From Bdellovibrionales bacterium (lineage in GTDB: Bacteria; Bdellovibrionota; Bacteriovoracia; Bacteriovoracales; Bacteriovoracaceae), in NCBI GenBank assembly GCA_018646675.1, contig JABGUH010000040.1, forward strand, positions 62,001 to 126,000: a DNA stretch of 64,000 nucleotides, in the 5' to 3' direction. Positions 1 through 64,000 of the stretch are shown one piece after another. Both the position numbers and the translations under genes were made by a program. Each line of letters opens with the position of its first letter. The stretch's first letter is position 1. The notes under the pieces were generated by a model. The model was not told where the DNA came from. It did no database searches and saw only the letters and a list, made by a program, of their open reading frames with translations.

Positions 1-1
1 T

Positions 2-487
2 CAAGGGGTGACTACTATTGGTAGTCACTCTCTTTTCATGTCTTATGCCCATATCGGCCACGATGCAGTCATTGGTGATCACTGCGTGATCGTTAACTCT
101 GTAAATATTGCTGGCCATGTTCGTTTGGGTGATCGGGTTATTTTAGGAGGTGGTACTGCCGTCTCGCAATTTATCAATATTGGCAAAGGAGCATTTATCG
201 GAGGCGCATCTGCAGTCGACCGAGATGTCCCCCCCTATTGTACCGGATATGGAAATCGACTGCGCTTAAAGGGAATAAATATTGTCGGTATGAGAAGAAA
301 TAAGATCGAACGCCAGTTAATTACAGAAGTGGTAGACTTCTATCGCGGGATGGAGGCCAGTGCCCTCTCCCCTCGTAGCTTTGTCACCCAACCAGAAAAC
401 ATTGATGAGTTTATGGAAAATGAGATAATTTCAATGATGGTTGACTTTATTCAAAAGAGTAAAGTTGGTATTGCTCCCTTTATCTAG
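2..487 (+). CDS. lpxA: LpxA, UDP-GlcNAc (or UDP-GlcNAc3N) acyltransferase, C-terminal part
   Basis: This is the C-terminal ~60% of the cytoplasmic trimeric acyltransferase that starts lipid A synthesis. The frame is open from base 2, so the true start lies outside the window; about 161 codons remain of a family length near 260. Hexapeptide coils of a left-handed beta helix are visible (IGDHCVI, LGDRVIL, IGKGAFI), followed by the helical C-terminal domain. AHIGHD carries the catalytic His equivalent to E. coli H125. The residue equivalent to E. coli H160 (AVHQF) is Ser in AVSQF. The Gly-Gly at the hydrocarbon-ruler position (E. coli G173) is kept, which in E. coli permits a long acyl chain. 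The next gene starts 11 nt downstream behind AGGTGGG. The family assignment is secure; the acceptor sugar is inferred from the next gene. Confidence 0.93.
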   Translation, partial: QGVTTIGSHSLFMSYAHIGHDAVIGDHCVIVNSVNIAGHVRLGDRVILGGGTAVSQFINIGKGAFIGGASAVDRDVPPYCTGYGNRLRLKGINIVGMRRNKIERQLITEVVDFYRGMEASALSPRSFVTQPENIDEFMENEIISMMVDFIQKSKVGIAPFI

Positions 488-498
488 GTGGGAAAAAA

Positions 499-1491
499 AT
501 GAAAAAGCAAAACAGTGAAAAAATTCAGGTGGCACTATTTGGCCATGGCCACTTAGGAAAATGGCACCTTGATAAGTTAAAGGCCAATCCAGATGTTGAA
601 GTAATCGCTGTCGTTGACCCCTCTGCAGAGCGTTTCCTCGCAGTAGAAAGACGACATCCGGGCACTCCTTGTCTAAAAGAGCCATCATCAATTATTGACC
701 AACTGGATGCGGCGCTAATTATTACTCCCACCTCGACCCACTACTCTCTACTGCGGGAGCTGATGGAGCAGGGAATTCATATCTTTTGTGAAAAACCGAT
801 GGTAACAAGCACAAAAGAAGCCGAAGCCCTTTTGACACTCTCTTACTCACTACGCCAAGAGAAAAAAGACCTCCCGATAATTCAGATTGGACATAGTGAG
901 AGAATGCACCAAATATGGGAACAAAGACTAAACTTTCCCCAATTTTTCAGAAGCCCTGGTCTAGTACGGATCGATAGACTGGCAGCTTTTAAGGGTAGAG
1001 CATGTGATGTCGACGTTATTACCGATCTTATGATTCATGATCTAGATCTTTTACTCTACCTCTTTAGTGAGTCTCCCTTCTCTATTCAATCCACTGGTTA
1101 TCACTCTATTAGTAAGCACTGGGATACAGTCTCTTCAACCCTACACTTTCCATCTGGCCGAGTGGCCATTTTGACGGTGGGAAGAAACTATACTGAAGAG
1201 AAGAGACAGTTTGAGATCATAAACGACTGTGGCACCATGCTAATTGATCTTCTGGAACGGAAGGTACGCTACAGTGACAATCAAGGAGAGGGGCCTAAGA
1301 AAATCATCGAATCAACCTATCCCGCCCGTGACCATCTCCAACTAGAGCAGGAGCTATTCTTTCGATCTATCCGTGAAGGGGCCCCATCTGCGGTAGATCT
1401 TGCACAGGGTACAACAGCGATCCGCCTAACAGAGTCTGTACGTAAAAGCCTTCAGAGTGGAAAACAACTGGATCTAACTATCAATGAGTAG
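499..1491 (+). CDS. gnnA: Gfo/Idh/MocA oxidoreductase, probable GnnA (UDP-GlcNAc 3-dehydrogenase)
   Basis: NAD(P)-dependent sugar oxidoreductase of 330 residues. The N-terminal Rossmann fold shows GHGHLG at residues 15-20 and the acidic end of beta-2 in VVDPS. The family EKP motif is in FCEKPM near residue 98. In Acidithiobacillus ferrooxidans, gnnA lies between lpxA and lpxB; its product oxidises the 3-OH of UDP-GlcNAc so that the aminotransferase GnnB can install a 3-amino group. The same position here, with an 8-nt overlap into lpxB, supports that role. The alternative is another nucleotide-sugar dehydrogenase. The family is certain; the GnnA function is inferred from context. Confidence 0.75.
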   Translation: MKKQNSEKIQVALFGHGHLGKWHLDKLKANPDVEVIAVVDPSAERFLAVERRHPGTPCLKEPSSIIDQLDAALIITPTSTHYSLLRELMEQGIHIFCEKPMVTSTKEAEALLTLSYSLRQEKKDLPIIQIGHSERMHQIWEQRLNFPQFFRSPGLVRIDRLAAFKGRACDVDVITDLMIHDLDLLLYLFSESPFSIQSTGYHSISKHWDTVSSTLHFPSGRVAILTVGRNYTEEKRQFEIINDCGTMLIDLLERKVRYSDNQGEGPKKIIESTYPARDHLQLEQELFFRSIREGAPSAVDLAQGTTAIRLTESVRKSLQSGKQLDLTINE

Positions 1492-2626
1492 TAGTTGCCT
1501 AATCATTGCTGGAGAGAAGTCAGGAGAGGAACACTGTCTTAGCTTTCTACCCTCCCTACGCCAACGAACTCCCAATACTCAATATTTCGGTGTCGGGGGA
1601 GACGAGATGGCCCAACTTGATGTTGATCTAATCTACCACCTACAGGAGTTCTCCGCTTGGGGATATAGTGGAGTGATTGCTCAGTTACCATTCTATCTAA
1701 AGGCAATGAACAAAATTGAAGCCGAGGTTATTAATCGAGATTGTAAAGTCGCAATTCTTATCGATTTTCAAACTTTTAACTTAAAACTTGCCCGTAGATT
1801 AGCAAAACATGGGGTTAAAATTCTATACTACGTGGCCCCCCAGGCTTGGGCCTGGAAAAGTTACCGCGTTGCGATTCTGGCCAAAACGGTCCACACTCTT
1901 TTTACCATTATTCCTTTTGAGAAGGAGTGGTTTAATAGTCGTGGGGTCCCTAATGTAGAGTCAATTGACCATCCGATCTGGACCAGATACTGCAATCACC
2001 CAGACTATCTGGCCAGTATCAAAAGAGAGCGTACTCACTTGCAACTAACCTCACATGCCAATCTGCTATTGTTGCCAGGCAGTCGTAATTTTGAAGTCAA
2101 AGAACTCTTGCCAGAGTTTTTGACCACCGCCAGAAAGCTAAAACGCAACTTCAACCTGACACTATCTTTAGTTAAATCCCCCAACGTAGCTGCTAAGCAC
2201 TATCTGCCTGCGATGAAAGAGGTTGATCACATCTACCAAAGTGAACAGTTATCATCTGCTCTTGGTAGCAGTGATCTGGCCTTGGCGGCCAGCGGAACAG
2301 TTACTTTAACCGCAGCGCTATTTCAAGTTCCTACTGTCGTCTGTTATCAAACATCACTACTAAATCAGTGGATTTACGAAACGTTTGTTGACTATAATGG
2401 TTATATATCTCTTGCCAACATTGTTTTATGCCAACAACTCTTTCCCGAACTAGTCGCCGAGCGGGCCACCAGCTATAATATGGTGAGTGCTCTAACGAGC
2501 TGGATGAGTCAAGAGAGTCGTTGGCGGGAGATCCAACGGGAGCTTAAGAGAATCCCACAACAGATTAAAGGAGAGCTACAAGAAGTGGAGCAATATCTGG
2601 CCAAAGAGATTAAGGAATCCAGATGA
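1484..2626 (+). CDS. lpxB: LpxB, lipid-A-disaccharide synthase
   Basis: Inner-membrane-associated glycosyltransferase that joins UDP-2,3-diacylglucosamine to lipid X, giving the tetra-acylated disaccharide. At 380 residues it has normal length. The N-terminal motif is AGEKSGEEH where the family has AGEASGD; also present are FGVGGDEM, VAPQAWAWK, LLPGSR near residue 197, and the donor-binding AASGTVTLTAAL near residue 263. The Asp of the GIDxPxFN motif is kept in IDFQTFN. The start ATG overlaps the gnnA end by 8 nt and the stop overlaps lpxK as ATGA, so the genes are probably translationally coupled. The altered GEASGD motif is the only oddity. Confidence 0.93.
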   Translation: MSSSCLIIAGEKSGEEHCLSFLPSLRQRTPNTQYFGVGGDEMAQLDVDLIYHLQEFSAWGYSGVIAQLPFYLKAMNKIEAEVINRDCKVAILIDFQTFNLKLARRLAKHGVKILYYVAPQAWAWKSYRVAILAKTVHTLFTIIPFEKEWFNSRGVPNVESIDHPIWTRYCNHPDYLASIKRERTHLQLTSHANLLLLPGSRNFEVKELLPEFLTTARKLKRNFNLTLSLVKSPNVAAKHYLPAMKEVDHIYQSEQLSSALGSSDLALAASGTVTLTAALFQVPTVVCYQTSLLNQWIYETFVDYNGYISLANIVLCQQLFPELVAERATSYNMVSALTSWMSQESRWREIQRELKRIPQQIKGELQEVEQYLAKEIKESR

Positions 2627-3705
2627 AGATAATTGAACTTCCACTCTCAAAACAACTACTCACCCCACTCTCCTGGCCGCTCTCACTAGTGACTTCAATT
2701 CGACGACTCGGCCATAACTACCACCTATTTCCCAAGAAGGAGTTTGCGGTACCAATTATCTCTGTCGGTAATTTGACCTTTGGTGGAACAGGAAAAACCC
2801 CTTTTACTCTATGGATGGCACGACACCTTGAAGCGATGGGACTTAAATCTCTAATATTAATTCGCGGTTATAAGGGAAGTATGGAGGACTACCATACCAT
2901 TATTCATTGTGATCACCGCTTCCACTATAGCGCCAGTGAGGTCGGAGACGAAGCAATTTTACTGGCACAAGGCTTACAGCACTCCGCAGTTGTTGTAGGA
3001 AAAAGGCGCAGTGAGAACCTAGAACGTTACTTTCACCAAGTCCAGCCAGATGTAGTAATCTTGGATGATGGCCACCAGCATCTGCAACTAGGACGCAATC
3101 TGAATATTGTGCTTTTTGATGCTATGATGCCAATAAGTAGCTATCAAGTCGCTCCCTGTGGCTATCTACGAGAGGGACTTAGTGCGCTCTACGATGCAGA
3201 TATCGTTATTTTGGGCCGAAGTAAACAGGTATCATCTAGCAAAATTGAAAAGTTACAACGAATGGTTAAACACTACATGCGCTCTGATACAGTTATTGCA
3301 ATGATGGACTACCAACCTACGCGCCTACTTAATCACTCTGGTCAAGAGATAATGGGGCCCCAGCAGTTGGCCGGATATCCCGTAATATGTCTTGCCGGAA
3401 TCGCCTCACCTGACTCATTTTTTCATCTGATTGAATCTTTAGGTGCTAATATTATTGACCGGCACTCCTTTCTGGACCACCACCCCTTTAGTGCCTCGGA
3501 GCTTGAGCCAATAATTGAACAGGCAAGGAGTCACAATGCAATTGTAGTTACAACCGAAAAGGACTTTATGCGAATTAAGCAGGTTCTATCTAGTGAGCTG
3601 ATTCTCTACTTAGAGATTGCCGTCGAGTTCCACCATAATGGCCAGCAAATGCTACAACAAATTGAAGAGTGTATTAAGCCTGTCTATCCCTTGGAGAGTA
3701 AATGA
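2623..3705 (+). CDS. lpxK: LpxK, tetraacyldisaccharide 4'-kinase
   Basis: Inner-membrane-anchored kinase that phosphorylates the 4' position of the lipid A disaccharide. At 360 residues it is slightly longer than E. coli LpxK (328). The Walker A motif is GGTGKTP near residues 55-62 (SVGNLTFGGTGKTPF), followed by the family signatures SEVGDEA, DVVILDDGHQH, VAPCGYLREGL and VTTEKDFMRI. It overlaps both neighbours by ATGA junctions, placing it in a five-gene lipid A operon. Its presence implies a 4'-phosphorylated intermediate, although some diaminoglucose-lipid-A organisms later remove phosphates. Confidence 0.93.
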   Translation: MKIIELPLSKQLLTPLSWPLSLVTSIRRLGHNYHLFPKKEFAVPIISVGNLTFGGTGKTPFTLWMARHLEAMGLKSLILIRGYKGSMEDYHTIIHCDHRFHYSASEVGDEAILLAQGLQHSAVVVGKRRSENLERYFHQVQPDVVILDDGHQHLQLGRNLNIVLFDAMMPISSYQVAPCGYLREGLSALYDADIVILGRSKQVSSSKIEKLQRMVKHYMRSDTVIAMMDYQPTRLLNHSGQEIMGPQQLAGYPVICLAGIASPDSFFHLIESLGANIIDRHSFLDHHPFSASELEPIIEQARSHNAIVVTTEKDFMRIKQVLSSELILYLEIAVEFHHNGQQMLQQIEECIKPVYPLESK

Positions 3706-4874
3706 AACGAGTACTATTACTGTGCATTGTCATGCTTCTCTCCTCTCAGTGTGCCTGGTTTTCAAGTAAACTTGGTTTTGGAGTGAGGGATAGTGATCTG
3801 GTTGAAACTTTTGATCTACAAGATGAGAAGTTTGCTCAATATAAGATCTCACCTAAAAGAGTTGAGATGCCGCCAGAAGAGGATGATGAGATTATAATTG
3901 CAGCCAAGAATAAAAATAAATTGGCGGCAATCGACACCAGGGAGAATAAAAAGAGGAAGAGCCAAAAAGCGGCAATCGCCCCTAAAAGTAGACCTCCTAC
4001 CCCAGTTAAGAAAAGATCAAAAAAAGTAGAGAAGTTGAAAACTAGCAAGAAAGCGGAGGTGAAGGCCATTCCGTCAGAAAAAGATACTCCGGCCAAGGTC
4101 GTTGCGACCAAATACCCAGAAGATTACCCCTCTATCTACCAAAAGTATGACCAGACCTCTGCTGCGATCTGGAGTAAATATCGCTCTAGCATCTACGTGG
4201 GAGAGAAAATAGTTATTCGCCTTAGTTACCTCGGTGTAAAGGCAGGCACCGTCTCAATGGTTGTCAGGCCTAATGAGAAAATTGCCGGGCAGACCGCCTA
4301 CTATTTAAGTGCCCGTTTAAAATCGGCTAAATTTTATAGCTATATCTATAAACTAGATGACTCACTCCATACTTTTGTCGATAGTAGTCACTTCCTTCCT
4401 ATCAAATACTCCCTAACCCAACGTGAGAGTGGCCAGAGCGTTGATGATCTTCAGCTATTTGATCGTAAAGAGTTAAAGACCCATTTTTGGTACAAACGAA
4501 TTAAGAATAAAAAGACCAAAGAGGAGAAGAAGAGTGCTTACATTCCCCGCTATGCCCTAGACTCCTTTTCTGCGCTCTACTTTATCCGCGGCCTCCCGCT
4601 TAAAGATGGAGATAGCTACCAAATCCCGATTGTAACAAGGGCAAAAATCTGGCTGATGAAGGTCAAGGTTGAAAAGCGAGAGCTAATTGAGGTCAATGGA
4701 CAAAACTATCGCTCAATTAGAATTAATGCTGTTACCCACTACCCAGGAGTACTAAAACGCCGAGGTAATATCACCTTTTGGTTTGCAGATAACAACTACC
4801 GTGACTTTTTAAAATTTCGTGCCAAAATCAAAATTGGCTCGGTGCACGGTGAAAGAATCACGCTATACAGATAG
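3702..4874 (+). CDS. DUF3108 family envelope protein
   Basis: A 390-residue protein with an N-terminal export signal (hydrophobic residues 3-17) and a possible but non-canonical lipobox ending at Cys17 (SSQC), so lipid attachment is uncertain. Residues ~70-125 form a Lys/Pro-rich, probably disordered linker. The C-terminal ~250 residues resemble the periplasmic DUF3108 fold: YVGEKIVIRLSYLGVKAGT, a beta-rich body and a final KIKIGSVHGERITLYR strand. DUF3108 proteins have no well established reaction; the fold is thought to bind envelope ligands. Its ATGA overlap with lpxK suggests a role with lipid A or LPS. It is the last gene of the operon. Confidence 0.75.
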   Translation: MKRVLLLCIVMLLSSQCAWFSSKLGFGVRDSDLVETFDLQDEKFAQYKISPKRVEMPPEEDDEIIIAAKNKNKLAAIDTRENKKRKSQKAAIAPKSRPPTPVKKRSKKVEKLKTSKKAEVKAIPSEKDTPAKVVATKYPEDYPSIYQKYDQTSAAIWSKYRSSIYVGEKIVIRLSYLGVKAGTVSMVVRPNEKIAGQTAYYLSARLKSAKFYSYIYKLDDSLHTFVDSSHFLPIKYSLTQRESGQSVDDLQLFDRKELKTHFWYKRIKNKKTKEEKKSAYIPRYALDSFSALYFIRGLPLKDGDSYQIPIVTRAKIWLMKVKVEKRELIEVNGQNYRSIRINAVTHYPGVLKRRGNITFWFADNNYRDFLKFRAKIKIGSVHGERITLYR

Positions 4875-4937
4875 AGAAAATACCAGTTATAATTTTTAAC
4901 TATCCCAAGAGATCTCAACAAAAACTACTTATAATAG

Positions 4938-5663
4938 GTGATAGAAAGAGAAAGAGAGTTGGATACATTTATAATTCGCTATATTTTCCATATTTTAGAC
5001 AGCAACAAAAAGACTGAGTATTCCATCAATATTGACCGTAAAACAGTGGTACTGCAGCCTGAGAATGACTCTAAGCCTGCTTGGGCCAAGCTAGAAGATC
5101 ACCAATGTGAAAACTGCCCTTTTAACAAGAAAGAGCAACCCCTCTGTCCTATTGCCAAAAATCTGGCAGATGTTACCGACTGCTTTAAGGACGAGTTCTC
5201 ATATGCTCCAGTGAAGGTTGTGGTCGAGACTGAAGAACGCTCCTATTTTCGAAACGCTTCACTCCAAGAGGGACTCTTTTCCATTTTTGGGATAATTATG
5301 GCGACTAGTGGTTGCCCCCATCTAGACTTTTTAAAGCCAATGGGGCGATACCACCTCCCATTCTCCACGGTAGATGAGACCCTATTTCGCTCCACCGCCA
5401 GCTTTCTTTTAGGTCAATATATATTCAACGAAAAAGACACCAAGGATGATAAAAAGCGCTATGGCCTAAAGCCACTTTTTGCCCATTATGCCGAGGTAAG
5501 TAAAGTTAATCGGGGGATAATTGCCCGCATCAACTCCATTGCGAATAAAGATGCTGACAAAAATGCTATTGTAATTTTAGAAAATTTTGCCCAGATTATC
5601 TCCATGGAGATCAATAGCAACTTGGAAAGTCTGGAGTACCTATTCGTCAACCATGACACCTAG
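4938..5663 (+). CDS. Uncharacterised protein with a small Cys cluster
   Basis: I do not recognise this 241-residue soluble protein by name. The N-terminal ~45 residues look like a small beta domain. A Cys cluster follows at about residues 56-68 (CENCPFNKKEQPLC), with another Cys near 81, which could bind a metal. The remainder is mixed, with a helical C-terminus. No signal peptide or membrane span is visible. The annotated start is GTG with no clear ribosome site; TTG at 4959, preceded by a purine-rich GAAAGAGAAAGAGAG stretch, is an equally good start. It lies alone between the lipid A operon and rpsA. Confidence 0.6.
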   Translation: MIERERELDTFIIRYIFHILDSNKKTEYSINIDRKTVVLQPENDSKPAWAKLEDHQCENCPFNKKEQPLCPIAKNLADVTDCFKDEFSYAPVKVVVETEERSYFRNASLQEGLFSIFGIIMATSGCPHLDFLKPMGRYHLPFSTVDETLFRSTASFLLGQYIFNEKDTKDDKKRYGLKPLFAHYAEVSKVNRGIIARINSIANKDADKNAIVILENFAQIISMEINSNLESLEYLFVNHDT

Positions 5664-5694
5664 CGAAATCGATTGCCAATCTAGTAGATCGTGA

Positions 5695-5761
5695 TTGACA
5701 GAAGATATTAATATCAGTAGTTTCTATTGCTTTGCATATTTAAGCTCTTCAGTAGAAGAGT
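5695..5761 (+). promoter_or_regulatory. Putative rpsA promoter and leader hairpin
   Basis: A perfect -35 hexamer TTGACA lies at 5695-5700 with only a weak -10 (TAGTTT, 5718-5723, 17-nt spacing). Downstream, CTCTTC (5745-5750) pairs exactly with GAAGAG (5755-5760) across an AGTA loop, forming a hairpin about 35 nt before the rpsA ATG. E. coli S1 represses its own mRNA through leader hairpins, so a similar control is possible; that part is inference. Confidence 0.4.
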
Positions 5762-5795
5762 CTATCGACGTTAAAAAGTAGAGGAAATTAGTTTT

Positions 5796-7544
5796 ATGGT
5801 ACAACAATTAACAGAACTAAAGCAGAAGTGGATGGATGACTATGAGGTCGTCTTCGGTGAGGAAGTAGAGCATATTCCCCAAACAGAGCTGGGGGCATTG
5901 CTAGATGATGTGGAGGAGACCAACTTTGTTGAAGGAGAGGTCTTTAAGGGGCAAATTATCGCCATTGGCAATGATTATGTCACAATCGACATCGGCTACA
6001 AACAAGAGGGCTTAGTCTCAATCAAGGAGTTCTTAAGTTACGATGGTTCCTTGAAGATTAAGGAAGGCGATGAGATTGAGGTCTATTTGGAGCGACTAGA
6101 GTCCACACATGGCAACCTAGTACTATCCAAGGATAAGGCTGAGATTCTAAAAGCCTGGGATCGTATCTCTGAGGCGTGTGAGCAGGGTAATCCGCTAGAA
6201 GGTACAGTGGTTGCAAAAGTTAAAGGTGGCCTGTCAGTTGATATTGGCGTTAAGGCATTCCTACCTGGATCACAAATTGATCTACGTCCAACTCGAAATC
6301 TTGACCGCTATATTGGTAAGAAGATGGAGTTCAAAGTAATCAAGTTTAATAAGAAGCGTGGAAATATCGTTCTCTCCCGTAGAATTATTCTACAAGAGGA
6401 GCGTAGCAAGCTTCGAACTGAGATTTTAGGACAGATTCAAGAGGGCATGATTGTTAAGGGCATTGTCAAAAACATCACGGATTATGGTGCATTTATCGAC
6501 CTCGGTGGAATAGATGGCCTTCTTCATATTACCGATATGTCTTGGGGACGGGTTAAGCACCCATCCAACGTACTAGGCATTGGTGATGAAATTGAAGTTA
6601 AAATCCTAAAATTTGATGCTGAAAAGGAACGAGTCTCTCTTGGCCTTAAGCAGGTTCAACCCAACCCATGGGAAGAGGCTGGCAACAAGTATGAGATTAG
6701 CAGTAAAGTCAGTGGTGAAGTCGTATCGGTAAAAGATTACGGTATTTTTGTTGAACTATCTGATGGCATTGAAGGTCTGGTACACGTATCTGAAATGAGC
6801 TGGACAGGAAAGGTGAAGAATCCCACCAAAGAGTACACTGTAGGCGAAAAAGTTGAAGCTGAAGTGTTGGAAGTGGATATTGAAAACAAGAGAATATCTC
6901 TTGGTATCAAGCAGCTACTACCTAACCCGTGGGATGATCTAATTGCCAAGTATGACATTGGTGGAAAGGTAAAAGGGAAGATTAAGTCTATCGTTGAGTT
7001 TGGCCTTTTTATCGACTTGGATGAAGAAGTAGATGCGCTAGTTCACATCTCCGACATCTCTTGGATTAAAAAGAGCATCAATATCAATGAAGAGTTCACC
7101 GTTGGTGATGAAATTGAGGCGATGGTCCTATCGATGGATAAAGAGAACCAAAAGTTCTGCATTGGTATCAAGCAACTGGAAGAAGATCCTTGGAAAAAAA
7201 TTGAACAACGCTATCCCACAGGGTCTATCGTTGAAGCTGAGGTTATCCGGGTTGCTGATTTTGGTGCATTTGTTGAGATTGAGACCGGTATTGAGGGTCT
7301 AATCCACATCTCAGAACTCTCTCAGGAGAGAGTCGAGAAACCATCTGATGTTATCAAAGCGGGAGATCGTCCTAAAATGATGATTATCTCCGTTGATAAG
7401 GAAGCGAAGAAGATTGCTCTATCCATCAAGGCAGCAGTCTCGGCTGAAGAGTCAGGAACAATGGACAGCTACCAAAATGAGGAGACAAAATCCTCTTCGA
7501 GCATCGCAGAGCAGTTAAAGGGCTTTAATCTAAAGGATGATTAA
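5796..7544 (+). CDS. rpsA: 30S ribosomal protein S1
   Basis: RNA-binding ribosomal protein that helps mRNA dock on the 30S subunit. The 582 residues contain six S1 (OB-fold) repeats at roughly 42-110, 128-195, 213-282, 300-370, 386-455 and 472-542, as in the E. coli protein. The later repeats carry the usual signature (DYGAFIDLGGIDGLLHITDMSW and relatives). The start ATG is preceded by GAGGAAATTAG. The C-terminal ~40 residues are Ser/Glu-rich and probably flexible. The gene appears monocistronic or co-transcribed with the small receiver-like gene 30 nt downstream. Confidence 0.97.
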   Translation: MVQQLTELKQKWMDDYEVVFGEEVEHIPQTELGALLDDVEETNFVEGEVFKGQIIAIGNDYVTIDIGYKQEGLVSIKEFLSYDGSLKIKEGDEIEVYLERLESTHGNLVLSKDKAEILKAWDRISEACEQGNPLEGTVVAKVKGGLSVDIGVKAFLPGSQIDLRPTRNLDRYIGKKMEFKVIKFNKKRGNIVLSRRIILQEERSKLRTEILGQIQEGMIVKGIVKNITDYGAFIDLGGIDGLLHITDMSWGRVKHPSNVLGIGDEIEVKILKFDAEKERVSLGLKQVQPNPWEEAGNKYEISSKVSGEVVSVKDYGIFVELSDGIEGLVHVSEMSWTGKVKNPTKEYTVGEKVEAEVLEVDIENKRISLGIKQLLPNPWDDLIAKYDIGGKVKGKIKSIVEFGLFIDLDEEVDALVHISDISWIKKSININEEFTVGDEIEAMVLSMDKENQKFCIGIKQLEEDPWKKIEQRYPTGSIVEAEVIRVADFGAFVEIETGIEGLIHISELSQERVEKPSDVIKAGDRPKMMIISVDKEAKKIALSIKAAVSAEESGTMDSYQNEETKSSSSIAEQLKGFNLKDD

Positions 7545-7574
7545 GACCCCCACCTGTAATTTTTCAATCACAGG

Positions 7575-7934
7575 ATGAACTCTATCATCATCTTTACCCA
7601 TGACAAATTTCTGACAATGGCCCTAAACGGGCTATTGTCAGGTTTAGTCGACACAAAATGCTATAGTTATAACTCAATTGAACACTACCTGTTTCAGGTT
7701 GAAGAGATGGCCCCAATCCTACTAATTGTGGATGATCTACTTTGGGGGTCGTTGAGTCTGGACATCTGTGAAAGATTTGATAGTATTATAAAGAGATTAA
7801 AACTTAAAACCGTTTTTTTGGGTAATGGCAAAGATCAAAAACCGATGCCACACATGGCGAAGGTTATAGAAAAACCGACTGAGCTACTCGACCTAAAAAA
7901 ACAGATTTTGGAATTAATTAGAAGCAATGAATAA
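7575..7934 (+). CDS. Degenerate receiver-like (CheY-fold) protein
   Basis: A 119-residue single-domain protein with the alternating beta/alpha pattern of a response-regulator receiver. Visible are beta-1 SIIIFTHD, beta-3 PILLIVDDL with two Asp residues at the phosphoacceptor strand, beta-4 KTVFLGNG, and beta-5 KVIEKP, the conserved Lys-Pro. The acidic pocket near beta-1 is reduced to a single Asp in THDKF, so phosphorylation is uncertain. No output domain is attached. It follows rpsA by 30 nt and its last 8 nt overlap the start of a tiny membrane-peptide gene. The fold call is by eye; the function is unknown. Confidence 0.55.
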   Translation: MNSIIIFTHDKFLTMALNGLLSGLVDTKCYSYNSIEHYLFQVEEMAPILLIVDDLLWGSLSLDICERFDSIIKRLKLKTVFLGNGKDQKPMPHMAKVIEKPTELLDLKKQILELIRSNE

Positions 7935-8016
7935 TAAAGAACTACTATTACTGCTCTTGGGAATTTCGGTTGCAACTATGATTTTTGCCGCCACCATCTA
8001 TTTCCGCCTCAACTAA
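7927..8016 (+). CDS. Putative 29-residue single-pass membrane peptide
   Basis: An ATG at 7927 opens a 29-codon frame ending TAA at 8014-8016. The product is MNNKE followed by ~21 hydrophobic residues (LLLLLLGISVATMIFAATIY) and a short FRLN tail, a classic small single-span protein. It overlaps the receiver-like gene by 8 nt, which suggests translational coupling. It fills the gap up to the convergent hflX gene exactly. No homologue is recognised; the short length leaves the possibility of chance. Confidence 0.45.
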   Translation: MNNKELLLLLLGISVATMIFAATIYFRLN

Positions 8017-8022
8017 ACTTTT

Positions 8023-9318
8023 CTAAGTAAGAGTTAAGTAATTAGTTAAAACTGACTTCTCTAAAATAAAGTCTGGTACCCTGACACGATAGAAAATCCC
8101 CTTTTCCATTGGCGTCCTCTTTAGAATGTTCGTTTTACTGGTCACCACCGAATGAGCAGCTCCATCACTATAAGGAATGAATAGTTCATAATGAGTCTGC
8201 TTATTAAGAAAGTAATCAATAATATCCGCTTTGAGCTGTTGCATGTCATTGCTGTCAAAACTTGAAACAAGAACACTGCCAGCGTGTTGTCGTTGAACTA
8301 TTTTGCCACGAAAACGATCAGTCAAAAGATCTTTTTTGTTAAAGACCACTAGCTGATCCTTCTCACCAACCCCAAGCTCCTGCAATACCGAGTGAGTAAC
8401 CTCCAAATGTTTTAAATAGTTGGGATCAGATATATCACAGATAATCACCAATAAATCTGCCTCTAGCGCAGACTCCAAAGTTGTTTTGAATCCATCAATT
8501 AAAGTGTTCGGCAGGTTGGAGATGAACCCCACGGTATCTATCATAATCATTGGTGGTTTGGTATCTGGATTCAACATGCGGTAACTAGAGTCCAAAGTAG
8601 CAAAAAGCTTATCCTCTTCCAACATATCTACTTGGCACAGGCGGTTCATAATAGAGGATTTGCCGGAGTTGGTATATCCCACCAAAGCCGCTGTCACCGC
8701 AACCTTTTGTCGACGTTTTTTCTGCTCTTTTCGGGAGATTACAACCGCAGTTAATTGCCGCTTTAAATGCTCCACTCTCTCTCGAATGATTCGACGGTCG
8801 AGCTCAATCTGTTGCTCTCCCTCACCACCTTTAACACCAATTCCTCCTCTTTGACGCCCTAAGTGGCCCCAAAAACCGGATAAGCGGGGAAGAATGTACT
8901 GCATCCGTGCAATCTCGATCTGCAGTTTTGCCTCTTTTGTTCGAGCATGAAGGGAGAAAATCTCTAAAATAATATGACATCGATCAATGACAGAAAGGCC
9001 GGTTATTTTCTTGATGTTTTTTATCTGTCCGGAGGTCAACTCAAAATCGAAGACCAAAAGAGAACTTCCGCCCTCCTTTGCACTGGTAGCAATTTCTTCC
9101 AGTTTCCCTCGTCCCAAAATCGTTCCTGCATTTATTTTTTTTAGATGTTGAGTATAGCTCTCTCCCTGCTCCAAACCAAGAGTACGCACCAGCTCTCCCA
9201 GCTCATAAAGCGAGTCCTCACTCTCCTTCTCTGTTGTATGTCCATTCATCCTGGGACTGATCACAGAGACCAGTGAGACCACACTCTGCTGATCAATATG
9301 AAACTCATTTTCTAACAT
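8023..9318 (-). CDS. hflX: HflX GTPase
   Basis: Ribosome-associated GTPase that splits or rescues stalled 70S ribosomes. The 431-residue protein has the N-terminal HflX domain (GTILGRGKLEEIA, then FDFELTSGQIKNI and VIDRCHIILEIF), the linker signature GFWGHLGRQRGGIGVKGGEGEQQIELDRR, and a GTPase domain with G1 GYTNSGKSS, G3 DTVGF and G4 FNKKDL. A longer C-terminal extension follows the G domain. It is the last gene of a minus-strand array that starts near 18060, 23 nt after the SNF2 gene. Confidence 0.93.
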   Translation of the reverse strand: MLENEFHIDQQSVVSLVSVISPRMNGHTTEKESEDSLYELGELVRTLGLEQGESYTQHLKKINAGTILGRGKLEEIATSAKEGGSSLLVFDFELTSGQIKNIKKITGLSVIDRCHIILEIFSLHARTKEAKLQIEIARMQYILPRLSGFWGHLGRQRGGIGVKGGEGEQQIELDRRIIRERVEHLKRQLTAVVISRKEQKKRRQKVAVTAALVGYTNSGKSSIMNRLCQVDMLEEDKLFATLDSSYRMLNPDTKPPMIMIDTVGFISNLPNTLIDGFKTTLESALEADLLVIICDISDPNYLKHLEVTHSVLQELGVGEKDQLVVFNKKDLLTDRFRGKIVQRQHAGSVLVSSFDSNDMQQLKADIIDYFLNKQTHYELFIPYSDGAAHSVVTSKTNILKRTPMEKGIFYRVRVPDFILEKSVLTNYLTLT

Positions 9319-9341
9319 AAATTGTGATTTTCCTTAAAAAC

Positions 9342-12300
9342 TTACTCAAACAATGACTCAAAATCCTTCATCGATAGCTTACCGGTAAAAAGACGATCGT
9401 CATTTTCCGGCAACAAATCATTAAAAAGTTCTCGTTTCCCCTCTTGTAGTTTTAAAACTTTCTCCTCCACCGATCCCTTAATAATTGGACGGTAAACTGT
9501 AAGTTTATTTTTCTGCCCAATTCGATGGGCCCGATCAATTGCCTGGGACTCTACTGCAGGATTCCACCAAGGGTCCATAATAAAAACATAACTGGCCGCC
9601 GTCAGGTTTAGTCCGACTCCACCCGCTTTTAGACTAATTAGAAAAATTGATGATTTTCCCTCTTGAAAGAAGTCCACTTCTCGTTGCCGTCTTTTAATCG
9701 TCTGACTTCCATCAATTCTGGATATGGTCCAATGTCGTTCACGTACCGCAGTCTGTATAATATCTAAGTAGGTGGTGAACTGAGAGAAGATAATTGTTTG
9801 ATGGCCCTCATTATGAATTTGATCCAACTGTTCCAACAAAAAATCAATCTTAGTCGAGACAATTTTTGAGGTAATAACCCCCTTAACCCCATCTGGCATC
9901 TCTCCACACTGCCAAAGGCAACTTTGGCGCAACTCCAACAACCCTTTTAATATCTCTCCATACTTGTAGCGAGAGGTGGCAACACTAATTCGAGCCTTAA
10001 CCCTTAACATGTTATTTTGATAATAGTCCATCTCTCCATCAGTCAGAGTCAGATAGACATCGTTTTGCTCCTTCGGGGGCAGCTCTGTTAATACTTGGGA
10101 TTTTGTTCTTCTTAAAATAAAGGGGCTGGCAACCCTTCTTGCTAACAAGCGATTTTTCTTGGTCGAAGTAGTTTTAATAAACTGTAAATCGCCCCAAATA
10201 CCCGGCATACTGAGATCTAAAATATTATAAAACTCCGCAAGGTCATTCTCAACGGGAGTACCGGTCAATGTAATGCGAAATTTCGCATTAATCAATCTGG
10301 CGGCGTATGCTCCGAGGGAGCGAACATTTTTTAGCTGCTGGACCTCATCCAAAATTAAGATATCAAACTTAATATGCTTCCATGTCTGTTCAACCTCTTT
10401 GCGTAGCATACCATAGCTGCTGATAATCACCTTAACATCATCGGGAATTTTTCTCCCATCACCATGATAAATATGTGGAACTATCTTGGAAAATTTTTGA
10501 AACTCCAACTCCCAATTAAGGATAATTGATACTGGACAGATAATAAGAACCCGCTCCAGCTGATCCATTAAACTATCTAACAGGGCAATAGTCTGGATGG
10601 TCTTACCTAGCCCCATATCATCTGCCAAGCATGCCCCCAGACGGTTTTTATAAAGAAAGTGCAACCAGTGATATCCTATTTTCTGGTAATCACGTAGTGT
10701 CTTCTCAAAGTACTCCGTCATCGGGTGTTGGGGGATTTCAGTCATCGTAGAGAGCGTATTACAAATTTCCAGCTCTTCATCGGTCATTGCCCCTTCAACT
10801 CCCAGCTTATTTAACTCAAAGAGTTCAAAAATACGTGAGCGATTAAAAGGGATAATAAAACCTTTGGCCTCGCCCTCATCTTCCCCTCCTCGCTTCTCCT
10901 TTAAGCGCTCGTACTGAACATATTTACGCATAAACTTTAACAGTTCTCGATGCTCGGGAGTAAGCAACACTAACCCATCACGGGTTAGGGCCATACCATC
11001 ATCAGTAGATGCTTGCTTGATTACCTCGATATCATAATCAGATATATTTAGCTTTAGATCAAACCAGTCTCCATAATGCTTTCGTCGTTCAAAAGAAATT
11101 CGAGAGTGCCAAAAAGATATATTTTTTCTCTGATAAAAGATTGTAATACCGAACGGAGAGACCATTTGCTGAAAAGAGGCAATCCCTCGAAAAAGCATAT
11201 TGGAGCTGACAGTAAAGCGCATGGTACGCTCCTCAGCGCGATACTCTGAATAACGAAAGAAATTCTCTCCAAATGATTTAAAAATAGCCTTGAGTAAAAG
11301 CTGTAGATTGAAATTTCCAATCTGACATAAATTACTCGTCTTGATGTCGTAGTCTATTGTATCTCGGTTGTTAATAGCATGGGAGATGACACGCATCCAC
11401 TCTTCACGTCGGCCACTAGCAAGCAGTGGTTTCTTGTAACGGTTGGAACTATTGTCATCCTCTAGTGAGTTGATAAAGGAGGTAATGAAATAGTAAGCAT
11501 CCTGTTTACGACGAAAGTGTCCCAATAAGCCATTATTGAAAGAGAAGGCAGAGATAAATGCAGGAACTGGAGCGAAGGTACCGTCCTCTGCTAAAAAATG
11601 AATATTAAAATTTAGCTGTCGAGGTTTATCACCAGGGTCGATCTCAATTGAAATTGAGCTGGGGATAACAGGAATTTCTTCTAGTGGCCGTCCCTCAATC
11701 TCTATTCCTAGGCTCTCCTCTAATCCCAGATATGTGCGGAGATCAATCAGATCATTAACTGCTAATCCTCCCTCCTGAAAACGCATCTGACGAATAAGTT
11801 CCTTAAATGCGGGAGAGAGTGAGAGCACCTCGCCCTTTTTCCAGTTGAATAGATAGATATGTTCAAAGATTGTGACCTCTTGAAATATCTCCTTGTCTGG
11901 AGACTCCCACTTAAAACGCAGTTCTGGATAGTAAGCTCCTCCACTACGGAAGCTATCCTCATCATCAGTCGCAAATTGAGGAGTCTGAGAGAGGATAATC
12001 AGACGTCCATCGATTGGTCGGGGAATGGGGAAATTAATCACCCTTCCGCTATAAAGTACATACTGTAAAGACGAGTAGGTAGAGTTTGGGCCAGCTCCTT
12101 CCAATTTATAAGGAGAAGCAATAATTGTTCCATACTCGACAACATTTACCCCCATTCCCCCAATCGACATAATTGGAGGTGTCGGGTGGTCGCGTTCAGG
12201 GAACAGGGAGTAATCGATCCTATCTCCCTCAGCGCTGTTGTAAAGATGAAATCCCAGAAATAGTGCTGCAATATGATGACAGTGCATCTCGCTGGTCCAG

Positions 12301-12557
12301 AGAAGACAATCGCAACGAGAGGAGATCGGCCCTTCAGGACTTCCCACTAATCTACGTTTATAGGAGAGTCGGGCCTGGAACGTTCGCCCATCACGAATAA
12401 TCCCTGAAACAATGTAGTAGTCATCACTCGATTTCGTGTATGAGATAGAGACAGATGCACTGCTCACCAACTTAGCAGCACTGACAACTTCAACCTGCGC
12501 AAAGTACTTTCCACAATCATTAATAATTGCGTCCGGTATACTACGCATCAAATCCAC
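9342..12557 (-). CDS. SNF2-family helicase-like ATPase with SWIM zinc finger
   Basis: A 1071-residue SWI2/SNF2 double-stranded-DNA translocase of the bacterial HepA/RapA-like group. Near the N-terminus a SWIM motif is intact: C82-x-C84-x8-C93-x-H95. A ~500-residue middle region of unknown fold follows. The ATPase core shows Walker A DDMGLGKT near 645, DEVQ (for DEAH) near 733, FSQFTTYLDI, and motif VI QAIDRAHRIGQ near 1010. These proteins remodel nucleoprotein or recycle RNA polymerase. Its start overlaps the stop of rpoD by one base, an intimate pairing of a sigma factor and a possible polymerase remodeler. The exact function is not known. Confidence 0.9.
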   Translation of the reverse strand: MDLMRSIPDAIINDCGKYFAQVEVVSAAKLVSSASVSISYTKSSDDYYIVSGIIRDGRTFQARLSYKRRLVGSPEGPISSRCDCLLWTSEMHCHHIAALFLGFHLYNSAEGDRIDYSLFPERDHPTPPIMSIGGMGVNVVEYGTIIASPYKLEGAGPNSTYSSLQYVLYSGRVINFPIPRPIDGRLIILSQTPQFATDDEDSFRSGGAYYPELRFKWESPDKEIFQEVTIFEHIYLFNWKKGEVLSLSPAFKELIRQMRFQEGGLAVNDLIDLRTYLGLEESLGIEIEGRPLEEIPVIPSSISIEIDPGDKPRQLNFNIHFLAEDGTFAPVPAFISAFSFNNGLLGHFRRKQDAYYFITSFINSLEDDNSSNRYKKPLLASGRREEWMRVISHAINNRDTIDYDIKTSNLCQIGNFNLQLLLKAIFKSFGENFFRYSEYRAEERTMRFTVSSNMLFRGIASFQQMVSPFGITIFYQRKNISFWHSRISFERRKHYGDWFDLKLNISDYDIEVIKQASTDDGMALTRDGLVLLTPEHRELLKFMRKYVQYERLKEKRGGEDEGEAKGFIIPFNRSRIFELFELNKLGVEGAMTDEELEICNTLSTMTEIPQHPMTEYFEKTLRDYQKIGYHWLHFLYKNRLGACLADDMGLGKTIQTIALLDSLMDQLERVLIICPVSIILNWELEFQKFSKIVPHIYHGDGRKIPDDVKVIISSYGMLRKEVEQTWKHIKFDILILDEVQQLKNVRSLGAYAARLINAKFRITLTGTPVENDLAEFYNILDLSMPGIWGDLQFIKTTSTKKNRLLARRVASPFILRRTKSQVLTELPPKEQNDVYLTLTDGEMDYYQNNMLRVKARISVATSRYKYGEILKGLLELRQSCLWQCGEMPDGVKGVITSKIVSTKIDFLLEQLDQIHNEGHQTIIFSQFTTYLDIIQTAVRERHWTISRIDGSQTIKRRQREVDFFQEGKSSIFLISLKAGGVGLNLTAASYVFIMDPWWNPAVESQAIDRAHRIGQKNKLTVYRPIIKGSVEEKVLKLQEGKRELFNDLLPENDDRLFTGKLSMKDFESLFE

Positions 12558-14302
12558 TAATTATTGTTTATGTAGGCTTTTAAAAGTTTCGAACGACTTG
12601 GATGACGAAGCTTTCTTAAGGCCTTAGCTTCAATCTGCCGAATTCTCTCTCTAGTGACAAAGAAATCCTGCCCAACCTCTTCCAAGGTATGGTCTGATTT
12701 TTCCCCGATACCAAAGCGCATCCTTAAGACCTTCTCCTCACGAGGGGTCAAGCTAGAGAGGACGCCTCGGGTCTGCTCCGCAAGAGTAACACTCGTAACA
12801 GCGTCTTGCGGGGAAATTATTTTTTTATCCTCAATGAAGTCACCAAGGTTGGAGTCTTCTTCCTCACCGATCGGTGTTTCCAGTGAGATCGGCTCCTTAG
12901 ATATTTTTTGTACCTTCTTCACCTTATCAACTGGCATCTCCATCCGTTCTGCAATCTCCTCAGAGGTTGGCTCTCGCCCTAACTCCTGGATCAGCTGTCT
13001 GGAACTCCTGACCATCTTATTAATTGTTTCGATCATATGAACTGGAATACGAATTGTTCTCGCTTGATCGGCAATCGCCCTAGTTATGGCTTGCCTAATC
13101 CACCAAGTAGCGTAAGTCGAGAACTTATATCCCCGACGATACTCAAACTTATCTACTGCCTTCATTAAACCGATATTTCCTTCCTGAATAAGATCAAGGA
13201 ATTGTAGACCACGATTAGTGTATTTTTTAGCGATTGAAACAACTAGACGTAAGTTTGCTTCCACCAGCTGAGATTTGGCATCATCGGCCTTCTTCTCACC
13301 CTTAAGAATAATATCGTATACCCGTTCGACATCCTCAAATTCCATGCCAGCTTCAATCGTAATTCGACGAAGTTTACGAAAGATATCCTCTTGGTTACGC
13401 ACCAACTGCTCAATCTTTGCGTCTGAGGTATAGAGGGTTTTGGCCAGCTGTCGCTTAAAGCTATCATCCTCCATTATTTGGCAATGAAGATCTCGATATG
13501 TCTCCACATCTTTTACTTCTAAAAAACGAAAGATGCGATTTTGCTGCTCAAATAGATCTTTAAACTGCAAGAAATATTTTTTAACTGGCTCAACAAAGCT
13601 ATTAATCTGTTTGCGGTTAAATGTTAGATCGGCGAGAATACTGGCAATTTCATCAAACTGCTTCTTTTGAGCCTTATTAAATGGCTTAAATGTTCCGTCC
13701 TCTCTAGCGGTCTCATCCAAAAGTGTTTTAATGTGATCAACAACCTCGCAGATCTGTCTCCCTTTGGCCATAATCTCCTTTTTGGGAGACTCATCATCCA
13801 GCCCTCGAATTGCCCCTTTAATAAACTCTTCTGGTGGATCAGCTTTCTCTATTTTATCCTTCAGTTTTACAATTTCTCGCAATGCATGAGTTGAAGCCAG
13901 GGCAGAAAGGATAATTTCCCGTTCTCCACCTTCAATCTCTTTAGCAATTGTTACCTCACCCTCACGAGTCAAAAGAGCAACCGACCCCATACGCTTCAAA
14001 TAAAGTTTAACTGGATCAGTGGAGACAGAGTTTAACTCTGCTCGCTCCTCTCGGGAAAGAGCATTATCAATCTGCTCACTGCCATCTAATCGAATTCCGC
14101 TATCATCATCACTGGCCTTAACCTGGATTTCGATTTTAGCATCCAATACCTTATTGATAATCAGATCTAATGAATCTACATCAACAAAGTTGGCAGGGAC
14201 TGCATCATTGATCTCTTCAGGAGTCAGATAACCTTGATCTCCTCCTTTCATCAATAATTTAGAAAACTCTTTAGAATTAATAAATGCTAAAGCGACTGAC
14301 AT
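12557..14302 (-). CDS. rpoD: RpoD, primary sigma-70 factor
   Basis: Housekeeping sigma factor, 581 residues. A short region 1.1 lies at the N-terminus, region 1.2 is [21 protein letters not shown], and a non-conserved acidic segment follows. Region 2 begins [19 protein letters not shown] near residue 348 and includes [20 protein letters not shown] (the -10 reading region). Region 4 contains [20 protein letters not shown] (the -35 helix-turn-helix). A ribosome site AGGAG lies ~10 nt before the ATG. It sits 13 nt after dnaG, the classical macromolecular-synthesis pairing, but rpsU is absent and trmB precedes dnaG. Confidence 0.97.
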
Positions 14303-14315
14303 ATAAGATACACTC

Positions 14316-16229
14316 CTACTTTCCGGGGGATTTTATCCTAGATAATTTTTTTTGAATTTCCATTAGCTGAACCATCAAACGGTTCAACTCCTCCTCATTG
14401 GAACAGCAACTCTGCTTTCTCTTTAGCTCATCTCTTTTTGTAATTAGCTGTCCCCGCTGTAATTTCACACCTATATCGCATACTAAACGACCAACTATTC
14501 TATCACTAAGATTACGATGTTGATACCTAAATAGTGCACCACCAACGCACTCTTTCACTGCTAAGCCAAAGTCCTGCTGCTCCAATAATGCAGTGACAAA
14601 TCTTACATACTCAACTTGATCAATCTCTAAATAGAGATTACGCAATGCTATAGCATAACTTTTCACCGAAGTAGATACAATGAAATCCAATAGTTCCGTA
14701 AAATTTTCATGGGTTAAAAGCGTTGGGTTAGTAGTTATCTCAATCAACAGATTGCGCTCCGCAGCACTGAGGGGCGGGGGAGACTCTACAACGGGTGGAG
14801 CGAAACCCTCCTCCAGCGGTGGTCCCTCTTCAGATATAGGGGCCACTATCTGATGATTAGCGGTCTCACTCTGTACTCTGGTTGGACGGTGGGCGGCGGC
14901 ATTCGGCTTTTGACCCGCTAAAAATTTGAGGTAACTTTTCTGAATCTGCTCTGAAGTCGACTGTAACCCCAACCTCTTGCTAAGTACAAAAAGTCGCTCC
15001 AGGCCCATAAGGTCCTCTTTCAAGGGGGCAACTAGGGCAAAGGCTTGCTGCAATATTGCCAGCTTCTGATCTGAGATAGCAGGTATCGAATCTGGAATCA
15101 GGCCCTCCAATAGAAGATCCAACATGGTGGGTGAGTTCTCAATTAAAGAGGTCAGCTCCAGACGCCCAACCTCCCTTAAAAAATCATCTGGATCTTTATG
15201 AGGAGTGTAGGACAGATAACGTGGCAGTACCCCGTGCTCCATACAGAGTTGATTTATCCGCTCCATCGCCTTGATACCGGCGATATCACTATCTAAGCCG
15301 AGATAGATATTTTTGGTCAAAGATAGAATACGGGCGAGAGTCGCCTCAACCAATCCCACTCCCATTACCGCTAATGAGTTAGGAAATCCTGCATTATGAA
15401 GAGCGATCAGGTCCATCTGCCCCTCGACCAAAATGACAGCATCACTCTGACGAATGGCGCTCTTGGCCAGATGAAATCCGTAGAGCTGCTGCTTTTTGCT
15501 AAAACAGATAGACTCGCGGGAGTTGATATATTTTCCTCGACTCTCCTGCCCACTAGTCATGGCACGACCACTAAATGCGACTACCTGCCCACGTACATCC
15601 CAAATCGGAAACATCAAGCGCTCAGAAAATGTATCTGCCAGACCACCACCTTCCCACTTCTGCTGACGAATTAATCCAATTTTGATCGCCGACTGTAGCG
15701 CCTGTTTTCGATCTTGTGAATTAGGAATGGACTCTAAGTAAGGTACAATTACACTCCCTTTGGGGGCAATTCCGAGGTAAAAATGCTCCGCACTCTCCTC
15801 ACTCAACTTTCGCTCCAATAGGAAGTTATCAAAATCAGTACGACTACTTCCAACCGCAACTTTGCGATAGATCTGTGCAGCTTTAGAGAGAATCCTTAGG
15901 GCCATCTCCATTTCTGGAGACTCTGGGGAGCGCTTTGGTTGGTAGTCACTAAAATTGAGCCTTAAGATACCAGCAATCTCCTCCAAGGCTCCCATAAAAT
16001 CAAGATTTTGATGCTTCTCTACAAAAGTGATCGCATCTCCTCCAACCTGGCAGGCGAAACACATGAACAGCCCCTTGGAGTTATTTACTGTCAAAGAGGG
16101 GTTAGTATCAGCATGAAAAGGACATAGTCCCAGGTGCTGATGACCACGCTTTTGCAATGAAATATAATTTTCAATAATCCTGGAGATCGGCTCATCTTTG
16201 ATCTGCAGTTTTAGATCATCCAGTGTCAT
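14316..16229 (-). CDS. dnaG: DnaG primase
   Basis: Makes RNA primers for replication. The 637-residue protein has the N-terminal CHC2 zinc ribbon C36-x2-H39 ... C57-x2-C60 (CPFH and CFAC), the RNA-polymerase core, and a TOPRIM domain around residues 255-340 ([18 protein letters not shown], then [10 protein letters not shown]). The C-terminal DnaB-binding region follows a Pro/Glu-rich linker near 450-485. It is followed 13 nt later by rpoD and preceded 12 nt earlier by trmB, so all three are probably on one transcript. Confidence 0.96.
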
Positions 16230-16241
16230 CTATTTTTTGCC

Positions 16242-16934
16242 CTACTTTCTAGCTTTTAGTACTAAAGCATTAATCGGTAACTGTTGCTCTAAAAATATCT
16301 GCTCAAACTTGGTGACAAAAGAGCAGAGAAAATGCTCTGAATATTCACTTCGCAAATCTGTGGACGAGAGGGTTATCTCAAATAGATCAGAGTGCTCTAA
16401 AACAACTTTCAACATCTGGTCAAAATATTCACGGTGATCAGTCTTAATATAGATCTCTCCACCATCACGCAACGCCTGGTGGGCCAAGGGCAAAAAATGG
16501 GTATTAAAAAGACGTTTCTTTCGTTGACGAGTTTTTGGCCATGGGTCGGGAAAGAAGTAATAAATACGATCTAGCTCTCCTGGTGCAAACAGGAAGGAGA
16601 TACGCTCCCCTTTGGCGCGTAAATAGCGAAAGGATCTATCTGAAATACGATCTAACTGTTTTGCCAGCGCATGGCTCCGCTTAAAACGATAATCCAAACC
16701 GATAAAATTAACCTCTGGGAATCTGCGACAATGATCCAACATAAAGTGGCCATAACCTGATCCGATCTCAAGATAGATCGGAGCTGACCGCTTGAAAACA
16801 TCTCGACACCAACTACCGCGAAAACCTTCCGCACTATGATCCGTCAATACAAAGTCGTCAAAAGACTCTAGCCGCCCGTGATAGGGATTCTTGTGAGTAT
16901 ATTTAAAATCTGATGAGTAACTCTTTTCAACCAT
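16242..16934 (-). CDS. trmB: TrmB, tRNA (guanine-N7)-methyltransferase
   Basis: SAM-dependent enzyme that makes m7G46 in the tRNA variable loop. The 230-residue protein shows the SAM motif LEIGSGYGHF near residues 51-60, the acidic end of strand 2 in NFIGLDYR, and the family hallmark YYFFPDPWPKTRQRKKR. IYIKTDHREYF matches the later TrmB strand. The start overlaps the aminotransferase gene by 8 nt and dnaG follows by 12 nt. Confidence 0.93.
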   Translation of the reverse strand: MVEKSYSSDFKYTHKNPYHGRLESFDDFVLTDHSAEGFRGSWCRDVFKRSAPIYLEIGSGYGHFMLDHCRRFPEVNFIGLDYRFKRSHALAKQLDRISDRSFRYLRAKGERISFLFAPGELDRIYYFFPDPWPKTRQRKKRLFNTHFLPLAHQALRDGGEIYIKTDHREYFDQMLKVVLEHSDLFEITLSSTDLRSEYSEHFLCSFVTKFEQIFLEQQLPINALVLKARK

Positions 16935-18060
16935 TCGTTTCCTGCTGCTCCCACTTACTAACCATCTCTATCACGTAATCAACCTGATCGTTAGTGAGAA
17001 ATGGGTGTAGCGGTAAAGAGATAGTAGTGCCACAAAACTCTCTCCCTGCATCCCCCTCCCCATTATACTGGGACAGAGTCAACTCATCACATAGTGCCTT
17101 TTGATAGAAAAGTGCAGTGTCAATTTCACACTTACCGAGATAGGCACGTAGTGAATCTCGCTCCTGTGAAGATGGAAGTAAAATAGGAAAGAGATGCCAA
17201 GAAGAGAGATCGACGAAACGCTTTGGCATGAAGCGTATTCTTTCCAAAGAGCTAAGTCCTTGACAGTAACGGCGGGCCACCTCCCGTCTTTTTTGAGTTA
17301 AAGAGGGAAGTTGGTCGAGCTTTAAATCTAGGATGGCTGCCTGTAAATGATCACAACGAGAGTTATAACCGATCAAAGCATGACCACTAGGTGTGCGGCC
17401 ATGATTCCGTAGCATAACAATCTTATCTACCAATGAGGTGTCATTTGTTACGATTGCTCCTGCATCACCAAAAGCAGAGAGATTTTTAGTGGGATAGAAT
17501 GAGTAGGTCACCAAGTTGTTAGAATCTCCAATCACTCGTCCCGGCTGGTGACAAGTTCCATGCGCTTGAGCAGCATCCTCAATAATGTGAGTGCCACAGG
17601 GCTGACAGATTACCTCCAGCTCCTTAATCGGTGCTGGCATTCCGTAGAGATGAACTGGAATAATCGCCTTGAGCTTCGGGCCATTTAAGGCTCGCTTTAG
17701 GGATTCTGGGTCCATTAAACAGGTCTTAGGGTCAACATCAATAAAGACAGGATGAGCACCAACATTAACTACTGCTTCGGCTGTAGCAAAAAAGGAGACT
17801 GATGGAATTCCGACTGGATCACCTGGGCCAACATCATATGCCCTAAGGCACAACTCCAGAGCATCAGTCCCATTTGCCACCAACATACAGTGTTTAGCCT
17901 GTTGGCTTAGAGCAAATTTCTGCTCAAATTGCTGATTATAGGCACCCTCAATAAAACTATTTTGCTCCATGATCTGAACAAAACGTTTCGTAGCTTCATC
18001 TTTAACACCTACAGGGTGCAAGTCACTGAAATTATGAAAGGAAACTCTCATTATTGCCAT
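16927..18060 (-). CDS. DegT/DnrJ/EryC1 aminotransferase, candidate GnnB
   Basis: PLP-dependent nucleotide-sugar aminotransferase of 377 residues. Visible are the phosphate-binding VANGTDALELCLRA near 57-70, the cofactor Asp in HIIEDAAQAHG, and the Schiff-base Lys in SFYPTKNLSAFGDAGA near residue 192. Sugar aminotransferases of this family include GnnB, which aminates UDP-3-keto-GlcNAc made by GnnA. A GnnA-like gene lies between lpxA and lpxB at the start of the window, so GnnB is the best candidate role. WecE-, VioA- or Arn-type activities are alternatives. The second ATG (18051) may be the real start. It heads the trmB-dnaG-rpoD-SNF2-hflX array. Confidence 0.65.
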   Translation of the reverse strand: MAIMRVSFHNFSDLHPVGVKDEATKRFVQIMEQNSFIEGAYNQQFEQKFALSQQAKHCMLVANGTDALELCLRAYDVGPGDPVGIPSVSFFATAEAVVNVGAHPVFIDVDPKTCLMDPESLKRALNGPKLKAIIPVHLYGMPAPIKELEVICQPCGTHIIEDAAQAHGTCHQPGRVIGDSNNLVTYSFYPTKNLSAFGDAGAIVTNDTSLVDKIVMLRNHGRTPSGHALIGYNSRCDHLQAAILDLKLDQLPSLTQKRREVARRYCQGLSSLERIRFMPKRFVDLSSWHLFPILLPSSQERDSLRAYLGKCEIDTALFYQKALCDELTLSQYNGEGDAGREFCGTTISLPLHPFLTNDQVDYVIEMVSKWEQQETNG

Positions 18061-18257
18061 CCGATCTGAATTATGAATATTGTTGAAATTCTAGCTAAAA
18101 TATATATATATGAATCACGACGCTTTTAAAACCTAATATTCGTCCCACATTTCCACATATCTCTGGACAAATAGCATCACCTAATATGAAGGGACCAACT
18201 GACGAAAAAAGAGTGTCCACCTCAAGTTTCTGTCGTTTAACTACCTGAAATTAATTA
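18061..18257. other. AT-rich intergenic region, probable promoter of the gnnB-to-hflX array
   Basis: No open frame of note on either strand. An alternating TA tract lies at about 18101-18112. The region must hold the promoter for the minus-strand array beginning at 18060, but I cannot pick a convincing -35/-10 pair. Confidence 0.3.
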
Positions 18258-18479
18258 CTAAGCGGCAGACATATCTGGAGAGCGGCGCATGGATTTTACC
18301 TGCTCAGCCAATTGTCCCTCTAGGACTTGATAAAATTCCATCCTCTGCCCATGAGGGTCACATCCCTCTGGTAGCGCAGCATAAATTACCTCACCATCGA
18401 CCTCAGTAAATGCGTACCAAGTAGCACCCATTTTTTGGAAAAGGATATCATTAATTGTATTGGAAGATTTGCTGCTCAT
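18258..18479 (-). CDS. Small uncharacterised protein (73 aa)
   Basis: Not recognised. The start is well supported by a near-perfect AGGAGG ribosome site (complement of 18485-18493 region) upstream of the ATG. The sequence is soluble and neutral, with a compact core (ATWYAFTEVDGEVIYAALPEG) and a helical C-terminus (RMEFYQVLEGQLAEQVKSM). There is no signal peptide or membrane span. It stands alone between the aminotransferase and the lipoprotein gene. Confidence 0.6.
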   Translation of the reverse strand: MSSKSSNTINDILFQKMGATWYAFTEVDGEVIYAALPEGCDPHGQRMEFYQVLEGQLAEQVKSMRRSPDMSAA

Positions 18480-18735
18480 CGATTGCCCTCCTAGCGTTCG
18501 GCCTCTATTCCTACAGCTTCTATGTCCTACCGATCGTCTGTTTGAGAGATAAATTAAGAAATAATGCGATAAACCATGAGAGCAGCAAAATATTCCATCT
18601 TCCCTGGCGGTTATGAAATAATTACCACCTAAAGCATTAAATTTCCAACCATAAGCTAAACTGCAGTATACAACTCAGATAACTTTTTTAATCACACAAA
18701 CGATTATGATTAATGTAACTATTTGAGAGCTATTT

Positions 18736-19248
18736 ATGATGAAAACAATCACGATGTTGGCAATACTTCTACTTCTGGTATCCTGTAAATTTAACTACAC
18801 CACTCCCATGTGTAGTGGTGATAACCTTACTGATATCCCCTTCCTAGAGGGAGAGTACTCCAAAGTTGAAAATAAACTAATTGATAGCAACTCTATCCAC
18901 TTCATCCGAGACTCCTTGGGGGTCTATCTGATTCAGGAGGCGGGCCATGTTACAGAGCAGATGAGTACCTGCCAAATTAAAGGAGAGTATTACCTTGAGG
19001 GCAACCGTGATGATCTCTATCACCTACTAAAAGTTGTTGCGAAAAAAACTAAAGCCAAGTTTAATCTGATGGAGCTACTGGTTGATCGACTAGATGAATT
19101 GAACATTCCCTACAGTGTACATGAACCAACAAGCCCATTGCTGGACTTTACTTCAGTGATTGCTGACAATAATAATATCTCTAATCAGATGTTTATTAAT
19201 GCCCTCACTCCCGATAAAGAAACAGTAAATATGTTTCGGGTTAAGTAG
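18736..19248 (+). CDS. Predicted lipoprotein of unknown function
   Basis: A 170-residue exported protein. Residues 1-16 form a short lipoprotein signal, and LLVSC gives a good lipobox with Cys17 as the lipidated residue. The mature part has two further Cys (near 25 and 76) that could form a disulfide, a predicted beta segment (EYYLEGNRDDLYHLL), and a helical region around 95-125. No domain is recognised. A trypsin-like secreted protease follows 59 nt downstream on the same strand, so the pair may be co-expressed. Confidence 0.6.
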   Translation: MMKTITMLAILLLLVSCKFNYTTPMCSGDNLTDIPFLEGEYSKVENKLIDSNSIHFIRDSLGVYLIQEAGHVTEQMSTCQIKGEYYLEGNRDDLYHLLKVVAKKTKAKFNLMELLVDRLDELNIPYSVHEPTSPLLDFTSVIADNNNISNQMFINALTPDKETVNMFRVK

Positions 19249-19307
19249 TATTCGGTTCTACAACCTACATTTACTAAAACGCCAAGCAGGATAACTCTTT
19301 TTATCTT

Positions 19308-20063
19308 ATGAAAACGATAAAGCTATTTATTGTGACTACTCTCACTTTAACTTCTTTTACACTTAGTGTTTATGCTGCTTCTATTGGAAAGAGTATCTGT
19401 GGCCGGCAGGATGACCGCCGTCCGTCATTTGAGCCTAAAGTTGGAAGGGCGTTTGAGTCACTAGTAGATGGTAATGCATCCTGTACAATATCAATGATTG
19501 GTGAATCCTGTGCTATCACTGCTGGCCACTGTAAAAACAAATTGAAGTATGTAGAATTTAATGTTCCACCTTCAAGTAACCATCGTCCAAAACGTGCGGC
19601 AAAAGAGGATATCTACCAAGTAGATAAAAAGACAATTGTTGCAAAACATAATAGGCGATATGATTTTGCAGTATTCAAACTTAAGCCCAATAAGATAACC
19701 GGCGAACTGGCCGGCCAGCGTCAGGGATATTACCAACTTTTTTTTAAAAAGCCTAAAAAAAGAGAGAGAGTGGTGGTGACGGGGTATGGAACCGACCTCC
19801 ACCGCAGACACAACATGACTCAGCAGAGTGATGGTGGAACTATTACTGATTTGAATTTTTTAAGCTCTCTGATCTACCATAATGCAGATACGATGGGGGG
19901 GAATTCTGGTTCTCCCATTATTTTAAAACGAAACGACCAGATTGTCGGTGTGCATACCTGGGGACAGTGTCACAGTAAAGGTGGACGCAATGTTGGAACA
20001 CTGGTTAATAATAGAAAATTCAAAAAAGCAATCAAGAGATGTTTGCGTTCTGAGAATAAATAG
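19308..20063 (+). CDS. Secreted trypsin-like serine protease (S1 family)
   Basis: A 251-residue secreted protease. Residues 1-24 are a Sec signal ending near VYAA. The catalytic triad is complete by eye: His74 in ITAGHC, Asp119 in RRYDFAVF, and Ser200 in MGGNSGSP. Cys68/Cys75 flank the His as in chymotrypsin-fold enzymes. The mature protein is strongly basic (KKPKKRERV). Likely acts in the periplasm or outside the cell. Such enzymes are numerous in predatory bacteria, but one copy does not prove that lifestyle. Confidence 0.85.
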   Translation: MKTIKLFIVTTLTLTSFTLSVYAASIGKSICGRQDDRRPSFEPKVGRAFESLVDGNASCTISMIGESCAITAGHCKNKLKYVEFNVPPSSNHRPKRAAKEDIYQVDKKTIVAKHNRRYDFAVFKLKPNKITGELAGQRQGYYQLFFKKPKKRERVVVTGYGTDLHRRHNMTQQSDGGTITDLNFLSSLIYHNADTMGGNSGSPIILKRNDQIVGVHTWGQCHSKGGRNVGTLVNNRKFKKAIKRCLRSENK

Positions 20064-20202
20064 CAAGTATCGAGAAGACTAGCACTAGAAATACAAAAGA
20101 TTCACAACCACCATAATCACTTTCAGTATCAATCGGACATACTTTTGTACAAGGGGAGTTCTCACAGTGATTACACTGAACGGGAACGCCCCCCCCCCCC
20201 AC
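20032..20202 (-). pseudogene. Cys-rich short frame resembling a 4Fe-4S ferredoxin motif, possibly a gene remnant
   Basis: The minus strand reads VPVQCNHCENSPCTKVCP in the stretch complementary to about 20134-20187. This is C-x2-C-x4-C-x3-CP, the spacing of one cluster site in DmsB/PhsB/NrfC-type iron-sulfur subunits. After it comes ...DYGGCESF and a ~15-residue hydrophobic segment, then a TGA at 20032-20034. The only starts are GTG at 20202 or weaker codons, and an in-frame stop lies upstream, so it is at most ~56 codons. It could be a decayed fragment, a small membrane-anchored Cys peptide, or chance. It overlaps the protease 3' end by 32 nt. Confidence 0.3.
20189..20200. repeat. Homopolymer of 12 cytosines
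   Basis: An uninterrupted run of 12 C lies in the gap between the serine protease and the FadL-like gene. In a moderately AT-rich genome this is exceptional. Tracts of this kind are typical phase-variation sites, or assembly weak points. On the minus strand it falls inside the short Cys-rich frame, just after its possible GTG start. Confidence 0.85.
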
Positions 20203-20306
20203 GAAGATCAAAATAGAAGTTTTTAATAAGACAAAACAGTCTTCGATAGATAGTTATCCTACTGTGACGTCCACGTAAATTATTATTAACTTAATTTAAC
20301 CAAGAT

Positions 20307-20332
20307 AAAAAAAAGGGCCCCGGAAGGGGCCC
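20307..20332 (-). terminator. Rho-independent terminator of the FadL-like gene
   Basis: GGGCCCC (20315-20321) pairs perfectly with GGGGCCC (20326-20332) across a GGAA loop. On the minus strand the stem is followed by eight T (complement of A at 20307-20314). It lies 72 nt after the FadL-like stop. A second, weaker hairpin (AAAAAGGGG-CTGG-CTCCTTTTT, 20368-20389) sits between it and the stop. Confidence 0.8.
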
Positions 20333-20403
20333 TTTGAATCTAACAAAATTTAATGCACCAGTTTAACAAAAAGGGGCTGGCTCCTTTTTGGGTTTTTGGC
20401 TTA

Positions 20404-21675
20404 CTAGAATTGCCAGTTAGCCGCAATCGTTGCACTCTTCTCTGTGTGCTTGGTGGTGATAGTGTCAGCAGCATTGTTATAAGTAGCGACTGTTTCAACT
20501 TCTGGAGAGTAGACAAAAGCTAAGTCTATTGAGAAGTTTTTAGTACAGTCATGTCCGAGACCAAAAGTAATGTGTGAATCACTAGTGGCAGGGAATCCAG
20601 CTCCATTTAGTAGATTAATAGCCTTGGTATCAGACTTCAAAGCTTTACTACCAACAGGAGCATCTCCCATGCTATATCCAAAACGAAGATCATTCTTACC
20701 AATATTATATGCCAATCCAAAAGAGAAGATATCTTGATCAACCCACTTAAACTCTTTATACCCTGTAGCATCACTCCACTTAACCTGCTTATAATCAAAG
20801 GTTGCAGTCAAAGCATTCAATACATAAGATACACCAAGTCCCATCTCCGCTGGTTGCTCAAGTATGTCACTAGTAATAATTGTACTAACACCAAAGTCAG
20901 CAGCAGCATTGGTTAACTGCTTGGAGTATTCCATCTCAATTGCGGACTGATAGTTGAATCCAAAAGTGAAGTTATTAAATTGATAGGCTACACCTAAATC
21001 AAAGCCATAACCTAGGTCATCACTGGTTCCTGTTCCCTCAGAACCAATCTGTCCCCAGCTATCTCCAGTAGTAGTACAATTTGGAACAACACCACCAGCA
21101 GGACAGCGAATCTGCATACTACGATCATAAGACATACCCAACGCCCCGTACATAATGGCCACACCAACACCAAGGGATAAGTTACTATTCACCTTGTAAG
21201 CTAGTGTTGGAACAAACTTCATCATACTAAGAATTGTTGATAGACGATAAAGACCATCTCCAGAATTTCCAAGCTCAGCATCACCGGCATCAGTACCACG
21301 ATAATCAACTCCACTTCCACCTGTTCCATAAGCTCCCAATCCGAAATAAAGTTTATCATTGATAGCTTGAACTAAACCAATCGCTGGAATCATCGCTCTA
21401 TCAACTGCACTTGTCTTTTCAGTATATGTGGCCCTATTCGAAGAAACCTCTGGAACAAAATAAGTACCAGCAAAACTAAAACTAAACCCTTTATTATAAG
21501 TCAAAAGAGCTGGGTTTTTTAGAACACTCTCTGCGCCCATTGGTTGGGCAATACCTGTTCCACCCATTGCACGTGATACTGCACCGTATCCAATGAAGTT
21601 ATCACCCTGAGTTGCCTGGGAGACCACTGGGGTCAGTAGTGTGATCGTCAATAGAACTAGCAGTAATTTTTGCAT
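20404..21675 (-). CDS. OmpP1/FadL/TodX-family outer membrane protein
   Basis: A 423-residue beta-barrel protein of the hydrophobic-compound transporter family. A Sec signal occupies residues ~1-21. The N-terminal hatch signature is present: GYGAVSRAMGGTGIA and, slightly later, SVLKNPALLTY. Amphipathic strands follow to a C-terminal Phe (ATIAANWQF), the usual BAM targeting signal. Two Cys (near 190 and 200) lie in one extracellular loop. A strong ribosome site (AGGAGTGAAGAG) precedes the ATG. The likely role is uptake of long-chain fatty acids or other hydrophobic compounds across the outer membrane. Confidence 0.88.
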   Translation of the reverse strand: MQKLLLVLLTITLLTPVVSQATQGDNFIGYGAVSRAMGGTGIAQPMGAESVLKNPALLTYNKGFSFSFAGTYFVPEVSSNRATYTEKTSAVDRAMIPAIGLVQAINDKLYFGLGAYGTGGSGVDYRGTDAGDAELGNSGDGLYRLSTILSMMKFVPTLAYKVNSNLSLGVGVAIMYGALGMSYDRSMQIRCPAGGVVPNCTTTGDSWGQIGSEGTGTSDDLGYGFDLGVAYQFNNFTFGFNYQSAIEMEYSKQLTNAAADFGVSTIITSDILEQPAEMGLGVSYVLNALTATFDYKQVKWSDATGYKEFKWVDQDIFSFGLAYNIGKNDLRFGYSMGDAPVGSKALKSDTKAINLLNGAGFPATSDSHITFGLGHDCTKNFSIDLAFVYSPEVETVATYNNAADTITTKHTEKSATIAANWQF

Positions 21676-21929
21676 CTCTTCACTCCTGTATTATGGGTTG
21701 TCCAATTAATTCATATAACAACATTTCTCTTTGTATATACATTTAAGATAATCCTACTGACACATAATGTAAATAAGTAATTTCAGACAGTTGTTTAATT
21801 ATTTAACCATATGGAAAGCTCTATGCTTTCTGTCAGTTGGAGATAAAAAAGCCGGATATTTCTAACAAATTTAACCCCTCGCACCGAAAAGGCATACAGA
21901 TATTTGCGTCCAATTAGCGAGGTTCAAAG

Positions 21930-24566
21930 ATGGGTTTAAAGAGACGATTTATGCCAAAAGAGGTGGAAGCGAAACCGATGGCAGAGAAGCGTAAACTAGA
22001 GCTAGTAAAACCGAGAGCTGAACTACCTGAGAATGAACCCAATATTAGTCTTAGTGAACAGCTAGCAACTATTCACCAGTTGAATGTCAAGCACAGCAAC
22101 CAACAGGAGAGTAGTGACGGCTGGGAGTTCTCCTATCAATCACAAATAAAAATATTAAGAATGGTCAATCATATCTCTAGTGACCAAGAGCTAACCCTCA
22201 CCCAGCTTATGCAAGGAATTCTGGAGATTGTTGTCACTACCAGCTCGGCTGAACTTGGTAGTCTGTGGGTAATTGATCCCGATGAAAAAAATGTTAGCTG
22301 CAAGGTCGCCTTCGGTAGCGGAGCCAAGCAGATAAAAGGCAGCTCCATTCCAATGGGTAAAGGACTGGTGGGAACAGTTGCCCAAAGTAACCGTGGGGTA
22401 ATGATCGCTGATACCCATCAAGAGCAGCACCGATTAGATCAGATCCATGATCGAATTGAAGGTGTTACAATCAACTCAACAATCGTCGTGCCGCTAACCG
22501 ACGCCGGTAAATCATTGGGTGTTTTGCAAATCATCAATCGCACTGATCAAAAATTACTAAATCTGGAAAATCGGTCCATGTTAGAGGATATCTCCTCCAT
22601 TATGGCAATGCACCTGGCAACCTCACGGGCCAAACGGGGACTACAGGACATCCAAAAACGTCTGAACACCTTTAGAGATTTAAATGAGGACTTTAGCTCT
22701 ACCTTAGAGCTAGATCGCCTCCTGTCGATCGTTCTTACTCGAGCAATTTCGCTACTGGGAGCAGTAGTTGGATCTGTCTGGTTGAGAGAGGAAAACGGCG
22801 ATGGGATTGAGTGCCATGTCGCGGAAGGCCCGACCAAGGATCAGGTGATTGGAGTTAAAGTTAAAAATGGCATGGGAATTGTTGGTTGGGTCGTGGACAA
22901 CTGTGAACCAATTATCGTTGAAGACTGCTCAAAAGATAGCCGTTTCTCTAAAGCGATGGACAAAAAGATCGACTTTGTCACAGAAACGATGATTACTGTC
23001 CCACTTCAAGTGAAAGGGGAGAGCATTGGAGCGATTCAAATTATCAACAAAAAAAATCGAGGTCATCTATTTGATCAAGAGGATCTGGATCTAATGACTC
23101 TCTTTGCTGCCAGCTCAGCGATGTATATTAAAAATGCCCGTCTCTTCTCAGCAGAGAAAAAGGCAAAAGAGCTATCAGCACTAATTGAAATCAGCAAGGA
23201 GATTGTCTCCACACTCGATTTAGACTGTGTCTTAATGTCAGTAGTAAACCTTGCTTCCAACATTATCCCCTATCAACGAGCAGCCATATCATTAGAAAAA
23301 CGGGGCGATGAAGGGGTCTATCAACTACGAGCAATTAGTGGTGAAAATCAGGTCGATTGTGATCTGGAGGAAAACAGTAAATTATCGATTCTGCATAACC
23401 TAATGGCACAAAACAGCTCACAAATTCATGTTAATGATCGTGAAGCTTATCTGCAAACTGATGGCTCAATTGAACAGCTAAAAGATTATATGACTAAGTA
23501 TCAACTACAGTCATTCTGGGGACAGGTTTTCGAGGATGACCAGGGAATGCTGGGAATCATCACCATGGAATCGGATGAAACCAATATGATCATTGAGTCC
23601 CGGCAAGAGCTGCTCTCAATTTTGGTCGCCCAATCAACGGTAGCGCTACGAAATGCCAGCCTATACAACACGATACCTAGTAGTAACATCCTAGGAAAAA
23701 TGAAGGAGGGCCCCTTAAACACCCTCTTTCATTTAAATAAGGTCCCTCCACTCAAGCTGATAAAGTATGCCTCTGTGATGATTGCGATTGTGTTAAGCCT
23801 AATTTATCTGCCAATGCCATATAATATCTCGTCTAACATTGAGATCCTACCTGTCACGAATACACACTACTCCTACACAAGTGGGCGAGTACAAAAGGTG
23901 CTGGTCCAAGAGGGGCAGCACGTTAAAAAAGGAGATCTGCTAATTGAACTGGATGTGGCCAGCCAAATTGTCGAACTAAGAAAAAAGGAAGCCAATCATG
24001 CTAAAGTTATCACCGAGATGCTGAAGGCTCGCAGTGAAGACCGGATCGCTGACTACAAAATAAAGGAGCGTGAAAAATTCTCTATTGATGCTGAGATTGA
24101 ACTACTTCAGATGAAAATCAGTAGCTCAAAAGTTGTAAGTTCCAGCGATGGGGTAGTTATCAGTAACAATCTAGATGATCTAATCGGTATGCCAGTTAAT
24201 TTTGGGCAGGAGCTAATCAAGGTAGGTAACACCAAACAGCTCTATGTCCAATTTGAGGTACCAGAAGATGATCTCTCATTTATTCATGAGGGACAAGAAC
24301 TTAAGTTTAAAGTTTTTAGTCTCCCCTCCCACAGTTTTGGCGAAGGAATCAAGATCAAATCAGTTGCCGGTGAGGCTCGTCCACTAATGGAGGGAGATAA
24401 GGATAAGTACTTTTTTGCCAAAGCGATGATTAACTACCAAAAGGATAGCACCAAACTACGGGCCGGAATGACAGGACGAGGAAAAATATACTCCGACTGG
24501 CAACCGGTTGGTTTTGTACTGTTTAACCGTATTTTCCGCTTTATTACAATGGAACTACTCTTCTAG
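21930..24566 (+). CDS. Triple-GAF, single-span HlyD-like adaptor protein
   Basis: An 878-residue protein with an unusual order. Residues 1-80 are charged; GAF domains lie at about 90-230, 235-405 and 412-578 (for example SLWVIDPDEKNVSCKVAFGSG and SVWLREENGDGIECHVAEGP). One membrane span follows at about 612-630, then a HlyD/biotinyl-lipoyl-like adaptor at 645-860 (GRVQKVLVQEGQHVKKGDLL; LYVQFEVPEDDLSFIHEGQ). GAFs would be cytosolic sensors, the HlyD part periplasmic. The last residues, MELLF, echo the C-terminus of the neighbouring M50 protein (MDLFF). It converges on the free HlyD gene with a 4-nt overlap. The inferred role is a signal-responsive inner-membrane component of the export system described for 21.9-33.6 kb. 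Confidence 0.8.
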   Translation: MGLKRRFMPKEVEAKPMAEKRKLELVKPRAELPENEPNISLSEQLATIHQLNVKHSNQQESSDGWEFSYQSQIKILRMVNHISSDQELTLTQLMQGILEIVVTTSSAELGSLWVIDPDEKNVSCKVAFGSGAKQIKGSSIPMGKGLVGTVAQSNRGVMIADTHQEQHRLDQIHDRIEGVTINSTIVVPLTDAGKSLGVLQIINRTDQKLLNLENRSMLEDISSIMAMHLATSRAKRGLQDIQKRLNTFRDLNEDFSSTLELDRLLSIVLTRAISLLGAVVGSVWLREENGDGIECHVAEGPTKDQVIGVKVKNGMGIVGWVVDNCEPIIVEDCSKDSRFSKAMDKKIDFVTETMITVPLQVKGESIGAIQIINKKNRGHLFDQEDLDLMTLFAASSAMYIKNARLFSAEKKAKELSALIEISKEIVSTLDLDCVLMSVVNLASNIIPYQRAAISLEKRGDEGVYQLRAISGENQVDCDLEENSKLSILHNLMAQNSSQIHVNDREAYLQTDGSIEQLKDYMTKYQLQSFWGQVFEDDQGMLGIITMESDETNMIIESRQELLSILVAQSTVALRNASLYNTIPSSNILGKMKEGPLNTLFHLNKVPPLKLIKYASVMIAIVLSLIYLPMPYNISSNIEILPVTNTHYSYTSGRVQKVLVQEGQHVKKGDLLIELDVASQIVELRKKEANHAKVITEMLKARSEDRIADYKIKEREKFSIDAEIELLQMKISSSKVVSSSDGVVISNNLDDLIGMPVNFGQELIKVGNTKQLYVQFEVPEDDLSFIHEGQELKFKVFSLPSHSFGEGIKIKSVAGEARPLMEGDKDKYFFAKAMINYQKDSTKLRAGMTGRGKIYSDWQPVGFVLFNRIFRFITMELLF

Positions 24567-25297
24567 TTGAGCTTAACATTGACCATGGTTCCAGGCTTTA
24601 GACGATAGGCTCCCTGCTTGCTGCGAGGGTTGGGAAGATTTAATCTAACCCTAACGGTGCCACTGGTTTTATCAACCACTGGAGCAATATAAGAGATCAT
24701 TCCATTAAAGCTATCCTTAGCGTCCAGCTCAGTTGTAAATAATAACCTTTGCCCCTGCTTCAATTTTGATGCCGCCTTAGCTGCAATATCTAACTCAATA
24801 ATCAACTTGCCTAGATTAATTACCTCAAATATTTTCTCTCCACTACCGACCATCTCTCCCCTCTTGATAAATTGTTTGGTCACCACTCCTGAGATGGGAG
24901 AGACTACTTTAGTGCTCCTTAAATTATAACTTTTCAGCTCAAAAATGGTCTTCTTTTTCAAGTAGATATTTTTCTTTTGTAAAATCTCTTCTGAGGAGAC
25001 AAATTTTTTCAACTGTTTGGTCTTTAAGTAGTCTTTCTCAGCTGTTTTATACTCCACACCCGCCAAGCGATGTTCTAAAACCTCCTGTTCATCATCTATT
25101 ACCGCCAAAACATCTCCGGCTTTAACCTGCTCCCCCTCGATAACCAACAACTTTACAATTTCACCCTGACTCTTAGACTTGATTAGTGACTCATCTTCTC
25201 CGGCCAAAACTCCAGTCACCAATTCAGCCTGCGCGCCAGTAATTGATAGAAAACAGCAAAGTACAATTAATTTCAAAAGATGTTTTTTAATTAGCAT
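24563..25297 (-). CDS. HlyD/RND-type periplasmic adaptor (membrane fusion protein)
   Basis: A 244-residue adaptor with a Sec signal (residues 1-24, ending AQA). The lipoyl half-motifs are EIVKLLVIEGEQVKAGDVLAV near 45 and SPISGVVTKQFIKRGEMVGSG near 135, separated by a short helical hairpin. The beta-barrel part is LIIELDIAAKAASKLKQGQR, ending in the family's RLKPGTMVNVKL. It begins 9 nt after the M50/HlyD fusion gene on the same strand, so the two are one transcription unit. It probably bridges inner-membrane parts to a TolC channel. It is short for the family, as a reduced hairpin would give. Confidence 0.85.
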   Translation of the reverse strand: MLIKKHLLKLIVLCCFLSITGAQAELVTGVLAGEDESLIKSKSQGEIVKLLVIEGEQVKAGDVLAVIDDEQEVLEHRLAGVEYKTAEKDYLKTKQLKKFVSSEEILQKKNIYLKKKTIFELKSYNLRSTKVVSPISGVVTKQFIKRGEMVGSGEKIFEVINLGKLIIELDIAAKAASKLKQGQRLLFTTELDAKDSFNGMISYIAPVVDKTSGTVRVRLNLPNPRSKQGAYRLKPGTMVNVKLN

Positions 25298-25306
25298 ATT
25301 ATAATC

Positions 25307-27424
25307 CTAGAAGAATAGATCCATGCGCAACACTCCGGCCAGTTTTACGCCTATAAGTTGTACCATCGGAAGTCGTCTTCCAATAATTTTCGCCTTTCCT
25401 GCCATCCCCGGGCGAAGATCACCAGGGTTGGTTACTTCGATCTCAGCTAAATATTTTTTTAGTTTAGGATTTGTAGGGTCACTAATACTGATTTGACGAA
25501 TTTTTTCCACTGTTCCTTGATAGGTGGTATAGGGCTTGGCATGCAGTTTAAATTTGAGCGGCTGACCAGATTTCACAAAACGAATTTCCTGCTCGCCAAT
25601 CTCCACCACTGCTTTTAAACGTTCAATCCCCAATACTTTAAATATCTCATCCCCCTCTTTAAAGTAGCTATTTAACCGCCTGAGTTGCTGGTTAAATGAG
25701 AGGATTGCTCTTCCTTTGTCCCGTTCTGAATACTTTAGCAATAGAGATGATAGCTGTAGATCTTTCTGCTTAAGACTCATCTTTTCGGCAGCAATCTCCT
25801 TGCGCAAATTATCCACCTGTGCCCGATCTTCCACGAGGCTTTTGCGTAATTTAGCCTCTAATTTTTTCACTTTCCAGTCAGTAATTTTCCGATCATAGGG
25901 AAGAGAGATATTCTCAATTCGGGCAATCTTATCTCCGGGTCCAACCAAGTTACCATCGAGCTTGTAGATCTCAACCATTTTACCACTTGCTTGGGCACGA
26001 ACAACTCTGGTGAATTCCGGATCTAGCGAACAGTCACCGTAAATATTATAGTTAACCGGAATCGCCAATAGCATCAAACCGAAAAAAAAGGCGATTCCCA
26101 TTAAAAGCCGATTTCTCTTTTTCTGAAAAAATGAGATATTTCGCATGTACCAAGTTGCTAGAAATTTTCCACTACTAGTAACATACCCTCCAAATATTTT
26201 CCAACCGACCCAAAGAGAGATGAGAAAGCCAGTACCATAAAAATAGTCAATTAATAGCCCTTGGGCCATCTTAAACAGACCGGTTAACAGGCCCACCATC
26301 CAGAAGAAAGAGCAGATTGCATAGCCCAGTAGTATTTTCTTATCTCTGGTGGTCGCGGCATAATCTTCTTCCGGCATACCAAACAAGTACCTTTTAGTTA
26401 GATATTTAAGGTAGTCAAAAGAGTCTACTTTGAGGTTGGGGACACCAGTCAAGTCAGAGAATAGATAGTAGCCATCTAACTTAATTAGAGGGTTAAAATT
26501 AAATAGAACGGTAGAGATTGAGCAGATAGTCATTACTTGAAAACTAACCAGATGAATCATAGTATTAGGGTTGGTCAACCACCAAATGTAGGCGCAGATA
26601 GAGCCGATGAAAAATTCTATATAGCCACCAGCGATAGTAACCATAATCTGTTTCCATTTTTTATCAAATAGCCAAGCATCATTGACGTTGCAATAGAGAC
26701 AGGGCTGAAAAAATAGTAGCAGAAAACCAATTTCGTGTACTTCTCCACCATAACGCTTACAAGTCAATCCATGACCAAATTCATGAATAGCGATCGTAGC
26801 GTAGATAGTCACCCATAGAATAACCATATTTACAAATGACATCTGATTAAAGGAGAAGAGGTCTCGCATTCCACTCTCAAACTCACTCCAATGAGAGAGA
26901 ATGATAATCACTGCTCCCAGCATTATCAGAGAAGAGAAAATAACAAACCCTCTGGTCCAGATCCACCAGATTTTATCAATGTACTTATCAAATAGTTTGT
27001 CTGGATCAATCACCGGAAAACGCTTGTACATCAAAGAGCCCTTTTTGGCCAAAAGCTGACTTTTACGACTCTCTTTCATCTTTTCTACCAGCATAACATT
27101 GGTATCTTTTTTGGATTTCTCCAACAGATTCATCTCATCTAAAGAACCCTTAAAATCTTCAACCGTTTGCAAGTCAATTGGATCTAGAGTATGAGAGCTA
27201 TTGAATTTTTCAACCATCTCCTGCATCGTTGATCTACTATCAAACAGTTCAATAATTTTCCACTCTTCGTGATCAAAACGGAAGAACTGATCTTTTAGCG
27301 GATCTTTGACCACATAATTGATGCGATCCACCTGCTTCATACGTGAAATTTTAAGATCATGGCGCAGTCGTGGACGTAGAACAACATCCTCATCGTAATT
27401 TGAATTTCCCCGAATATCACTCAT
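25307..27424 (-). CDS. PqqD-like / M50 zinc metalloprotease / HlyD fusion protein
   Basis: A 705-residue fusion from the ATG at 27424; a TTG-started frame reaches 27517 but adds an atypical N-terminus. Residues ~15-110 look PqqD-like (YVVKDPLKDQFFRFDHEEW then IIELFDSRSTMQEMVEKF), a fold that binds leader peptides in RiPP systems. Several membrane spans surround a complete M50 site: HEFGH near 214 and NPLIKLDGYY near 311-320. A further span leads into a periplasmic HlyD-like part (VRAQASGKMVEIYKLDGNLVGPGD ... a long coiled coil ... DLRPGMAGKAKI). It ends in MDLFF. It is divergent from a TolC gene 112 nt away and co-transcribed with the HlyD gene. The inferred role is substrate recognition, cleavage or export of tagged proteins. 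Domain calls are firm except PqqD (moderate). Confidence 0.8.
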   Translation of the reverse strand: MSDIRGNSNYDEDVVLRPRLRHDLKISRMKQVDRINYVVKDPLKDQFFRFDHEEWKIIELFDSRSTMQEMVEKFNSSHTLDPIDLQTVEDFKGSLDEMNLLEKSKKDTNVMLVEKMKESRKSQLLAKKGSLMYKRFPVIDPDKLFDKYIDKIWWIWTRGFVIFSSLIMLGAVIIILSHWSEFESGMRDLFSFNQMSFVNMVILWVTIYATIAIHEFGHGLTCKRYGGEVHEIGFLLLFFQPCLYCNVNDAWLFDKKWKQIMVTIAGGYIEFFIGSICAYIWWLTNPNTMIHLVSFQVMTICSISTVLFNFNPLIKLDGYYLFSDLTGVPNLKVDSFDYLKYLTKRYLFGMPEEDYAATTRDKKILLGYAICSFFWMVGLLTGLFKMAQGLLIDYFYGTGFLISLWVGWKIFGGYVTSSGKFLATWYMRNISFFQKKRNRLLMGIAFFFGLMLLAIPVNYNIYGDCSLDPEFTRVVRAQASGKMVEIYKLDGNLVGPGDKIARIENISLPYDRKITDWKVKKLEAKLRKSLVEDRAQVDNLRKEIAAEKMSLKQKDLQLSSLLLKYSERDKGRAILSFNQQLRRLNSYFKEGDEIFKVLGIERLKAVVEIGEQEIRFVKSGQPLKFKLHAKPYTTYQGTVEKIRQISISDPTNPKLKKYLAEIEVTNPGDLRPGMAGKAKIIGRRLPMVQLIGVKLAGVLRMDLFF

Positions 27425-27510
27425 TATAGTTAAAGCACCCACTATCTCTGATTTAGCATATATCTTATCGAACCTTTGACATTTAAGGGGGACTTTTTTT
27501 AGGGGAAATA

Positions 27511-27537
27511 ATGGCAAATCTAAGTTATGATTGGTGA
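27511..27537 (+). promoter_or_regulatory. Eight-codon leader frame coupled to the first TolC gene
   Basis: ATG at 27511 follows a good ribosome site (AGGGGAA, 27501-27507) and encodes MANLSYDW then TGA. The A of this TGA is also the A of the ATG at 27537, which starts the TolC gene. That gene has no good ribosome site of its own, so coupled translation through the leader is plausible. Confidence 0.35.
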
Positions 27538-29018
27538 TGAAAAACCTGACATACCTGACTTTTATTATCGGATTGTTTCACCAGCTCTTGGCCGCACCGG
27601 CCCCGATCACTGTTCGCGAACTGGCACTTGCAACACTAAAAAATAACTTTGATCTCAAGCTATCCAAGATAGCAATCGATGAAAAGAAGACTGTTATTGA
27701 GCAGGAGATTGGTGACTATGACTACCGACTTAGCTCCTCTCACTCCCGTGCAAAAAACAATACTCCCTCCTCATCCTCGCTTGATGGTGCCGGAAATGCC
27801 TCTTCGGTCAAAAGCAGTTCGACCTCCTCTTCATTAACCCTGGCCAAGAAGTTTAATACTGGGACTGAGATATCTATTCCCTATAACGTTACAATTACCA
27901 AATCAAACTCTACTACTCGGACAATTGCTAAAACCTATGAGCCCTCCTTGACACTCTCAATAACACAACCACTACTTAAAGGATTTGACGCAACCTATGT
28001 CGCACGTGATATTGAAGAGGCGCGGATGGATGTGGAGATCGAGCAACTCAAGAACTTGGAAGCGATAAACAAAAAGCTACAGGAGGCACTGGAACTATAC
28101 TTTGATACAATTCTTAAGCACGAGCAAATTGGAATTCGTAGAACAGGTAGTAAAAATGCCAAACAAAATATGGCATTTATTACTGAAAAACATCGGCTCG
28201 GCAAAGCTTCACAGATCGAGTATCTTGAGGCAAAAACAGCATTTCAAAAGACTGAAGATTCACTATTAACAGCACAAATAGACTATCAAAATATACGAGA
28301 TCAACTGGCGCTACTAGTATTTGGTGATTCCAATCACCAAATTGATTTTATCAACATCTCTCAGCTTTTACACAACCTCCCTCCCTTGATCGCCAATCAA
28401 GAGGTAACAGAGCTAATTCAGCAAGCAATTACTGATCGAGACAAAGTTAAGCGATACCAATTAACACTCGCCAAGGCGGGATTTAAGTTGGCCAATGCTG
28501 TACGCGACCGTCTACCTGACCTAGACCTGGCAGCAGATCTGACCCATAAAGGGCTCGGTAGTTCACTCTCCTCAGCCAATCGCCATTTAACCGATGGACG
28601 CTACCGCTCTTGGAATACCTCTTTAACCATCAGTAAGCCTTTAATGGCATATGCCAGTACTGCTTACTGGCAGCAACAAAAGCTGAAACATCAACAAGAG
28701 ATGATTCGCATGGAGCAGGCAAGACGGGATGTACGGCTAGAGGTACAAAAATCTCTAAGAAAACTGGCCAGTGGCAAGATTCAGATTAAGGCATTTAGTG
28801 CTGCATTGGCAGCTGAAGAGAAGAAGTATGCAGAGCTTAAGATACGTCATCAACAGGGAAGGGTCTCTACCTACGAGTTAAACCAAGGACTCCAAGCAGT
28901 GCAAAATACCGAGGTATCACTACTTAAGGCAAAAGTTGGCCATATAAAAAATTACTACGCTAAAGCATCGGCCACTGGTAAGTTGCTATCAATGATTGGA
29001 GTCTCCATTAACAGGTGA
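27537..29018 (+). CDS. TolC-family outer membrane channel (first copy)
   Basis: An outer-membrane efflux protein of about 493 residues. I choose ATG 27537 because the preceding TTG and GTG codons have no better support. Residues 1-21 form a Sec signal (ending LLAAPA). Two repeated OEP halves follow, with long heptad-rich helices (REALATLK-type VRELALATLKNNFDLKLSKIAI, and LRKLASGKIQIKAFSAALAAEEKKYAELK) and the HRLGKASQIEYLEAKTAFQ and RHQQGRVSTYELNQGLQ signatures typical of TolC. A Ser/Thr-rich surface loop is near 75-105. It is divergent from the M50/HlyD operon and overlaps the second TolC gene at the 3' end by 30 nt. Confidence 0.87.
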   Translation: MKNLTYLTFIIGLFHQLLAAPAPITVRELALATLKNNFDLKLSKIAIDEKKTVIEQEIGDYDYRLSSSHSRAKNNTPSSSSLDGAGNASSVKSSSTSSSLTLAKKFNTGTEISIPYNVTITKSNSTTRTIAKTYEPSLTLSITQPLLKGFDATYVARDIEEARMDVEIEQLKNLEAINKKLQEALELYFDTILKHEQIGIRRTGSKNAKQNMAFITEKHRLGKASQIEYLEAKTAFQKTEDSLLTAQIDYQNIRDQLALLVFGDSNHQIDFINISQLLHNLPPLIANQEVTELIQQAITDRDKVKRYQLTLAKAGFKLANAVRDRLPDLDLAADLTHKGLGSSLSSANRHLTDGRYRSWNTSLTISKPLMAYASTAYWQQQKLKHQQEMIRMEQARRDVRLEVQKSLRKLASGKIQIKAFSAALAAEEKKYAELKIRHQQGRVSTYELNQGLQAVQNTEVSLLKAKVGHIKNYYAKASATGKLLSMIGVSINR

Positions 29019-30458
29019 CTTGTATAATTTTCCATTTAACGCCATCAACTGATTATAAGTCTGCCCCAGTTTAACCAATTTGGAGTTACGTTCCTGGGAT
29101 ATCTTTAATAGATCCTGTTGTGCTTGAGCTAACTCCAAAGACGATACATGCTGTAACTTGTACTGCTCAAGTTTAAACTCTAATAGGGCGTGTGCCACCT
29201 CTCGTTGTCCATCAATTTGGGCCAGCCCCTCTTCTAACTTCTTCATCTCGGCCCTAGTAGAGCGCCATTTCTGCAATTTTTGGCGAAAAAGAGATCTACG
29301 AGTAGTGACTGCTTTTCTTAGTCGCGCCTGTTTTGCTGCAACACTTCCAAGCGCTTGGTGATTACCAAATATCCAACTGAAATTAAGTGCAACTTCCCAG
29401 TTAAAATAACGATTGGTTGCGACTTGGTCAAATGCAGTAGCTGCCTCACTTCCTAGTCCACTATTAGAGAGCGCTATTTCCAAATCTAGCTCCGGCAATA
29501 AACCATTTTTTGCCTCAAACAACTCCACCTGTCTCTCTCGATAACCAATCTTCTCCACAATAATGGACGGCAGATGACCCAGATCCATCGGAGCGAAGGG
29601 AGATAGGGGGTGACGGTCAGTAAGTGTGACCTTTGGTAAAATAGTTGTTGTGCCGGCAATGTGTGGCGGAAAAATCTCTTTTTGTAGCAGTATATCCTGA
29701 TTATATGCTTTTAACTTGGCCACTTCTAAAAGCCCCACCTTTTTCTGATAGAGTGCCTGTGAGTTTAAGTAATCCACTCGGCTTAACTTCCCAGTTTTAT
29801 AGCGCGCGTGATCAAAATCGAGAATCGACTTTGAATACTCCATATCCCGCTCTTTTAACTCCACCTCTTTCCTTAACTCATAGAGCTTAAGCAGATACTC
29901 CAATGCCTTTAAGACACTCTGATCTAGCCGGTCTGCCAGTTTGGCTTGATACTTCTCCTGCTTTAATAGTGCCAGATTATAATCAGTAGTGTTCACACTC
30001 TGACCACGCCCTTTTAGCAGCGGTATATTTAAACTCAAAGATGCACCCATCTGCTTTCTCTGGGTAAAAAGTGTCGTAGCAGAACTGGTATCATACTCTA
30101 AAAACTGGATGCTCATATCCAGCTCTACTCCATTTTGAAACAGTCTGGTTGCCCCCACCGATGGGCCGAAGGTGCTCTGACGATATGACTGGTTCTCATA
30201 GATAGAGGCGGAAGGAAGATGTTCACTTTTCTGCCCTATATTTACCGAAAGATTCCAATCAAATGGATAGAGTGATGCTGGAATTTCACTCTTGGCCAAC
30301 GCGAGGTTGATACGTGCAAGCTCCACTCGGGTACTATTATTCACTACCAGCTCAACTACTTGCAATGAATCCAAGTATTGAATGTTTGCAGCGACTGCAA
30401 ATGAAAGCAACAGAGTTGTCAAAAGAGTAACGTGCCTAATTATCACCATCCCAACCAT
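28989..30458 (-). CDS. TolC-family outer membrane channel (second copy)
   Basis: A 489-residue outer-membrane efflux protein. The second ATG (30449) is an equally plausible start and gives a compact Sec signal (ending FAVAA). It has two OEP halves with the signatures ARYKTGKLSRVDYLNSQALYQ and KLEQYKLQHVSSLELAQAQQ, and heptad helices. It lies directly downstream of the repeat-protein gene on the same strand, behind a terminator-like hairpin. A TATAAT hexamer (complement of 30457-30462) sits just before the start. Pairing with the first copy is unusual because TolC forms homotrimers; two substrates or a mixed duct are possible. Confidence 0.87.
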   Translation of the reverse strand: MVGMVIIRHVTLLTTLLLSFAVAANIQYLDSLQVVELVVNNSTRVELARINLALAKSEIPASLYPFDWNLSVNIGQKSEHLPSASIYENQSYRQSTFGPSVGATRLFQNGVELDMSIQFLEYDTSSATTLFTQRKQMGASLSLNIPLLKGRGQSVNTTDYNLALLKQEKYQAKLADRLDQSVLKALEYLLKLYELRKEVELKERDMEYSKSILDFDHARYKTGKLSRVDYLNSQALYQKKVGLLEVAKLKAYNQDILLQKEIFPPHIAGTTTILPKVTLTDRHPLSPFAPMDLGHLPSIIVEKIGYRERQVELFEAKNGLLPELDLEIALSNSGLGSEAATAFDQVATNRYFNWEVALNFSWIFGNHQALGSVAAKQARLRKAVTTRRSLFRQKLQKWRSTRAEMKKLEEGLAQIDGQREVAHALLEFKLEQYKLQHVSSLELAQAQQDLLKISQERNSKLVKLGQTYNQLMALNGKLYKSPVNGDSNH

Positions 30459-30464
30459 TATAGC

Positions 30465-30495
30465 AAAAAAAACGGGGAAGATTACCCTCCCCGTT
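30465..30495 (-). terminator. Rho-independent terminator of the repeat-protein gene
   Basis: AACGGGG (30471-30477) pairs with CCCCGTT (30489-30495). On the minus strand the stem is followed by a run of eight T (complement of 30465-30472). It lies 70 nt after the repeat-protein stop and immediately before the second TolC gene, so it may attenuate rather than fully stop transcription into that gene. Confidence 0.75.
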
Positions 30496-30564
30496 CTTTA
30501 TGCCTTTTTTTCCGCCTACAACTGGTTCACGGTCAGACCGCGAAACCTAGATTTCACTCTCTAA

Positions 30565-33500
30565 CTAGTTTTGATAGTTAGGCCCGTCTGGGTTGTAGTT
30601 AGGATCTTGGTATTGATCGTGATGCTCGCCACCGTCCATAAAGTCCGCAGACTCGGCAGAGATAACGAAGCTACCATTCTCAAAGTACTGAGTATCATCT
30701 GGCAGATCAATGGTGAATGATCCATCCGTACCAATATTAATTGGATCCGGAGCAAACTCATTAACCCAATTGTTGGCCATATGAACTGTGCTGCTGTCAG
30801 CATTCCACTCCATTCCCTCTGCCAAATTAACCGTCATCGACCCATTATCATTTAGGGTATAGTCAATCCCGGGAGGGATCTCATCGCTATGCATATCCCC
30901 CGCCGGGAAGGTTAAGCTATTAGCATCAGCGTTGTAAGTAGTTCCCTCGGGAACACCAATGTTCATCGTACCATCACCATTAAGTTGCACCTCTTCTGGA
31001 ATATCCTCTCCTAAGTGCTCCATCGCTTGGTCATGACTAAAAGTGATCGTTCCTGCTTCACCATTAACCACGATACCTTCAGGTGGCTCAACAGTTACCG
31101 ACCCGTCTGGATTTGATGATGCCCAGTCCGGTCCACCATCATTTGCGTAGTCTGGTTCTGGATGCTCCATGAATTCAGCCTGATGCTCGGGGATGGTACA
31201 AGAACCATCATCATAGTAGTAGGTATCCGACGGCATGTTAACAGTACAATTACCTTCAGTATCAAATTGACATGGCTCGGGAGTTACCTCATTGGTCCAG
31301 TAGTTGTCCATATGTACTTGGCCAGCATCAGCATCATATTGTATTCCATCTGGAATAGTTACCACAACAGAACCATCAGGATTAACAGTATATTCAATCT
31401 GATTTGGAATCTCAGCCGGGTTCATCTCTCCAGTAGGAAAGGTTAAGCTGCCGGCAGCTGGATCGTAACTTGTCCCCTCTGGTAGGTCGACGCTCATAGT
31501 GCCATCTGGATGAAAATGCATCCCATCATCAACATAGTTATCAAAATTCTCATGAATATACTCGGTACTCATCTGACAAGTTCCGGCATCGCCATTAAAA
31601 GTCATTCCATCATTGGCCGGAACAGAGTAAGAGCCATCAGGGTTGCACTCAAACATCTCACAACCGTTGACCATTGGAGGTTCAGGATTCTCCATAAAGT
31701 CACAGGAGTACTCCGGCACAGTACATGATCCGTCCTCATGCCACTCAGTTGTGTTTGGCATCTGCACTTCATAGTGTCCGTCGGGATAGATCTCGACCGG
31801 CTCTGGAGTCAACTCGTTAGTCCAGTAGTTATTAAAGTGAACCTCACCGCTGTCTGCAAGATAATCTACTCCAGCGGGAAGTGTAACCGTTACACTGCCA
31901 TCCTCTCCTTGAGTAAAGTTAAACTCAGGAGGAACATCATCAACACCTGGCCCCTCCGACCCTACAGGAAAACTTAGCGTGCCACTAGTGGCATCAAAAC
32001 TTATATCATCCGGCAGTTTTATATTCATCGTGCCATCTGGATTAATTGTAACATCCTCAGGTATGTGCTCCTCAAACTCAGTTTGAGCAAACTCATGATC
32101 AAACTTCACCATATTGTCTTCAGGGTAACAGTTACACTCCTCGGGAGGATGAAAAGTATATGAGCCATCTGGATTATACTCACTCCAAGTAACATCAGCG
32201 ACATAGTTGGGGGCATCATGCTCGACAAAATCTAGATCTTCTGAGGGAATTGATAATGTCCCATCTTGATAGTACTCCGTGGACTCTGGCAGAGCGACTA
32301 CCATAGTACCGTCATCTGCCATATGCATATTATCAGGCAGCATCTCGTTGGTGGTAAAATTATCAAAAGTAACACTATTGGCATCAGAATTATAATCGCA
32401 CCCATCCGGCATAGTCGCGGTCATCGATCCATCAGGATTGATGTGGCCATCGATATTATCTGGCAGCTGCTCGATCGAGAACTCACCAGGAGGTACTGTT
32501 ACATAATTGTAATCCACATTGTAGTCGCATCCCTCAGGTAGGGTGTACTCCATTGTTCCTTCTGTTGTAAAATTAACGTTATCATCTATTGGCATAATCT
32601 GCTCAATTGCATCTGTTTGGATAACAGCAATGCCTCCCGAAACATCTACCCCTTCAGGAGGAGTAAAGGTACACGATCCATCTGGGTTATATTCTGCGCA
32701 ATCCATCTGATCAATATACTCAGGTGGAGGTGCATCCATAAAGGTGGCCGCTTCTGGTTCCATCGTAATAGTACCATCATCATTATATTCGACTCCGTTG
32801 TCTGGAAGAGTAACATCCACTGATCCATCAGGATTAATCGATACATTGTCTTCAACCAGTATATTAGCAATCTCATTTGAGAAGTTAACTGTCCCAGCAT
32901 CGGCATTGTACTCCATCCCATCGGCAGGCATCGGAACTGCAATCGATCCATCTGGCGCTGCATAAGCCTCAAACTGCTCTGGAATTTTTTCTAACTCCAC
33001 ACTCTCAGCAGGAAGAATCATCGCATTTAATCCTTCGGAATAGGTTGAGCCCTCAGGAAGTTCAACTGTCATACTACCATTGCTCTCAATCGTAACATCA
33101 TCACCCAAGGGCAACTCTTCATTGGCAACTTCAACGGGGAAGTTGGCAACACCATCATCAATTGTCACTCCTTCAGGAGGAGTAATAGTAAAGGTGCCAT
33201 CGGCATTTGATTCAACCCAATCCGGCTCGGCCCAAGTCTCACCCTCTCCAGCATCATGACTATACTGCTCGTCCCCTTCATAAAACTCATCTTCACTGTC
33301 AGCTTCCATCTGGGGGCCATCTTCCCCATCAGCTGGTGCCGGCTCACCATCAGTTTCATAACTGGCAGTATCAGCACTCTCATCTAGATACTCTCCACCG
33401 GAGGTACCGGAGCTACCAGTTGTTCCCGCTTCAGTCTGAGTCTGCTCAACAGCACCTTCACTGCTATCTGCTTGCTGATCTACACTGGTATCAATCGATT

Positions 33501-33618
33501 CTGCCATCCCAGGATCGACTAAGCCTCCCCCCACCATACCTGGGGCAATTCTCTCTTCAAGCTTCTTGGATTTAAGTTTTCTTGTACTCGCTTTATTTTC
33601 TGGTTTTTTTGCGGCCAT
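30565..33618 (-). CDS. Giant acidic repeat protein with LEERIAPG N-terminal tag
   Basis: A 1017-residue protein of unknown family. Residues 1-27 are basic and end KKLEERIAPG (residues 18-27), followed by GMVGGG; there is no Sec signal or membrane span. Residues 28-136 are a Ser/Gly/Asp/Glu linker. From 137, super-repeats begin at 137, 310, 481, 658 and 835 (lengths 173, 171, 177, 177, 173), and the protein ends at the first residues of a sixth. Each unit holds four ~43-residue modules of the type NPDGS-x-TV-x-LPEG-x-x-Y. After Arg23 there is no Arg and only three Lys, so the body is extremely acidic and may bind calcium. The ribosome site AAGGAG is strong. The tag recalls LEPR-XLL proteins. 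It is the likely cargo of the neighbouring M50/HlyD/TolC machinery (inference). Confidence 0.8.
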   Translation of the reverse strand: MAAKKPENKASTRKLKSKKLEERIAPGMVGGGLVDPGMAESIDTSVDQQADSSEGAVEQTQTEAGTTGSSGTSGGEYLDESADTASYETDGEPAPADGEDGPQMEADSEDEFYEGDEQYSHDAGEGETWAEPDWVESNADGTFTITPPEGVTIDDGVANFPVEVANEELPLGDDVTIESNGSMTVELPEGSTYSEGLNAMILPAESVELEKIPEQFEAYAAPDGSIAVPMPADGMEYNADAGTVNFSNEIANILVEDNVSINPDGSVDVTLPDNGVEYNDDGTITMEPEAATFMDAPPPEYIDQMDCAEYNPDGSCTFTPPEGVDVSGGIAVIQTDAIEQIMPIDDNVNFTTEGTMEYTLPEGCDYNVDYNYVTVPPGEFSIEQLPDNIDGHINPDGSMTATMPDGCDYNSDANSVTFDNFTTNEMLPDNMHMADDGTMVVALPESTEYYQDGTLSIPSEDLDFVEHDAPNYVADVTWSEYNPDGSYTFHPPEECNCYPEDNMVKFDHEFAQTEFEEHIPEDVTINPDGTMNIKLPDDISFDATSGTLSFPVGSEGPGVDDVPPEFNFTQGEDGSVTVTLPAGVDYLADSGEVHFNNYWTNELTPEPVEIYPDGHYEVQMPNTTEWHEDGSCTVPEYSCDFMENPEPPMVNGCEMFECNPDGSYSVPANDGMTFNGDAGTCQMSTEYIHENFDNYVDDGMHFHPDGTMSVDLPEGTSYDPAAGSLTFPTGEMNPAEIPNQIEYTVNPDGSVVVTIPDGIQYDADAGQVHMDNYWTNEVTPEPCQFDTEGNCTVNMPSDTYYYDDGSCTIPEHQAEFMEHPEPDYANDGGPDWASSNPDGSVTVEPPEGIVVNGEAGTITFSHDQAMEHLGEDIPEEVQLNGDGTMNIGVPEGTTYNADANSLTFPAGDMHSDEIPPGIDYTLNDNGSMTVNLAEGMEWNADSSTVHMANNWVNEFAPDPINIGTDGSFTIDLPDDTQYFENGSFVISAESADFMDGGEHHDQYQDPNYNPDGPNYQN
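30598..33210 (-). repeat. Five tandem ~520-bp coding super-repeats
   Basis: Five units of 171-177 codons, each subdivided into four modules of about 40-48 codons, fill this stretch. The units are diverged at the nucleotide level, suggesting an old duplication rather than recent slippage. Module order is fixed: a PPEG module, an LPEG module followed by a LTFP strand, a module ending in N-x-x-TNE, and a module with Y-x-DGS and an acidic tail. Confidence 0.85.
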
Positions 33619-33973
33619 AATTTACTCTCCTTAACCTTACGTCGTAAAAGTGGTATCTCTGTTAAATATTGAGGATCAAATTTATATGTCTGTTTAAAAT
33701 CTCACAATGCTTTAGTGTAGAACGTTGATTCTAGCACCATTGGTCGGAGCTTCAAGTAAAAACATTAGGTAAATTAGGACGCTGGCAACATCGAGAATAG
33801 ACTGGTCACTAAGTAATGATAACCAAACAATTGAACAATAAAACAACTATTTTGTTCAACTATTTTGCCCATCATATTGCAGGAGTAATCATTATGCTGC
33901 CAGCAAAAATAATATAAAAGTAGATCGCTTTAGTTTACTACCCTTGAATATCTAAAGGGGAAATCCTCTCGCG
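33619..33973. other. Intergenic region upstream of the repeat-protein gene
   Basis: No credible gene on either strand. It contains the promoter region of the minus-strand repeat-protein gene, a TTGAACAA/TTGTTCAA inverted repeat (listed separately) and, at its far end, a GC-rich hairpin belonging to the slipin gene. Confidence 0.5.
33831..33859. promoter_or_regulatory. Inverted repeat TTGAACAA-N13-TTGTTCAA, possible operator
   Basis: Eight-base arms at 33831-33838 and 33852-33859 match perfectly, and the inner bases extend the symmetry partly (AAAA and TTTT). It lies about 215 nt upstream of the repeat-protein start. It could be a regulator site for that gene; no T-run follows, so a terminator is less likely. 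Confidence 0.35.
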
Positions 33974-33984
33974 CTAGCGAGAGG
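33965..33984 (-). terminator. Hairpin overlapping the slipin stop codon
   Basis: CCTCTCGC (33965-33972) and GCGAGAGG (33977-33984) form a perfect 8-bp stem with a GCTA loop, across the slipin stop. No long T-run follows on the minus strand, so it may serve mRNA 3' protection or weak termination. Confidence 0.5.
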
Positions 33985-34729
33985 AGGAGTCAAGCTTGTT
34001 TAAAAAATCAACCGGCAGTGGAAAGAAAGTGGTGCTTTTATTATCACCACTGGAGATCTCCTTCATGGTATCAAGGTAACGCAAGACAATAGCATTCTTT
34101 TGCTTACCTAATATCTCAGCTGCCTCCGCTAGCTTAATTGATGCTTCCAGTTCCCCTTCAGCTGAAATAACTTTTGCCCGCTTGTCACGCTCTGCCTCAG
34201 CCTGCTTGGCCATCGCCCGCTGCATCTCAATTGGTAGATCAATTGCCTTCACTTCGACTGCGCTAACCTTTACTCCCCATGGCTCAGTTTGGTCATCTAA
34301 AATGGTTTGCAATTTTGCGTTAATCTCATCCCGCTGAGATAATATTTCATCCAACTCAAATTGTCCGATAACCGAACGAAGAGTAGTTTGAGATATCTGT
34401 CCTGTCGCCAGTAAAAAATCCTCCACGGCCACGATTGAAAGTTCCGGATTGTTGACACGAAAGTAGACTACTCCATTTACTTTCAAAGTAACATTATCTC
34501 GAGTGATGATATCCTGGGAGGGAATATCCATCGTGACTGTACGCAAGTCCACTCGTCGCATTTTTTCCAAACCTGGGATCAAGATAATCAATCCCGGGCC
34601 CCTTACTCCAGTAAACCTTCCAAGACGAAAGACCACTCCCCGCTCATATTCATTCAGAATTTTAATCATACTAAAAAGTAGTACCAATATAATAATGATA
34701 AATGGAAATGGCAGAACAGAAAGAAACAT
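33974..34729 (-). CDS. Slipin/stomatin-like SPFH protein
   Basis: A 251-residue SPFH/band-7 protein that forms large inner-membrane oligomers. An N-terminal span lies at residues 4-22. The conserved [32 protein letters not shown] and [21 protein letters not shown] follow. The coiled-coil motif [22 protein letters not shown] is diagnostic of slipins. Slipins typically pair with a membrane serine protease of the NfeD type, and that partner is encoded 30 nt upstream on the same strand, so the pair forms a standard operon for membrane quality control. Confidence 0.92.
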
Positions 34730-34758
34730 AGTAACTCCTTCGATTGGTTATAATTAAT

Positions 34759-36096
34759 CTATATGGTCAAGGTCATTTGGCTCTTATCCTCGCCAGTAAT
34801 AATACAATACTCTCCTGGATTAACTCTCTTGTTTGAAACTGCTTTCCAGATCTCACCTTTCAGTTTTACCTGATAGACATAACAGTAGTCACTGTTATCA
34901 AGTTCCTCAAGTAATGAGATGATACAACACTCCTTTCCGAGGTGGGTAAAAAAATCTCTTCCCTGCTTTTTACCTTTAATGCGATCTCGATAAAGAAAAA
35001 TACCGAGAAACATTACTACCAAAGATACTGCCGCCACCGTCGAATAGACCAGAGAGCGACTAACTTCGATATAGACATCATCTGTGCGATAGAGAAAAAG
35101 TGATCCCGTCAGTAACGCGGCCAACCCCGCAAGGGATAAAATTCCATAACTGGTAATGTAGATCTCCATAATTAGCAGTACCATCGAAAGCAACATCAAC
35201 CCTAACGCCCCTAAGTTAAGGGGCAAGACCTGAAATCCAATCGCAGCTAATATTAGTGCGATGGTTCCCAGGCTGCCGGCGATCAGAGATCCTGCCACTT
35301 GAAACTCTAGGTAGATTAGTGCCGCTCCGGCCAAAAATAGAATATAAGCAGTGTTAGGGTCACCCAAGATATTTAGCAGCCTCTGGCCTAAATCCATTGG
35401 ATGAATAGTTATTTGAGGAGCATCTAACTCTAATTTTACTACTCTTCCTCGAATTGCGACCTCTGCCCCTTTAAGTGACTTAAATAGGGACTCATTACTA
35501 GTAACAATCCGATTTATAATTCCAGATTTCTCTGCTTCCCGAGCATTATAAGAGGCTGCTTCCGAGACCATCTTACCAAAGAGTTTACCATTTCTACCTC
35601 TCGCTTCACTTAGACTAGTGACCAGAGCAGTCAGATCATTAACCACCTTGCTCTTCATATCCTTACTGGCAATATCTTTGCCCATCTCCACCGGAGTAGC
35701 TGCTCCAATATTTGTCCCTTCAGACATAAACAGTAGGTGTCCACCACTGGCAATAATCGCTCCAGCACTTGTCGCAGAGGCTCCCTCAGGTGTTATCCAG
35801 ATAACCGTCGGCAACGAGCTGCTACCGATTGTAGCCAAAATCTTTTTGGTCGAGGAGACCAAGCCACCTGGCGTATTAAGCTTTATCAGAACAAGATTAA
35901 ATTTATCACGCGTAGCTTGGGCATATCCAGACTTGATATAACTTAACGTTCCGGGATTAATTGAGGAGTTAATGGTTAACTCTAATATCTTACTTACCGG
36001 ATAGGAAGTTACCTCTCCCCCTATTACTATAAAAGGGAGAAAAATGGCCATCCAAAGTGCCAAAAAGAGGTTAATGTGATCACGATAAGTATTCAC
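34759..36096 (-). CDS. NfeD1b-type membrane serine protease (ClpP-class)
   Basis: A 445-residue membrane protease partner of slipin. It has an N-terminal export signal (to ~27), a ClpP/crotonase-like protease domain at ~35-230 with the catalytic Ser in SATSAGAIIASGG (the archaeal 1510-N type uses a Ser-Lys dyad), four or so membrane spans at ~245-360, and a C-terminal OB-fold NfeD domain. The annotated start is a GTG only 2 bp from the TTG of the divergent gene, so the real start could be slightly downstream. Confidence 0.88.
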   Translation of the reverse strand: MNTYRDHINLFLALWMAIFLPFIVIGGEVTSYPVSKILELTINSSINPGTLSYIKSGYAQATRDKFNLVLIKLNTPGGLVSSTKKILATIGSSSLPTVIWITPEGASATSAGAIIASGGHLLFMSEGTNIGAATPVEMGKDIASKDMKSKVVNDLTALVTSLSEARGRNGKLFGKMVSEAASYNAREAEKSGIINRIVTSNESLFKSLKGAEVAIRGRVVKLELDAPQITIHPMDLGQRLLNILGDPNTAYILFLAGAALIYLEFQVAGSLIAGSLGTIALILAAIGFQVLPLNLGALGLMLLSMVLLIMEIYITSYGILSLAGLAALLTGSLFLYRTDDVYIEVSRSLVYSTVAAVSLVVMFLGIFLYRDRIKGKKQGRDFFTHLGKECCIISLLEELDNSDYCYVYQVKLKGEIWKAVSNKRVNPGEYCIITGEDKSQMTLTI

Positions 36097-36098
36097 CG

Positions 36099-37442
36099 TT
36101 GAGTATTAAAGAACAGGAGAGCACCATTTTGCAAGCACCAAGCAAAAAAAAAGTGATTAGGGCATCGTTACTTAATCCAGTTAGTGATCAGCAAGTCGAT
36201 CTACTGCCTGATACTCTTTTAGTACTGACACCATCAGCTGATGACACCGGTGATAAGATTGAACTAATGGGCAATGAAGAGGAATTAGCTAGTTACCTAC
36301 ACCCAAAAAGCGAATATCAGATAGTTGATCTGCGAAATTATATACTTATTCCGGGATTAATTGACCTTCATTTTCACTGGGTTCAGGATGCAGTCCGATC
36401 TGCCCCCAAAGAGTCACTGCTTGAGTGGTTAAAGAACCATACCTGGCCAACCGAAGCGAAATTTGCCGATCTAGATTATTCCCAACTAAGCGCCGCGAAA
36501 TTCTCCGCTGAATTAATTAAGAATGGAACGATGGCAGGGTGTTGCTACTCTTCAATCCATGACCATACGATTGATCACATTAAGAATAGCTTTGTTGGAG
36601 ATTTTATCGTTGGGACTGTAATCATGACCATCAACTCTCCTGACTATCTGACTCAGGACCCAGATGAAGTGATACGAGTGGTGACTAAACGTTGCCAACA
36701 ACTGCAAGCGGAGTACGCTGTCACACCACGCTTTGCACCGACGGTAGACCCTGCGACCCTAACTGCCATTGGTGAAAGTGCCATGAAGAATGGGTCATTT
36801 ATCCAAACCCATCTTGCAGAAACTAAAGATGAGATTGATTATGTACTCTCAATTTTTCGTCAGTTTCCACTTTTTAGTGATGTTAACAGCTATACCGATA
36901 TCTATCATCGCTGCAAGCTTCTCACTCCGAAAACAATTATGGGACACGCGATCCACTTAGATGAAAGTGAGTGGCAACTGCTGGCCCAAACTGGTACTGC
37001 TATCGCCCACTGTCCAACATCTAATGCCCCACTCAAAGAACTTGGCCTAGGCTCAGGGCTCTTTAACTATCAAATGGCAGATCACTACAATATCAAGTGG
37101 GGTCTCGCCTCCGATATTGGTGCTGGCCCCCACCTCTCAATGTTTGATGTAATTCGCTCTTTCGTAGAGCAAAATAGAAGAGCTGGTCTCAACCCAACTT
37201 ACACTCAAGGACTCTTTCGTAGCACTCTAGCCTCAGCTGAAATAATGGGCCAAAAAGATCTACTGGGTAGCTTCGCTCCTGGGAAATGGGCCAACTGGTT
37301 AATGCTCTCTGGTCCCAACTTAAACTCTAAACTAGATGGAGAGGGAGTTCTATCCAGCTTAATTGGCAATAAGCAGCAATCGCGATCGGACTTCTATCAA
37401 CTGATTCAGGGCCGCTACTACCGTGGAAAGATGATTGGATAA
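36099..37442 (+). CDS. Amidohydrolase, probable guanine deaminase
   Basis: A 447-residue TIM-barrel amidohydrolase. Metal ligands are seen in DLHFHW, IQTHLAE, TIMGHAIHL and ASDIGAG; HCPTSNAPL and the TPRFAPTVD segment (like TPRFSLSCS in GuaD) match guanine deaminase, which converts guanine to xanthine. The exact substrate is inferred. The start TTG at 36099 abuts the divergent nfeD start; TTG 36129, spaced from AGGAG, would be a better-supported start. No purine operon surrounds it. Confidence 0.75.
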   Translation: MSIKEQESTILQAPSKKKVIRASLLNPVSDQQVDLLPDTLLVLTPSADDTGDKIELMGNEEELASYLHPKSEYQIVDLRNYILIPGLIDLHFHWVQDAVRSAPKESLLEWLKNHTWPTEAKFADLDYSQLSAAKFSAELIKNGTMAGCCYSSIHDHTIDHIKNSFVGDFIVGTVIMTINSPDYLTQDPDEVIRVVTKRCQQLQAEYAVTPRFAPTVDPATLTAIGESAMKNGSFIQTHLAETKDEIDYVLSIFRQFPLFSDVNSYTDIYHRCKLLTPKTIMGHAIHLDESEWQLLAQTGTAIAHCPTSNAPLKELGLGSGLFNYQMADHYNIKWGLASDIGAGPHLSMFDVIRSFVEQNRRAGLNPTYTQGLFRSTLASAEIMGQKDLLGSFAPGKWANWLMLSGPNLNSKLDGEGVLSSLIGNKQQSRSDFYQLIQGRYYRGKMIG

Positions 37443-37474
37443 TTTTTTTACTACTTTTAAATAAGATAACGTGG

Positions 37475-37485
37475 CTTGTCACAAG
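37475..37485. promoter_or_regulatory. Short palindrome CTTGTCACAAG upstream of the HTH gene
   Basis: An odd-length palindrome (CTTGT-C-ACAAG) lies ~90 nt before the start of a helix-turn-helix gene. XRE-type regulators commonly bind such sites near their own promoters, so autoregulation is a reasonable guess, no more. Confidence 0.25.
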
Positions 37486-37573
37486 AAGTTTATTTTTTTC
37501 CACCCCTGTATCTTTCCTATTTTGTGAAGTATATTCTTTTGTATTGAACGAGAACATAAGGGAGGATTCGTTA

Positions 37574-37900
37574 ATGCGAAGCTTCATAAATATAGCTAAA
37601 TTGATTCGAAGTAAAAGATTGGGCCATCCTAAGCGATACTCTCAATCTGAACTGTCCCATCTACTTGGTTACAAAAATGGACAATTCATCAGCAATGTTG
37701 AGCGGGCACTTTGTAATATCCCTTTAAAGATGTTGCCAAAGGTTACTGATATTCTGGACATTACTAAAGATGAAATTAAGCAAGCGATCCTAAAAGATCA
37801 TGCCCATACTCTTGATAACTATCTAAATGCAGACACTCCAAAACTATCTCCGACCGCTCAACAAAATAGTGCGGAGGAGTCAATGGTGATTGGGGAGTAG
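37574..37900 (+). CDS. XRE-like helix-turn-helix regulator
   Basis: A 108-residue small DNA-binding protein. I start at ATG 37574 because a GGAGG ribosome site lies 8 nt upstream; the longer frame from 37544 lacks one. Residues ~10-70 form a Cro/C1-type domain (RYSQSELSHLLGYKNGQFISNVERALCNIPLKMLPKVTDIL), with a flexible C-terminus. The target is unknown. It precedes the WaaA-like gene by 20 nt on the same strand. Confidence 0.75.
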   Translation: MRSFINIAKLIRSKRLGHPKRYSQSELSHLLGYKNGQFISNVERALCNIPLKMLPKVTDILDITKDEIKQAILKDHAHTLDNYLNADTPKLSPTAQQNSAEESMVIGE

Positions 37901-37920
37901 CCCTCTACCGAATAACAGCG

Positions 37921-39330
37921 ATGCAACAAAAGTTTAGCAGAGTAACGATTAGTTCTAGTGCCGTTCTATTGGTACATCGATTAATATTGGTTATCAGGAT
38001 CGCTCTTTTTATCCCCTTAAGGATTACTACTCCCCTATCTTGGCAACTGAAAAACCGAAAAAAATTCGAAGATAAAAACCTTAGTGATCCAGCGTCCTGC
38101 TCCTTTAAAATGAGCGGCTTACAGGCGGATGTCACCTTTCACATCTCAAGTGAGGGGGAGCTAGAACAAGTACGTCCATTGATTGACTATTATCTTCAAA
38201 AGGGCAACCGCTTGGAGATCATTTATAGCTCCCCTAGTGTTGAACATCGATGTCAACAGATCTACTCAACTCATCTGGCTCAAATTCGTCTTCTAAGACT
38301 TCCACTGCTCTCATACTTCCCTGTTTCATGGTGGGGCGGTCAATCTCTGGCCGATTGGATATCGTCTAACAAGCTAATCATGTGCCGATACGATTTTTAC
38401 TCCGAACTGCTGCTATTCATGCAACGTTCAACTATAACCACAATATTAGTCTCTGCCACCCTCAAAGGAAAAATTCATAAATTACAAAAGAGAGAGTACT
38501 GGTGGTGGAGAGTATACTGGCGCGGAATCTATTCCCAGTTCTCTCGCATTATTGTAGCAACTCCTCAAGATGAAGAGTATTTTTATCAGCTTGGTATCAC
38601 TACACACCCACTCCAGAACTTTGATTTTCGTATCATACAGGTCGCCTCTAGAATTATGAACTCTGCAAGCACAATAAAGAAGACCCCAATGCAAAGCTTG
38701 ATTGAATATTTGGAGCAGAGTATCCCACATGAACAAAGAGTGTTAGTGGGTAGTGCTTGGCCGATAGAGATGGATATTCTCGCTTCACGCCCATTAGTGG
38801 AGCAGATTATTGCCGGCAACTTACAGCTAACCATTGCTCCTCATAATTTGTCCTCCGAATCGATTACAACAATTATCAACTCAATACGAACATATTTAGG
38901 TCCTGAAAATCCTATCTATATATTTACCCCACAAATGTCCGAGCAAGAGCAACACTCCGTTATACAACAGTTGCAAGATAGACCTGGCCCAGTTATCACT
39001 ACCGTGCCTGCAATTTTATGCGAACTATATATCTACTACGGCCATGTTTTAGTTGGAGGAGGACATGGAAGATCTATCCACTCCCTACTGGAACCATATT
39101 TAGCTGGAGCGAACCTTTTTTGCGGACCTAAGACATTTCGCTCTACTGAGTACGATATTGTAAAAAAACACTCATCCCCCTTTATAACTGTTGTCGATTC
39201 CCTACCAGACTTCTATCATTTGCTTAAACCGATTCTAATCCGAAACTCAGATAGAGCTTTTCGACAGGAACTAATCTGCCAACACCAAGAAAAATTCCCA
39301 CTGATCGCGGCAGAATTTTTAGGAGAGTAG
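37921..39330 (+). CDS. WaaA-like KDO transferase (divergent)
   Basis: A 469-residue inner-membrane-anchored glycosyltransferase-B protein. The N-terminal span is residues ~13-33. HISSEGELEQVRPLI matches the WaaA acceptor-side motif (HSVSVGE in E. coli). The second domain holds ILVGSAWPIEMD, YIYYGHVLVGGGHGRSIHSLLEPYLAGANLFCGP, the typical GG.G...H..LEP..G signature. WaaA attaches KDO to lipid A. The divergence leaves open a related sugar or a KDO-like acid. It is followed directly by an unknown gene, GTG at 39331, with no gap. Confidence 0.78.
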   Translation: MQQKFSRVTISSSAVLLVHRLILVIRIALFIPLRITTPLSWQLKNRKKFEDKNLSDPASCSFKMSGLQADVTFHISSEGELEQVRPLIDYYLQKGNRLEIIYSSPSVEHRCQQIYSTHLAQIRLLRLPLLSYFPVSWWGGQSLADWISSNKLIMCRYDFYSELLLFMQRSTITTILVSATLKGKIHKLQKREYWWWRVYWRGIYSQFSRIIVATPQDEEYFYQLGITTHPLQNFDFRIIQVASRIMNSASTIKKTPMQSLIEYLEQSIPHEQRVLVGSAWPIEMDILASRPLVEQIIAGNLQLTIAPHNLSSESITTIINSIRTYLGPENPIYIFTPQMSEQEQHSVIQQLQDRPGPVITTVPAILCELYIYYGHVLVGGGHGRSIHSLLEPYLAGANLFCGPKTFRSTEYDIVKKHSSPFITVVDSLPDFYHLLKPILIRNSDRAFRQELICQHQEKFPLIAAEFLGE

Positions 39331-40716
39331 GTGTTATCAAAAAAAATTGATCACATGGTCGCTGGTTGTAACTATCTCTCCCTTATATTTGGCTTGGTTG
39401 CACTGGATCGAGAGCAGAGCTGCTTGATTCTCGATGACACTCGTTTTGGACTTGACGAGGAGAACCTTACCTCAATCGACCAGATTAAAGTTGAGCTACT
39501 ACGCACGATTGGAGAAAAGTATGCGCTGGCCCCCCTGCAGAACATAGAACGATACCTTGTTCCCCATCCACTATATATTCTGCAAAATAACATGCATCTA
39601 CGACTAGGAAGAACTCCCTGGGAGAACATTCAAGAGATCCGGCGTAAAATCAGCTCTATTATAAAATGGCCCTCTGCCTCTCTTCCAACAGAGCAAGAGG
39701 GAGATGAGCAGAATTTTAATCGTATCTATATTGAGATTGCCGACCTTGCCGCCAAACAGATTTTCAGTAAATCGGAAAGAGACGGTGATAACAATCACCT
39801 CTCTACCCTACTGACAAATCCTGATCTCCCTTTCGGCAGAGAAGTGGCCAAGCTGGAAAAAGCAATCATGCATTATGGAATGGATTGGCTAAACTATGGA
39901 CAATTTGCCAGCTTGATAAACTCAACATCTTCACATCTTATGGGCATGCCACTCTATCCACCCCATAGAGACAACCAAACAATAAGAATCTTACACGCTT
40001 ACGCTCTACTCTCTCCCATCTACCAGCTAGACACCTTATCTCTAACCAATGACCTGATGAAGCAGTTTGTCCTGAGTGGTGGTATTCATAAAAAAAGTAA
40101 AATTAAAAGTAGCGCTATTCATCGTCAACGAGTCTGGGCATTAGAGCTAGATAGCTTTGATGGTCTCTATCATCCAGAATATCTCCACCTTTTTGACAGT
40201 AATCTGAGTCAAACACCTTTCTCCTTTGCCAAAGAGCTACCATCTTACGAGTCAGTAATCGTTTTAAGTCACTATCATGACCTATCAATCAGGCTCCCCC
40301 CCAATGGTGAGCATATTCTCTTGGATCAACTCTCTTGGGATGGGGGTGGCAACTACCCACTAACAACATTAACGTTCCCCACCAATTCATCTATCAAAGC
40401 TTGCTGTTATCTGCCATATCGCAAGGGACGAAAAATAGACTTTATCCAACCAAAGTTGTCGGCCATGCTCGACCAGCTACTCTGGAAAAATTGGGGGATA
40501 CCTTCAAGTAAGCTAAAGTCCCGTTCTATCTCTCCTGCCAAAAAAGCTATTCCCCAACGCCACAAATTTTGCAACGAGTTGCCACAAGTCATTGAGATCT
40601 CACCGGCCAACCTGGTTAAAAGTGATCCCCTAATTAACTGTTTTTATCATGGCCCCTTGGCCAACCTAACTCTTGGCAATACTTCATTACTACTAGAAAC
40701 TCTAACTTCTATATAA
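39331..40716 (+). CDS. Uncharacterised protein, possibly Rossmann-like
   Basis: I do not recognise this 461-residue protein. The N-terminus (HMVAGCNYLSLIFGLVALDRE then SCLILDDTRFG) is reminiscent of a degenerate FAD/NAD-binding strand-helix-strand, without the GxGxxG. No signal or obvious span. The GTG start directly abuts the WaaA-like stop (ATG at 39355 is an alternative), indicating co-translation and a possible shared role in envelope glycans. Confidence 0.6.
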   Translation: MLSKKIDHMVAGCNYLSLIFGLVALDREQSCLILDDTRFGLDEENLTSIDQIKVELLRTIGEKYALAPLQNIERYLVPHPLYILQNNMHLRLGRTPWENIQEIRRKISSIIKWPSASLPTEQEGDEQNFNRIYIEIADLAAKQIFSKSERDGDNNHLSTLLTNPDLPFGREVAKLEKAIMHYGMDWLNYGQFASLINSTSSHLMGMPLYPPHRDNQTIRILHAYALLSPIYQLDTLSLTNDLMKQFVLSGGIHKKSKIKSSAIHRQRVWALELDSFDGLYHPEYLHLFDSNLSQTPFSFAKELPSYESVIVLSHYHDLSIRLPPNGEHILLDQLSWDGGGNYPLTTLTFPTNSSIKACCYLPYRKGRKIDFIQPKLSAMLDQLLWKNWGIPSSKLKSRSISPAKKAIPQRHKFCNELPQVIEISPANLVKSDPLINCFYHGPLANLTLGNTSLLLETLTSI

Positions 40717-40727
40717 CTCGAAGTTAG
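40702..40727. other. Inverted repeat overlapping the end of the unknown gene
   Basis: CTAACTTC (40702-40709) and GAAGTTAG (40720-40727) form an 8-bp stem with a 10-nt loop across the stop codon. No T-run follows, so a true terminator is uncertain. Confidence 0.35.
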
Positions 40728-40850
40728 AATCTGACCAAACTATTACCTTGATTTTACTATTCGAACTGTTCACAATCTAGGTATTATAAAGGTAGTAATT
40801 TATAGTCTAGGGAGTTAAGACTGCCACTTATAACACGAACAGAAAAATTA

Positions 40851-41063
40851 TTGACTGAGCAGGGGCAGACGGCCGTCGAGTATGTGCTGATGCTACTGGT
40901 AGTCTCTGCGCTGGTCAGTGGACTTATGGGACGAGTTCGCGATTGGCTACTGCAGGATATTAAAGATTGTAAACAGAGCTCCAGCTCTCTAACCTGTCGA
41001 GTAAATAATCAATTCACTATGCTAGAAAGAAATAAATTCCGATACTTCCCCCTGCGCCGCTAA
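40851..41063 (+). CDS. Flp/TadE-like prepilin or small type IV pilin-like protein
   Basis: A ~70-residue protein with a class III (prepilin) signal: TEQGQTAVEYVLMLLVVSAL, i.e. a Gly just before a Glu-containing hydrophobic helix, as in Flp pilins and TadE-like pseudopilins. The hydrophobic helix is residues ~9-24. Two later Cys could form a small disulfide. The only start in the annotated frame is TTG; a better ribosome site (AGGGAG, 40809-40814) points to the in-frame CTG at 40821, which would add a basic leader typical of prepilins. No pilus assembly genes lie nearby, so it is an orphan. Confidence 0.6.
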   Translation: MTEQGQTAVEYVLMLLVVSALVSGLMGRVRDWLLQDIKDCKQSSSSLTCRVNNQFTMLERNKFRYFPLRR

Positions 41064-41100
41064 ATTATAACTTCAAGTGCAAATAATGGAGAGATAGAAA

Positions 41101-43290
41101 ATGTCTAACTCAAAAGCAAGAAAACATGCCAAACAAACAGCATCTCACCGAATCCCTTGCGGATTTACACCTAAAGATCAATATACTTCCCATCCAAATA
41201 TTAGCGATTATTTTGGGGCCAACGTCTTCGACTTTAATAAAATGGATAGCATCCCTTCCGCACTAAAAGAGCGAATGATTGAGGTTTCTCAAAGTGGACA
41301 ACAACTCAGCCGTGAACATGCCGAAATTATCGCAAAAGCAGTAACCATTTGGGCAACCAGCAATGGTGCCACCCACTTTTGCCACTGGTTTCAACCTTTG
41401 ACTGGGGGAAGTGCAGAGAAACACGATTCATTTTTATCTTTGAATAGTGAAGGCAAACCGATTAATAAGCTGCACGTGATGCAACTGATCCAAGGAGAGC
41501 CCGATGCCTCATCATTTCCCCATGGTGGCGGACGTAGCACTTTTGAGGCCAGAGGCTACACCTCCTGGGACATCTCCTCACCGATGTTTCTACAAGAAGG
41601 AGAGAGCGGGAAAATCCTCTGCATTCCAACAGCATTTGTCTCCTATACTGGAGAGGCTCTTGATATTAAGACCGGTTTATTACGAAGTAATGCTGTACTA
41701 AGTGCTGAAGTGGTTAAATTTCTACACCAGCTAGGCAAATCTGATGTCGACAAGGTAACAGTAAATTGTGGTGCCGAGCAGGAGTATTTTTTAATTGATA
41801 AATCCTACTATCACTTGCGACCAGATCTAGTGATGGCAGGCTGCACACTATTTGGTTCACTAACCAATCGTAACCAACAGCTAAATGATCACTATTTTGG
41901 CAAAGTACCACACCGAGTTCTAGCCTTTATGCAGGAATTAGACTACGAATTACACCGCATGGGCATTCCTTCAAAAACAAGACATAATGAAGTTGCCCCC
42001 GGCCAATTTGAAATTGCCCCAATATTCTCTAATGCCAACCTATCTGCTGACCACAACCAAATTACCATGGCGCTAATCAAGGATGTAGCAGAGAGACATA
42101 ACTTTGTCGCGCTTCTACATGAAAAACCATTTGCCGGAGTCAATGGAAGTGGTAAACACCTTAATTGGTCAATGTGTGATAATACAGGTCGCAACTTGCT
42201 CTCACCAGGAGATCGCCCTGAAAGCAACTATCGCTTTCTAGCAATTGTGGCAATTATTATTGAAGCAGTCCATCGACATGCAGATGCAATAAGGATGTCG
42301 ATTGCTGTCCATGGTAATGATCATCGTCTTGGTGGAAATGAAGCCCCTCCAGGTATTATCTCCGTATTTCTAGGAGATACTTTGACTAATATCTACCAGG
42401 CAATTATGTCTGGGAAAGACTTCAAATCCAGTGATTTGGGTATGATCGATTTGGGTGCCAATGCTTTAGTCCATGTACCTAAAGATAATACTGATCGGAA
42501 TCGTACCTCCCCCTTTGCATTTACTGGAAATCGTTTTGAGTTTCGCGCCTGTGGTTCTTCGCAAGCCATTGGCTTTCCATTAACTGTCCTAAATAGTGCC
42601 GTTGCAGAAGTATTTCACCAATCAAGCGACCTGCTTCAAGGCTACCTTGCTCAAGGTATGGAGCAGAAACAAGCACTGCTTACGCTAATTAAACATTGGC
42701 ACAAAAATTCATCTGCAGTAGTATTCAATGGTGACGGATATACTGACGAGTGGGCCAAAGAAGCCAAAAAAAGAAAACTTCCCAACATAAAATCAACTCC
42801 AGAAGCGCTACAAATATTGCAAGATAAAAATGCCTCCAAGTTCATGGTAGATATGGGTGTTTTTAACTTTAAAGAACTTGAAATGCGTTTTAATGTTATG
42901 TTGGAACACTATAACCTTCACCGACAGATTGAGATACGTACTCTTTTAGATATGGTTCGACAGTACGTTCTCCCTGCTGCAATTAACTATAAAGGGAAAT
43001 TACTGACCGTTGTCTGTAATGGACAACAGGCAAAAATTAAAACTGAAGTAGAAAAGAAGCTAATTGATACCCTGGAAACTTTAACTACTGATCTATACTT
43101 ACAACACAACAAACTGCAGAAGCTAGAAGATAGATGGAGTGATGACCAGAAAGTTAATGGTGAAATGCTGGCAAATAGTGCGCTGCCGATGATGAGAGAA
43201 CTTGCCTCCAGTTGTAATCAAGTTGAGTCACTGATCCCAGATGATTTGTGGGGAGTACCCAAGTATTACGACCTCCTTTTCATTCGCTAG
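41101..43290 (+). CDS. glnN: Type III glutamine synthetase (GlnN)
   Basis: ATP-dependent ammonia assimilation enzyme. At 729 residues it has the large-subunit length of GSIII, found in many anaerobes and cyanobacteria. Diagnostic features are TFEARGYTSWDISSPMFLQE, the active-site GAEQEYFLIDKSYY, the motif NEVAPGQFEIAPIFSNANLS, HEKPFAGVNGSGKHLNWSM and the NRTSPFAFTGNRFEFRACGS stretch. A ribosome site (GGAG) is in place. No GlnB or nitrogen-regulation gene is adjacent. It ends 8 nt before the murD start. Confidence 0.95.
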   Translation: MSNSKARKHAKQTASHRIPCGFTPKDQYTSHPNISDYFGANVFDFNKMDSIPSALKERMIEVSQSGQQLSREHAEIIAKAVTIWATSNGATHFCHWFQPLTGGSAEKHDSFLSLNSEGKPINKLHVMQLIQGEPDASSFPHGGGRSTFEARGYTSWDISSPMFLQEGESGKILCIPTAFVSYTGEALDIKTGLLRSNAVLSAEVVKFLHQLGKSDVDKVTVNCGAEQEYFLIDKSYYHLRPDLVMAGCTLFGSLTNRNQQLNDHYFGKVPHRVLAFMQELDYELHRMGIPSKTRHNEVAPGQFEIAPIFSNANLSADHNQITMALIKDVAERHNFVALLHEKPFAGVNGSGKHLNWSMCDNTGRNLLSPGDRPESNYRFLAIVAIIIEAVHRHADAIRMSIAVHGNDHRLGGNEAPPGIISVFLGDTLTNIYQAIMSGKDFKSSDLGMIDLGANALVHVPKDNTDRNRTSPFAFTGNRFEFRACGSSQAIGFPLTVLNSAVAEVFHQSSDLLQGYLAQGMEQKQALLTLIKHWHKNSSAVVFNGDGYTDEWAKEAKKRKLPNIKSTPEALQILQDKNASKFMVDMGVFNFKELEMRFNVMLEHYNLHRQIEIRTLLDMVRQYVLPAAINYKGKLLTVVCNGQQAKIKTEVEKKLIDTLETLTTDLYLQHNKLQKLEDRWSDDQKVNGEMLANSALPMMRELASSCNQVESLIPDDLWGVPKYYDLLFIR

Positions 43291-43298
43291 GAAATCTT

Positions 43299-44699
43299 AT
43301 GAATCAGATATCACTAAACCGAGTTACTATTTTTGGGCCGGCCCGCTCTGGTTATTCCGCTTTGCGTATGCTGGTTGAACAGCAAATTAGTAATATAACG
43401 ATGATTGGCCAAGGAGAATCTAATCAGTGGCCCAATTGTCAGGAGATCTATCAACTAATTGGCAACGACAACTGTCTAAATCAAGAGAGTAAACAGGCGG
43501 CCAGTGCTATTGCCAGCTCATCTGTAATTATTCTCTCCCCGGGTATCCCCCGCGAGCATCCCCTGCTTCAACAGGCTCTGATAGAGCAGATCCCTGTAAT
43601 TAGCGAAATTGAGCTAACTTATCAACTCCTACCCATCCCCCGACCCAAAATTGTAGCGATAACTGGCACCAATGGAAAAACCACTACGACGACAATTGTC
43701 GGAGAACTCATTGAAGCGACCGGAAAAAGTGTCTTTGTCGGAGGTAATATCGGCATACCGATGGCAGAATATATCGCTAATGGTAAGAGTGCAGAGTACA
43801 TGGTACTAGAACTCTCTAGTTTTCAATTAGAAAGTATCACCACCTTTCACCCCCATGTTGTTCTTTTCTTAAATATTTTCCAAAATCATGGCGAGAGATA
43901 CACAAAAATTGATGACTACTTTAGGGCCAAAACTAATATCGTAAAGAATATGGACGAGAGTGATCACATTATACTACCAAATGACATTGATTTAATTGCA
44001 ACCTGGGGTAAAACCATCTCCCCAACCAAACACTGGTTTACTAATAATAATTTTTCTGCACTGGCCAATAAAATTGAGATAAATTACTCACTGGATAATT
44101 ATCAGCTGGTCGGTGGACATAACATTGTCAACTTATACTGTGCTACTAAGATTCTTGAAGTTCTAGAATTGGATAACACACCAGCACAAAAAGAGAAAAT
44201 CGGCAAAGCAATTAACCTACTAGAAGGTGTCCCTCACCGCCTACAACCAGTAAAACAGGGGCGAGGAGAGTATTTAGCACTCAATGATGCAAAAAGCACG
44301 AACTGGGATGCCACCTTGACCGCCCTAGAGACTCTTGGCACCTTGAAGGATAAAAGCCGAGACCAGGTTTTTCTAATTTTAGGAGGCCAGGGCAGAAATA
44401 AGGGAGACTCTATTTTACCCTACCTTTCCAGGCTAAATTCAAGTGTCACCACAATACTACTAATCGGTGATATGGCACAAATTTTATCTAATGAGATTGG
44501 CGATCAGCTGGCACACAAAGTAGTAGAAACGGTTGAACAGGCAATTTCCTTTCTTGATCAACTCTCCAAAGATGAACAAGCACGGTCAATCCTACTTTTT
44601 TCTCCGGCTTTTCCATCTTTTGACCAGTATAGTAATTATGTAGAAAGAGGAGAGCATTTCATCTCACTATTAGCTTCAGGAGAAAATAAAAATGAGTGA
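43299..44699 (+). CDS. murD: MurD, UDP-N-acetylmuramoylalanine-D-glutamate ligase
   Basis: Cytoplasmic peptidoglycan precursor ligase that adds D-Glu. From ATG 43299 (ribosome site AGGA overlapping the glnN stop) it is 466 residues; the longer frame from 43248 is unsupported. ATP-binding ITGTNGKTTTTTIVGELI, GGNIGIPM, LELSSFQLE and NDAKSTNWDATLTAL are typical Mur ligase motifs. It stands outside any mur/fts cluster, next to glnN and an aminopeptidase P gene that it overlaps by 8 nt. Confidence 0.93.
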   Translation: MNQISLNRVTIFGPARSGYSALRMLVEQQISNITMIGQGESNQWPNCQEIYQLIGNDNCLNQESKQAASAIASSSVIILSPGIPREHPLLQQALIEQIPVISEIELTYQLLPIPRPKIVAITGTNGKTTTTTIVGELIEATGKSVFVGGNIGIPMAEYIANGKSAEYMVLELSSFQLESITTFHPHVVLFLNIFQNHGERYTKIDDYFRAKTNIVKNMDESDHIILPNDIDLIATWGKTISPTKHWFTNNNFSALANKIEINYSLDNYQLVGGHNIVNLYCATKILEVLELDNTPAQKEKIGKAINLLEGVPHRLQPVKQGRGEYLALNDAKSTNWDATLTALETLGTLKDKSRDQVFLILGGQGRNKGDSILPYLSRLNSSVTTILLIGDMAQILSNEIGDQLAHKVVETVEQAISFLDQLSKDEQARSILLFSPAFPSFDQYSNYVERGEHFISLLASGENKNE

Positions 44700-46437
44700 T
44701 GGACTGGATGTAGTTTTAACCTCCAAGCAAATTGAATCAAACCTTGAGAAAATATGTGCTCTGATGGCCAAAGCGGAATTGGATGGATACTACATCTCTG
44801 GCAGTGATCCCTACCTTAATGAGTATGTAAAACGATCGATGAATCACCGTTACTACTTATCAGGATTCACTGGTTCTACAGGTGATCTACTTCTCCTGCC
44901 CAGCGGTGGACGACTATATGTTGATGGCCGTTACCATGAACAGGCTGATAGTGAAACTCATCAGGCACTGACGGTCGTAAAAGTAGAACATGGAAATAGC
45001 AACCGCAAACAGTTATTAAGTGATATTTTCGAGCTGAAGATCAAGCGCCTTGGATATGAGTCAGATAGAACATCTCAATTAACCGTTGAGCAGTTTAAAG
45101 AGCTTGAGATCGAACTATTCCCCTCCATCGATGAGGTGGCCCAAATCGTTGGCAGCAAGAGCGAACTGCCCACTAATCCAATCTATGCACTTGATGAGTT
45201 TGAGAGCAAAGAGAGTTATCAAGATAAAATATCAAAGATCATAGGTGATAATGAGGCGCTATTCCTCTCTCAGCTTGATCAAATTTCCTGGCTGGTTAAC
45301 TGCCGTGGTTTTCACCTTCCATATCAAAGTATATTTTTAGCGCGCATGGTTGCACTAAAAGAGCAGGCCCTGATTTTTGTTCCAGAGGGCATCCCGATTG
45401 AGCCTAAACTCCAGAATCATCCCTTTCTTACTTTTATATATGTCAAGTCGGGAGGAACTCTCCAGCAACTGGTAACTCTACGCAAAAACCATCAAATCGA
45501 TCGTATTTTCTACTCTAAATCATCAGTTACCGCTGAAGATTATCACTACCTATCCACTGTCTTTAATGAACGCATTTTAACTCCTCAAGAGAATATGGTG
45601 GCAGATGTTGCGGCGAAGAAAAGTGAAACCGAGATCGTTCTTTTCAAAGAAGCCTTTGCCCGCGCCAACCAGGCAATTTTCAAAACAATTAAAGATGTTA
45701 TCAGACGTTTTGAATGTGAAGAGCGGGTGTCAGAGCAAGATTTCTACAATCAGACCAATACTAACTATAGCGATGGCGGTGCCATAACCCAAAGTTTTAA
45801 AACTATTTCAGCCGTTGGCAAGAACAGTTCAATCATTCACTTTGGGCAGCCCAGCTCTAAAAATATTATTAGTGACGGCGATCTGCTACTATTAGACTCC
45901 GGTGCTTACTATAAAAATGGATTTGCCACTGACACTACCCGAACTTTTATTGCCGGGGAGCCAGCTCCTTGGCAACGAGAAATTTACACCCTAGTACTTA
46001 AAGGGTTACTTCAAGCTCAAAATGCCGTATTTCCAGTCGGAACCTGGGGGGCATCCATCGATGCCTTGGCACGTACTCCCATGCAGAGGTTGGGATATGA
46101 TTATGCTCATGGCACCGGCCATGGCATTGGGGTAAATGCTCACGAGGCTGGATATAGTATCTCTCCCAAAAGCAATCGTCCTTTAGTTGAAGGCAGTATT
46201 GGTTCTATCGAACCAGGAATCTACCTACCCCAGAAGGGCGGGGTACGCTTAGAAAATATTGTCTTAGTAGAGGCTCATCCTAAATTCTCTGGTATGCTCC
46301 ATTTTGTACCATTAACCTGTATCGGATTTGAACCAAAACTAATCGACTATAAAATGCTTACCTCAGAAGAACAGGTAATGCTTGTTGACTATGAGGAACT
46401 ATGTCGTAAGCAGGGGACCAGCTTTACTTGGTCCTAA
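44692..46437 (+). CDS. Aminopeptidase P (Xaa-Pro aminopeptidase, M24B), long form
   Basis: Removes an N-terminal residue preceding proline. At 581 residues it has the three-domain layout of cytosolic APP1-like enzymes (two creatinase-like domains then a pita-bread domain). Metal ligands are present in the C-terminal domain: LLLLDSGAYYKNGFATDTTRTF (two Asp), AHGTGHGIGVNAHE (His), GSIEPGIYL (Glu) and VRLENIVL (Glu). It overlaps the murD stop by 8 nt. Confidence 0.9.
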   Translation: MSDGLDVVLTSKQIESNLEKICALMAKAELDGYYISGSDPYLNEYVKRSMNHRYYLSGFTGSTGDLLLLPSGGRLYVDGRYHEQADSETHQALTVVKVEHGNSNRKQLLSDIFELKIKRLGYESDRTSQLTVEQFKELEIELFPSIDEVAQIVGSKSELPTNPIYALDEFESKESYQDKISKIIGDNEALFLSQLDQISWLVNCRGFHLPYQSIFLARMVALKEQALIFVPEGIPIEPKLQNHPFLTFIYVKSGGTLQQLVTLRKNHQIDRIFYSKSSVTAEDYHYLSTVFNERILTPQENMVADVAAKKSETEIVLFKEAFARANQAIFKTIKDVIRRFECEERVSEQDFYNQTNTNYSDGGAITQSFKTISAVGKNSSIIHFGQPSSKNIISDGDLLLLDSGAYYKNGFATDTTRTFIAGEPAPWQREIYTLVLKGLLQAQNAVFPVGTWGASIDALARTPMQRLGYDYAHGTGHGIGVNAHEAGYSISPKSNRPLVEGSIGSIEPGIYLPQKGGVRLENIVLVEAHPKFSGMLHFVPLTCIGFEPKLIDYKMLTSEEQVMLVDYEELCRKQGTSFTWS

Positions 46438-46455
46438 CATTGGCTTAACTGGAAT

Positions 46456-46986
46456 ATGAGTCAAACCTCATCTCACTATCAGATTGTCACTACTCAAGGA
46501 GATATTACAACATTTCAAGCCGATGCGATGGGAAATGCTGCCAACGCCTTATTGGTTGGAGGTGGCGGAGTTGATGGAGCCATTCACTCTGCAGCGGGGC
46601 CGCAACTACTGACCGAATTACAAAAGAGCTATCCTCAAGGTGTTGCCCCGGGTGAAGCAGTTATCACCCCTGCCTATGGTAAGCTGAAAGTTAAATGGGT
46701 GATTCATGCAGTAGGACCAATTTGGCGAGGCGGTAGTGATCAAGAGAGTGAAACTCTCTACTCCGCATATCTCAAATGTTATCAGTTAGCAGAGATGAAG
46801 CAGTGTCGCCACCTTCTAATGCCAGCAATCTCTTGTGGAATCTACGGTTTTCCTCATCCACAGGCAGCCAACATTGCCATCCAAGCATCAAGGAGTTTTC
46901 TTGCTACCTCTCTCCACCTAAAGAAGGTGGAGTTTGTCCTTTTGCACTATCAACTACTAGAGGTTTTTAACGACTATCTATCATAG
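46456..46986 (+). CDS. Macrodomain protein (MacroD/YmdB-like)
   Basis: A 176-residue macrodomain that binds ADP-ribose; MacroD-type members deacetylate O-acetyl-ADP-ribose or remove mono-ADP-ribose from proteins. The key loops are QGDITTFQADAMGNAAN (the usual VNAAN is GNAAN), GGGGVDGAIHSAAGP, and PAISCGIYGFPHPQAA. It lies 18 nt after aminopeptidase P and its 3' end overlaps the convergent phosphoesterase gene by 13 nt. The true substrate is unknown. Confidence 0.88.
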   Translation: MSQTSSHYQIVTTQGDITTFQADAMGNAANALLVGGGGVDGAIHSAAGPQLLTELQKSYPQGVAPGEAVITPAYGKLKVKWVIHAVGPIWRGGSDQESETLYSAYLKCYQLAEMKQCRHLLMPAISCGIYGFPHPQAANIAIQASRSFLATSLHLKKVEFVLLHYQLLEVFNDYLS

Positions 46987-48155
46987 TAAACATCATGAGC
47001 AGGATCAATTGCCAGACGATTTGGAAAGTGAGCATTACTCTCTTCCTCTCCGCGAGAGTTCAGATACCTATGATCTATCTCACCTTGGGCGGAAATGGAG
47101 ACTTCCAAATATCCATAGTTTGTTTTGATATCTGTGCCCAATAAATAACGCCTTGTCCCTCCGGAGCAGGGTAAAGATAGCACTTTTAGCTCGCTTCCAT
47201 CACTATAGCGATAGTGGCCACTAAAAAATGCATGAGAGTGGCCAAAAATAACTAGATCAACCTGATGATCAATTAGGACTGCCTCTAATGAATCATCACC
47301 CCGTCGACTGCGTCGTTCATTCTTTAGAGCACCATTGTGGTAGATAGTATTGCTATTTCTACTTTTACTGACAACTGAGTAAAGTGGAATATGTCCATAA
47401 ACTACCTTTGCAACTGCTTTTTGTGCCTTAACTGAGCCTAGCTGTTGCTTTAGCCAGTCAATTTGTACACCATGGTTTTTAAGTGATGAGTAACGGGCAT
47501 CATCCAGCGAAACAAAGAAAACCCCACCCTTCATGAAGGAGTAATAGAATGGGTAATGAGTAGCATCAACAAAGTCGATTACCGGACGCCTTGGCTCCCA
47601 CTGCTCTTGATATATTTTTTGCTCTTGCTGATAATAAGCATCATGATTGCCAGGACTAGGCAAAAAAGGAATTCCACTCTCGGTAATTGGCCCTAATACA
47701 CGGGAGAAAAATGAGTTCCACATGCGACGGTAACTACTATCTGATAGCTTACGCTTCTCACCATCAATATAGTCTCCCACACCTATAATAAGGTCTGGAG
47801 CAGAATTCACCATCTGCTGCACAACATTTATAGTATGGCTACTGTAGTCGCCACGGGTGTTAATATTCATATCCGAAAAGGCATTAAAAAATACACCCTG
47901 GCCGGTGGGAGTGATTACGACAGGATCGGGTTCAATAACAGGATCGGGTTCAGGAACAGGATCAGGCTCAGGAGCAGGATCGGGTTCAGGAATGGGATCA
48001 GGCTCAGGAACTGGATCAGGAATGGGATCGGGCTCTGGAGCGGGAGTTGCCACGGGGTCTGGTTTTGGTGGGGGCGGTGATCCCCAGGCGAACAGTGCCG
48101 TAACGTGACAGGAGAGTATCAATACTATAAGAGTGTGTGTTAGTCGTGTTTTCAT
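46974..48155 (-). CDS. Secreted metallophosphoesterase with PEPDP-repeat linker
   Basis: A 393-residue exported calcineurin-like phosphoesterase. A Sec signal (1-24) leads into a 55-residue Pro/Glu/Asp-rich linker made of PEPDP repeats. The catalytic part has the classical metal-binding series: FNAFSDMNI, GVGDYIDG, SPGNHDAYYQ, VVYGHIPLY and VIFGHSHAF. It likely works in the periplasm or outside; the substrate is unknown. The linker-coding DNA is a tandem 18-bp repeat (listed separately). It converges with the macrodomain gene with a 13-nt overlap. Confidence 0.88.
   Translation of the reverse strand: MKTRLTHTLIVLILSCHVTALFAWGSPPPPKPDPVATPAPEPDPIPDPVPEPDPIPEPDPAPEPDPVPEPDPVIEPDPVVITPTGQGVFFNAFSDMNINTRGDYSSHTINVVQQMVNSAPDLIIGVGDYIDGEKRKLSDSSYRRMWNSFFSRVLGPITESGIPFLPSPGNHDAYYQQEQKIYQEQWEPRRPVIDFVDATHYPFYYSFMKGGVFFVSLDDARYSSLKNHGVQIDWLKQQLGSVKAQKAVAKVVYGHIPLYSVVSKSRNSNTIYHNGALKNERRSRRGDDSLEAVLIDHQVDLVIFGHSHAFFSGHYRYSDGSELKVLSLPCSGGTRRYLLGTDIKTNYGYLEVSISAQGEIDHRYLNSRGEEESNAHFPNRLAIDPAHDVYYDR
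47923..48042 (-). repeat. Tandem 18-bp repeat coding for the PEPDP linker
   Basis: On the plus strand six 18-bp units like GGATCGGGTTCAGGAACA occur in a row, with one 12-bp short unit. In-frame units encode six residues, so gain or loss of a copy keeps the frame and just changes the linker length. Such repeats are prone to slippage and differ between strains. Confidence 0.8.
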
Positions 48156-48222
48156 ACTATACTGCTCGGAGGATAAGCTTAAAGATTAATAGCTAATTTA
48201 AAAAAAAGTACGAAACTACGCT

Positions 48223-49896
48223 CTACGAAGCCTTCTTTTTTAAGGCAGGAGCTTGAATTGCAGCTGGAACTAATGGTGTAAAACCAGGGATTTCATTATG
48301 ATCTACCTCATCAATCTGATAAGGTGCTAGGTACTTATTGGCATAGATCATATATATCTTTTCTTCAATAAATAGATGGAAGAGATCAGCATCAATGTGC
48401 CCCTCCTCCTTCATATACCCTAAAATACGAATCGACTCACTTAAGGTTTTCCCTTTTTTATATGGACGATCCATCGCAGTTAACGCCTCAAAGATATCTG
48501 CAATGCCAATAATTTTTGCTTGTACAGAGATTTTATCTCCTGTCAGGCCTCTAGGATATCCTTTACCATCCATCCGCTCATGGTGGGACCCAGCAATATC
48601 TGGAATATTTTTGAGATGCTTGGGATAGTCTAGTTCATTCAGCATCTTCAAAGTAATAACAATATGATCATTAATGATTTTACGTTCATCATCATTCAAA
48701 GTGCCACGAGATACACTAAGATTTCTTACCTCATCCGCAGTCAGAATATCTTCATATAGACCAAGAGCATTTTTTATCTGATATTGAGCTATATTTTCTA
48801 CTCGCTGCTGATCATCCTTGGCCATAAATTCAGCGCCAATATTACACTTGCGGATAAATTCTATGTCACTATCTAGCTGTTCAAGCTCCGCTTTTAACCG
48901 GTGCTCATGCAATCTAATCTCATCCTCTCGACCATCTTGGATCAACTGAACTTTTAATTTCAAAAAATCAATTTCCTTATCTTTTTTTAGCTCGATAAAG
49001 CGGCCACTAACCAACTCTACCCGATCAAAAATAGTTTCCAACTTAGTTGCCTTATCAATCACATGAACTGGTGTACTAACCTTGCCACAATCATGAAGTA
49101 GTGCGGCTAGCTCCATCTCTTGCCACTGCTCAGCATTAAGATCAAAATCCTTAAACACCCCCTTTTGCGCATGCATCGCCACTTCGGTGATCATCATGGC
49201 AATCTCTGGAACTCGATCACAATGTTTTCCAGTATAAGGAGACTTATTATCAATTGCCGTTGCAATCGAACGAGCCAGGGATTTAAACAAGTTGTCCATC
49301 TGGCCAATCAGTTTGGTATTGGAGAGGGCCATCGCAGCACTAGAAGCTAAAAATGATGCATATTCAATATCAATGTCGTTAAACAGACGAATTTCCCCGT
49401 CCTCATTTAACGGATTAATCATCTGAATAATCCCTAAAACATCTTCCTCATGATTTTTGAGAGGAATAGTCAACATACCTTTCGTGCGATAACTCATTTT
49501 GACATCAAAATTATGGACACCGGACATATCAAAGGAGCTATCCTCATAAGCATCATCTAAGCAGATAATCCGCTTGTTTATAAATGAGCTAGTTGCGATA
49601 TTTGCATAATTATTCTCTCCATCCTCATTGGTATAAGGGATGGGAGGAATGTTAACCTTGTTATTAGAGCTACCACCCCTATAGATGTTCAACTTGGAAT
49701 TAACTATAATCTCAAAATGTAGATCCTTCTCCCCGGGACGATAGAGAGTCCCTCCATCAGAGTTAGTAATATCCTTGATTGCTAAAAGGACCAACTCTGG
49801 AAGCCGCTTCAGGCTTTTTTCGGCAGAGATCTTCTGCGCATGCTCACGCAGCTTTCTCGTCCGCTCTAATGTGGTTTTATAAAGATGCTCTTCCAT
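48223..49896 (-). CDS. GAF/HD-GYP protein, probable cyclic-di-GMP phosphodiesterase
   Basis: A 557-residue cytosolic signalling protein. A GAF domain covers about 25-200. The HD-GYP domain has HDCGK near 266-270 and HHERMDGKGYP near 438-448. About 170 residues, with a long charged helical insert, lie between, versus about 60 in minimal members; a subclass with the DKATKLETIFDR segment shows this too. HD-GYP enzymes hydrolyse cyclic-di-GMP. No sensor kinase partner is adjacent; the GAF is the probable input. Activity is inferred. Confidence 0.88.
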   Translation of the reverse strand: MEEHLYKTTLERTRKLREHAQKISAEKSLKRLPELVLLAIKDITNSDGGTLYRPGEKDLHFEIIVNSKLNIYRGGSSNNKVNIPPIPYTNEDGENNYANIATSSFINKRIICLDDAYEDSSFDMSGVHNFDVKMSYRTKGMLTIPLKNHEEDVLGIIQMINPLNEDGEIRLFNDIDIEYASFLASSAAMALSNTKLIGQMDNLFKSLARSIATAIDNKSPYTGKHCDRVPEIAMMITEVAMHAQKGVFKDFDLNAEQWQEMELAALLHDCGKVSTPVHVIDKATKLETIFDRVELVSGRFIELKKDKEIDFLKLKVQLIQDGREDEIRLHEHRLKAELEQLDSDIEFIRKCNIGAEFMAKDDQQRVENIAQYQIKNALGLYEDILTADEVRNLSVSRGTLNDDERKIINDHIVITLKMLNELDYPKHLKNIPDIAGSHHERMDGKGYPRGLTGDKISVQAKIIGIADIFEALTAMDRPYKKGKTLSESIRILGYMKEEGHIDADLFHLFIEEKIYMIYANKYLAPYQIDEVDHNEIPGFTPLVPAAIQAPALKKKAS

Positions 49897-49999
49897 CTAC
49901 ACTGCGTATCGGCCACAATACTATTTTTCTGAAGTAAAATGGCCTAGATAGTTAGTGCGGCAAAAGCAGACATCGTAGCAATATTAGCACCTTAAAAGG

Positions 50000-50020
50000 G
50001 GTTGACAGGATAGGTCAACC
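50000..50020. promoter_or_regulatory. Inverted repeat GGTTGAC-N7-GTCAACC upstream of the dpp operon
   Basis: A perfect 7-bp inverted repeat contains a consensus TTGACA (50002-50007), and a further half-site GGTTGA lies at 50027-50032. Its position about 60-80 nt before dppA fits an operator over a promoter; the -10 (TATAAG near 50042) is poorly spaced for that TTGACA. The regulator is unknown. Confidence 0.4.
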
Positions 50021-50081
50021 AAGTAAGGTTGATTGAGATAGTATAAGGTTATAAATTCAACAATTTTTGGGGATCTAAATA

Positions 50082-51683
50082 ATGAAAAAACTAGGGCAGC
50101 ACTTAATTATCGCTACGATCTTTTCATTAAGCACTACTCTACCCACTACTTTATGGGCCAAAATATTTATCTACTGCTCTGAAGGAAGTCCCTCAAGCTT
50201 TAACCCTCAAATTACCACAGATGGTACTTCCAACAATGCCTCCACCCATACCGTCTATAACCGTCTCGTAAAGTTCAAATATGGTACAACTGAAATAGTT
50301 CCATCTCTCGCTTCAAGCTGGAAGATCTCACCTGATGGCAAAAGCTATACTTTCAAACTTCGCCGTGGAGTTAAGTTTCATACCACTAAGTACTTTAAAC
50401 CAACCAGAGAGTTTAACGGCCAGGATGTTCTCTTCTCAATCAATCGCCAAAGAGTAAAAAAACATCCCTACCATCATATTGGGGGAGGAAACTATGAGTA
50501 CTTCAATGGTATGGAGATGGGAAAGTTAATTAAAAATGTTATAAGTGTAGATGACTATACGGTTAAAATCACACTCCACAACCCAGAGTCACCATTTCTG
50601 GCAAACCTAGCGATGGGATTTATGAGTATCCTCTCAGCTGAGTATGCGACCAATCTACAAAAGAAGGGAGAGATGGAACAAATTGACACTCATCCGATTG
50701 GAACCGGCCCCTTTGTCTTTCGCCGCTACGTCAAAGACACCCTTATACGCTACCGCTCAAATAAGAGCTACTTTGAAGGGCAACCCAAACTAGACAAGCT
50801 TATTTTTTCCATTACACCAGATGCTAGCGTTCGTTATCAAAAACTAAAAACCAAAGAGTGCCACCTGATTACGGAGCCTGCGCCAGCAGATCTAAAGGGG
50901 ATGATGGCCCAAAGCAGTTACATTAAACTAATGAGTGCCCCAGGACTAAATGTTGGATATTTGGCAATGAATGTCCAAAAGAAACCATTAAATAGACGTA
51001 TGGTACGCCAAGCAATTGGCCACGCCTTAAATCGTGAATCCTACATCAAGGCGATCTACCTTGGAAATGCCATGGTAGCAAAAAATCCTCTCCCTCCAAC
51101 TATTTGGTCATATAATGATAAAATAAGGCCCCGCAGTTATAATCTACAAAAGGCAAAAGAGTTATTAAAAAAAGCTGGATATCCCAATGGTTTCAACATC
51201 TCTCTTTGGACTCTACCGGTTTCACGTCCCTATAACCCCAATGGCAAAAAAATGGGGGAGATGATCCAAGCGGATCTGGCAAAAATTGGAATAAAAGTAA
51301 AGTTAGTCAGCTATGATTGGCCGACCTATCTGGCCAAGTCACGCAAAGGTGAACACCAAATGATTCAGCTTGGCTGGACTGGCGACAATGGTGATCCAGA
51401 TAATTTTCTCTATCTTTTAGGATGTGCTGGGGTATTGGCCGGTTCCAATGTCGCCAAATGGTGTGACAAGAAGTTTGATCGACTTCTCACTAAGGCAAAA
51501 CGACTTAGTGACCGCAAAAAACGTATCCCACTCTATCATCAAGCACAAGAGATTTTTCGTCGAGAGTCCCCATGGATTCCCATTGCTCACTCTAAAATAT
51601 TTCGGGCGATGCTAACCAATGTCGATGGATACAAGATAGATCCACTAGGGGGAGATATCTTCACCTACGTAGACCTAAAGTGA
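50082..51683 (+). CDS. DppA-like peptide ABC transporter substrate-binding protein
   Basis: A 533-residue periplasmic solute-binding protein of family 5. A Sec signal (1-26, ending LWA) is followed by EGSPSSFNPQITTDGTSNNA, typical of DppA, and the SWKISPDGKSYTFKLRRGVKFH signature. It binds di- or oligopeptides and delivers them to the permeases encoded next, with which it overlaps by 4 nt (ATGA-type). A ribosome site GGGG precedes the ATG. Peptide uptake is expected, though related proteins bind heme or other ligands. Confidence 0.9.
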   Translation: MKKLGQHLIIATIFSLSTTLPTTLWAKIFIYCSEGSPSSFNPQITTDGTSNNASTHTVYNRLVKFKYGTTEIVPSLASSWKISPDGKSYTFKLRRGVKFHTTKYFKPTREFNGQDVLFSINRQRVKKHPYHHIGGGNYEYFNGMEMGKLIKNVISVDDYTVKITLHNPESPFLANLAMGFMSILSAEYATNLQKKGEMEQIDTHPIGTGPFVFRRYVKDTLIRYRSNKSYFEGQPKLDKLIFSITPDASVRYQKLKTKECHLITEPAPADLKGMMAQSSYIKLMSAPGLNVGYLAMNVQKKPLNRRMVRQAIGHALNRESYIKAIYLGNAMVAKNPLPPTIWSYNDKIRPRSYNLQKAKELLKKAGYPNGFNISLWTLPVSRPYNPNGKKMGEMIQADLAKIGIKVKLVSYDWPTYLAKSRKGEHQMIQLGWTGDNGDPDNFLYLLGCAGVLAGSNVAKWCDKKFDRLLTKAKRLSDRKKRIPLYHQAQEIFRRESPWIPIAHSKIFRAMLTNVDGYKIDPLGGDIFTYVDLK

Positions 51684-52711
51684 TCTATTTTTTTCAAATT
51701 TTATTTAAAAAACTAGTTGGAACGCTTCCAACACTGTTAATTATCTCCCTACTATCTTTTATGCTAATCAGAATGGTACCTGGTGACCCAGTACTATTAC
51801 TTCTCGGGGAGCGCGGCGCCGATCCTGCGGTATATGCCCAGATGCAACAGCGCTTAGGTCTGGATCTACCTTGGATGACCCAATATTGGAACTACCTATC
51901 CAACGCAATCTCAGGCGATCTAGGACGATCAATCATCTCTAAGACTCCGGTGCTAACAGAGTTTATGGCCCGTTTTCCTGCTACGTTAGAGCTCGGTATG
52001 ACCTCGATGATAATAGCAATAATATTAGGTCTTCCGCTCGGAATTGTTGCTGCGATTAAAAGAGGGACAATACTGGATCATCTGTTGATGACCGGCTCTT
52101 TGGTCGGCTACTCTATGCCAATTTTTTGGTGGGGCCTAATTTTAATTTTGATCTTCTCGGTCAACTTAGGATTAACTCCTGTCGCCGGAAGAATCTCCAT
52201 CATCTATGATATTCCAACTGTCACAGGGTTTCTTACCATCGACTCACTCTTAAGTGAGGAGGGTTTTGACGCATTCAAGAGTACCCTGCAACACCTTGTC
52301 TTACCAGCAATTGCCATGGGAACCATCCCACTGGCAGTCATCGCCCGCATGACTAGATCTGCCCTGCTGGAAGTCTTAGGGCAGGAATATATCACTGCTG
52401 CCCGGGCCCGCGGGATTCCTCCTTGGAGAGTAATTCTCCTTCATGCTCTTAAAAATGCCATGATCCCTATCATCACAGTAATCGGACTAATGGTGGGTTC
52501 AATTATCACTGGAGCAATACTAACCGAGACCATCTTCTCCTGGCCCGGAATTGGCAAGTGGATGGTGGCAAGTATCAATGCTCGCGACTATCCGGTCATC
52601 CAAGGAGGAATTCTATTGATTGCCTCAATGATCGTGCTAATCAACAACCTAGTTGATTTAACCTACTCCATCTTAAACCCCCGCGCCTCGATTGGCCCCA
52701 ACCGCAAGTAG
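51680..52711 (+). CDS. DppB-like peptide ABC transporter permease
   Basis: A 343-residue inner-membrane permease of the BPD transporter family, with six spans. The start has ILFKKLVGTLPTLLIISLLSFMLIRMVPGDPV, typical of DppB, and the EAA-type loop EYITAARARGIPPWRVILLHALKNAMIPI contacts the ATPase. It partners with DppC in the next gene, 8 nt downstream. Confidence 0.93.
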   Translation: MIYFFQILFKKLVGTLPTLLIISLLSFMLIRMVPGDPVLLLLGERGADPAVYAQMQQRLGLDLPWMTQYWNYLSNAISGDLGRSIISKTPVLTEFMARFPATLELGMTSMIIAIILGLPLGIVAAIKRGTILDHLLMTGSLVGYSMPIFWWGLILILIFSVNLGLTPVAGRISIIYDIPTVTGFLTIDSLLSEEGFDAFKSTLQHLVLPAIAMGTIPLAVIARMTRSALLEVLGQEYITAARARGIPPWRVILLHALKNAMIPIITVIGLMVGSIITGAILTETIFSWPGIGKWMVASINARDYPVIQGGILLIASMIVLINNLVDLTYSILNPRASIGPNRK

Positions 52712-52719
52712 ATGGCAGC

Positions 52720-53601
52720 ATGATACCTCGACCTTCATCCACCTCTCAAACTTGGCGATCACTTCAACACTTCTATAAAAACCGTGGTGCACTAATATCT
52801 ATGCTATTTATTCTGCTTGTTGCACTGATCGCTATTCTCGCTCCCCTACTGGCCCCCCATAATCCGACTCAGCTATTTACCGATACATTAAGATTACCAC
52901 CGGCATGGAATCCACTGGGAAATGCCAATTTTTTACTCGGTAGTGATGACCTAGGACGTGATACTCTCTCCCGCCTAATTCATGGTGCTCGCATTTCATT
53001 AGGAATTGGCTTTACCGTGGTTACCATCTCCGGATTGGTGGGGTCAATTATGGGATTGTTAGCTGGATATTTTGGTGGAACTATCGATAGAGTTATCTCC
53101 GGTGCTATCGATATGTTGATGGCCCTCCCCAGTGTACTGCTGGCAATCGTTATCATCTCGGTATTAGGGCCAGGTGTCACCAATGCAGTCATTGCAGTTT
53201 CATTTGTTGCCCTTCCCGGATTCACCCGCATCATGCGAAGTGCAGTTATTGAGGAAATGGGCAAAGAGTACGTAGTTGCGGCCCAAGCCATAGGTGCAAG
53301 CCACTTGCGTATAATGTTCAAAGAGATTCTTCCCAACTCTCTTTCACCAATGATTGTTCAAGCTTCTCTCGGTTTTAGTGATGCTATTTTAAATAGTGCT
53401 GCACTTGGATTTCTCGGTTTAGGAGTACAAGCTCCTGCACCAGAGTGGGGAGTTATGTTAAGTGATGCCAGACCATTTATCGAAAGCTCACCGTGGATGG
53501 TTACCCTGCCAGGCTTGTCAATTTTATTAGTCGTCTTAGCATTTAATTTGATGGGAAACGGACTGCGTGACTCACTTGATCCAAAGTTAAGACAGCGTTA
53601 G
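52720..53601 (+). CDS. DppC-like peptide ABC transporter permease
   Basis: A 293-residue partner permease. The N-terminal OppC_N segment (FYKNRGALISMLFILLVALIAIL) and the LLGSDDLGRDTLSRLIHGARISL signature identify the DppC family. The EAA loop is MGKEYVVAAQAIGASHLRIMFKEI. No ATPase genes (dppD/F) follow, so ATPases encoded elsewhere must power this pair. Confidence 0.93.
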   Translation: MIPRPSSTSQTWRSLQHFYKNRGALISMLFILLVALIAILAPLLAPHNPTQLFTDTLRLPPAWNPLGNANFLLGSDDLGRDTLSRLIHGARISLGIGFTVVTISGLVGSIMGLLAGYFGGTIDRVISGAIDMLMALPSVLLAIVIISVLGPGVTNAVIAVSFVALPGFTRIMRSAVIEEMGKEYVVAAQAIGASHLRIMFKEILPNSLSPMIVQASLGFSDAILNSAALGFLGLGVQAPAPEWGVMLSDARPFIESSPWMVTLPGLSILLVVLAFNLMGNGLRDSLDPKLRQR

Positions 53602-53617
53602 CAAAAATCCTACAGAT

Positions 53618-53643
53618 AAAAAAAGCCGCCCCAAAGGGCGGCT
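53618..53643 (-). terminator. Rho-independent terminator of the HU gene
   Basis: AGCCGCCC (53624-53631) and GGGCGGCT (53636-53643) form a perfect 8-bp stem with a CAAA loop, followed on the minus strand by a T-run (complement of 53618-53624). It lies 35 nt after the HU stop. Confidence 0.85.
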
Positions 53644-53677
53644 CGAATAGATTACTTAAAGTAAAAATAATCCACAA

Positions 53678-53956
53678 CTAGAACATCTCTTTCCATGCTT
53701 TTCCTGGCTTAAACTTAGGAAGATTCTTGGCCTTAATCTTAATCTTCTCACCTGTTGAAGGATTAACGCCCATTCTGGCTGCTCTTTTAACTTTAGAGAA
53801 AGTTCCAAAACCGATCAAAGAGACATCCTCTCCCTTCTTAACTGTTTTTCTGATAATATCAACAGTTCCGTTTAAGAAGCTTTCGGCATCTTTCTTAGTC
53901 AAGTGGCTTAGTTCTTTTCTTTTTAAAATTGATTCTAGTAGTTCTTTTTTGTTCAT
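53678..53956 (-). CDS. HU/IHF-family DNA-binding protein
   Basis: A 92-residue nucleoid protein. The alpha-helical start (MNKKELLESILKRKELSHLTKKDAESFLNG) and the arm motif GRxNPxTGE, here ARMGVNPSTGEKIKIKAKNLPKFKPGK, are classic for HU. It bends DNA. The gene is monocistronic with a strong ribosome site (GGAGGAAC) and its own terminator. Confidence 0.95.
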   Translation of the reverse strand: MNKKELLESILKRKELSHLTKKDAESFLNGTVDIIRKTVKKGEDVSLIGFGTFSKVKRAARMGVNPSTGEKIKIKAKNLPKFKPGKAWKEMF

Positions 53957-54044
53957 AGTTCCTCCTTAAGTTATTACCATAGAGACATGCTAGACCCATT
54001 AATTAGATGTTGGCAAGCTCGAAATTGCCCATTTGGTGCGCTTT

Positions 54045-55211
54045 TCAAACTAAATAACGCTCTAAAACGCCTGATAGTACAGTTTTGGCCGCATGAAGCT
54101 GATCATACGTTATAGTCGGAGGAAGCGAAACTCTGACTCCTCCAGGATAGTCGGCACTGCTATACCCCATTGCCTCTAAAATATAGTAATCAATCACAAC
54201 TCCAGAGGAACAAGCAGTACCGGCACTCACCTCTAATCCCGCTATATCCAGAGCGACAACCAATTCCTGTGCCTTTACTCCCTTTACAACAAAATAAGTT
54301 GTATTAGCAGCACGATAGCATGCTCTATTGGCAATAACCTCTCCTCTATTGTCGAGTGTTTTCTGTAGTAATTGCTCCAGTTCACTTCGATATAGAAGTA
54401 TTTGATCCGTTGTTGCTCCTGTAACTAAGTCCTCTAAAGCAAGCTGGAGGGTATAGATACCCAAAACATTTTCAGTTCCAGATCTAATTCCCTGCTGCTG
54501 TCCTCCTCCTACCACTAAAGCAGGAATGGTAATCAAAGAATTTATAAAAGAAAATCCAACTCCAGGCAGTGCTCCGAATTTATGACCTGAAAAGTGGTAA
54601 GCATCCAAAGAGTCATCTAGCTGTTCCCACTGATCAACTCTTCCTGGTGCCTGAGTATAATCAACATTTATATAACAACCACTCTCCTTTTTTACTCTAT
54701 TTGCCCAAGAAAGCGGCCAAACCACCCCGGTAACGCCATTGACAGCTTGATAATTTAAAAAGACCTCACTAACCTTACGGCGCGTAGAAGTGATATTGCC
54801 AACCAGCTGATCCAGATCAAATGCTCCATTACGATCTACAGGAAATTGACAAGTAATATGGCCTTGTTCTTTGAGTAGCCTAGCAATTGCAAACGATACT
54901 GGATGATCGACCGATGAGTAAAAATAGGCAATCTGGTCACCCTGATTGGCCGCCTTAGCTGCCACTCCACGCATAAAGGTATTAACCCCTTCAGTAGCAC
55001 CACTGTGAAAAAAAAGGTGATAGGATGAGCGCTTCAGATTGAACAACTTGTAAAGATAGTCAGTGACCAGATCAACCTGCTCTCTGGCCTTCCGGCCCGA
55101 CTTATGAATACTACCGGGATTACTAAAATCAAAATCCCCCTTAAGTAGAAAGCGCTTAACACTATCACTTAAGGGGGACTTGGAATTGCTGTCTAAATAG
55201 TAACTGCTCAC
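54045..55211 (-). CDS. Cysteine desulfurase-like aminotransferase (IscS/NifS family)
   Basis: A 388-residue PLP enzyme of class V. HSGATEGVNTFMRG, VDYTQAPG, the Schiff-base Lys in SGHKFGALPG and the persulfide Cys in SAGTACSSG are all present, so it should remove sulfur from cysteine for Fe-S cluster or thionucleoside synthesis. The neighbour is an Rrf2-type regulator 71 nt upstream. No iscU or scaffold gene follows, which is unlike a complete isc operon. Confidence 0.88.
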   Translation of the reverse strand: MSSYYLDSNSKSPLSDSVKRFLLKGDFDFSNPGSIHKSGRKAREQVDLVTDYLYKLFNLKRSSYHLFFHSGATEGVNTFMRGVAAKAANQGDQIAYFYSSVDHPVSFAIARLLKEQGHITCQFPVDRNGAFDLDQLVGNITSTRRKVSEVFLNYQAVNGVTGVVWPLSWANRVKKESGCYINVDYTQAPGRVDQWEQLDDSLDAYHFSGHKFGALPGVGFSFINSLITIPALVVGGGQQQGIRSGTENVLGIYTLQLALEDLVTGATTDQILLYRSELEQLLQKTLDNRGEVIANRACYRAANTTYFVVKGVKAQELVVALDIAGLEVSAGTACSSGVVIDYYILEAMGYSSADYPGGVRVSLPPTITYDQLHAAKTVLSGVLERYLV

Positions 55212-55282
55212 ACTAAATACTTAACATCCTAGCAGCAGTTACCGCAAACTTAAAGTCCATCTAAATGGACAATTCAAGGCAG

Positions 55283-55828
55283 TTATTGATTGATTTCGCC
55301 CAAAGGTGCTCTAATAATAGAGGCAAAAGGGCTAGTCGTTTCATCAATAGTAGGAGTAATCTCTGCCGTAGGTGCAGTGGCCAAACTATCAGCCTGCTCA
55401 ACCTGACTCTGAACATCCTTCGCCTTACGAATCATGTCACCTAGAGATGTTGTCTCTAGATACTCACGCATGATCAAACCAAGGTTTTGAAAATAGTCAC
55501 GAGAAAGGAAATACTCTTTGGTACTTGAAGTTTCTGCTTCAGTTCCAACAATATCCTTTGCAGGGTTAATGTTCTCGCCAACACAGTCAAGTACATCTTT
55601 AACCGTGATGTTATCCATGGAACGTGCAAGCACGTATCCACCACCGGGTCCTCGAACTGACTTAACTACCTGGCCATTTCTTAGTTTGCGAAAAAGCTGC
55701 TCCAAGTAGTGGAGACTAATGCTCTGTCTTGTGGAAATTTCTTGCAATCTGACTGGATTACCATTGCTGTAAGCGGTTAAATCAAGCATTGCCCGAACTG
55801 CGTAACGTCCTTTAGATGTCAATCTCAT
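55283..55828 (-). CDS. Rrf2-family regulator lacking cluster-ligand cysteines
   Basis: A 181-residue winged-helix repressor (MRLTSKGRYAVRAMLDL, SLHYLEQLFRKLRNGQVVKSVRGPGGGYVLAR). In IscR three Cys near 92-104 bind a 2Fe-2S cluster; here only one Cys is found in the whole protein (LDCVGEN), so no cluster would be held, as in Bacillus CymR. It has an extended C-terminal tail of ~40 residues rich in Glu/Thr/Ala. It likely represses the desulfurase operon or sulfur genes (inference). The ribosome site is AGGAGG. Confidence 0.88.
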   Translation of the reverse strand: MRLTSKGRYAVRAMLDLTAYSNGNPVRLQEISTRQSISLHYLEQLFRKLRNGQVVKSVRGPGGGYVLARSMDNITVKDVLDCVGENINPAKDIVGTEAETSSTKEYFLSRDYFQNLGLIMREYLETTSLGDMIRKAKDVQSQVEQADSLATAPTAEITPTIDETTSPFASIIRAPLGEINQ

Positions 55829-56050
55829 TGCTCTTCCTCCATAAATCCTAACAAGCGTATAGGGCGGTTAAAGTTACATCTTCTCTTGTGTGCCGTCTGC
55901 TTTGTTGACTGAAAGAAAACGTCCCTGTCTTCTTTACGAGTTTAATACCGAATCTATTTGATTGGTATTTCCTTGATCATAATTATCACCCCTTTACTTT
56001 CCGCAAGTCAATCATAAATATCCTATTAAAAACCTTTTAATAAAATGACA

Positions 56051-56077
56051 CAAAAAAGAGGGGTTGGCAGCCTCTTG
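56051..56077 (-). terminator. Terminator-like hairpin downstream of tsaE
   Basis: AAGAGG and CCTCTT (about 56056-56061 and 56071-56076) pair across a GGTTGGCAG loop. On the minus strand the stem runs into TTTTTT (complement of the A-run at 56052-56057). Confidence 0.5.
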
Positions 56078-56092
56078 GGTTGGTTGAAATGG

Positions 56093-56119
56093 TTTGGTCG
56101 GAAATAATTTCCGACCAAA
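56093..56119. terminator. Perfect 12-bp inverted repeat downstream of tsaE
   Basis: TTTGGTCGGAAA (56093-56104) and TTTCCGACCAAA (56108-56119) form a perfect stem with a TAA loop. The A/T ends give a short T-run in both orientations. It sits ~85 nt after tsaE, so a terminator is likely; a protein-binding site cannot be excluded. Confidence 0.55.
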
Positions 56120-56202
56120 ATAGGCGATCTCTTTTTACAATTTTGCCATTTGGACCTCATTTACGCACTGCAAATGAGTAGGAGTACTCTATCTCTGAGG
56201 TA

Positions 56203-56658
56203 TTATAGCTTCTCTAGGGTCCAATAACGGGACTCATCCTTTAGAATTTCGATCTTCAGATGGTAGTAACTAAATCCTGCTCCTAGCTCCCTTTGCAATT
56301 CATCAAGATAATTTATTCCCCACTCAAAAAATAGATAACTCTTTCCATCAATATATAGTGGTAACTCCAACCGCATAATCTCAGTTTGCTCTTCAATGCG
56401 ATAGAGATCTGCATGCAAAATCTCTCCTAAATCATTAATTAAAGAGTAAGTGGGACTAGAAACTACTCTCTGATCATTAGGAAAACAGCTACGCTGGAAA
56501 TAGCTCACAAAAGTAGTTTTACCGGCCCCCATCTCACCATCCATGATTATCACTGCAGGAAGTGAGAGATGATGTTGTAGATTTTGTGCAATAGTAGAAA
56601 GCTGATCTAAACTATCACTTTGCCAATTTCTGATAATATTAGTCATTCTCTCGGTCAC
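56203..56658 (-). CDS. tsaE: TsaE, tRNA t6A biosynthesis ATPase
   Basis: A 151-residue P-loop protein that helps TsaB/TsaD make N6-threonylcarbamoyladenosine in ANN-decoding tRNAs. The Walker A motif is GEMGAGKTTFV, and the family signatures VVSSPTYSLINDL, LHADLYRIE and YLFFEWG are present. It overlaps the end of the nnr gene by 20 nt on the same strand. Confidence 0.92.
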   Translation of the reverse strand: MTERMTNIIRNWQSDSLDQLSTIAQNLQHHLSLPAVIIMDGEMGAGKTTFVSYFQRSCFPNDQRVVSSPTYSLINDLGEILHADLYRIEEQTEIMRLELPLYIDGKSYLFFEWGINYLDELQRELGAGFSYYHLKIEILKDESRYWTLEKL

Positions 56659-58228
56659 TATTTATCTCTCCAAAGGCTCGCCCTAGATAACTAATGATAG
56701 TACCAGCACTCATAGCAATCCCTTCCTCACTCTCTGCTGCGACGATACCGGCCCATGAGTGCCAACCAACAGCAAAAATCACTCCATCAATATGGTGTGG
56801 TTTCTGCATCAGTAAGGAGCCAATCATCCCAGCTAAAACATCCCCACTGCCAGCAGTGGCCATACCATCGTTAGGTGCGTGATTAATATAAGTAGACCCA
56901 TCTGCCAAGGCCAGAAATGTAGTGGGCCCTTTAAGCACTAGCGAACAGTTCAGTGGCATAGCAACTCTCTCTTGCAACAGAGTGGCAGGAGAGTCTAGAA
57001 TTTTCCTTCCTTGCTGATTGGCAAAACGAAGAAACTCTCCATGATGTGGTGTTAATACCAAATCTCCACTACGCTTTTGAAGTAGAGCTGAATCTTTTTG
57101 CCAGTCCAAAGCAAAAATTCCATCCGCATCTACTACTACTGGCCCATCAAAGCCTTTAAGGGTATTCAGCACAACCACCCGAGCTGCTTTATCTCGTCCT
57201 AAACCTGGCCCAATAACCACTCCATCAAAACGCTTAAAAAAATCTCTCCGCTCTGAATTACTCTCTTCGGTACAACTATCTATGGACAGAAAGTCTGGAA
57301 TAGCAGTCAACATTGCCTCTGGGACCAACCGACTCACTAACTCCTGATAGCTATCCTCCCAAGTTGCAACGGTCACTAATCCAGCTCCACTCTTCAGTGC
57401 AGCGGTAGCGGTCAAAACCGCTGCGCCACTCATTCCCTTAGATCCTCCAATAACTAACAGATGTCCAAACTCCCGCTTTGAACCTGTTTGATTACGAGTT
57501 GGTACAAACGACTTTAACAGAGAATTAGATAGTAGGTGCCGATTGCCAGTGGTAGTTAAGGCTGAAGGGAAGGAGACATCCATTACAATAATATTTCCAC
57601 AATAATCAGGACCGCTCCCCTGTAGATGGCCAACCTTGGGCAACCCAATCGCTACCGTCTGATTAGCAATAACTGCATCACTATCACTCTCCCCTGTGTC
57701 TCCAGTAACTCCAGAGGGAATATCGAGGGAGATAGTATAGATTCCTTGTTGATAACTATTGATTGAGGCAAAAATTTTAGCAATATTATCTGGTAGTGGC
57801 AGTCTAAACCCTGTTCCATAAACTGCATCCACCAGCAGTACCCCCTGAGGGGAGGAGTCTAAAATAGCACTTAGGGGAGCATCATCGAGTAAAAGATCTA
57901 ACGATACTCCATAAGCTTTTGCCATCTTCATCTGCTTCTTAAGCTCTAACGAGTAACCATCTTCCGGAAAAAGTAGAAAGGTATCCACTGCATATCCCTG
58001 ATGAACTAAATGTCTGGCCACTGCCAATCCATCAGCACCATTATTTCCTTTACCGATTAGTATGATTATCCGCTCACCAATCTGGCTTGCATTTTGTGTT
58101 AACATCGCAATAAGATGCTCCGCAACCCGAATACCAACGGTCTCAATAATCAAAGATTCAGTTAGACCAAACTCCTCCCTAGATCGTTGTTCTAACTCTA
58201 GCATCTCCCCTACCGTAACGACTCTCAT
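56639..58228 (-). CDS. nnr: Bifunctional NAD(P)H-hydrate repair enzyme (epimerase and dehydratase)
   Basis: Repairs damaged NAD(P)H hydrates. I start at ATG 58228 because AGGAG lies 8-9 nt upstream and NnrE proteins begin with this type of sequence (MRVVTVGEMLELEQ); the longer frame to 58396 overlaps pdxJ. The N-terminal epimerase (to ~210) has IILIGKGNNGADGLAVARHL; the C-terminal ADP/ATP-dependent dehydratase (about 230-520) has GASKG-type GGSKGMSGAAVLTA and NDGMATAGSGDVLAGMIG. It is 529 residues, typical for the fusion. The gene follows pdxJ by 55 nt. Confidence 0.93.
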   Translation of the reverse strand: MRVVTVGEMLELEQRSREEFGLTESLIIETVGIRVAEHLIAMLTQNASQIGERIIILIGKGNNGADGLAVARHLVHQGYAVDTFLLFPEDGYSLELKKQMKMAKAYGVSLDLLLDDAPLSAILDSSPQGVLLVDAVYGTGFRLPLPDNIAKIFASINSYQQGIYTISLDIPSGVTGDTGESDSDAVIANQTVAIGLPKVGHLQGSGPDYCGNIIVMDVSFPSALTTTGNRHLLSNSLLKSFVPTRNQTGSKREFGHLLVIGGSKGMSGAAVLTATAALKSGAGLVTVATWEDSYQELVSRLVPEAMLTAIPDFLSIDSCTEESNSERRDFFKRFDGVVIGPGLGRDKAARVVVLNTLKGFDGPVVVDADGIFALDWQKDSALLQKRSGDLVLTPHHGEFLRFANQQGRKILDSPATLLQERVAMPLNCSLVLKGPTTFLALADGSTYINHAPNDGMATAGSGDVLAGMIGSLLMQKPHHIDGVIFAVGWHSWAGIVAAESEEGIAMSAGTIISYLGRAFGEINSDREND

Positions 58229-58283
58229 CAAATAAGCTCCTTTACTCCTGACACTAAATATAAATGACAAATATCTCGGCGCG

Positions 58284-59075
58284 CTAGCTGAACTTTTGCC
58301 CAAATAGATTTTTGAGATCTTTAACAACACTTCCCAGACCGTCAAAGACCGATCGGCAGATGATCCAATGACCAATATTATACTCAACAAACTCACCGAC
58401 GGCCAAAAGTGGCACTACACTCTGATCAGTAAGTCCATGACCAGCATGGACACCAACCCCTTTGGAGTTCAGATAGTCTGCTGCCTGTTGAAAGCTATCT
58501 AAATAGCTAGAAAAATTCTCTCCATTAAGATGGGCGCGGGCATAATCACCAGTATGAATCTCCACTGCATCAGCTTCCAACAGTACTGCTTTCTCCAATA
58601 TCGATGGATCTGCTTGTAAAAAGAGAGATATTTTTAAATCAGGCACTCTCTCCCTTAAATATTCTATTCCACTTTTCACTTTTGAAAATGTTTCAGGATC
58701 AAGTAGATCTACTCCCCCCTCGGTAGTCATCTCTTCTCGTCGCTCTGGGACAATACAGACCCAGTTGGGTGCCACCGTAACTGCGATCTCTAGAATCTCT
58801 TGATTAATTCCCATCTCCAGATTAAATAGCTTAAGATGACGTTTGCAGACTAGGCTAACGGCCTCAACGTCTGTATCCTGAATATGGCGACGATCCTCTC
58901 GAAGATGAATAGTAATTTGATCCGCCCCATTGATAAAACAGGTATTGGCAGCTTCGACAATACTAGGATAATCTTCTCCCCGCGCCTCTCGTAGAGTCGC
59001 AACATGGTCAATGTTTATCCCCAGGCGCGGCATAGCTTTATCTCCCTTACTGGGGCCTGCTGCTCGCTGACTCAT
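58284..59075 (-). CDS. pdxJ: PdxJ, pyridoxine 5'-phosphate synthase
   Basis: Condenses 1-deoxyxylulose 5-phosphate with aminoacetone phosphate to make vitamin B6. The start of the enzyme proper is PRLGINIDHVATLREARGEDYP, followed by QITIHLREDRRHI, CIVPERREEMTTEGG, HTGDYA and VGVHAGHGL. The annotated ATG overlaps the glmM stop (ATGA); a second Met, at residue 15 (59033), gives the more typical N-terminus. Total length 263. Confidence 0.95.
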   Translation of the reverse strand: MSQRAAGPSKGDKAMPRLGINIDHVATLREARGEDYPSIVEAANTCFINGADQITIHLREDRRHIQDTDVEAVSLVCKRHLKLFNLEMGINQEILEIAVTVAPNWVCIVPERREEMTTEGGVDLLDPETFSKVKSGIEYLRERVPDLKISLFLQADPSILEKAVLLEADAVEIHTGDYARAHLNGENFSSYLDSFQQAADYLNSKGVGVHAGHGLTDQSVVPLLAVGEFVEYNIGHWIICRSVFDGLGSVVKDLKNLFGQKFS

Positions 59076-60439
59076 CTCAATTCCTCTTGAACTACTGCTA
59101 CTAATTTTTCACTTACCTGCTGGGCCAGCTGAGGATCTTCGCTCTCGACCATTACTCGTAATAGGTTTTCAGTCCCGGAATAACGCAATAGATGCCGACC
59201 ACCACTGCCTAGTATCTCACTGGCATCTTTTAGAGCTTGCTGGAGCGTGGCACACTCCTCCAAAGGTGGCTTTCGATCTACTTTAACATTTACAAGAATA
59301 TTTGGATAAAGATTAATTTCATCGACCAAAGTACGAATATCTTTCTGATAGTAATGCATACTCTCCATCACCTTTAGAGCGGCCAAAATACCATCTCCGG
59401 TGGTTGAGTGCTGCTTAAAGATAATATGTCCGGAAGGCTCTCCTCCAAGTACAGATCCATGCTGACGCATCCGCTCAATGATATAGCGATCTCCAACACT
59501 AGTGCGATGAAGACTTAGTCCAATCTTCTCCAAATAGCGCTCTAGACCAAAGTTGGTCATTACAGTTCCAACTACTTCATGACCTTTAGAAATTAATCCC
59601 TGATCCAGCAAAAATTTCGCACAAAGTCCGATTAGCTGATCTCCATCGATCACCTTGCCAAAACCATCGCTAATAATAACCCGATCCGCATCTCCATCTA
59701 GGCAGATTCCAAGATCTGCACGATACTGAAGTACCATCTCCTGACACTGACCAGGATAGAGAGAGCCACAATCCAAATTAATGTTACGACCATTGGGACT
59801 AACCCCCATGGTAATCACCTCTGCCCCCAGCTCCTCAAAAATCATCGGCCCCACTCGATATCCTGCCCCATTCGCACAATCCAGCACAATTCGCATATCC
59901 TCCAGATCATATTGCGGACTAAATGCAGATTTTGTATGCACAATATAACGGCCATATACTTCCGTCAGCCGTTTGGCCCGCCCTAAACTATCATTGGTAG
60001 GAGTTGGGATCATATCAGGAGATTCCACCATTTTTTCTAGCTCAAGCTCAACACTATCCGGCAGTTTGTATCCATTGGCATCAAACAACTTAATCCCATT
60101 ATCTGAATATGGATTATGAGAGGCTGAAATCACTACACCAGCATCAGCACGCATCGATTGAGTAACAAAAGCCACTCCGGGAGTGGGCAGCGGCCCAGTC
60201 AATACAACCCTTCCTCCCTGAGAACAGACCCCAGCAGAGAACGCCTGCTCTAACATGTAACAACTTAGGCGTGTATCCTTCCCAAGCACAATTATCGGCT
60301 CATCTTTTTTCACTGATGAGCGTTGTTGAAAATAGTATGTCACTGCCCGCCCCAACTTCATTGCCACTTCACCTGTCATTGGGTGAACATTTGCCTTGCC
60401 CCTGACACCATCTGTTCCAAAAAGATTACGTTGTGACAC
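59072..60439 (-). CDS. glmM: GlmM, phosphoglucosamine mutase
   Basis: Converts glucosamine-6-phosphate to glucosamine-1-phosphate, the precursor of UDP-GlcNAc for peptidoglycan and lipid A. At 455 residues it has normal length. FGTDGVRGKAN at the start, the phosphoserine in ISASHNPYSDNGIK, the metal loop DGDADRVI, GGEPSGHI and the phosphate-binding RYSGTENLLRVMVE are present. It is the first gene of the glmM-pdxJ-nnr-tsaE unit. Confidence 0.96.
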   Translation of the reverse strand: MSQRNLFGTDGVRGKANVHPMTGEVAMKLGRAVTYYFQQRSSVKKDEPIIVLGKDTRLSCYMLEQAFSAGVCSQGGRVVLTGPLPTPGVAFVTQSMRADAGVVISASHNPYSDNGIKLFDANGYKLPDSVELELEKMVESPDMIPTPTNDSLGRAKRLTEVYGRYIVHTKSAFSPQYDLEDMRIVLDCANGAGYRVGPMIFEELGAEVITMGVSPNGRNINLDCGSLYPGQCQEMVLQYRADLGICLDGDADRVIISDGFGKVIDGDQLIGLCAKFLLDQGLISKGHEVVGTVMTNFGLERYLEKIGLSLHRTSVGDRYIIERMRQHGSVLGGEPSGHIIFKQHSTTGDGILAALKVMESMHYYQKDIRTLVDEINLYPNILVNVKVDRKPPLEECATLQQALKDASEILGSGGRHLLRYSGTENLLRVMVESEDPQLAQQVSEKLVAVVQEELR

Positions 60440-60615
60440 TGTGAACCTCCATCCTTCTCTAAAAGTGCTTGGATAAATTAATAATCAAACAATCTTAATA
60501 TATTAGAATTTATATAAATTCGACAAATATTTCACTCATTCCTCAATCTTTACTTAACAACCAACACTTGATAGGAGAGTATCAATCATCTATTCACATT
60601 TAAGGAGTAAAATAA

Positions 60616-61071
60616 TTGAGCCATCTAATATCATCTCCTCATACCAGTTTTTCGATCACAACCAACGGTGAGCGCTTTTACAATATAACCTCACAAATAA
60701 AAAACTCTCTCACAATCCTCATGGAACACTCCAGCAGTGATGCTAGCTCTGGTATTCTCCATCTCTTTACCGGCCATACTAGCTGCGCCCTGACCATTTC
60801 AGAGTCCTACGATCCATCTGCAGCGATGGATGTTGTTAACTTTATGAAACACATTGCTCCTACTGATCTTCCATTTATCACCCACACCCAAGAGGGTATT
60901 GATGACTCCCCTTCCCATATGAAATCTGTCCTGCTCCAACAAAGTATCGCTCTCATCGTCGACAACAATCAACTGGTTCTAGGTCGATGGCAAGGTATCT
61001 ATCTAGCAGAATTTCGTACCGGGAGCAAACAACGAGACATCCTACTAAAGTTCCAACCAGACCCCCAGTAA
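60616..61071 (+). CDS. YjbQ/UPF0047 family protein
   Basis: A 151-residue protein of the conserved YjbQ family, reported to have weak thiamine-phosphate-synthase activity; the real role is unknown. The signature is HLFTGHTSCALTISESYDP, with HMKSVLLQQSIALIVDN and LGRWQGIYLAEF. The TTG start is well supported by AGGAG 8 nt upstream. It is divergent from glmM and 19 nt from the convergent PilZ/GAF protein gene. Confidence 0.9.
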   Translation: MSHLISSPHTSFSITTNGERFYNITSQIKNSLTILMEHSSSDASSGILHLFTGHTSCALTISESYDPSAAMDVVNFMKHIAPTDLPFITHTQEGIDDSPSHMKSVLLQQSIALIVDNNQLVLGRWQGIYLAEFRTGSKQRDILLKFQPDPQ

Positions 61072-61090
61072 ACAAGCTTAGCAGAGAGTA

Positions 61091-63037
61091 CTATGCTGCT
61101 TTTTTATCCATTGCCGACCTCTCTTGCTCTTCGATCGACTCAAGAATTTTAGTACTTGTTAGCATCTTTTTACGCAGCGCCTCTCTAGAGATGCCCATCG
61201 ACTTAGCCGCTTTTGAACGATTATCATTATGACGACGCAGCTCCGCTAAAATCAACTCTCGCTCCACTAATGCCATCCGATCTTTAAGTGATATTTCAAA
61301 ATCTGATAAGTGAGGAATACTTCCCAATAGCCGTCTTTTAATGCTTAGATTAAATAGAGGAGAGGCATTACTTGCAACATCAGTCTTAGTGATAATATGA
61401 GTACGAGGATTATATAGAACAGCACGTTCAATTGCGACCCTCAACTCTTCAATGTTACCTGGCCAATCGTACTCTACAAATTTATCCACAACCTCAGGAG
61501 AGAAGTTTTTCAATAATAGTCCCTGTCTCTGACACTCCTCCTTCAAAAAATAGTCGATCAAAAGTGGTATGTCTGACGCCCTTCGCCGTAGTGGTTCGAT
61601 AAAGGTATAGACCTGATTAAGCATGCAGTATAAATCACGGTTGAAGGCTTTTTTCTCAACCTCCTCACTAAGTTCTAATGAGCTGGTTGCAATAATTCTG
61701 ACATCAAGACTAATGACACTACCTGCTAGCCTTTTCTCATCCAATATTTTTAGCAAACGCTCTTGTCTACAGCGAGACAGACTGGCAATCTCCTTAATTA
61801 TCAAAGTCCCTCCCTGACACTTTATGAGTAATGATTCGTTAACATTACTATCTCCAAATAGTTGGTTATCTATCTCCTCATCTGTACTCTGGGAGATATC
61901 TAAGTGCTCCAGATGGTTAATACCCCGCTGTCCTTCCACATGAATAATGTTGGCATAGAGGGTTTTTCCAACCCCTGGCTCCCCTTGAATCAACATATGA
62001 TTACTTAGGTCCTTGTGACGGGTAATTGTTCTTCGCAAGCCTGAGGACTTGGAGGAGGTCCCAATCAAAGCAAACTCTCTGTTAAATGGAATGCTAAACT
62101 TCCTAACTCGTGAACGCTCAGATATTGGGTTATAGTCCTGAAAGACAGAGGAAAAAATCAAGCTTAATACCTTCATGATATTTTCATCTTCATCTGTAAA
62201 CCGGTTTTTATTACGTTTATTTAAGACCTCAACAACGCCGACAATTTTGTCCTCACGATTGATAAACGGATAACAGATAATTGATTTGGTTTTATAACCA
62301 AATTTTTTGTCAAACGCTTCATTGAAACGAGTGTAATCACTAGTTGTGTCAATATTTAGCGCGACACCGGTAGTAAAAACCGATCCAGCAATACCCATTC
62401 GATAATCAAATTTGAGATAGTCCTTATCCAATCCCATCGCCATATTGGCTTCCAATTTATTGGTCTCTGGGTTAATTAGAAAAAGTGATGCCCTTCCTGC
62501 CCCCAGCACCCTGACAACCTCGACTAGAATATCCTCCAAAAACTTCTCTCTATTTCCAAAATTAGTAATATCTTTAAATAAGGACAGTAAAAGGGAGAAC
62601 ATCTCAAAACCATCTGATGGTTTAATATAATCCTCTTTTAAAATAACATCTGTCACCACTCCAGCCGTTCTCTCTGCGGAAAAACTAGCAAGATATAGCT
62701 CCAAAAATTTACGAAATTTTGCCTCCTCTTCTAGCTCCACTCCATAGATAATCTCATTTTTACTGTCTATATTTGAAAATGCCCGTACCACCCGACCGGT
62801 CAGATCCAGATGTCTCTTTTTGAACTGTAATGAAATATTAAGTTCGGTATCGTTGGAAATTCTATTTTTGGTAGAGAACCCTAAACCTTTAGTACTGATA
62901 TCAATCAATGTCGTGTCATCGAGCTCCTCATCATTTTCAGCAAATTGAACAATAAATCGCAAGTTATCAGACTGATGAACCGGTATTCTAAAAGAGCGAT
63001 AGAATTTATACTCGGAAAAACTACTTAATCCACCCAT
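61091..63037 (-). CDS. PilZ-GAF-AAA-Fis protein, degenerate NtrC-like regulator
   Basis: A 648-residue regulator with a PilZ-like domain (~15-125; VELEEEAKFRKFLELYL), a GAF domain (~165-310), an AAA+ domain (~340-570) and a Fis-type helix-turn-helix at the end (RSKAAKSMGISREALRKKML). PilZ binds cyclic-di-GMP in relatives. The AAA+ part has Walker A EPGVGKT but the GAFTGA loop is absent (QLFGDSNVNES instead of ELFGHEKGAFTGA) and Walker B is IIKEI (Asp replaced by Lys), so sigma-54 activation and ATP hydrolysis are unlikely. It would act as a plain DNA-binding switch. The GAGG site precedes the ATG. Confidence 0.85.
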   Translation of the reverse strand: MGGLSSFSEYKFYRSFRIPVHQSDNLRFIVQFAENDEELDDTTLIDISTKGLGFSTKNRISNDTELNISLQFKKRHLDLTGRVVRAFSNIDSKNEIIYGVELEEEAKFRKFLELYLASFSAERTAGVVTDVILKEDYIKPSDGFEMFSLLLSLFKDITNFGNREKFLEDILVEVVRVLGAGRASLFLINPETNKLEANMAMGLDKDYLKFDYRMGIAGSVFTTGVALNIDTTSDYTRFNEAFDKKFGYKTKSIICYPFINREDKIVGVVEVLNKRNKNRFTDEDENIMKVLSLIFSSVFQDYNPISERSRVRKFSIPFNREFALIGTSSKSSGLRRTITRHKDLSNHMLIQGEPGVGKTLYANIIHVEGQRGINHLEHLDISQSTDEEIDNQLFGDSNVNESLLIKCQGGTLIIKEIASLSRCRQERLLKILDEKRLAGSVISLDVRIIATSSLELSEEVEKKAFNRDLYCMLNQVYTFIEPLRRRASDIPLLIDYFLKEECQRQGLLLKNFSPEVVDKFVEYDWPGNIEELRVAIERAVLYNPRTHIITKTDVASNASPLFNLSIKRRLLGSIPHLSDFEISLKDRMALVERELILAELRRHNDNRSKAAKSMGISREALRKKMLTSTKILESIEEQERSAMDKKAA

Positions 63038-63385
63038 AGCGATGCCTCATGATAAAACAGTTACTCCCCCAAATGGGAACTAAACCCTACTGCTCTTATC
63101 GGATTATTCTTATCAATATTTAGAATTAAATGACTAACACAACATAAACACTAAAAATTACAAGACTAGGCACCATCATATTCACGTCTCTTTAAACCTC
63201 TACTCTACTGTCTAAATTATAGTCAGATGCATACCTTACGTGATCATCAGTAAGCCATTCCTCTCTATAAGCTATTGAATTATTTAACAATCATCCTCCA
63301 GAAAAATGGCCGGTATCTTGCATTTTTAACCAACAATAGCAATAGGTGCTTATTGAGATAGCACTGATCAGATTGGGAGATGGAG
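63038..63385. other. Intergenic region without recognised features
   Basis: AT-rich stretch between a minus-strand regulator and a plus-strand secreted protein, so it must hold promoters for both. I found no strong -35/-10 pair, hairpin or conserved element. Confidence 0.4.
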
Positions 63386-63760
63386 ATGAAACTTACAACT
63401 ACCACATTAATACTTGGTGTTTTAGTGTATATCCAGATAATTGCAGGACCGAGTTGCTGGGCCAGCGAGACAAACATTGTCTGTTTAACAGAGAGAATCG
63501 ATAAAAAATTTGTTATTCAAAAAAAGGGCATTGTTATCTACAATTATAGAGGCGATGACCATGCCGGTCGACAAATTGCATCTACCACCACCAGCGGTCA
63601 GGGCAATGGCCTTAATAAAATGATTCACTTTGAAGGCAATAGATATCTACTACATATTGAAAACCGTAATCATTTTAACTCTATTGATGATTTTATTTCC
63701 ATTCGCTCTTCTAAGGGACATGAGATCATCTACCCAGTTGATTGTCACCGGGAAAAGTAG
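63386..63760 (+). CDS. Small secreted protein of unknown function
   Basis: Not recognised. I start at ATG 63386 because GGGAG (63375-63379) is then 6 nt upstream; the ATG at 63380 sits against it. A Sec signal (to about residue 26, ending SCWA) yields a mature protein of ~98 residues with two Cys far apart (CLTER and DCHRE) that may bridge its ends. Beta-strand-like segments (KFVIQKKGIVIYNYRG, RYLLHIENRNHF) suggest a small beta fold. Confidence 0.6.
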   Translation: MKLTTTTLILGVLVYIQIIAGPSCWASETNIVCLTERIDKKFVIQKKGIVIYNYRGDDHAGRQIASTTTSGQGNGLNKMIHFEGNRYLLHIENRNHFNSIDDFISIRSSKGHEIIYPVDCHREK

Positions 63761-63794
63761 AAACACAAAATATTAATTATTGATAATATATAAG

Positions 63795-64000
63795 CTAAAA
63801 ACCTCTCCTCAGACTCTTCAATACGTCATAACTTTCCGCCTTGGAGGGAATTTTAAAGTTGGCACACCCTTTTACTTCGCGTCGCCGCTCATCCTTTACT
63901 TCAAGGAATTCCTGAAATGGCAGATAGTTACTTTTTCGACGCTTCTCAATAGTGTTATAAAATGCCAAATCCACCTGATAGCGCCCAATCAAAGAGTTAC
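63795..64000 (-). CDS. Unrecognised gene, C-terminal part
   Basis: The frame is open to the window end (codons ...NSLIGRYQVDLAFYN...), so this is the C-terminal ~68 residues of a longer protein; the TTG at 63992 is unlikely to be its start. The tail is basic and helical (IEKRRKSNYLPFQEFLEVKDERRREVKG). No family recognised. Confidence 0.45.
   Translation of the reverse strand, partial: NSLIGRYQVDLAFYNTIEKRRKSNYLPFQEFLEVKDERRREVKGCANFKIPSKAESYDVLKSLRRGF

Follow-up and report, generated by a model that had tools for sequence, protein, structure and literature searches.

A candidate leader-guided export cluster centred on an RRE-M50-HlyD fusion protein in a Bdellovibrionales bacterium

Introduction

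Type I secretion systems, including those that export LapA-type giant adhesins, combine an ABC component with HlyD and TolC, and their secretion signals are mostly C-terminal; the C39 peptidase-containing ABC exporters act on double-glycine leaders, the leader being recognised by the exporter itself. The cluster described here lies within a 64,000-nucleotide stretch of a draft Bdellovibrionales genome (the window). It resembles type I systems in its HlyD-type adaptors and TolC-type channels and in having a large repetitive substrate without a Sec signal, but the ABC inner-membrane component is absent from the cluster, with an RRE-M50-HlyD fusion (protein C) in its place, and the conserved tag of the cargo is N-terminal. 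It shares with the C39 exporters a proposed reading of the leader by the exporter and a GG after the tag in LEERIAPGMVGGG, but has an M50 metalloprotease rather than a C39 cysteine protease, no ATPase and a long cargo; C is an M50 protein lacking an ABC part and is not a C39-ABC fusion.

The N-terminal domain of C resembles, in its predicted fold, leader binders of the RRE/PqqD-like type (TbiB1, TfuB1, PqqD), although in C it is fused to a membrane protease-adaptor. The LEPR-XLL (NF012209) and DUF4347 proteins are giant cadherin/Ig-repeat proteins with an LE.R N-terminal tag, and the part of the literature on them that was covered mentions LEPR-XLL or DUF4347 without HlyD or M50. The RiPP M50 proteases (epipeptide EpeP/YydH, the daptide HExxH protease and pearlin TglG/TmoG) act on leader-bearing peptides (PMC10885120). 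Protein C matches NF041824 at 2e-49 but falls below the curated cut-offs (168.7 of 300 bits for NF041824 and 46.3 of 225 bits for NF058609), and differs from the RiPP proteases in its fusion to HlyD, in having adaptors and channels as partners and in its linkage to long proteins. As judged from titles, counts and abstract openings, with preprints and most subscription journals outside the search, the gene set is described in none of the papers listed.

Organisation of the gene cluster

All six genes, A-F, that an earlier note on this DNA had put forward as a set are found in the window (21930-33618), and their presence is confirmed by Pfam and NCBIfam matches and by conservation in relatives (Table 1). 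The parts of the cluster also occur together in four other genera, with identities of 48-66% for C (35% for its C-terminal piece in one of the four, where the assembly is broken) and 40-53% for the cargo, and the window arrangement is therefore more than chance. A defence system was considered and rejected, as PADLOC families match none of the six proteins.

Table 1. Features of the cluster, with positions in the window
Feature	Position	Strand	Basis
A, GAF-HlyD adaptor, 878 aa	21930..24566	+	Pfam GAF x2 and HlyD_D23/HlyD_3; hydropathy
B, HlyD/RND-type periplasmic adaptor, 244 aa	24563..25297	-	Pfam HlyD_D23 3e-25; NCBIfam TIGR01730
C, RRE/PqqD-like - M50 metalloprotease - HlyD fusion, 705 aa	25307..27424	-	Pfam M50 and HlyD; alignments; AlphaFold2 model
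HlyD (membrane fusion protein) region at the C-terminus of C	25328..26068	-	Foldseek
D317 of C (LDGYY)	26474-26476	-	alignment
CNVNDAW motif of C, residues 245-251	26672..26692	-	alignment
HEFGH zinc-protease motif of C (H214-H218)	26771..26785	-	alignment
PqqD/RRE-like domain, likely tag receptor (C residues ~18-100)	27125..27373	-	PqqD in homologues; Foldseek
D, first TolC-type outer-membrane channel, 495 aa	27531..29018	+	Pfam OEP 8.5e-26
E, second TolC-type outer-membrane channel, 489 aa	28989..30458	-	Pfam OEP 2.7e-14
F, tagged acidic repeat protein, 1017 aa, likely cargo	30565..33618	-	repeats, tag, homologues beside the cluster
LEERIAPG tag of F, residues 20-27	33538..33561	-	follows Lys-rich N-terminus

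Adaptor A has the layout GAF-GAF-TM-HlyD, with a probable third GAF domain ahead of a single membrane segment (hydropathy, about residues 605-634), the GAF side being cytosolic and the HlyD/MFP side periplasmic; its homologues lie close to the M50 gene in further genera and phyla. Adaptor B scores 116.8 bits against TIGR01730 (cut-off 94.9) and has a signal-like N-terminus by hydropathy. A regular expression for the TolC-binding tip motif hits the adaptors unspecifically and is given no weight. The listed open reading frame of C opens at TTG 27517, and homology puts the start at ATG 27424; channel gene D has a probable ATG start at 27537, and channel gene E sits downstream of the cargo gene.

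The repeats of F have a period of ~177 aa, and F is the sole match to the tag pattern in the draft genome. Its first 70 residues contain no hydrophobic segment (best 19-residue hydropathy mean 0.82), in agreement with the earlier description of a cargo without a Sec signal, and, in contrast to the LEPR-XLL giants, F with its LEERIAP tag lacks an NCBIfam match up to E = 1, NF012209 included. The label 'giant' is generous for F itself but suits relatives such as L033 (2079 aa, LEDRIAP), G565 (2929 aa, LEERIAP) and G585 (4982 aa, LEQRKML).

The M50-HlyD protein

Protein C has both the HExxH motif and the distal Asp of M50 proteins and matches Pfam M50 with 32.8 bits (cut-off 27.2). H214, E215, H218 and D317 are invariant in all 31 aligned M50 proteins; CNVNDAW is likewise invariant (31/31), an invariance that is in part built in, since the loci were found with two scan patterns and this motif is one of them. 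The AlphaFold2 model of C has a mean pLDDT of 83.5, and Foldseek matches its HlyD part to MacA (3fpp, E 7e-13) and also to MexA (1vf7). Pfam PqqD recognises 17 of 40 aligned N-terminal domains of homologues, the window protein itself having no match. In models the domain adopts a three-strand, three-helix winged fold resembling known RREs, and the top six PDB matches for this domain are TbiB1 and TfuB1 chains, from entries with leader peptides (best E-value 1.2e-3, with the predicted structure as query). The N-terminal domain of C is thus predicted to fold like lasso-peptide leader-binding proteins, and it is the likely tag receptor.

Proposed mechanism

The best reading of the cluster, and one that we hold with moderate confidence, is a dedicated system in which a leader guides maturation of the cargo and its export through an RRE-M50-HlyD gate. 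The cargo would be synthesised with an N-terminal LE.R tag (LEERIAP in the window) and bound through this tag at the inner membrane by the RRE/PqqD-like domain of the M50 protein, whose M50 part, an intact zinc intramembrane-type protease, would remove or release the tag; the chain would then pass through a conduit in which a TolC channel is joined to the HlyD regions of A, B and C, and the GAF domains of A may gate this conduit upon a cytosolic signal. It is quite likely that the tag is read by the RRE domain, and likely that the cargo is exported via this conduit; like cleavage, gating and the role of the M50 protein itself as the inner-membrane gate, these are steps that we infer. The earlier note's inference that the M50 protein replaces the ABC part and recognises the LEERIAPG tag is thus supported in part. 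A source of energy is not apparent, and there is no RND or MFS transporter gene among the six.

Alternatively, the cargo might use Sec or some other general pathway to cross the inner membrane, with the cluster limited to processing it and handing it on to the outer membrane. TolC and HlyD can work from the periplasmic side, and proteins already in the membrane are often the substrates of M50 site-2 proteases, but the window cargo shows no hydrophobicity around its tag and the predicted RRE fold is that of leader binders that are cytosolic, and we consider this route improbable.

With dedicated export as the preferred reading, we tentatively suggest a new class of secretion system, in which a single chain uniting an RRE leader receptor, a metalloprotease of intramembrane type and a periplasmic adaptor would form the inner-membrane gate and, on an N-terminal LE.R signal, export giant adhesin-like proteins and RiPP-like peptides via TolC without an ABC, RND or MFS motor. 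If so, giant surface-type proteins with an LE.R tag, for which the literature covered names no machinery, would gain one, at least for some of the LEPR-XLL and DUF4347-type giants; the leader-recognition principle of RiPPs would serve proteins of thousands of residues; and the question would arise of how such a chain moves without an ABC pump.

ABC genes and partner genes

The earlier note had described the conduit as lacking an ABC gene, and this holds in the window, where no open reading frame of at least 100 aa has a Walker A plus an ABC signature motif (regular expression), and at 61 of 65 loci, where no ABC-like frame is seen closer to the M50 gene than 5 kb; the other four have one. Additional HlyD-type adaptors lie near the M50 gene at 58 of the 65 loci. 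Our own profiles, which were built on Bdellovibrionota and miss some Pfam finds, place a TolC-type channel near it at 12/65, and Pfam OEP is found in 11 further loci where a candidate gene was picked. No TolC is present among the frames scanned at the Gemmatimonadota locus L041, and at the three Betaproteobacterial loci our profiles detect the M50-HlyD gene only.

These counts bear on a second alternative, in which the M50-HlyD protein is receptor and leader peptidase only, and an unlinked ABC exporter drives translocation in a type I-like manner, borrowing the HlyD and TolC components. Moving a cargo thousands of residues long requires energy, and ABC matches of some kind occur in every genome searched. 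LssB-type T1SS ABC proteins exceed the cut-off somewhere in the genome in 6 of 22 M50-positive genomes, near-full-length matches below it are present in G025, G148, G159 and G168, and an ABC-2 type pair lies ~4.4 kb from the M50 gene in G438 and G464b; a Vibrio LEPR-XLL giant is reported to have RTX domains. Yet LssB-type proteins over the cut-off are absent from 16 of the 22, including all seven of the window's family, and PrtD-type ones from all 13 genomes tested (the HlyB model being outside the search); the window organism's draft genome has neither type over the cut-off. An unlinked T1SS ABC as a required partner is weakened by these searches and by the scarcity of linked ABC-like frames, and the alternative is unlikely, although an unlinked ABC of some other type may be present. 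For the dedicated gate, it is possible, if doubtful, that no ABC motor is involved at all.

Distribution of the tag and the M50 gene

The earlier note had called for a survey of co-occurrence, and an association of a conserved tag with the machinery is found in four phyla. Culturable environmental carriers of the cluster include Oceanospirillum beijerinckii DSM 7166, Planctobacterium marinum K7 and Thalassomonas sp. RHCl1. Among 115 genomes of the window's family, seven have the long PqqD-M50-HlyD gene, and in-frame LE[ED]RIAP occurs in 7/7 of these versus 1/108 others, a chance match (Fisher p 1.8e-10, ignoring kinship). A tag-blind scan for the M50 gene, with CNVNDAW among its two patterns, yields 39 loci in Bdellovibrionota, Planctomycetota, Gemmatimonadota and Pseudomonadota; of their genomes 34 were tested, and 29 have the tag pattern and five lack it, against 0/34 for the reversed control. 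In 150 Gemmatimonadota genomes the pattern is present in 13/14 M50-positive versus 29/136 M50-negative genomes (p 1.6e-7), and in 10 of those 14 it lies no more than 7 kb from the M50 gene. In this phylum, W[LE.RIAP]W matches were rejected as tags, since they come from one conserved unrelated protein; this background accounts for seven of the loci listed (L132, L138, L139, L140, L141, L146 and L147), the first of which belongs to the M50-positive genome G237.

The M50 tree accommodates the three tag classes with two changes, the minimum; tag class tracks the M50 clade, and Alteromonadales hosts are placed in both the RIAP and the LEPR clade. Tag class goes with the M50 protein rather than with the host. 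It is extremely improbable that the genes are neighbours by chance or shared ancestry and the tag an unrelated N-terminal motif: the pattern does arise by chance in GC-rich genomes, as in the M50-negative Gemmatimonadota, but the proximity of tag and M50 gene, differing gene orders, occurrence in four phyla and the two Alteromonadales placements argue against it.

Giant proteins with related tags

More distant M50 clusters, found in Alteromonadales and in part of the Planctomycetota, adjoin giants of 1,881-4,982 aa with related LE.R tags, and one such giant, at L197, matches NF012209 with 23.7 bits (cut-off 17), which lends support to the earlier suggestion that the scheme extends to LEPR-type proteins. 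Three M50 proteins of the LEPR type match NF041824 with E-values between 1e-34 and 1e-40. Of 16 open reading frames of at least 1500 aa near the M50 gene, 14 have [LM]E.[RK] within their first 90 residues, versus 26 of 432 control frames of 250-799 aa, the 1500-aa limit and the motif having been chosen after the first tags were seen.

In Alteromonadales the M50-HlyD search matches 164 of 197 genomes, its HlyD part also catching ordinary adaptors, and only matches above 200 bits were counted as M50-HlyD; a neighbouring giant with an LE.R-like tag is present at 12 of 15 M50 loci. Thirteen pattern matches in this order (outside Planctobacterium), without a long M50 gene or distant from it, are not tag-like and were rejected, having neither a long-protein start nor a Gemmatimonadota-type peptide. 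At L195, ELTVEELEDRIAP lies within a long frame of a genome without an M50 match.

In Planctomycetota all three cut giants with a readable start carry an LE.R-type tag, and 16 of the 20 stretches read show no tagged giant; L255 has instead a 1468-aa frame with a Sec-like start. Planc_extracel (PF07595), a model of only 20 positions, finds no support as the planctomycete tag, matching 1 of 79 genomes below cut-off, and that one not M50-positive. The giant adjoining the cluster in G542 opens with a stretch containing LEDRILLS.

Short RiPP-like peptides

Whereas the tag stands at the start of long repeat proteins in some phyla, in Gemmatimonadota it ends the leader of short peptides that suggest a RiPP-like family in this phylum; the M50 machinery also adjoins such peptides in Betaproteobacteria. 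Across 28 Gemmatimonadota peptides mean identity is 48% in the leader and 11% in the tail. The four scanned reach no Pfam or NCBIfam cut-off, and one of five short peptides matches the NHLP-type precursor model NF038399 (Os1348), at 16 of 40 bits and under its cut-off.

It is rather improbable that this peptide pathway is the basic form, later reused by giants, with the window M50 protein merely trimming or regulating a repeat protein. The peptides combine a conserved leader with a hypervariable tail of 3-15 aa, often in two or three copies, L041 has a PqqD-radical SAM-methyltransferase gene upstream and L058 a 2OG-Fe oxygenase gene, and C resembles the daptide and epipeptide M50 proteases. 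The further HlyD-type adaptors near most M50 genes speak against it, however, as do the giant-type neighbours, which account for 28 of the 46 rows labelled on the M50 tree (its root position not being fixed) and occur in LEPR and RIAP forms.

Organization of the window cluster

The six genes of the cluster (A to F, see table) are as the earlier note described them and are arranged in convergent and divergent units, with B following C and E following F. The start of C, the M50 gene, is placed at the ATG at 27424 because homology starts there, and the M50 residues H214, E215, H218 and D317 are invariant in an alignment of 31 homologues; the closest relative on the M50 tree is L032, from a groundwater Bdellovibrionota genome. 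Cargo F carries the tag LEERIAPG at residues 20-27 and, in keeping with the reported lack of a Sec signal, the window protein is free of hydrophobic stretches. It is strongly acidic (Asp+Glu 21%, Lys+Arg 1.2%) with a repeat period near 177 residues (self-match 0.21, against a maximum of 0.106 in 50 shuffles). An SPFH/Band 7 and NfeD-type membrane protease pair lies immediately past F, with no homologue reported in the cluster stretches of family relatives, and a FadL/OmpP1-type outer-membrane protein flanks the opposite side.

Coordinates of cluster genes and other features (G and L numbers denote genomes and loci)
Feature	Location	Coordinates	Strand
A, GAF-HlyD adaptor	window	21930-24566	+
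B, HlyD adaptor	window	24563-25297	-
C, PqqD/RRE-like-M50-HlyD fusion, 705 aa	window	25307-27424	-
D, TolC-type channel	window	27531-29018	+
E, TolC-type channel	window	28989-30458	-
F, tagged repeat cargo, 1017 aa	window	30565-33618	-
SPFH/Band 7 and NfeD-type pair	window	33974-36096	
FadL/OmpP1-type protein	window	20404-21675	
RiPP-like tagged peptides	L041	6654-7003	
RiPP-like tagged peptides	L057	6543-6898	
RiPP-like tagged peptides	L060	6313-6957	
PqqD-radical SAM-methyltransferase fusion, upstream of tagged peptides	L041	1686-4157	
Peptide of ~60 aa	L058	9532-9711	
Weaker M50 match	L026 (G039)	9705-11072	
Weaker M50 match	L027 (G008)	9281-12367	
Weaker M50 match	L028 (G025)	10064-12331	
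Second LEDRIAP-tagged protein	L117 (L056 genome)	1501	
ABC-2 type ATPase and permease-like pair	L196	5929-9831	
ABC-2 type ATPase and permease-like pair	L198	14351-18265	

Conservation within the Bacteriovoracaceae

In a sample of 59 family genomes 14 match at all, chiefly through the HlyD part, and a long M50 match is present in five: the window's own genome and one from each of four further genera (in G031 divided between two contigs). The stretches of these four relatives contain the same parts in varying gene orders, with C identities of 48-66% (35% for the C-terminal piece in G031). G023 and G019 have all six gene kinds; the GAF-HlyD gene is absent from the stretch read in G025, and neither A nor E is seen in G031, where the contigs end within the cluster. 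Three weaker M50 matches (G039, G008, G025) have no adaptor cluster around them.

The earlier note proposed a survey for co-occurrence of such genes with tagged cargoes, and in a larger sample of 115 family genomes all seven with a long M50 gene have an in-frame LE[ED]RIAP, against one apparent chance match in the 108 others (Fisher p 1.8e-10, kinship ignored). A looser pattern matches six of those 108, and the strict one G029 only; we take this as chance because the frame is short and has no ATG ahead of the match.

The tag and M50 gene in other phyla

An M50-alignment scan of named genomes that made no use of the tag yielded 39 loci, distributed over Bdellovibrionota, Planctomycetota, Gemmatimonadota, Myxococcota (a single locus, in which no tag was seen) and Pseudomonadota (Magnetococcales, Alteromonadaceae, Colwelliaceae, Oceanospirillaceae and Betaproteobacteria). 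A LE[EDQ]RIAP frame lies within the locus itself in 25 of the 39 (counted by hand from the list). The co-occurrence holds here too, with the pattern in 29 of 34 M50-containing genomes and a reversed control in 0/34; these represent 35 loci, two sharing one genome, the omitted four being family genomes (G025, G023, G019 and G031), and two of the 34 are also family members, judged by equal match coordinates. The genomes of L040, L048, L050, L059 and L068 have no tag pattern. The Gemmatimonadota background is high, with the pattern in 29 of 136 genomes lacking the M50 gene (control 10/150), at least six of these matches being one unrelated conserved protein. Among M50-containing Gemmatimonadota the pattern occurs in 13 of 14 genomes (all except G162), and in 10 it is no more than 7 kb from the M50 gene; the G237 match is that same unrelated conserved protein, and in G217 and G289 the match is at a different site in the genome.

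Among 197 genomes of the order of Planctobacterium there are 16 M50-HlyD matches above 200 bits in 14 genomes, and LEDRIAP lies beside the gene in Planctobacterium only. The other 15 loci (13 genomes) were read with extra flanks, and 12 have a giant protein with a related tag near the cluster, 1,881-4,242 residues long (G464a cut by the contig end): LEPR in G499, G423, G425, G453, G464a and G439, MEPR in G454, LEPK in G464b, LEQR in G414a, LESR in G414b, LEAR in G323 and, loosest, QEKR in G476. No tagged giant was found in G392 and G438 (both near a contig start) or G442. The L197 giant scores above the NCBIfam LEPR-XLL cut-off, and the L197 and L210 giants have DUF4347 and cadherin/Ig repeats. 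G476 has its genes for M50-HlyD, GAF-type HlyD (Pfam GAF below cut-off), HlyD, channel and giant packed one behind the other, their ends overlapping or almost touching.

The M50 family is present in 18 of 79 Planctomycetota genomes. In four of the 20 stretches read, a giant ran past the stretch boundary. The starts of three could then be read, and each carries a tag (LEDRILLS, LEQRKMLT and LEERIAP); the fourth (G538) starts before the contig. Tagged giants, the only cargo looked for, were not seen in the other 16, several of which are short contigs.

With motif and size limit both chosen after the first tags were known, [LM]E.[RK] occurs in the first 90 residues of 14 of 16 ORFs of at least 1500 residues (hand count from the list) with a readable start and no more than 12 kb from an M50 gene; the misses are the G476 giant (QEKR) and a G442 frame. 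This control covers the 65 of 73 loci retaining the M50 frame. In the same scope the motif is in 23 of 59 ORFs of at least 800 residues, where many of the misses resemble frames on the wrong strand of GC-rich DNA. Control ORFs of 250-799 residues have it in 26 of 432 cases.

On a 54-row M50 tree, built by a quick method with SH-aLRT support only, with 14 of 51 inner branches open and eight rows unlabelled, LEPR-type giants arise by one change (support 99), RIAP giants by one (support 91) and RIAP peptides by two. Jointly the three labels require two changes, the minimum, which 0/200 shuffles reached; the labels of L035, L039, L044, L046, L063 and L066 come from tags in the same genome but outside the locus, those of L032 and L042 from one past the locus end. 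Both the RIAP and LEPR clades contain Alteromonadales hosts, and the tag therefore tracks the machinery rather than the host.

Two kinds of putative cargo

Long repeat proteins carry the tag 13-51 residues past their start in Bdellovibrionota, Magnetococcales, Alteromonadaceae, Thalassomonas, Oceanospirillum and some Planctomycetota; a Lys-rich stretch precedes it in the LE[ED]RIAP proteins inspected. Pfam Tcp10_C (DGS-rich beta repeats) matches long cargoes from several groups, those of L045 and L053 among them (L038 below cut-off), which are possibly single-layer beta fibres. A second tagged protein is encoded at a separate place in the Alteromonadaceae genome of L056, possibly one machinery with two cargoes.

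In Gemmatimonadota the tag forms the leader end of peptides of ~45-60 residues that are often encoded in tandem, two or three together, close to the cluster; they have the form ...LTPEQKxxVRKATGKDAEAxELSVEELEERIAP followed by 3-15 variable residues. Of 30 peptide frames a leader-motif filter kept 28 (one of those dropped encodes an L060 peptide), and in these mean pairwise identity is 48% over the 30 residues before the tag, somewhat raised by the filter, and 11% over the 3-15 residues after it. As judged from sequence, the combination of a conserved leader and a variable tail is how RiPP precursors are built from leader and core. Five short peptides were scanned, and one gave a weak, sub-cut-off match to the NHLP clan. 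The radical SAM-methyltransferase fusion in L041 is a possible modifying enzyme. Betaproteobacterial peptides (...KIEELEERIAPTAVGQLGYEGQPGNQG..., with an internal repeat) are encoded just upstream of the M50-HlyD gene in L058, L052 and L055, and in L058 (Pseudogulbenkiania) a gene for a 2OG-Fe oxygenase is found downstream of the M50-HlyD gene.

The M50 fusion protein and the putative export route

For the N-terminal domain of C the models predict a fold of three strands and three helices, with block pLDDT over residues 11-100 at least 88 in the domain model and 80-89 in the full model. No PDB structure matches it below E 0.001, and the six best matches are TbiB1 and TfuB1 chains (prob 1.00, E 1.2e-3 to 1.3e-2), lasso-peptide leader binders whose structures include their leaders. 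A sequence profile gives 19 weak PDB hits, including PaaA, PqqD, TfuB1 and TbiB1 (best E 0.013), 17 of 40 homologues match Pfam PqqD, and the C-terminal part has a MacA/MexA adaptor-like predicted fold. Because of these matches, one chain can plausibly hold leader receptor, membrane protease and periplasmic adaptor. The M50 protease EpeP offers a published precedent: both cleavage and export of an epipeptide have been suggested as its functions, although production was not fully abolished by its deletion (PMC10885120; PMC12871923).

Most of the genomes are draft or metagenome assemblies. In 58 of 65 loci the M50 gene has an additional HlyD-type adaptor nearby. Our own channel profiles find a TolC-type gene in 12 of the 65 only; Pfam confirms such a gene in the window and 11 further loci with a hand-picked candidate, and none was among the ORFs scanned in L041. 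With LssB- and PrtD-type models, a type I ABC exporter scores above cut-off in 6 of 22 M50-containing genomes for LssB (curated cut-off; 0/7 in the family) and 0/13 genomes for PrtD, with long sub-cut-off LssB matches such as that in G025 (370 bits). An ABC-like ORF no more than 5 kb from the M50 gene is present in 4 of 65 loci, and one of these ORFs is probably UvrA. These low counts favor export without a dedicated ABC pump. A published Vibrio giant combines LEPR-XLL and RTX domains (PMC10868602), showing that some LE.R giants need not depend on this route.

The literature searched contains no description of such a system. The earlier interpretation, in which the M50 protein replaces the ABC component and recognizes the cargo tag, is partly supported and is widened to the short Gemmatimonadota peptides and related LE.R-type tags; we file the system as a putative TolC-dependent export variant with RiPP-type leader recognition. 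Should the M50 protein prove to be the translocation gate, the system would represent a new class. An ABC-2 type ATPase and permease-like pair lies near the M50 cluster in two highly similar Alteromonadales loci (L196 and L198).
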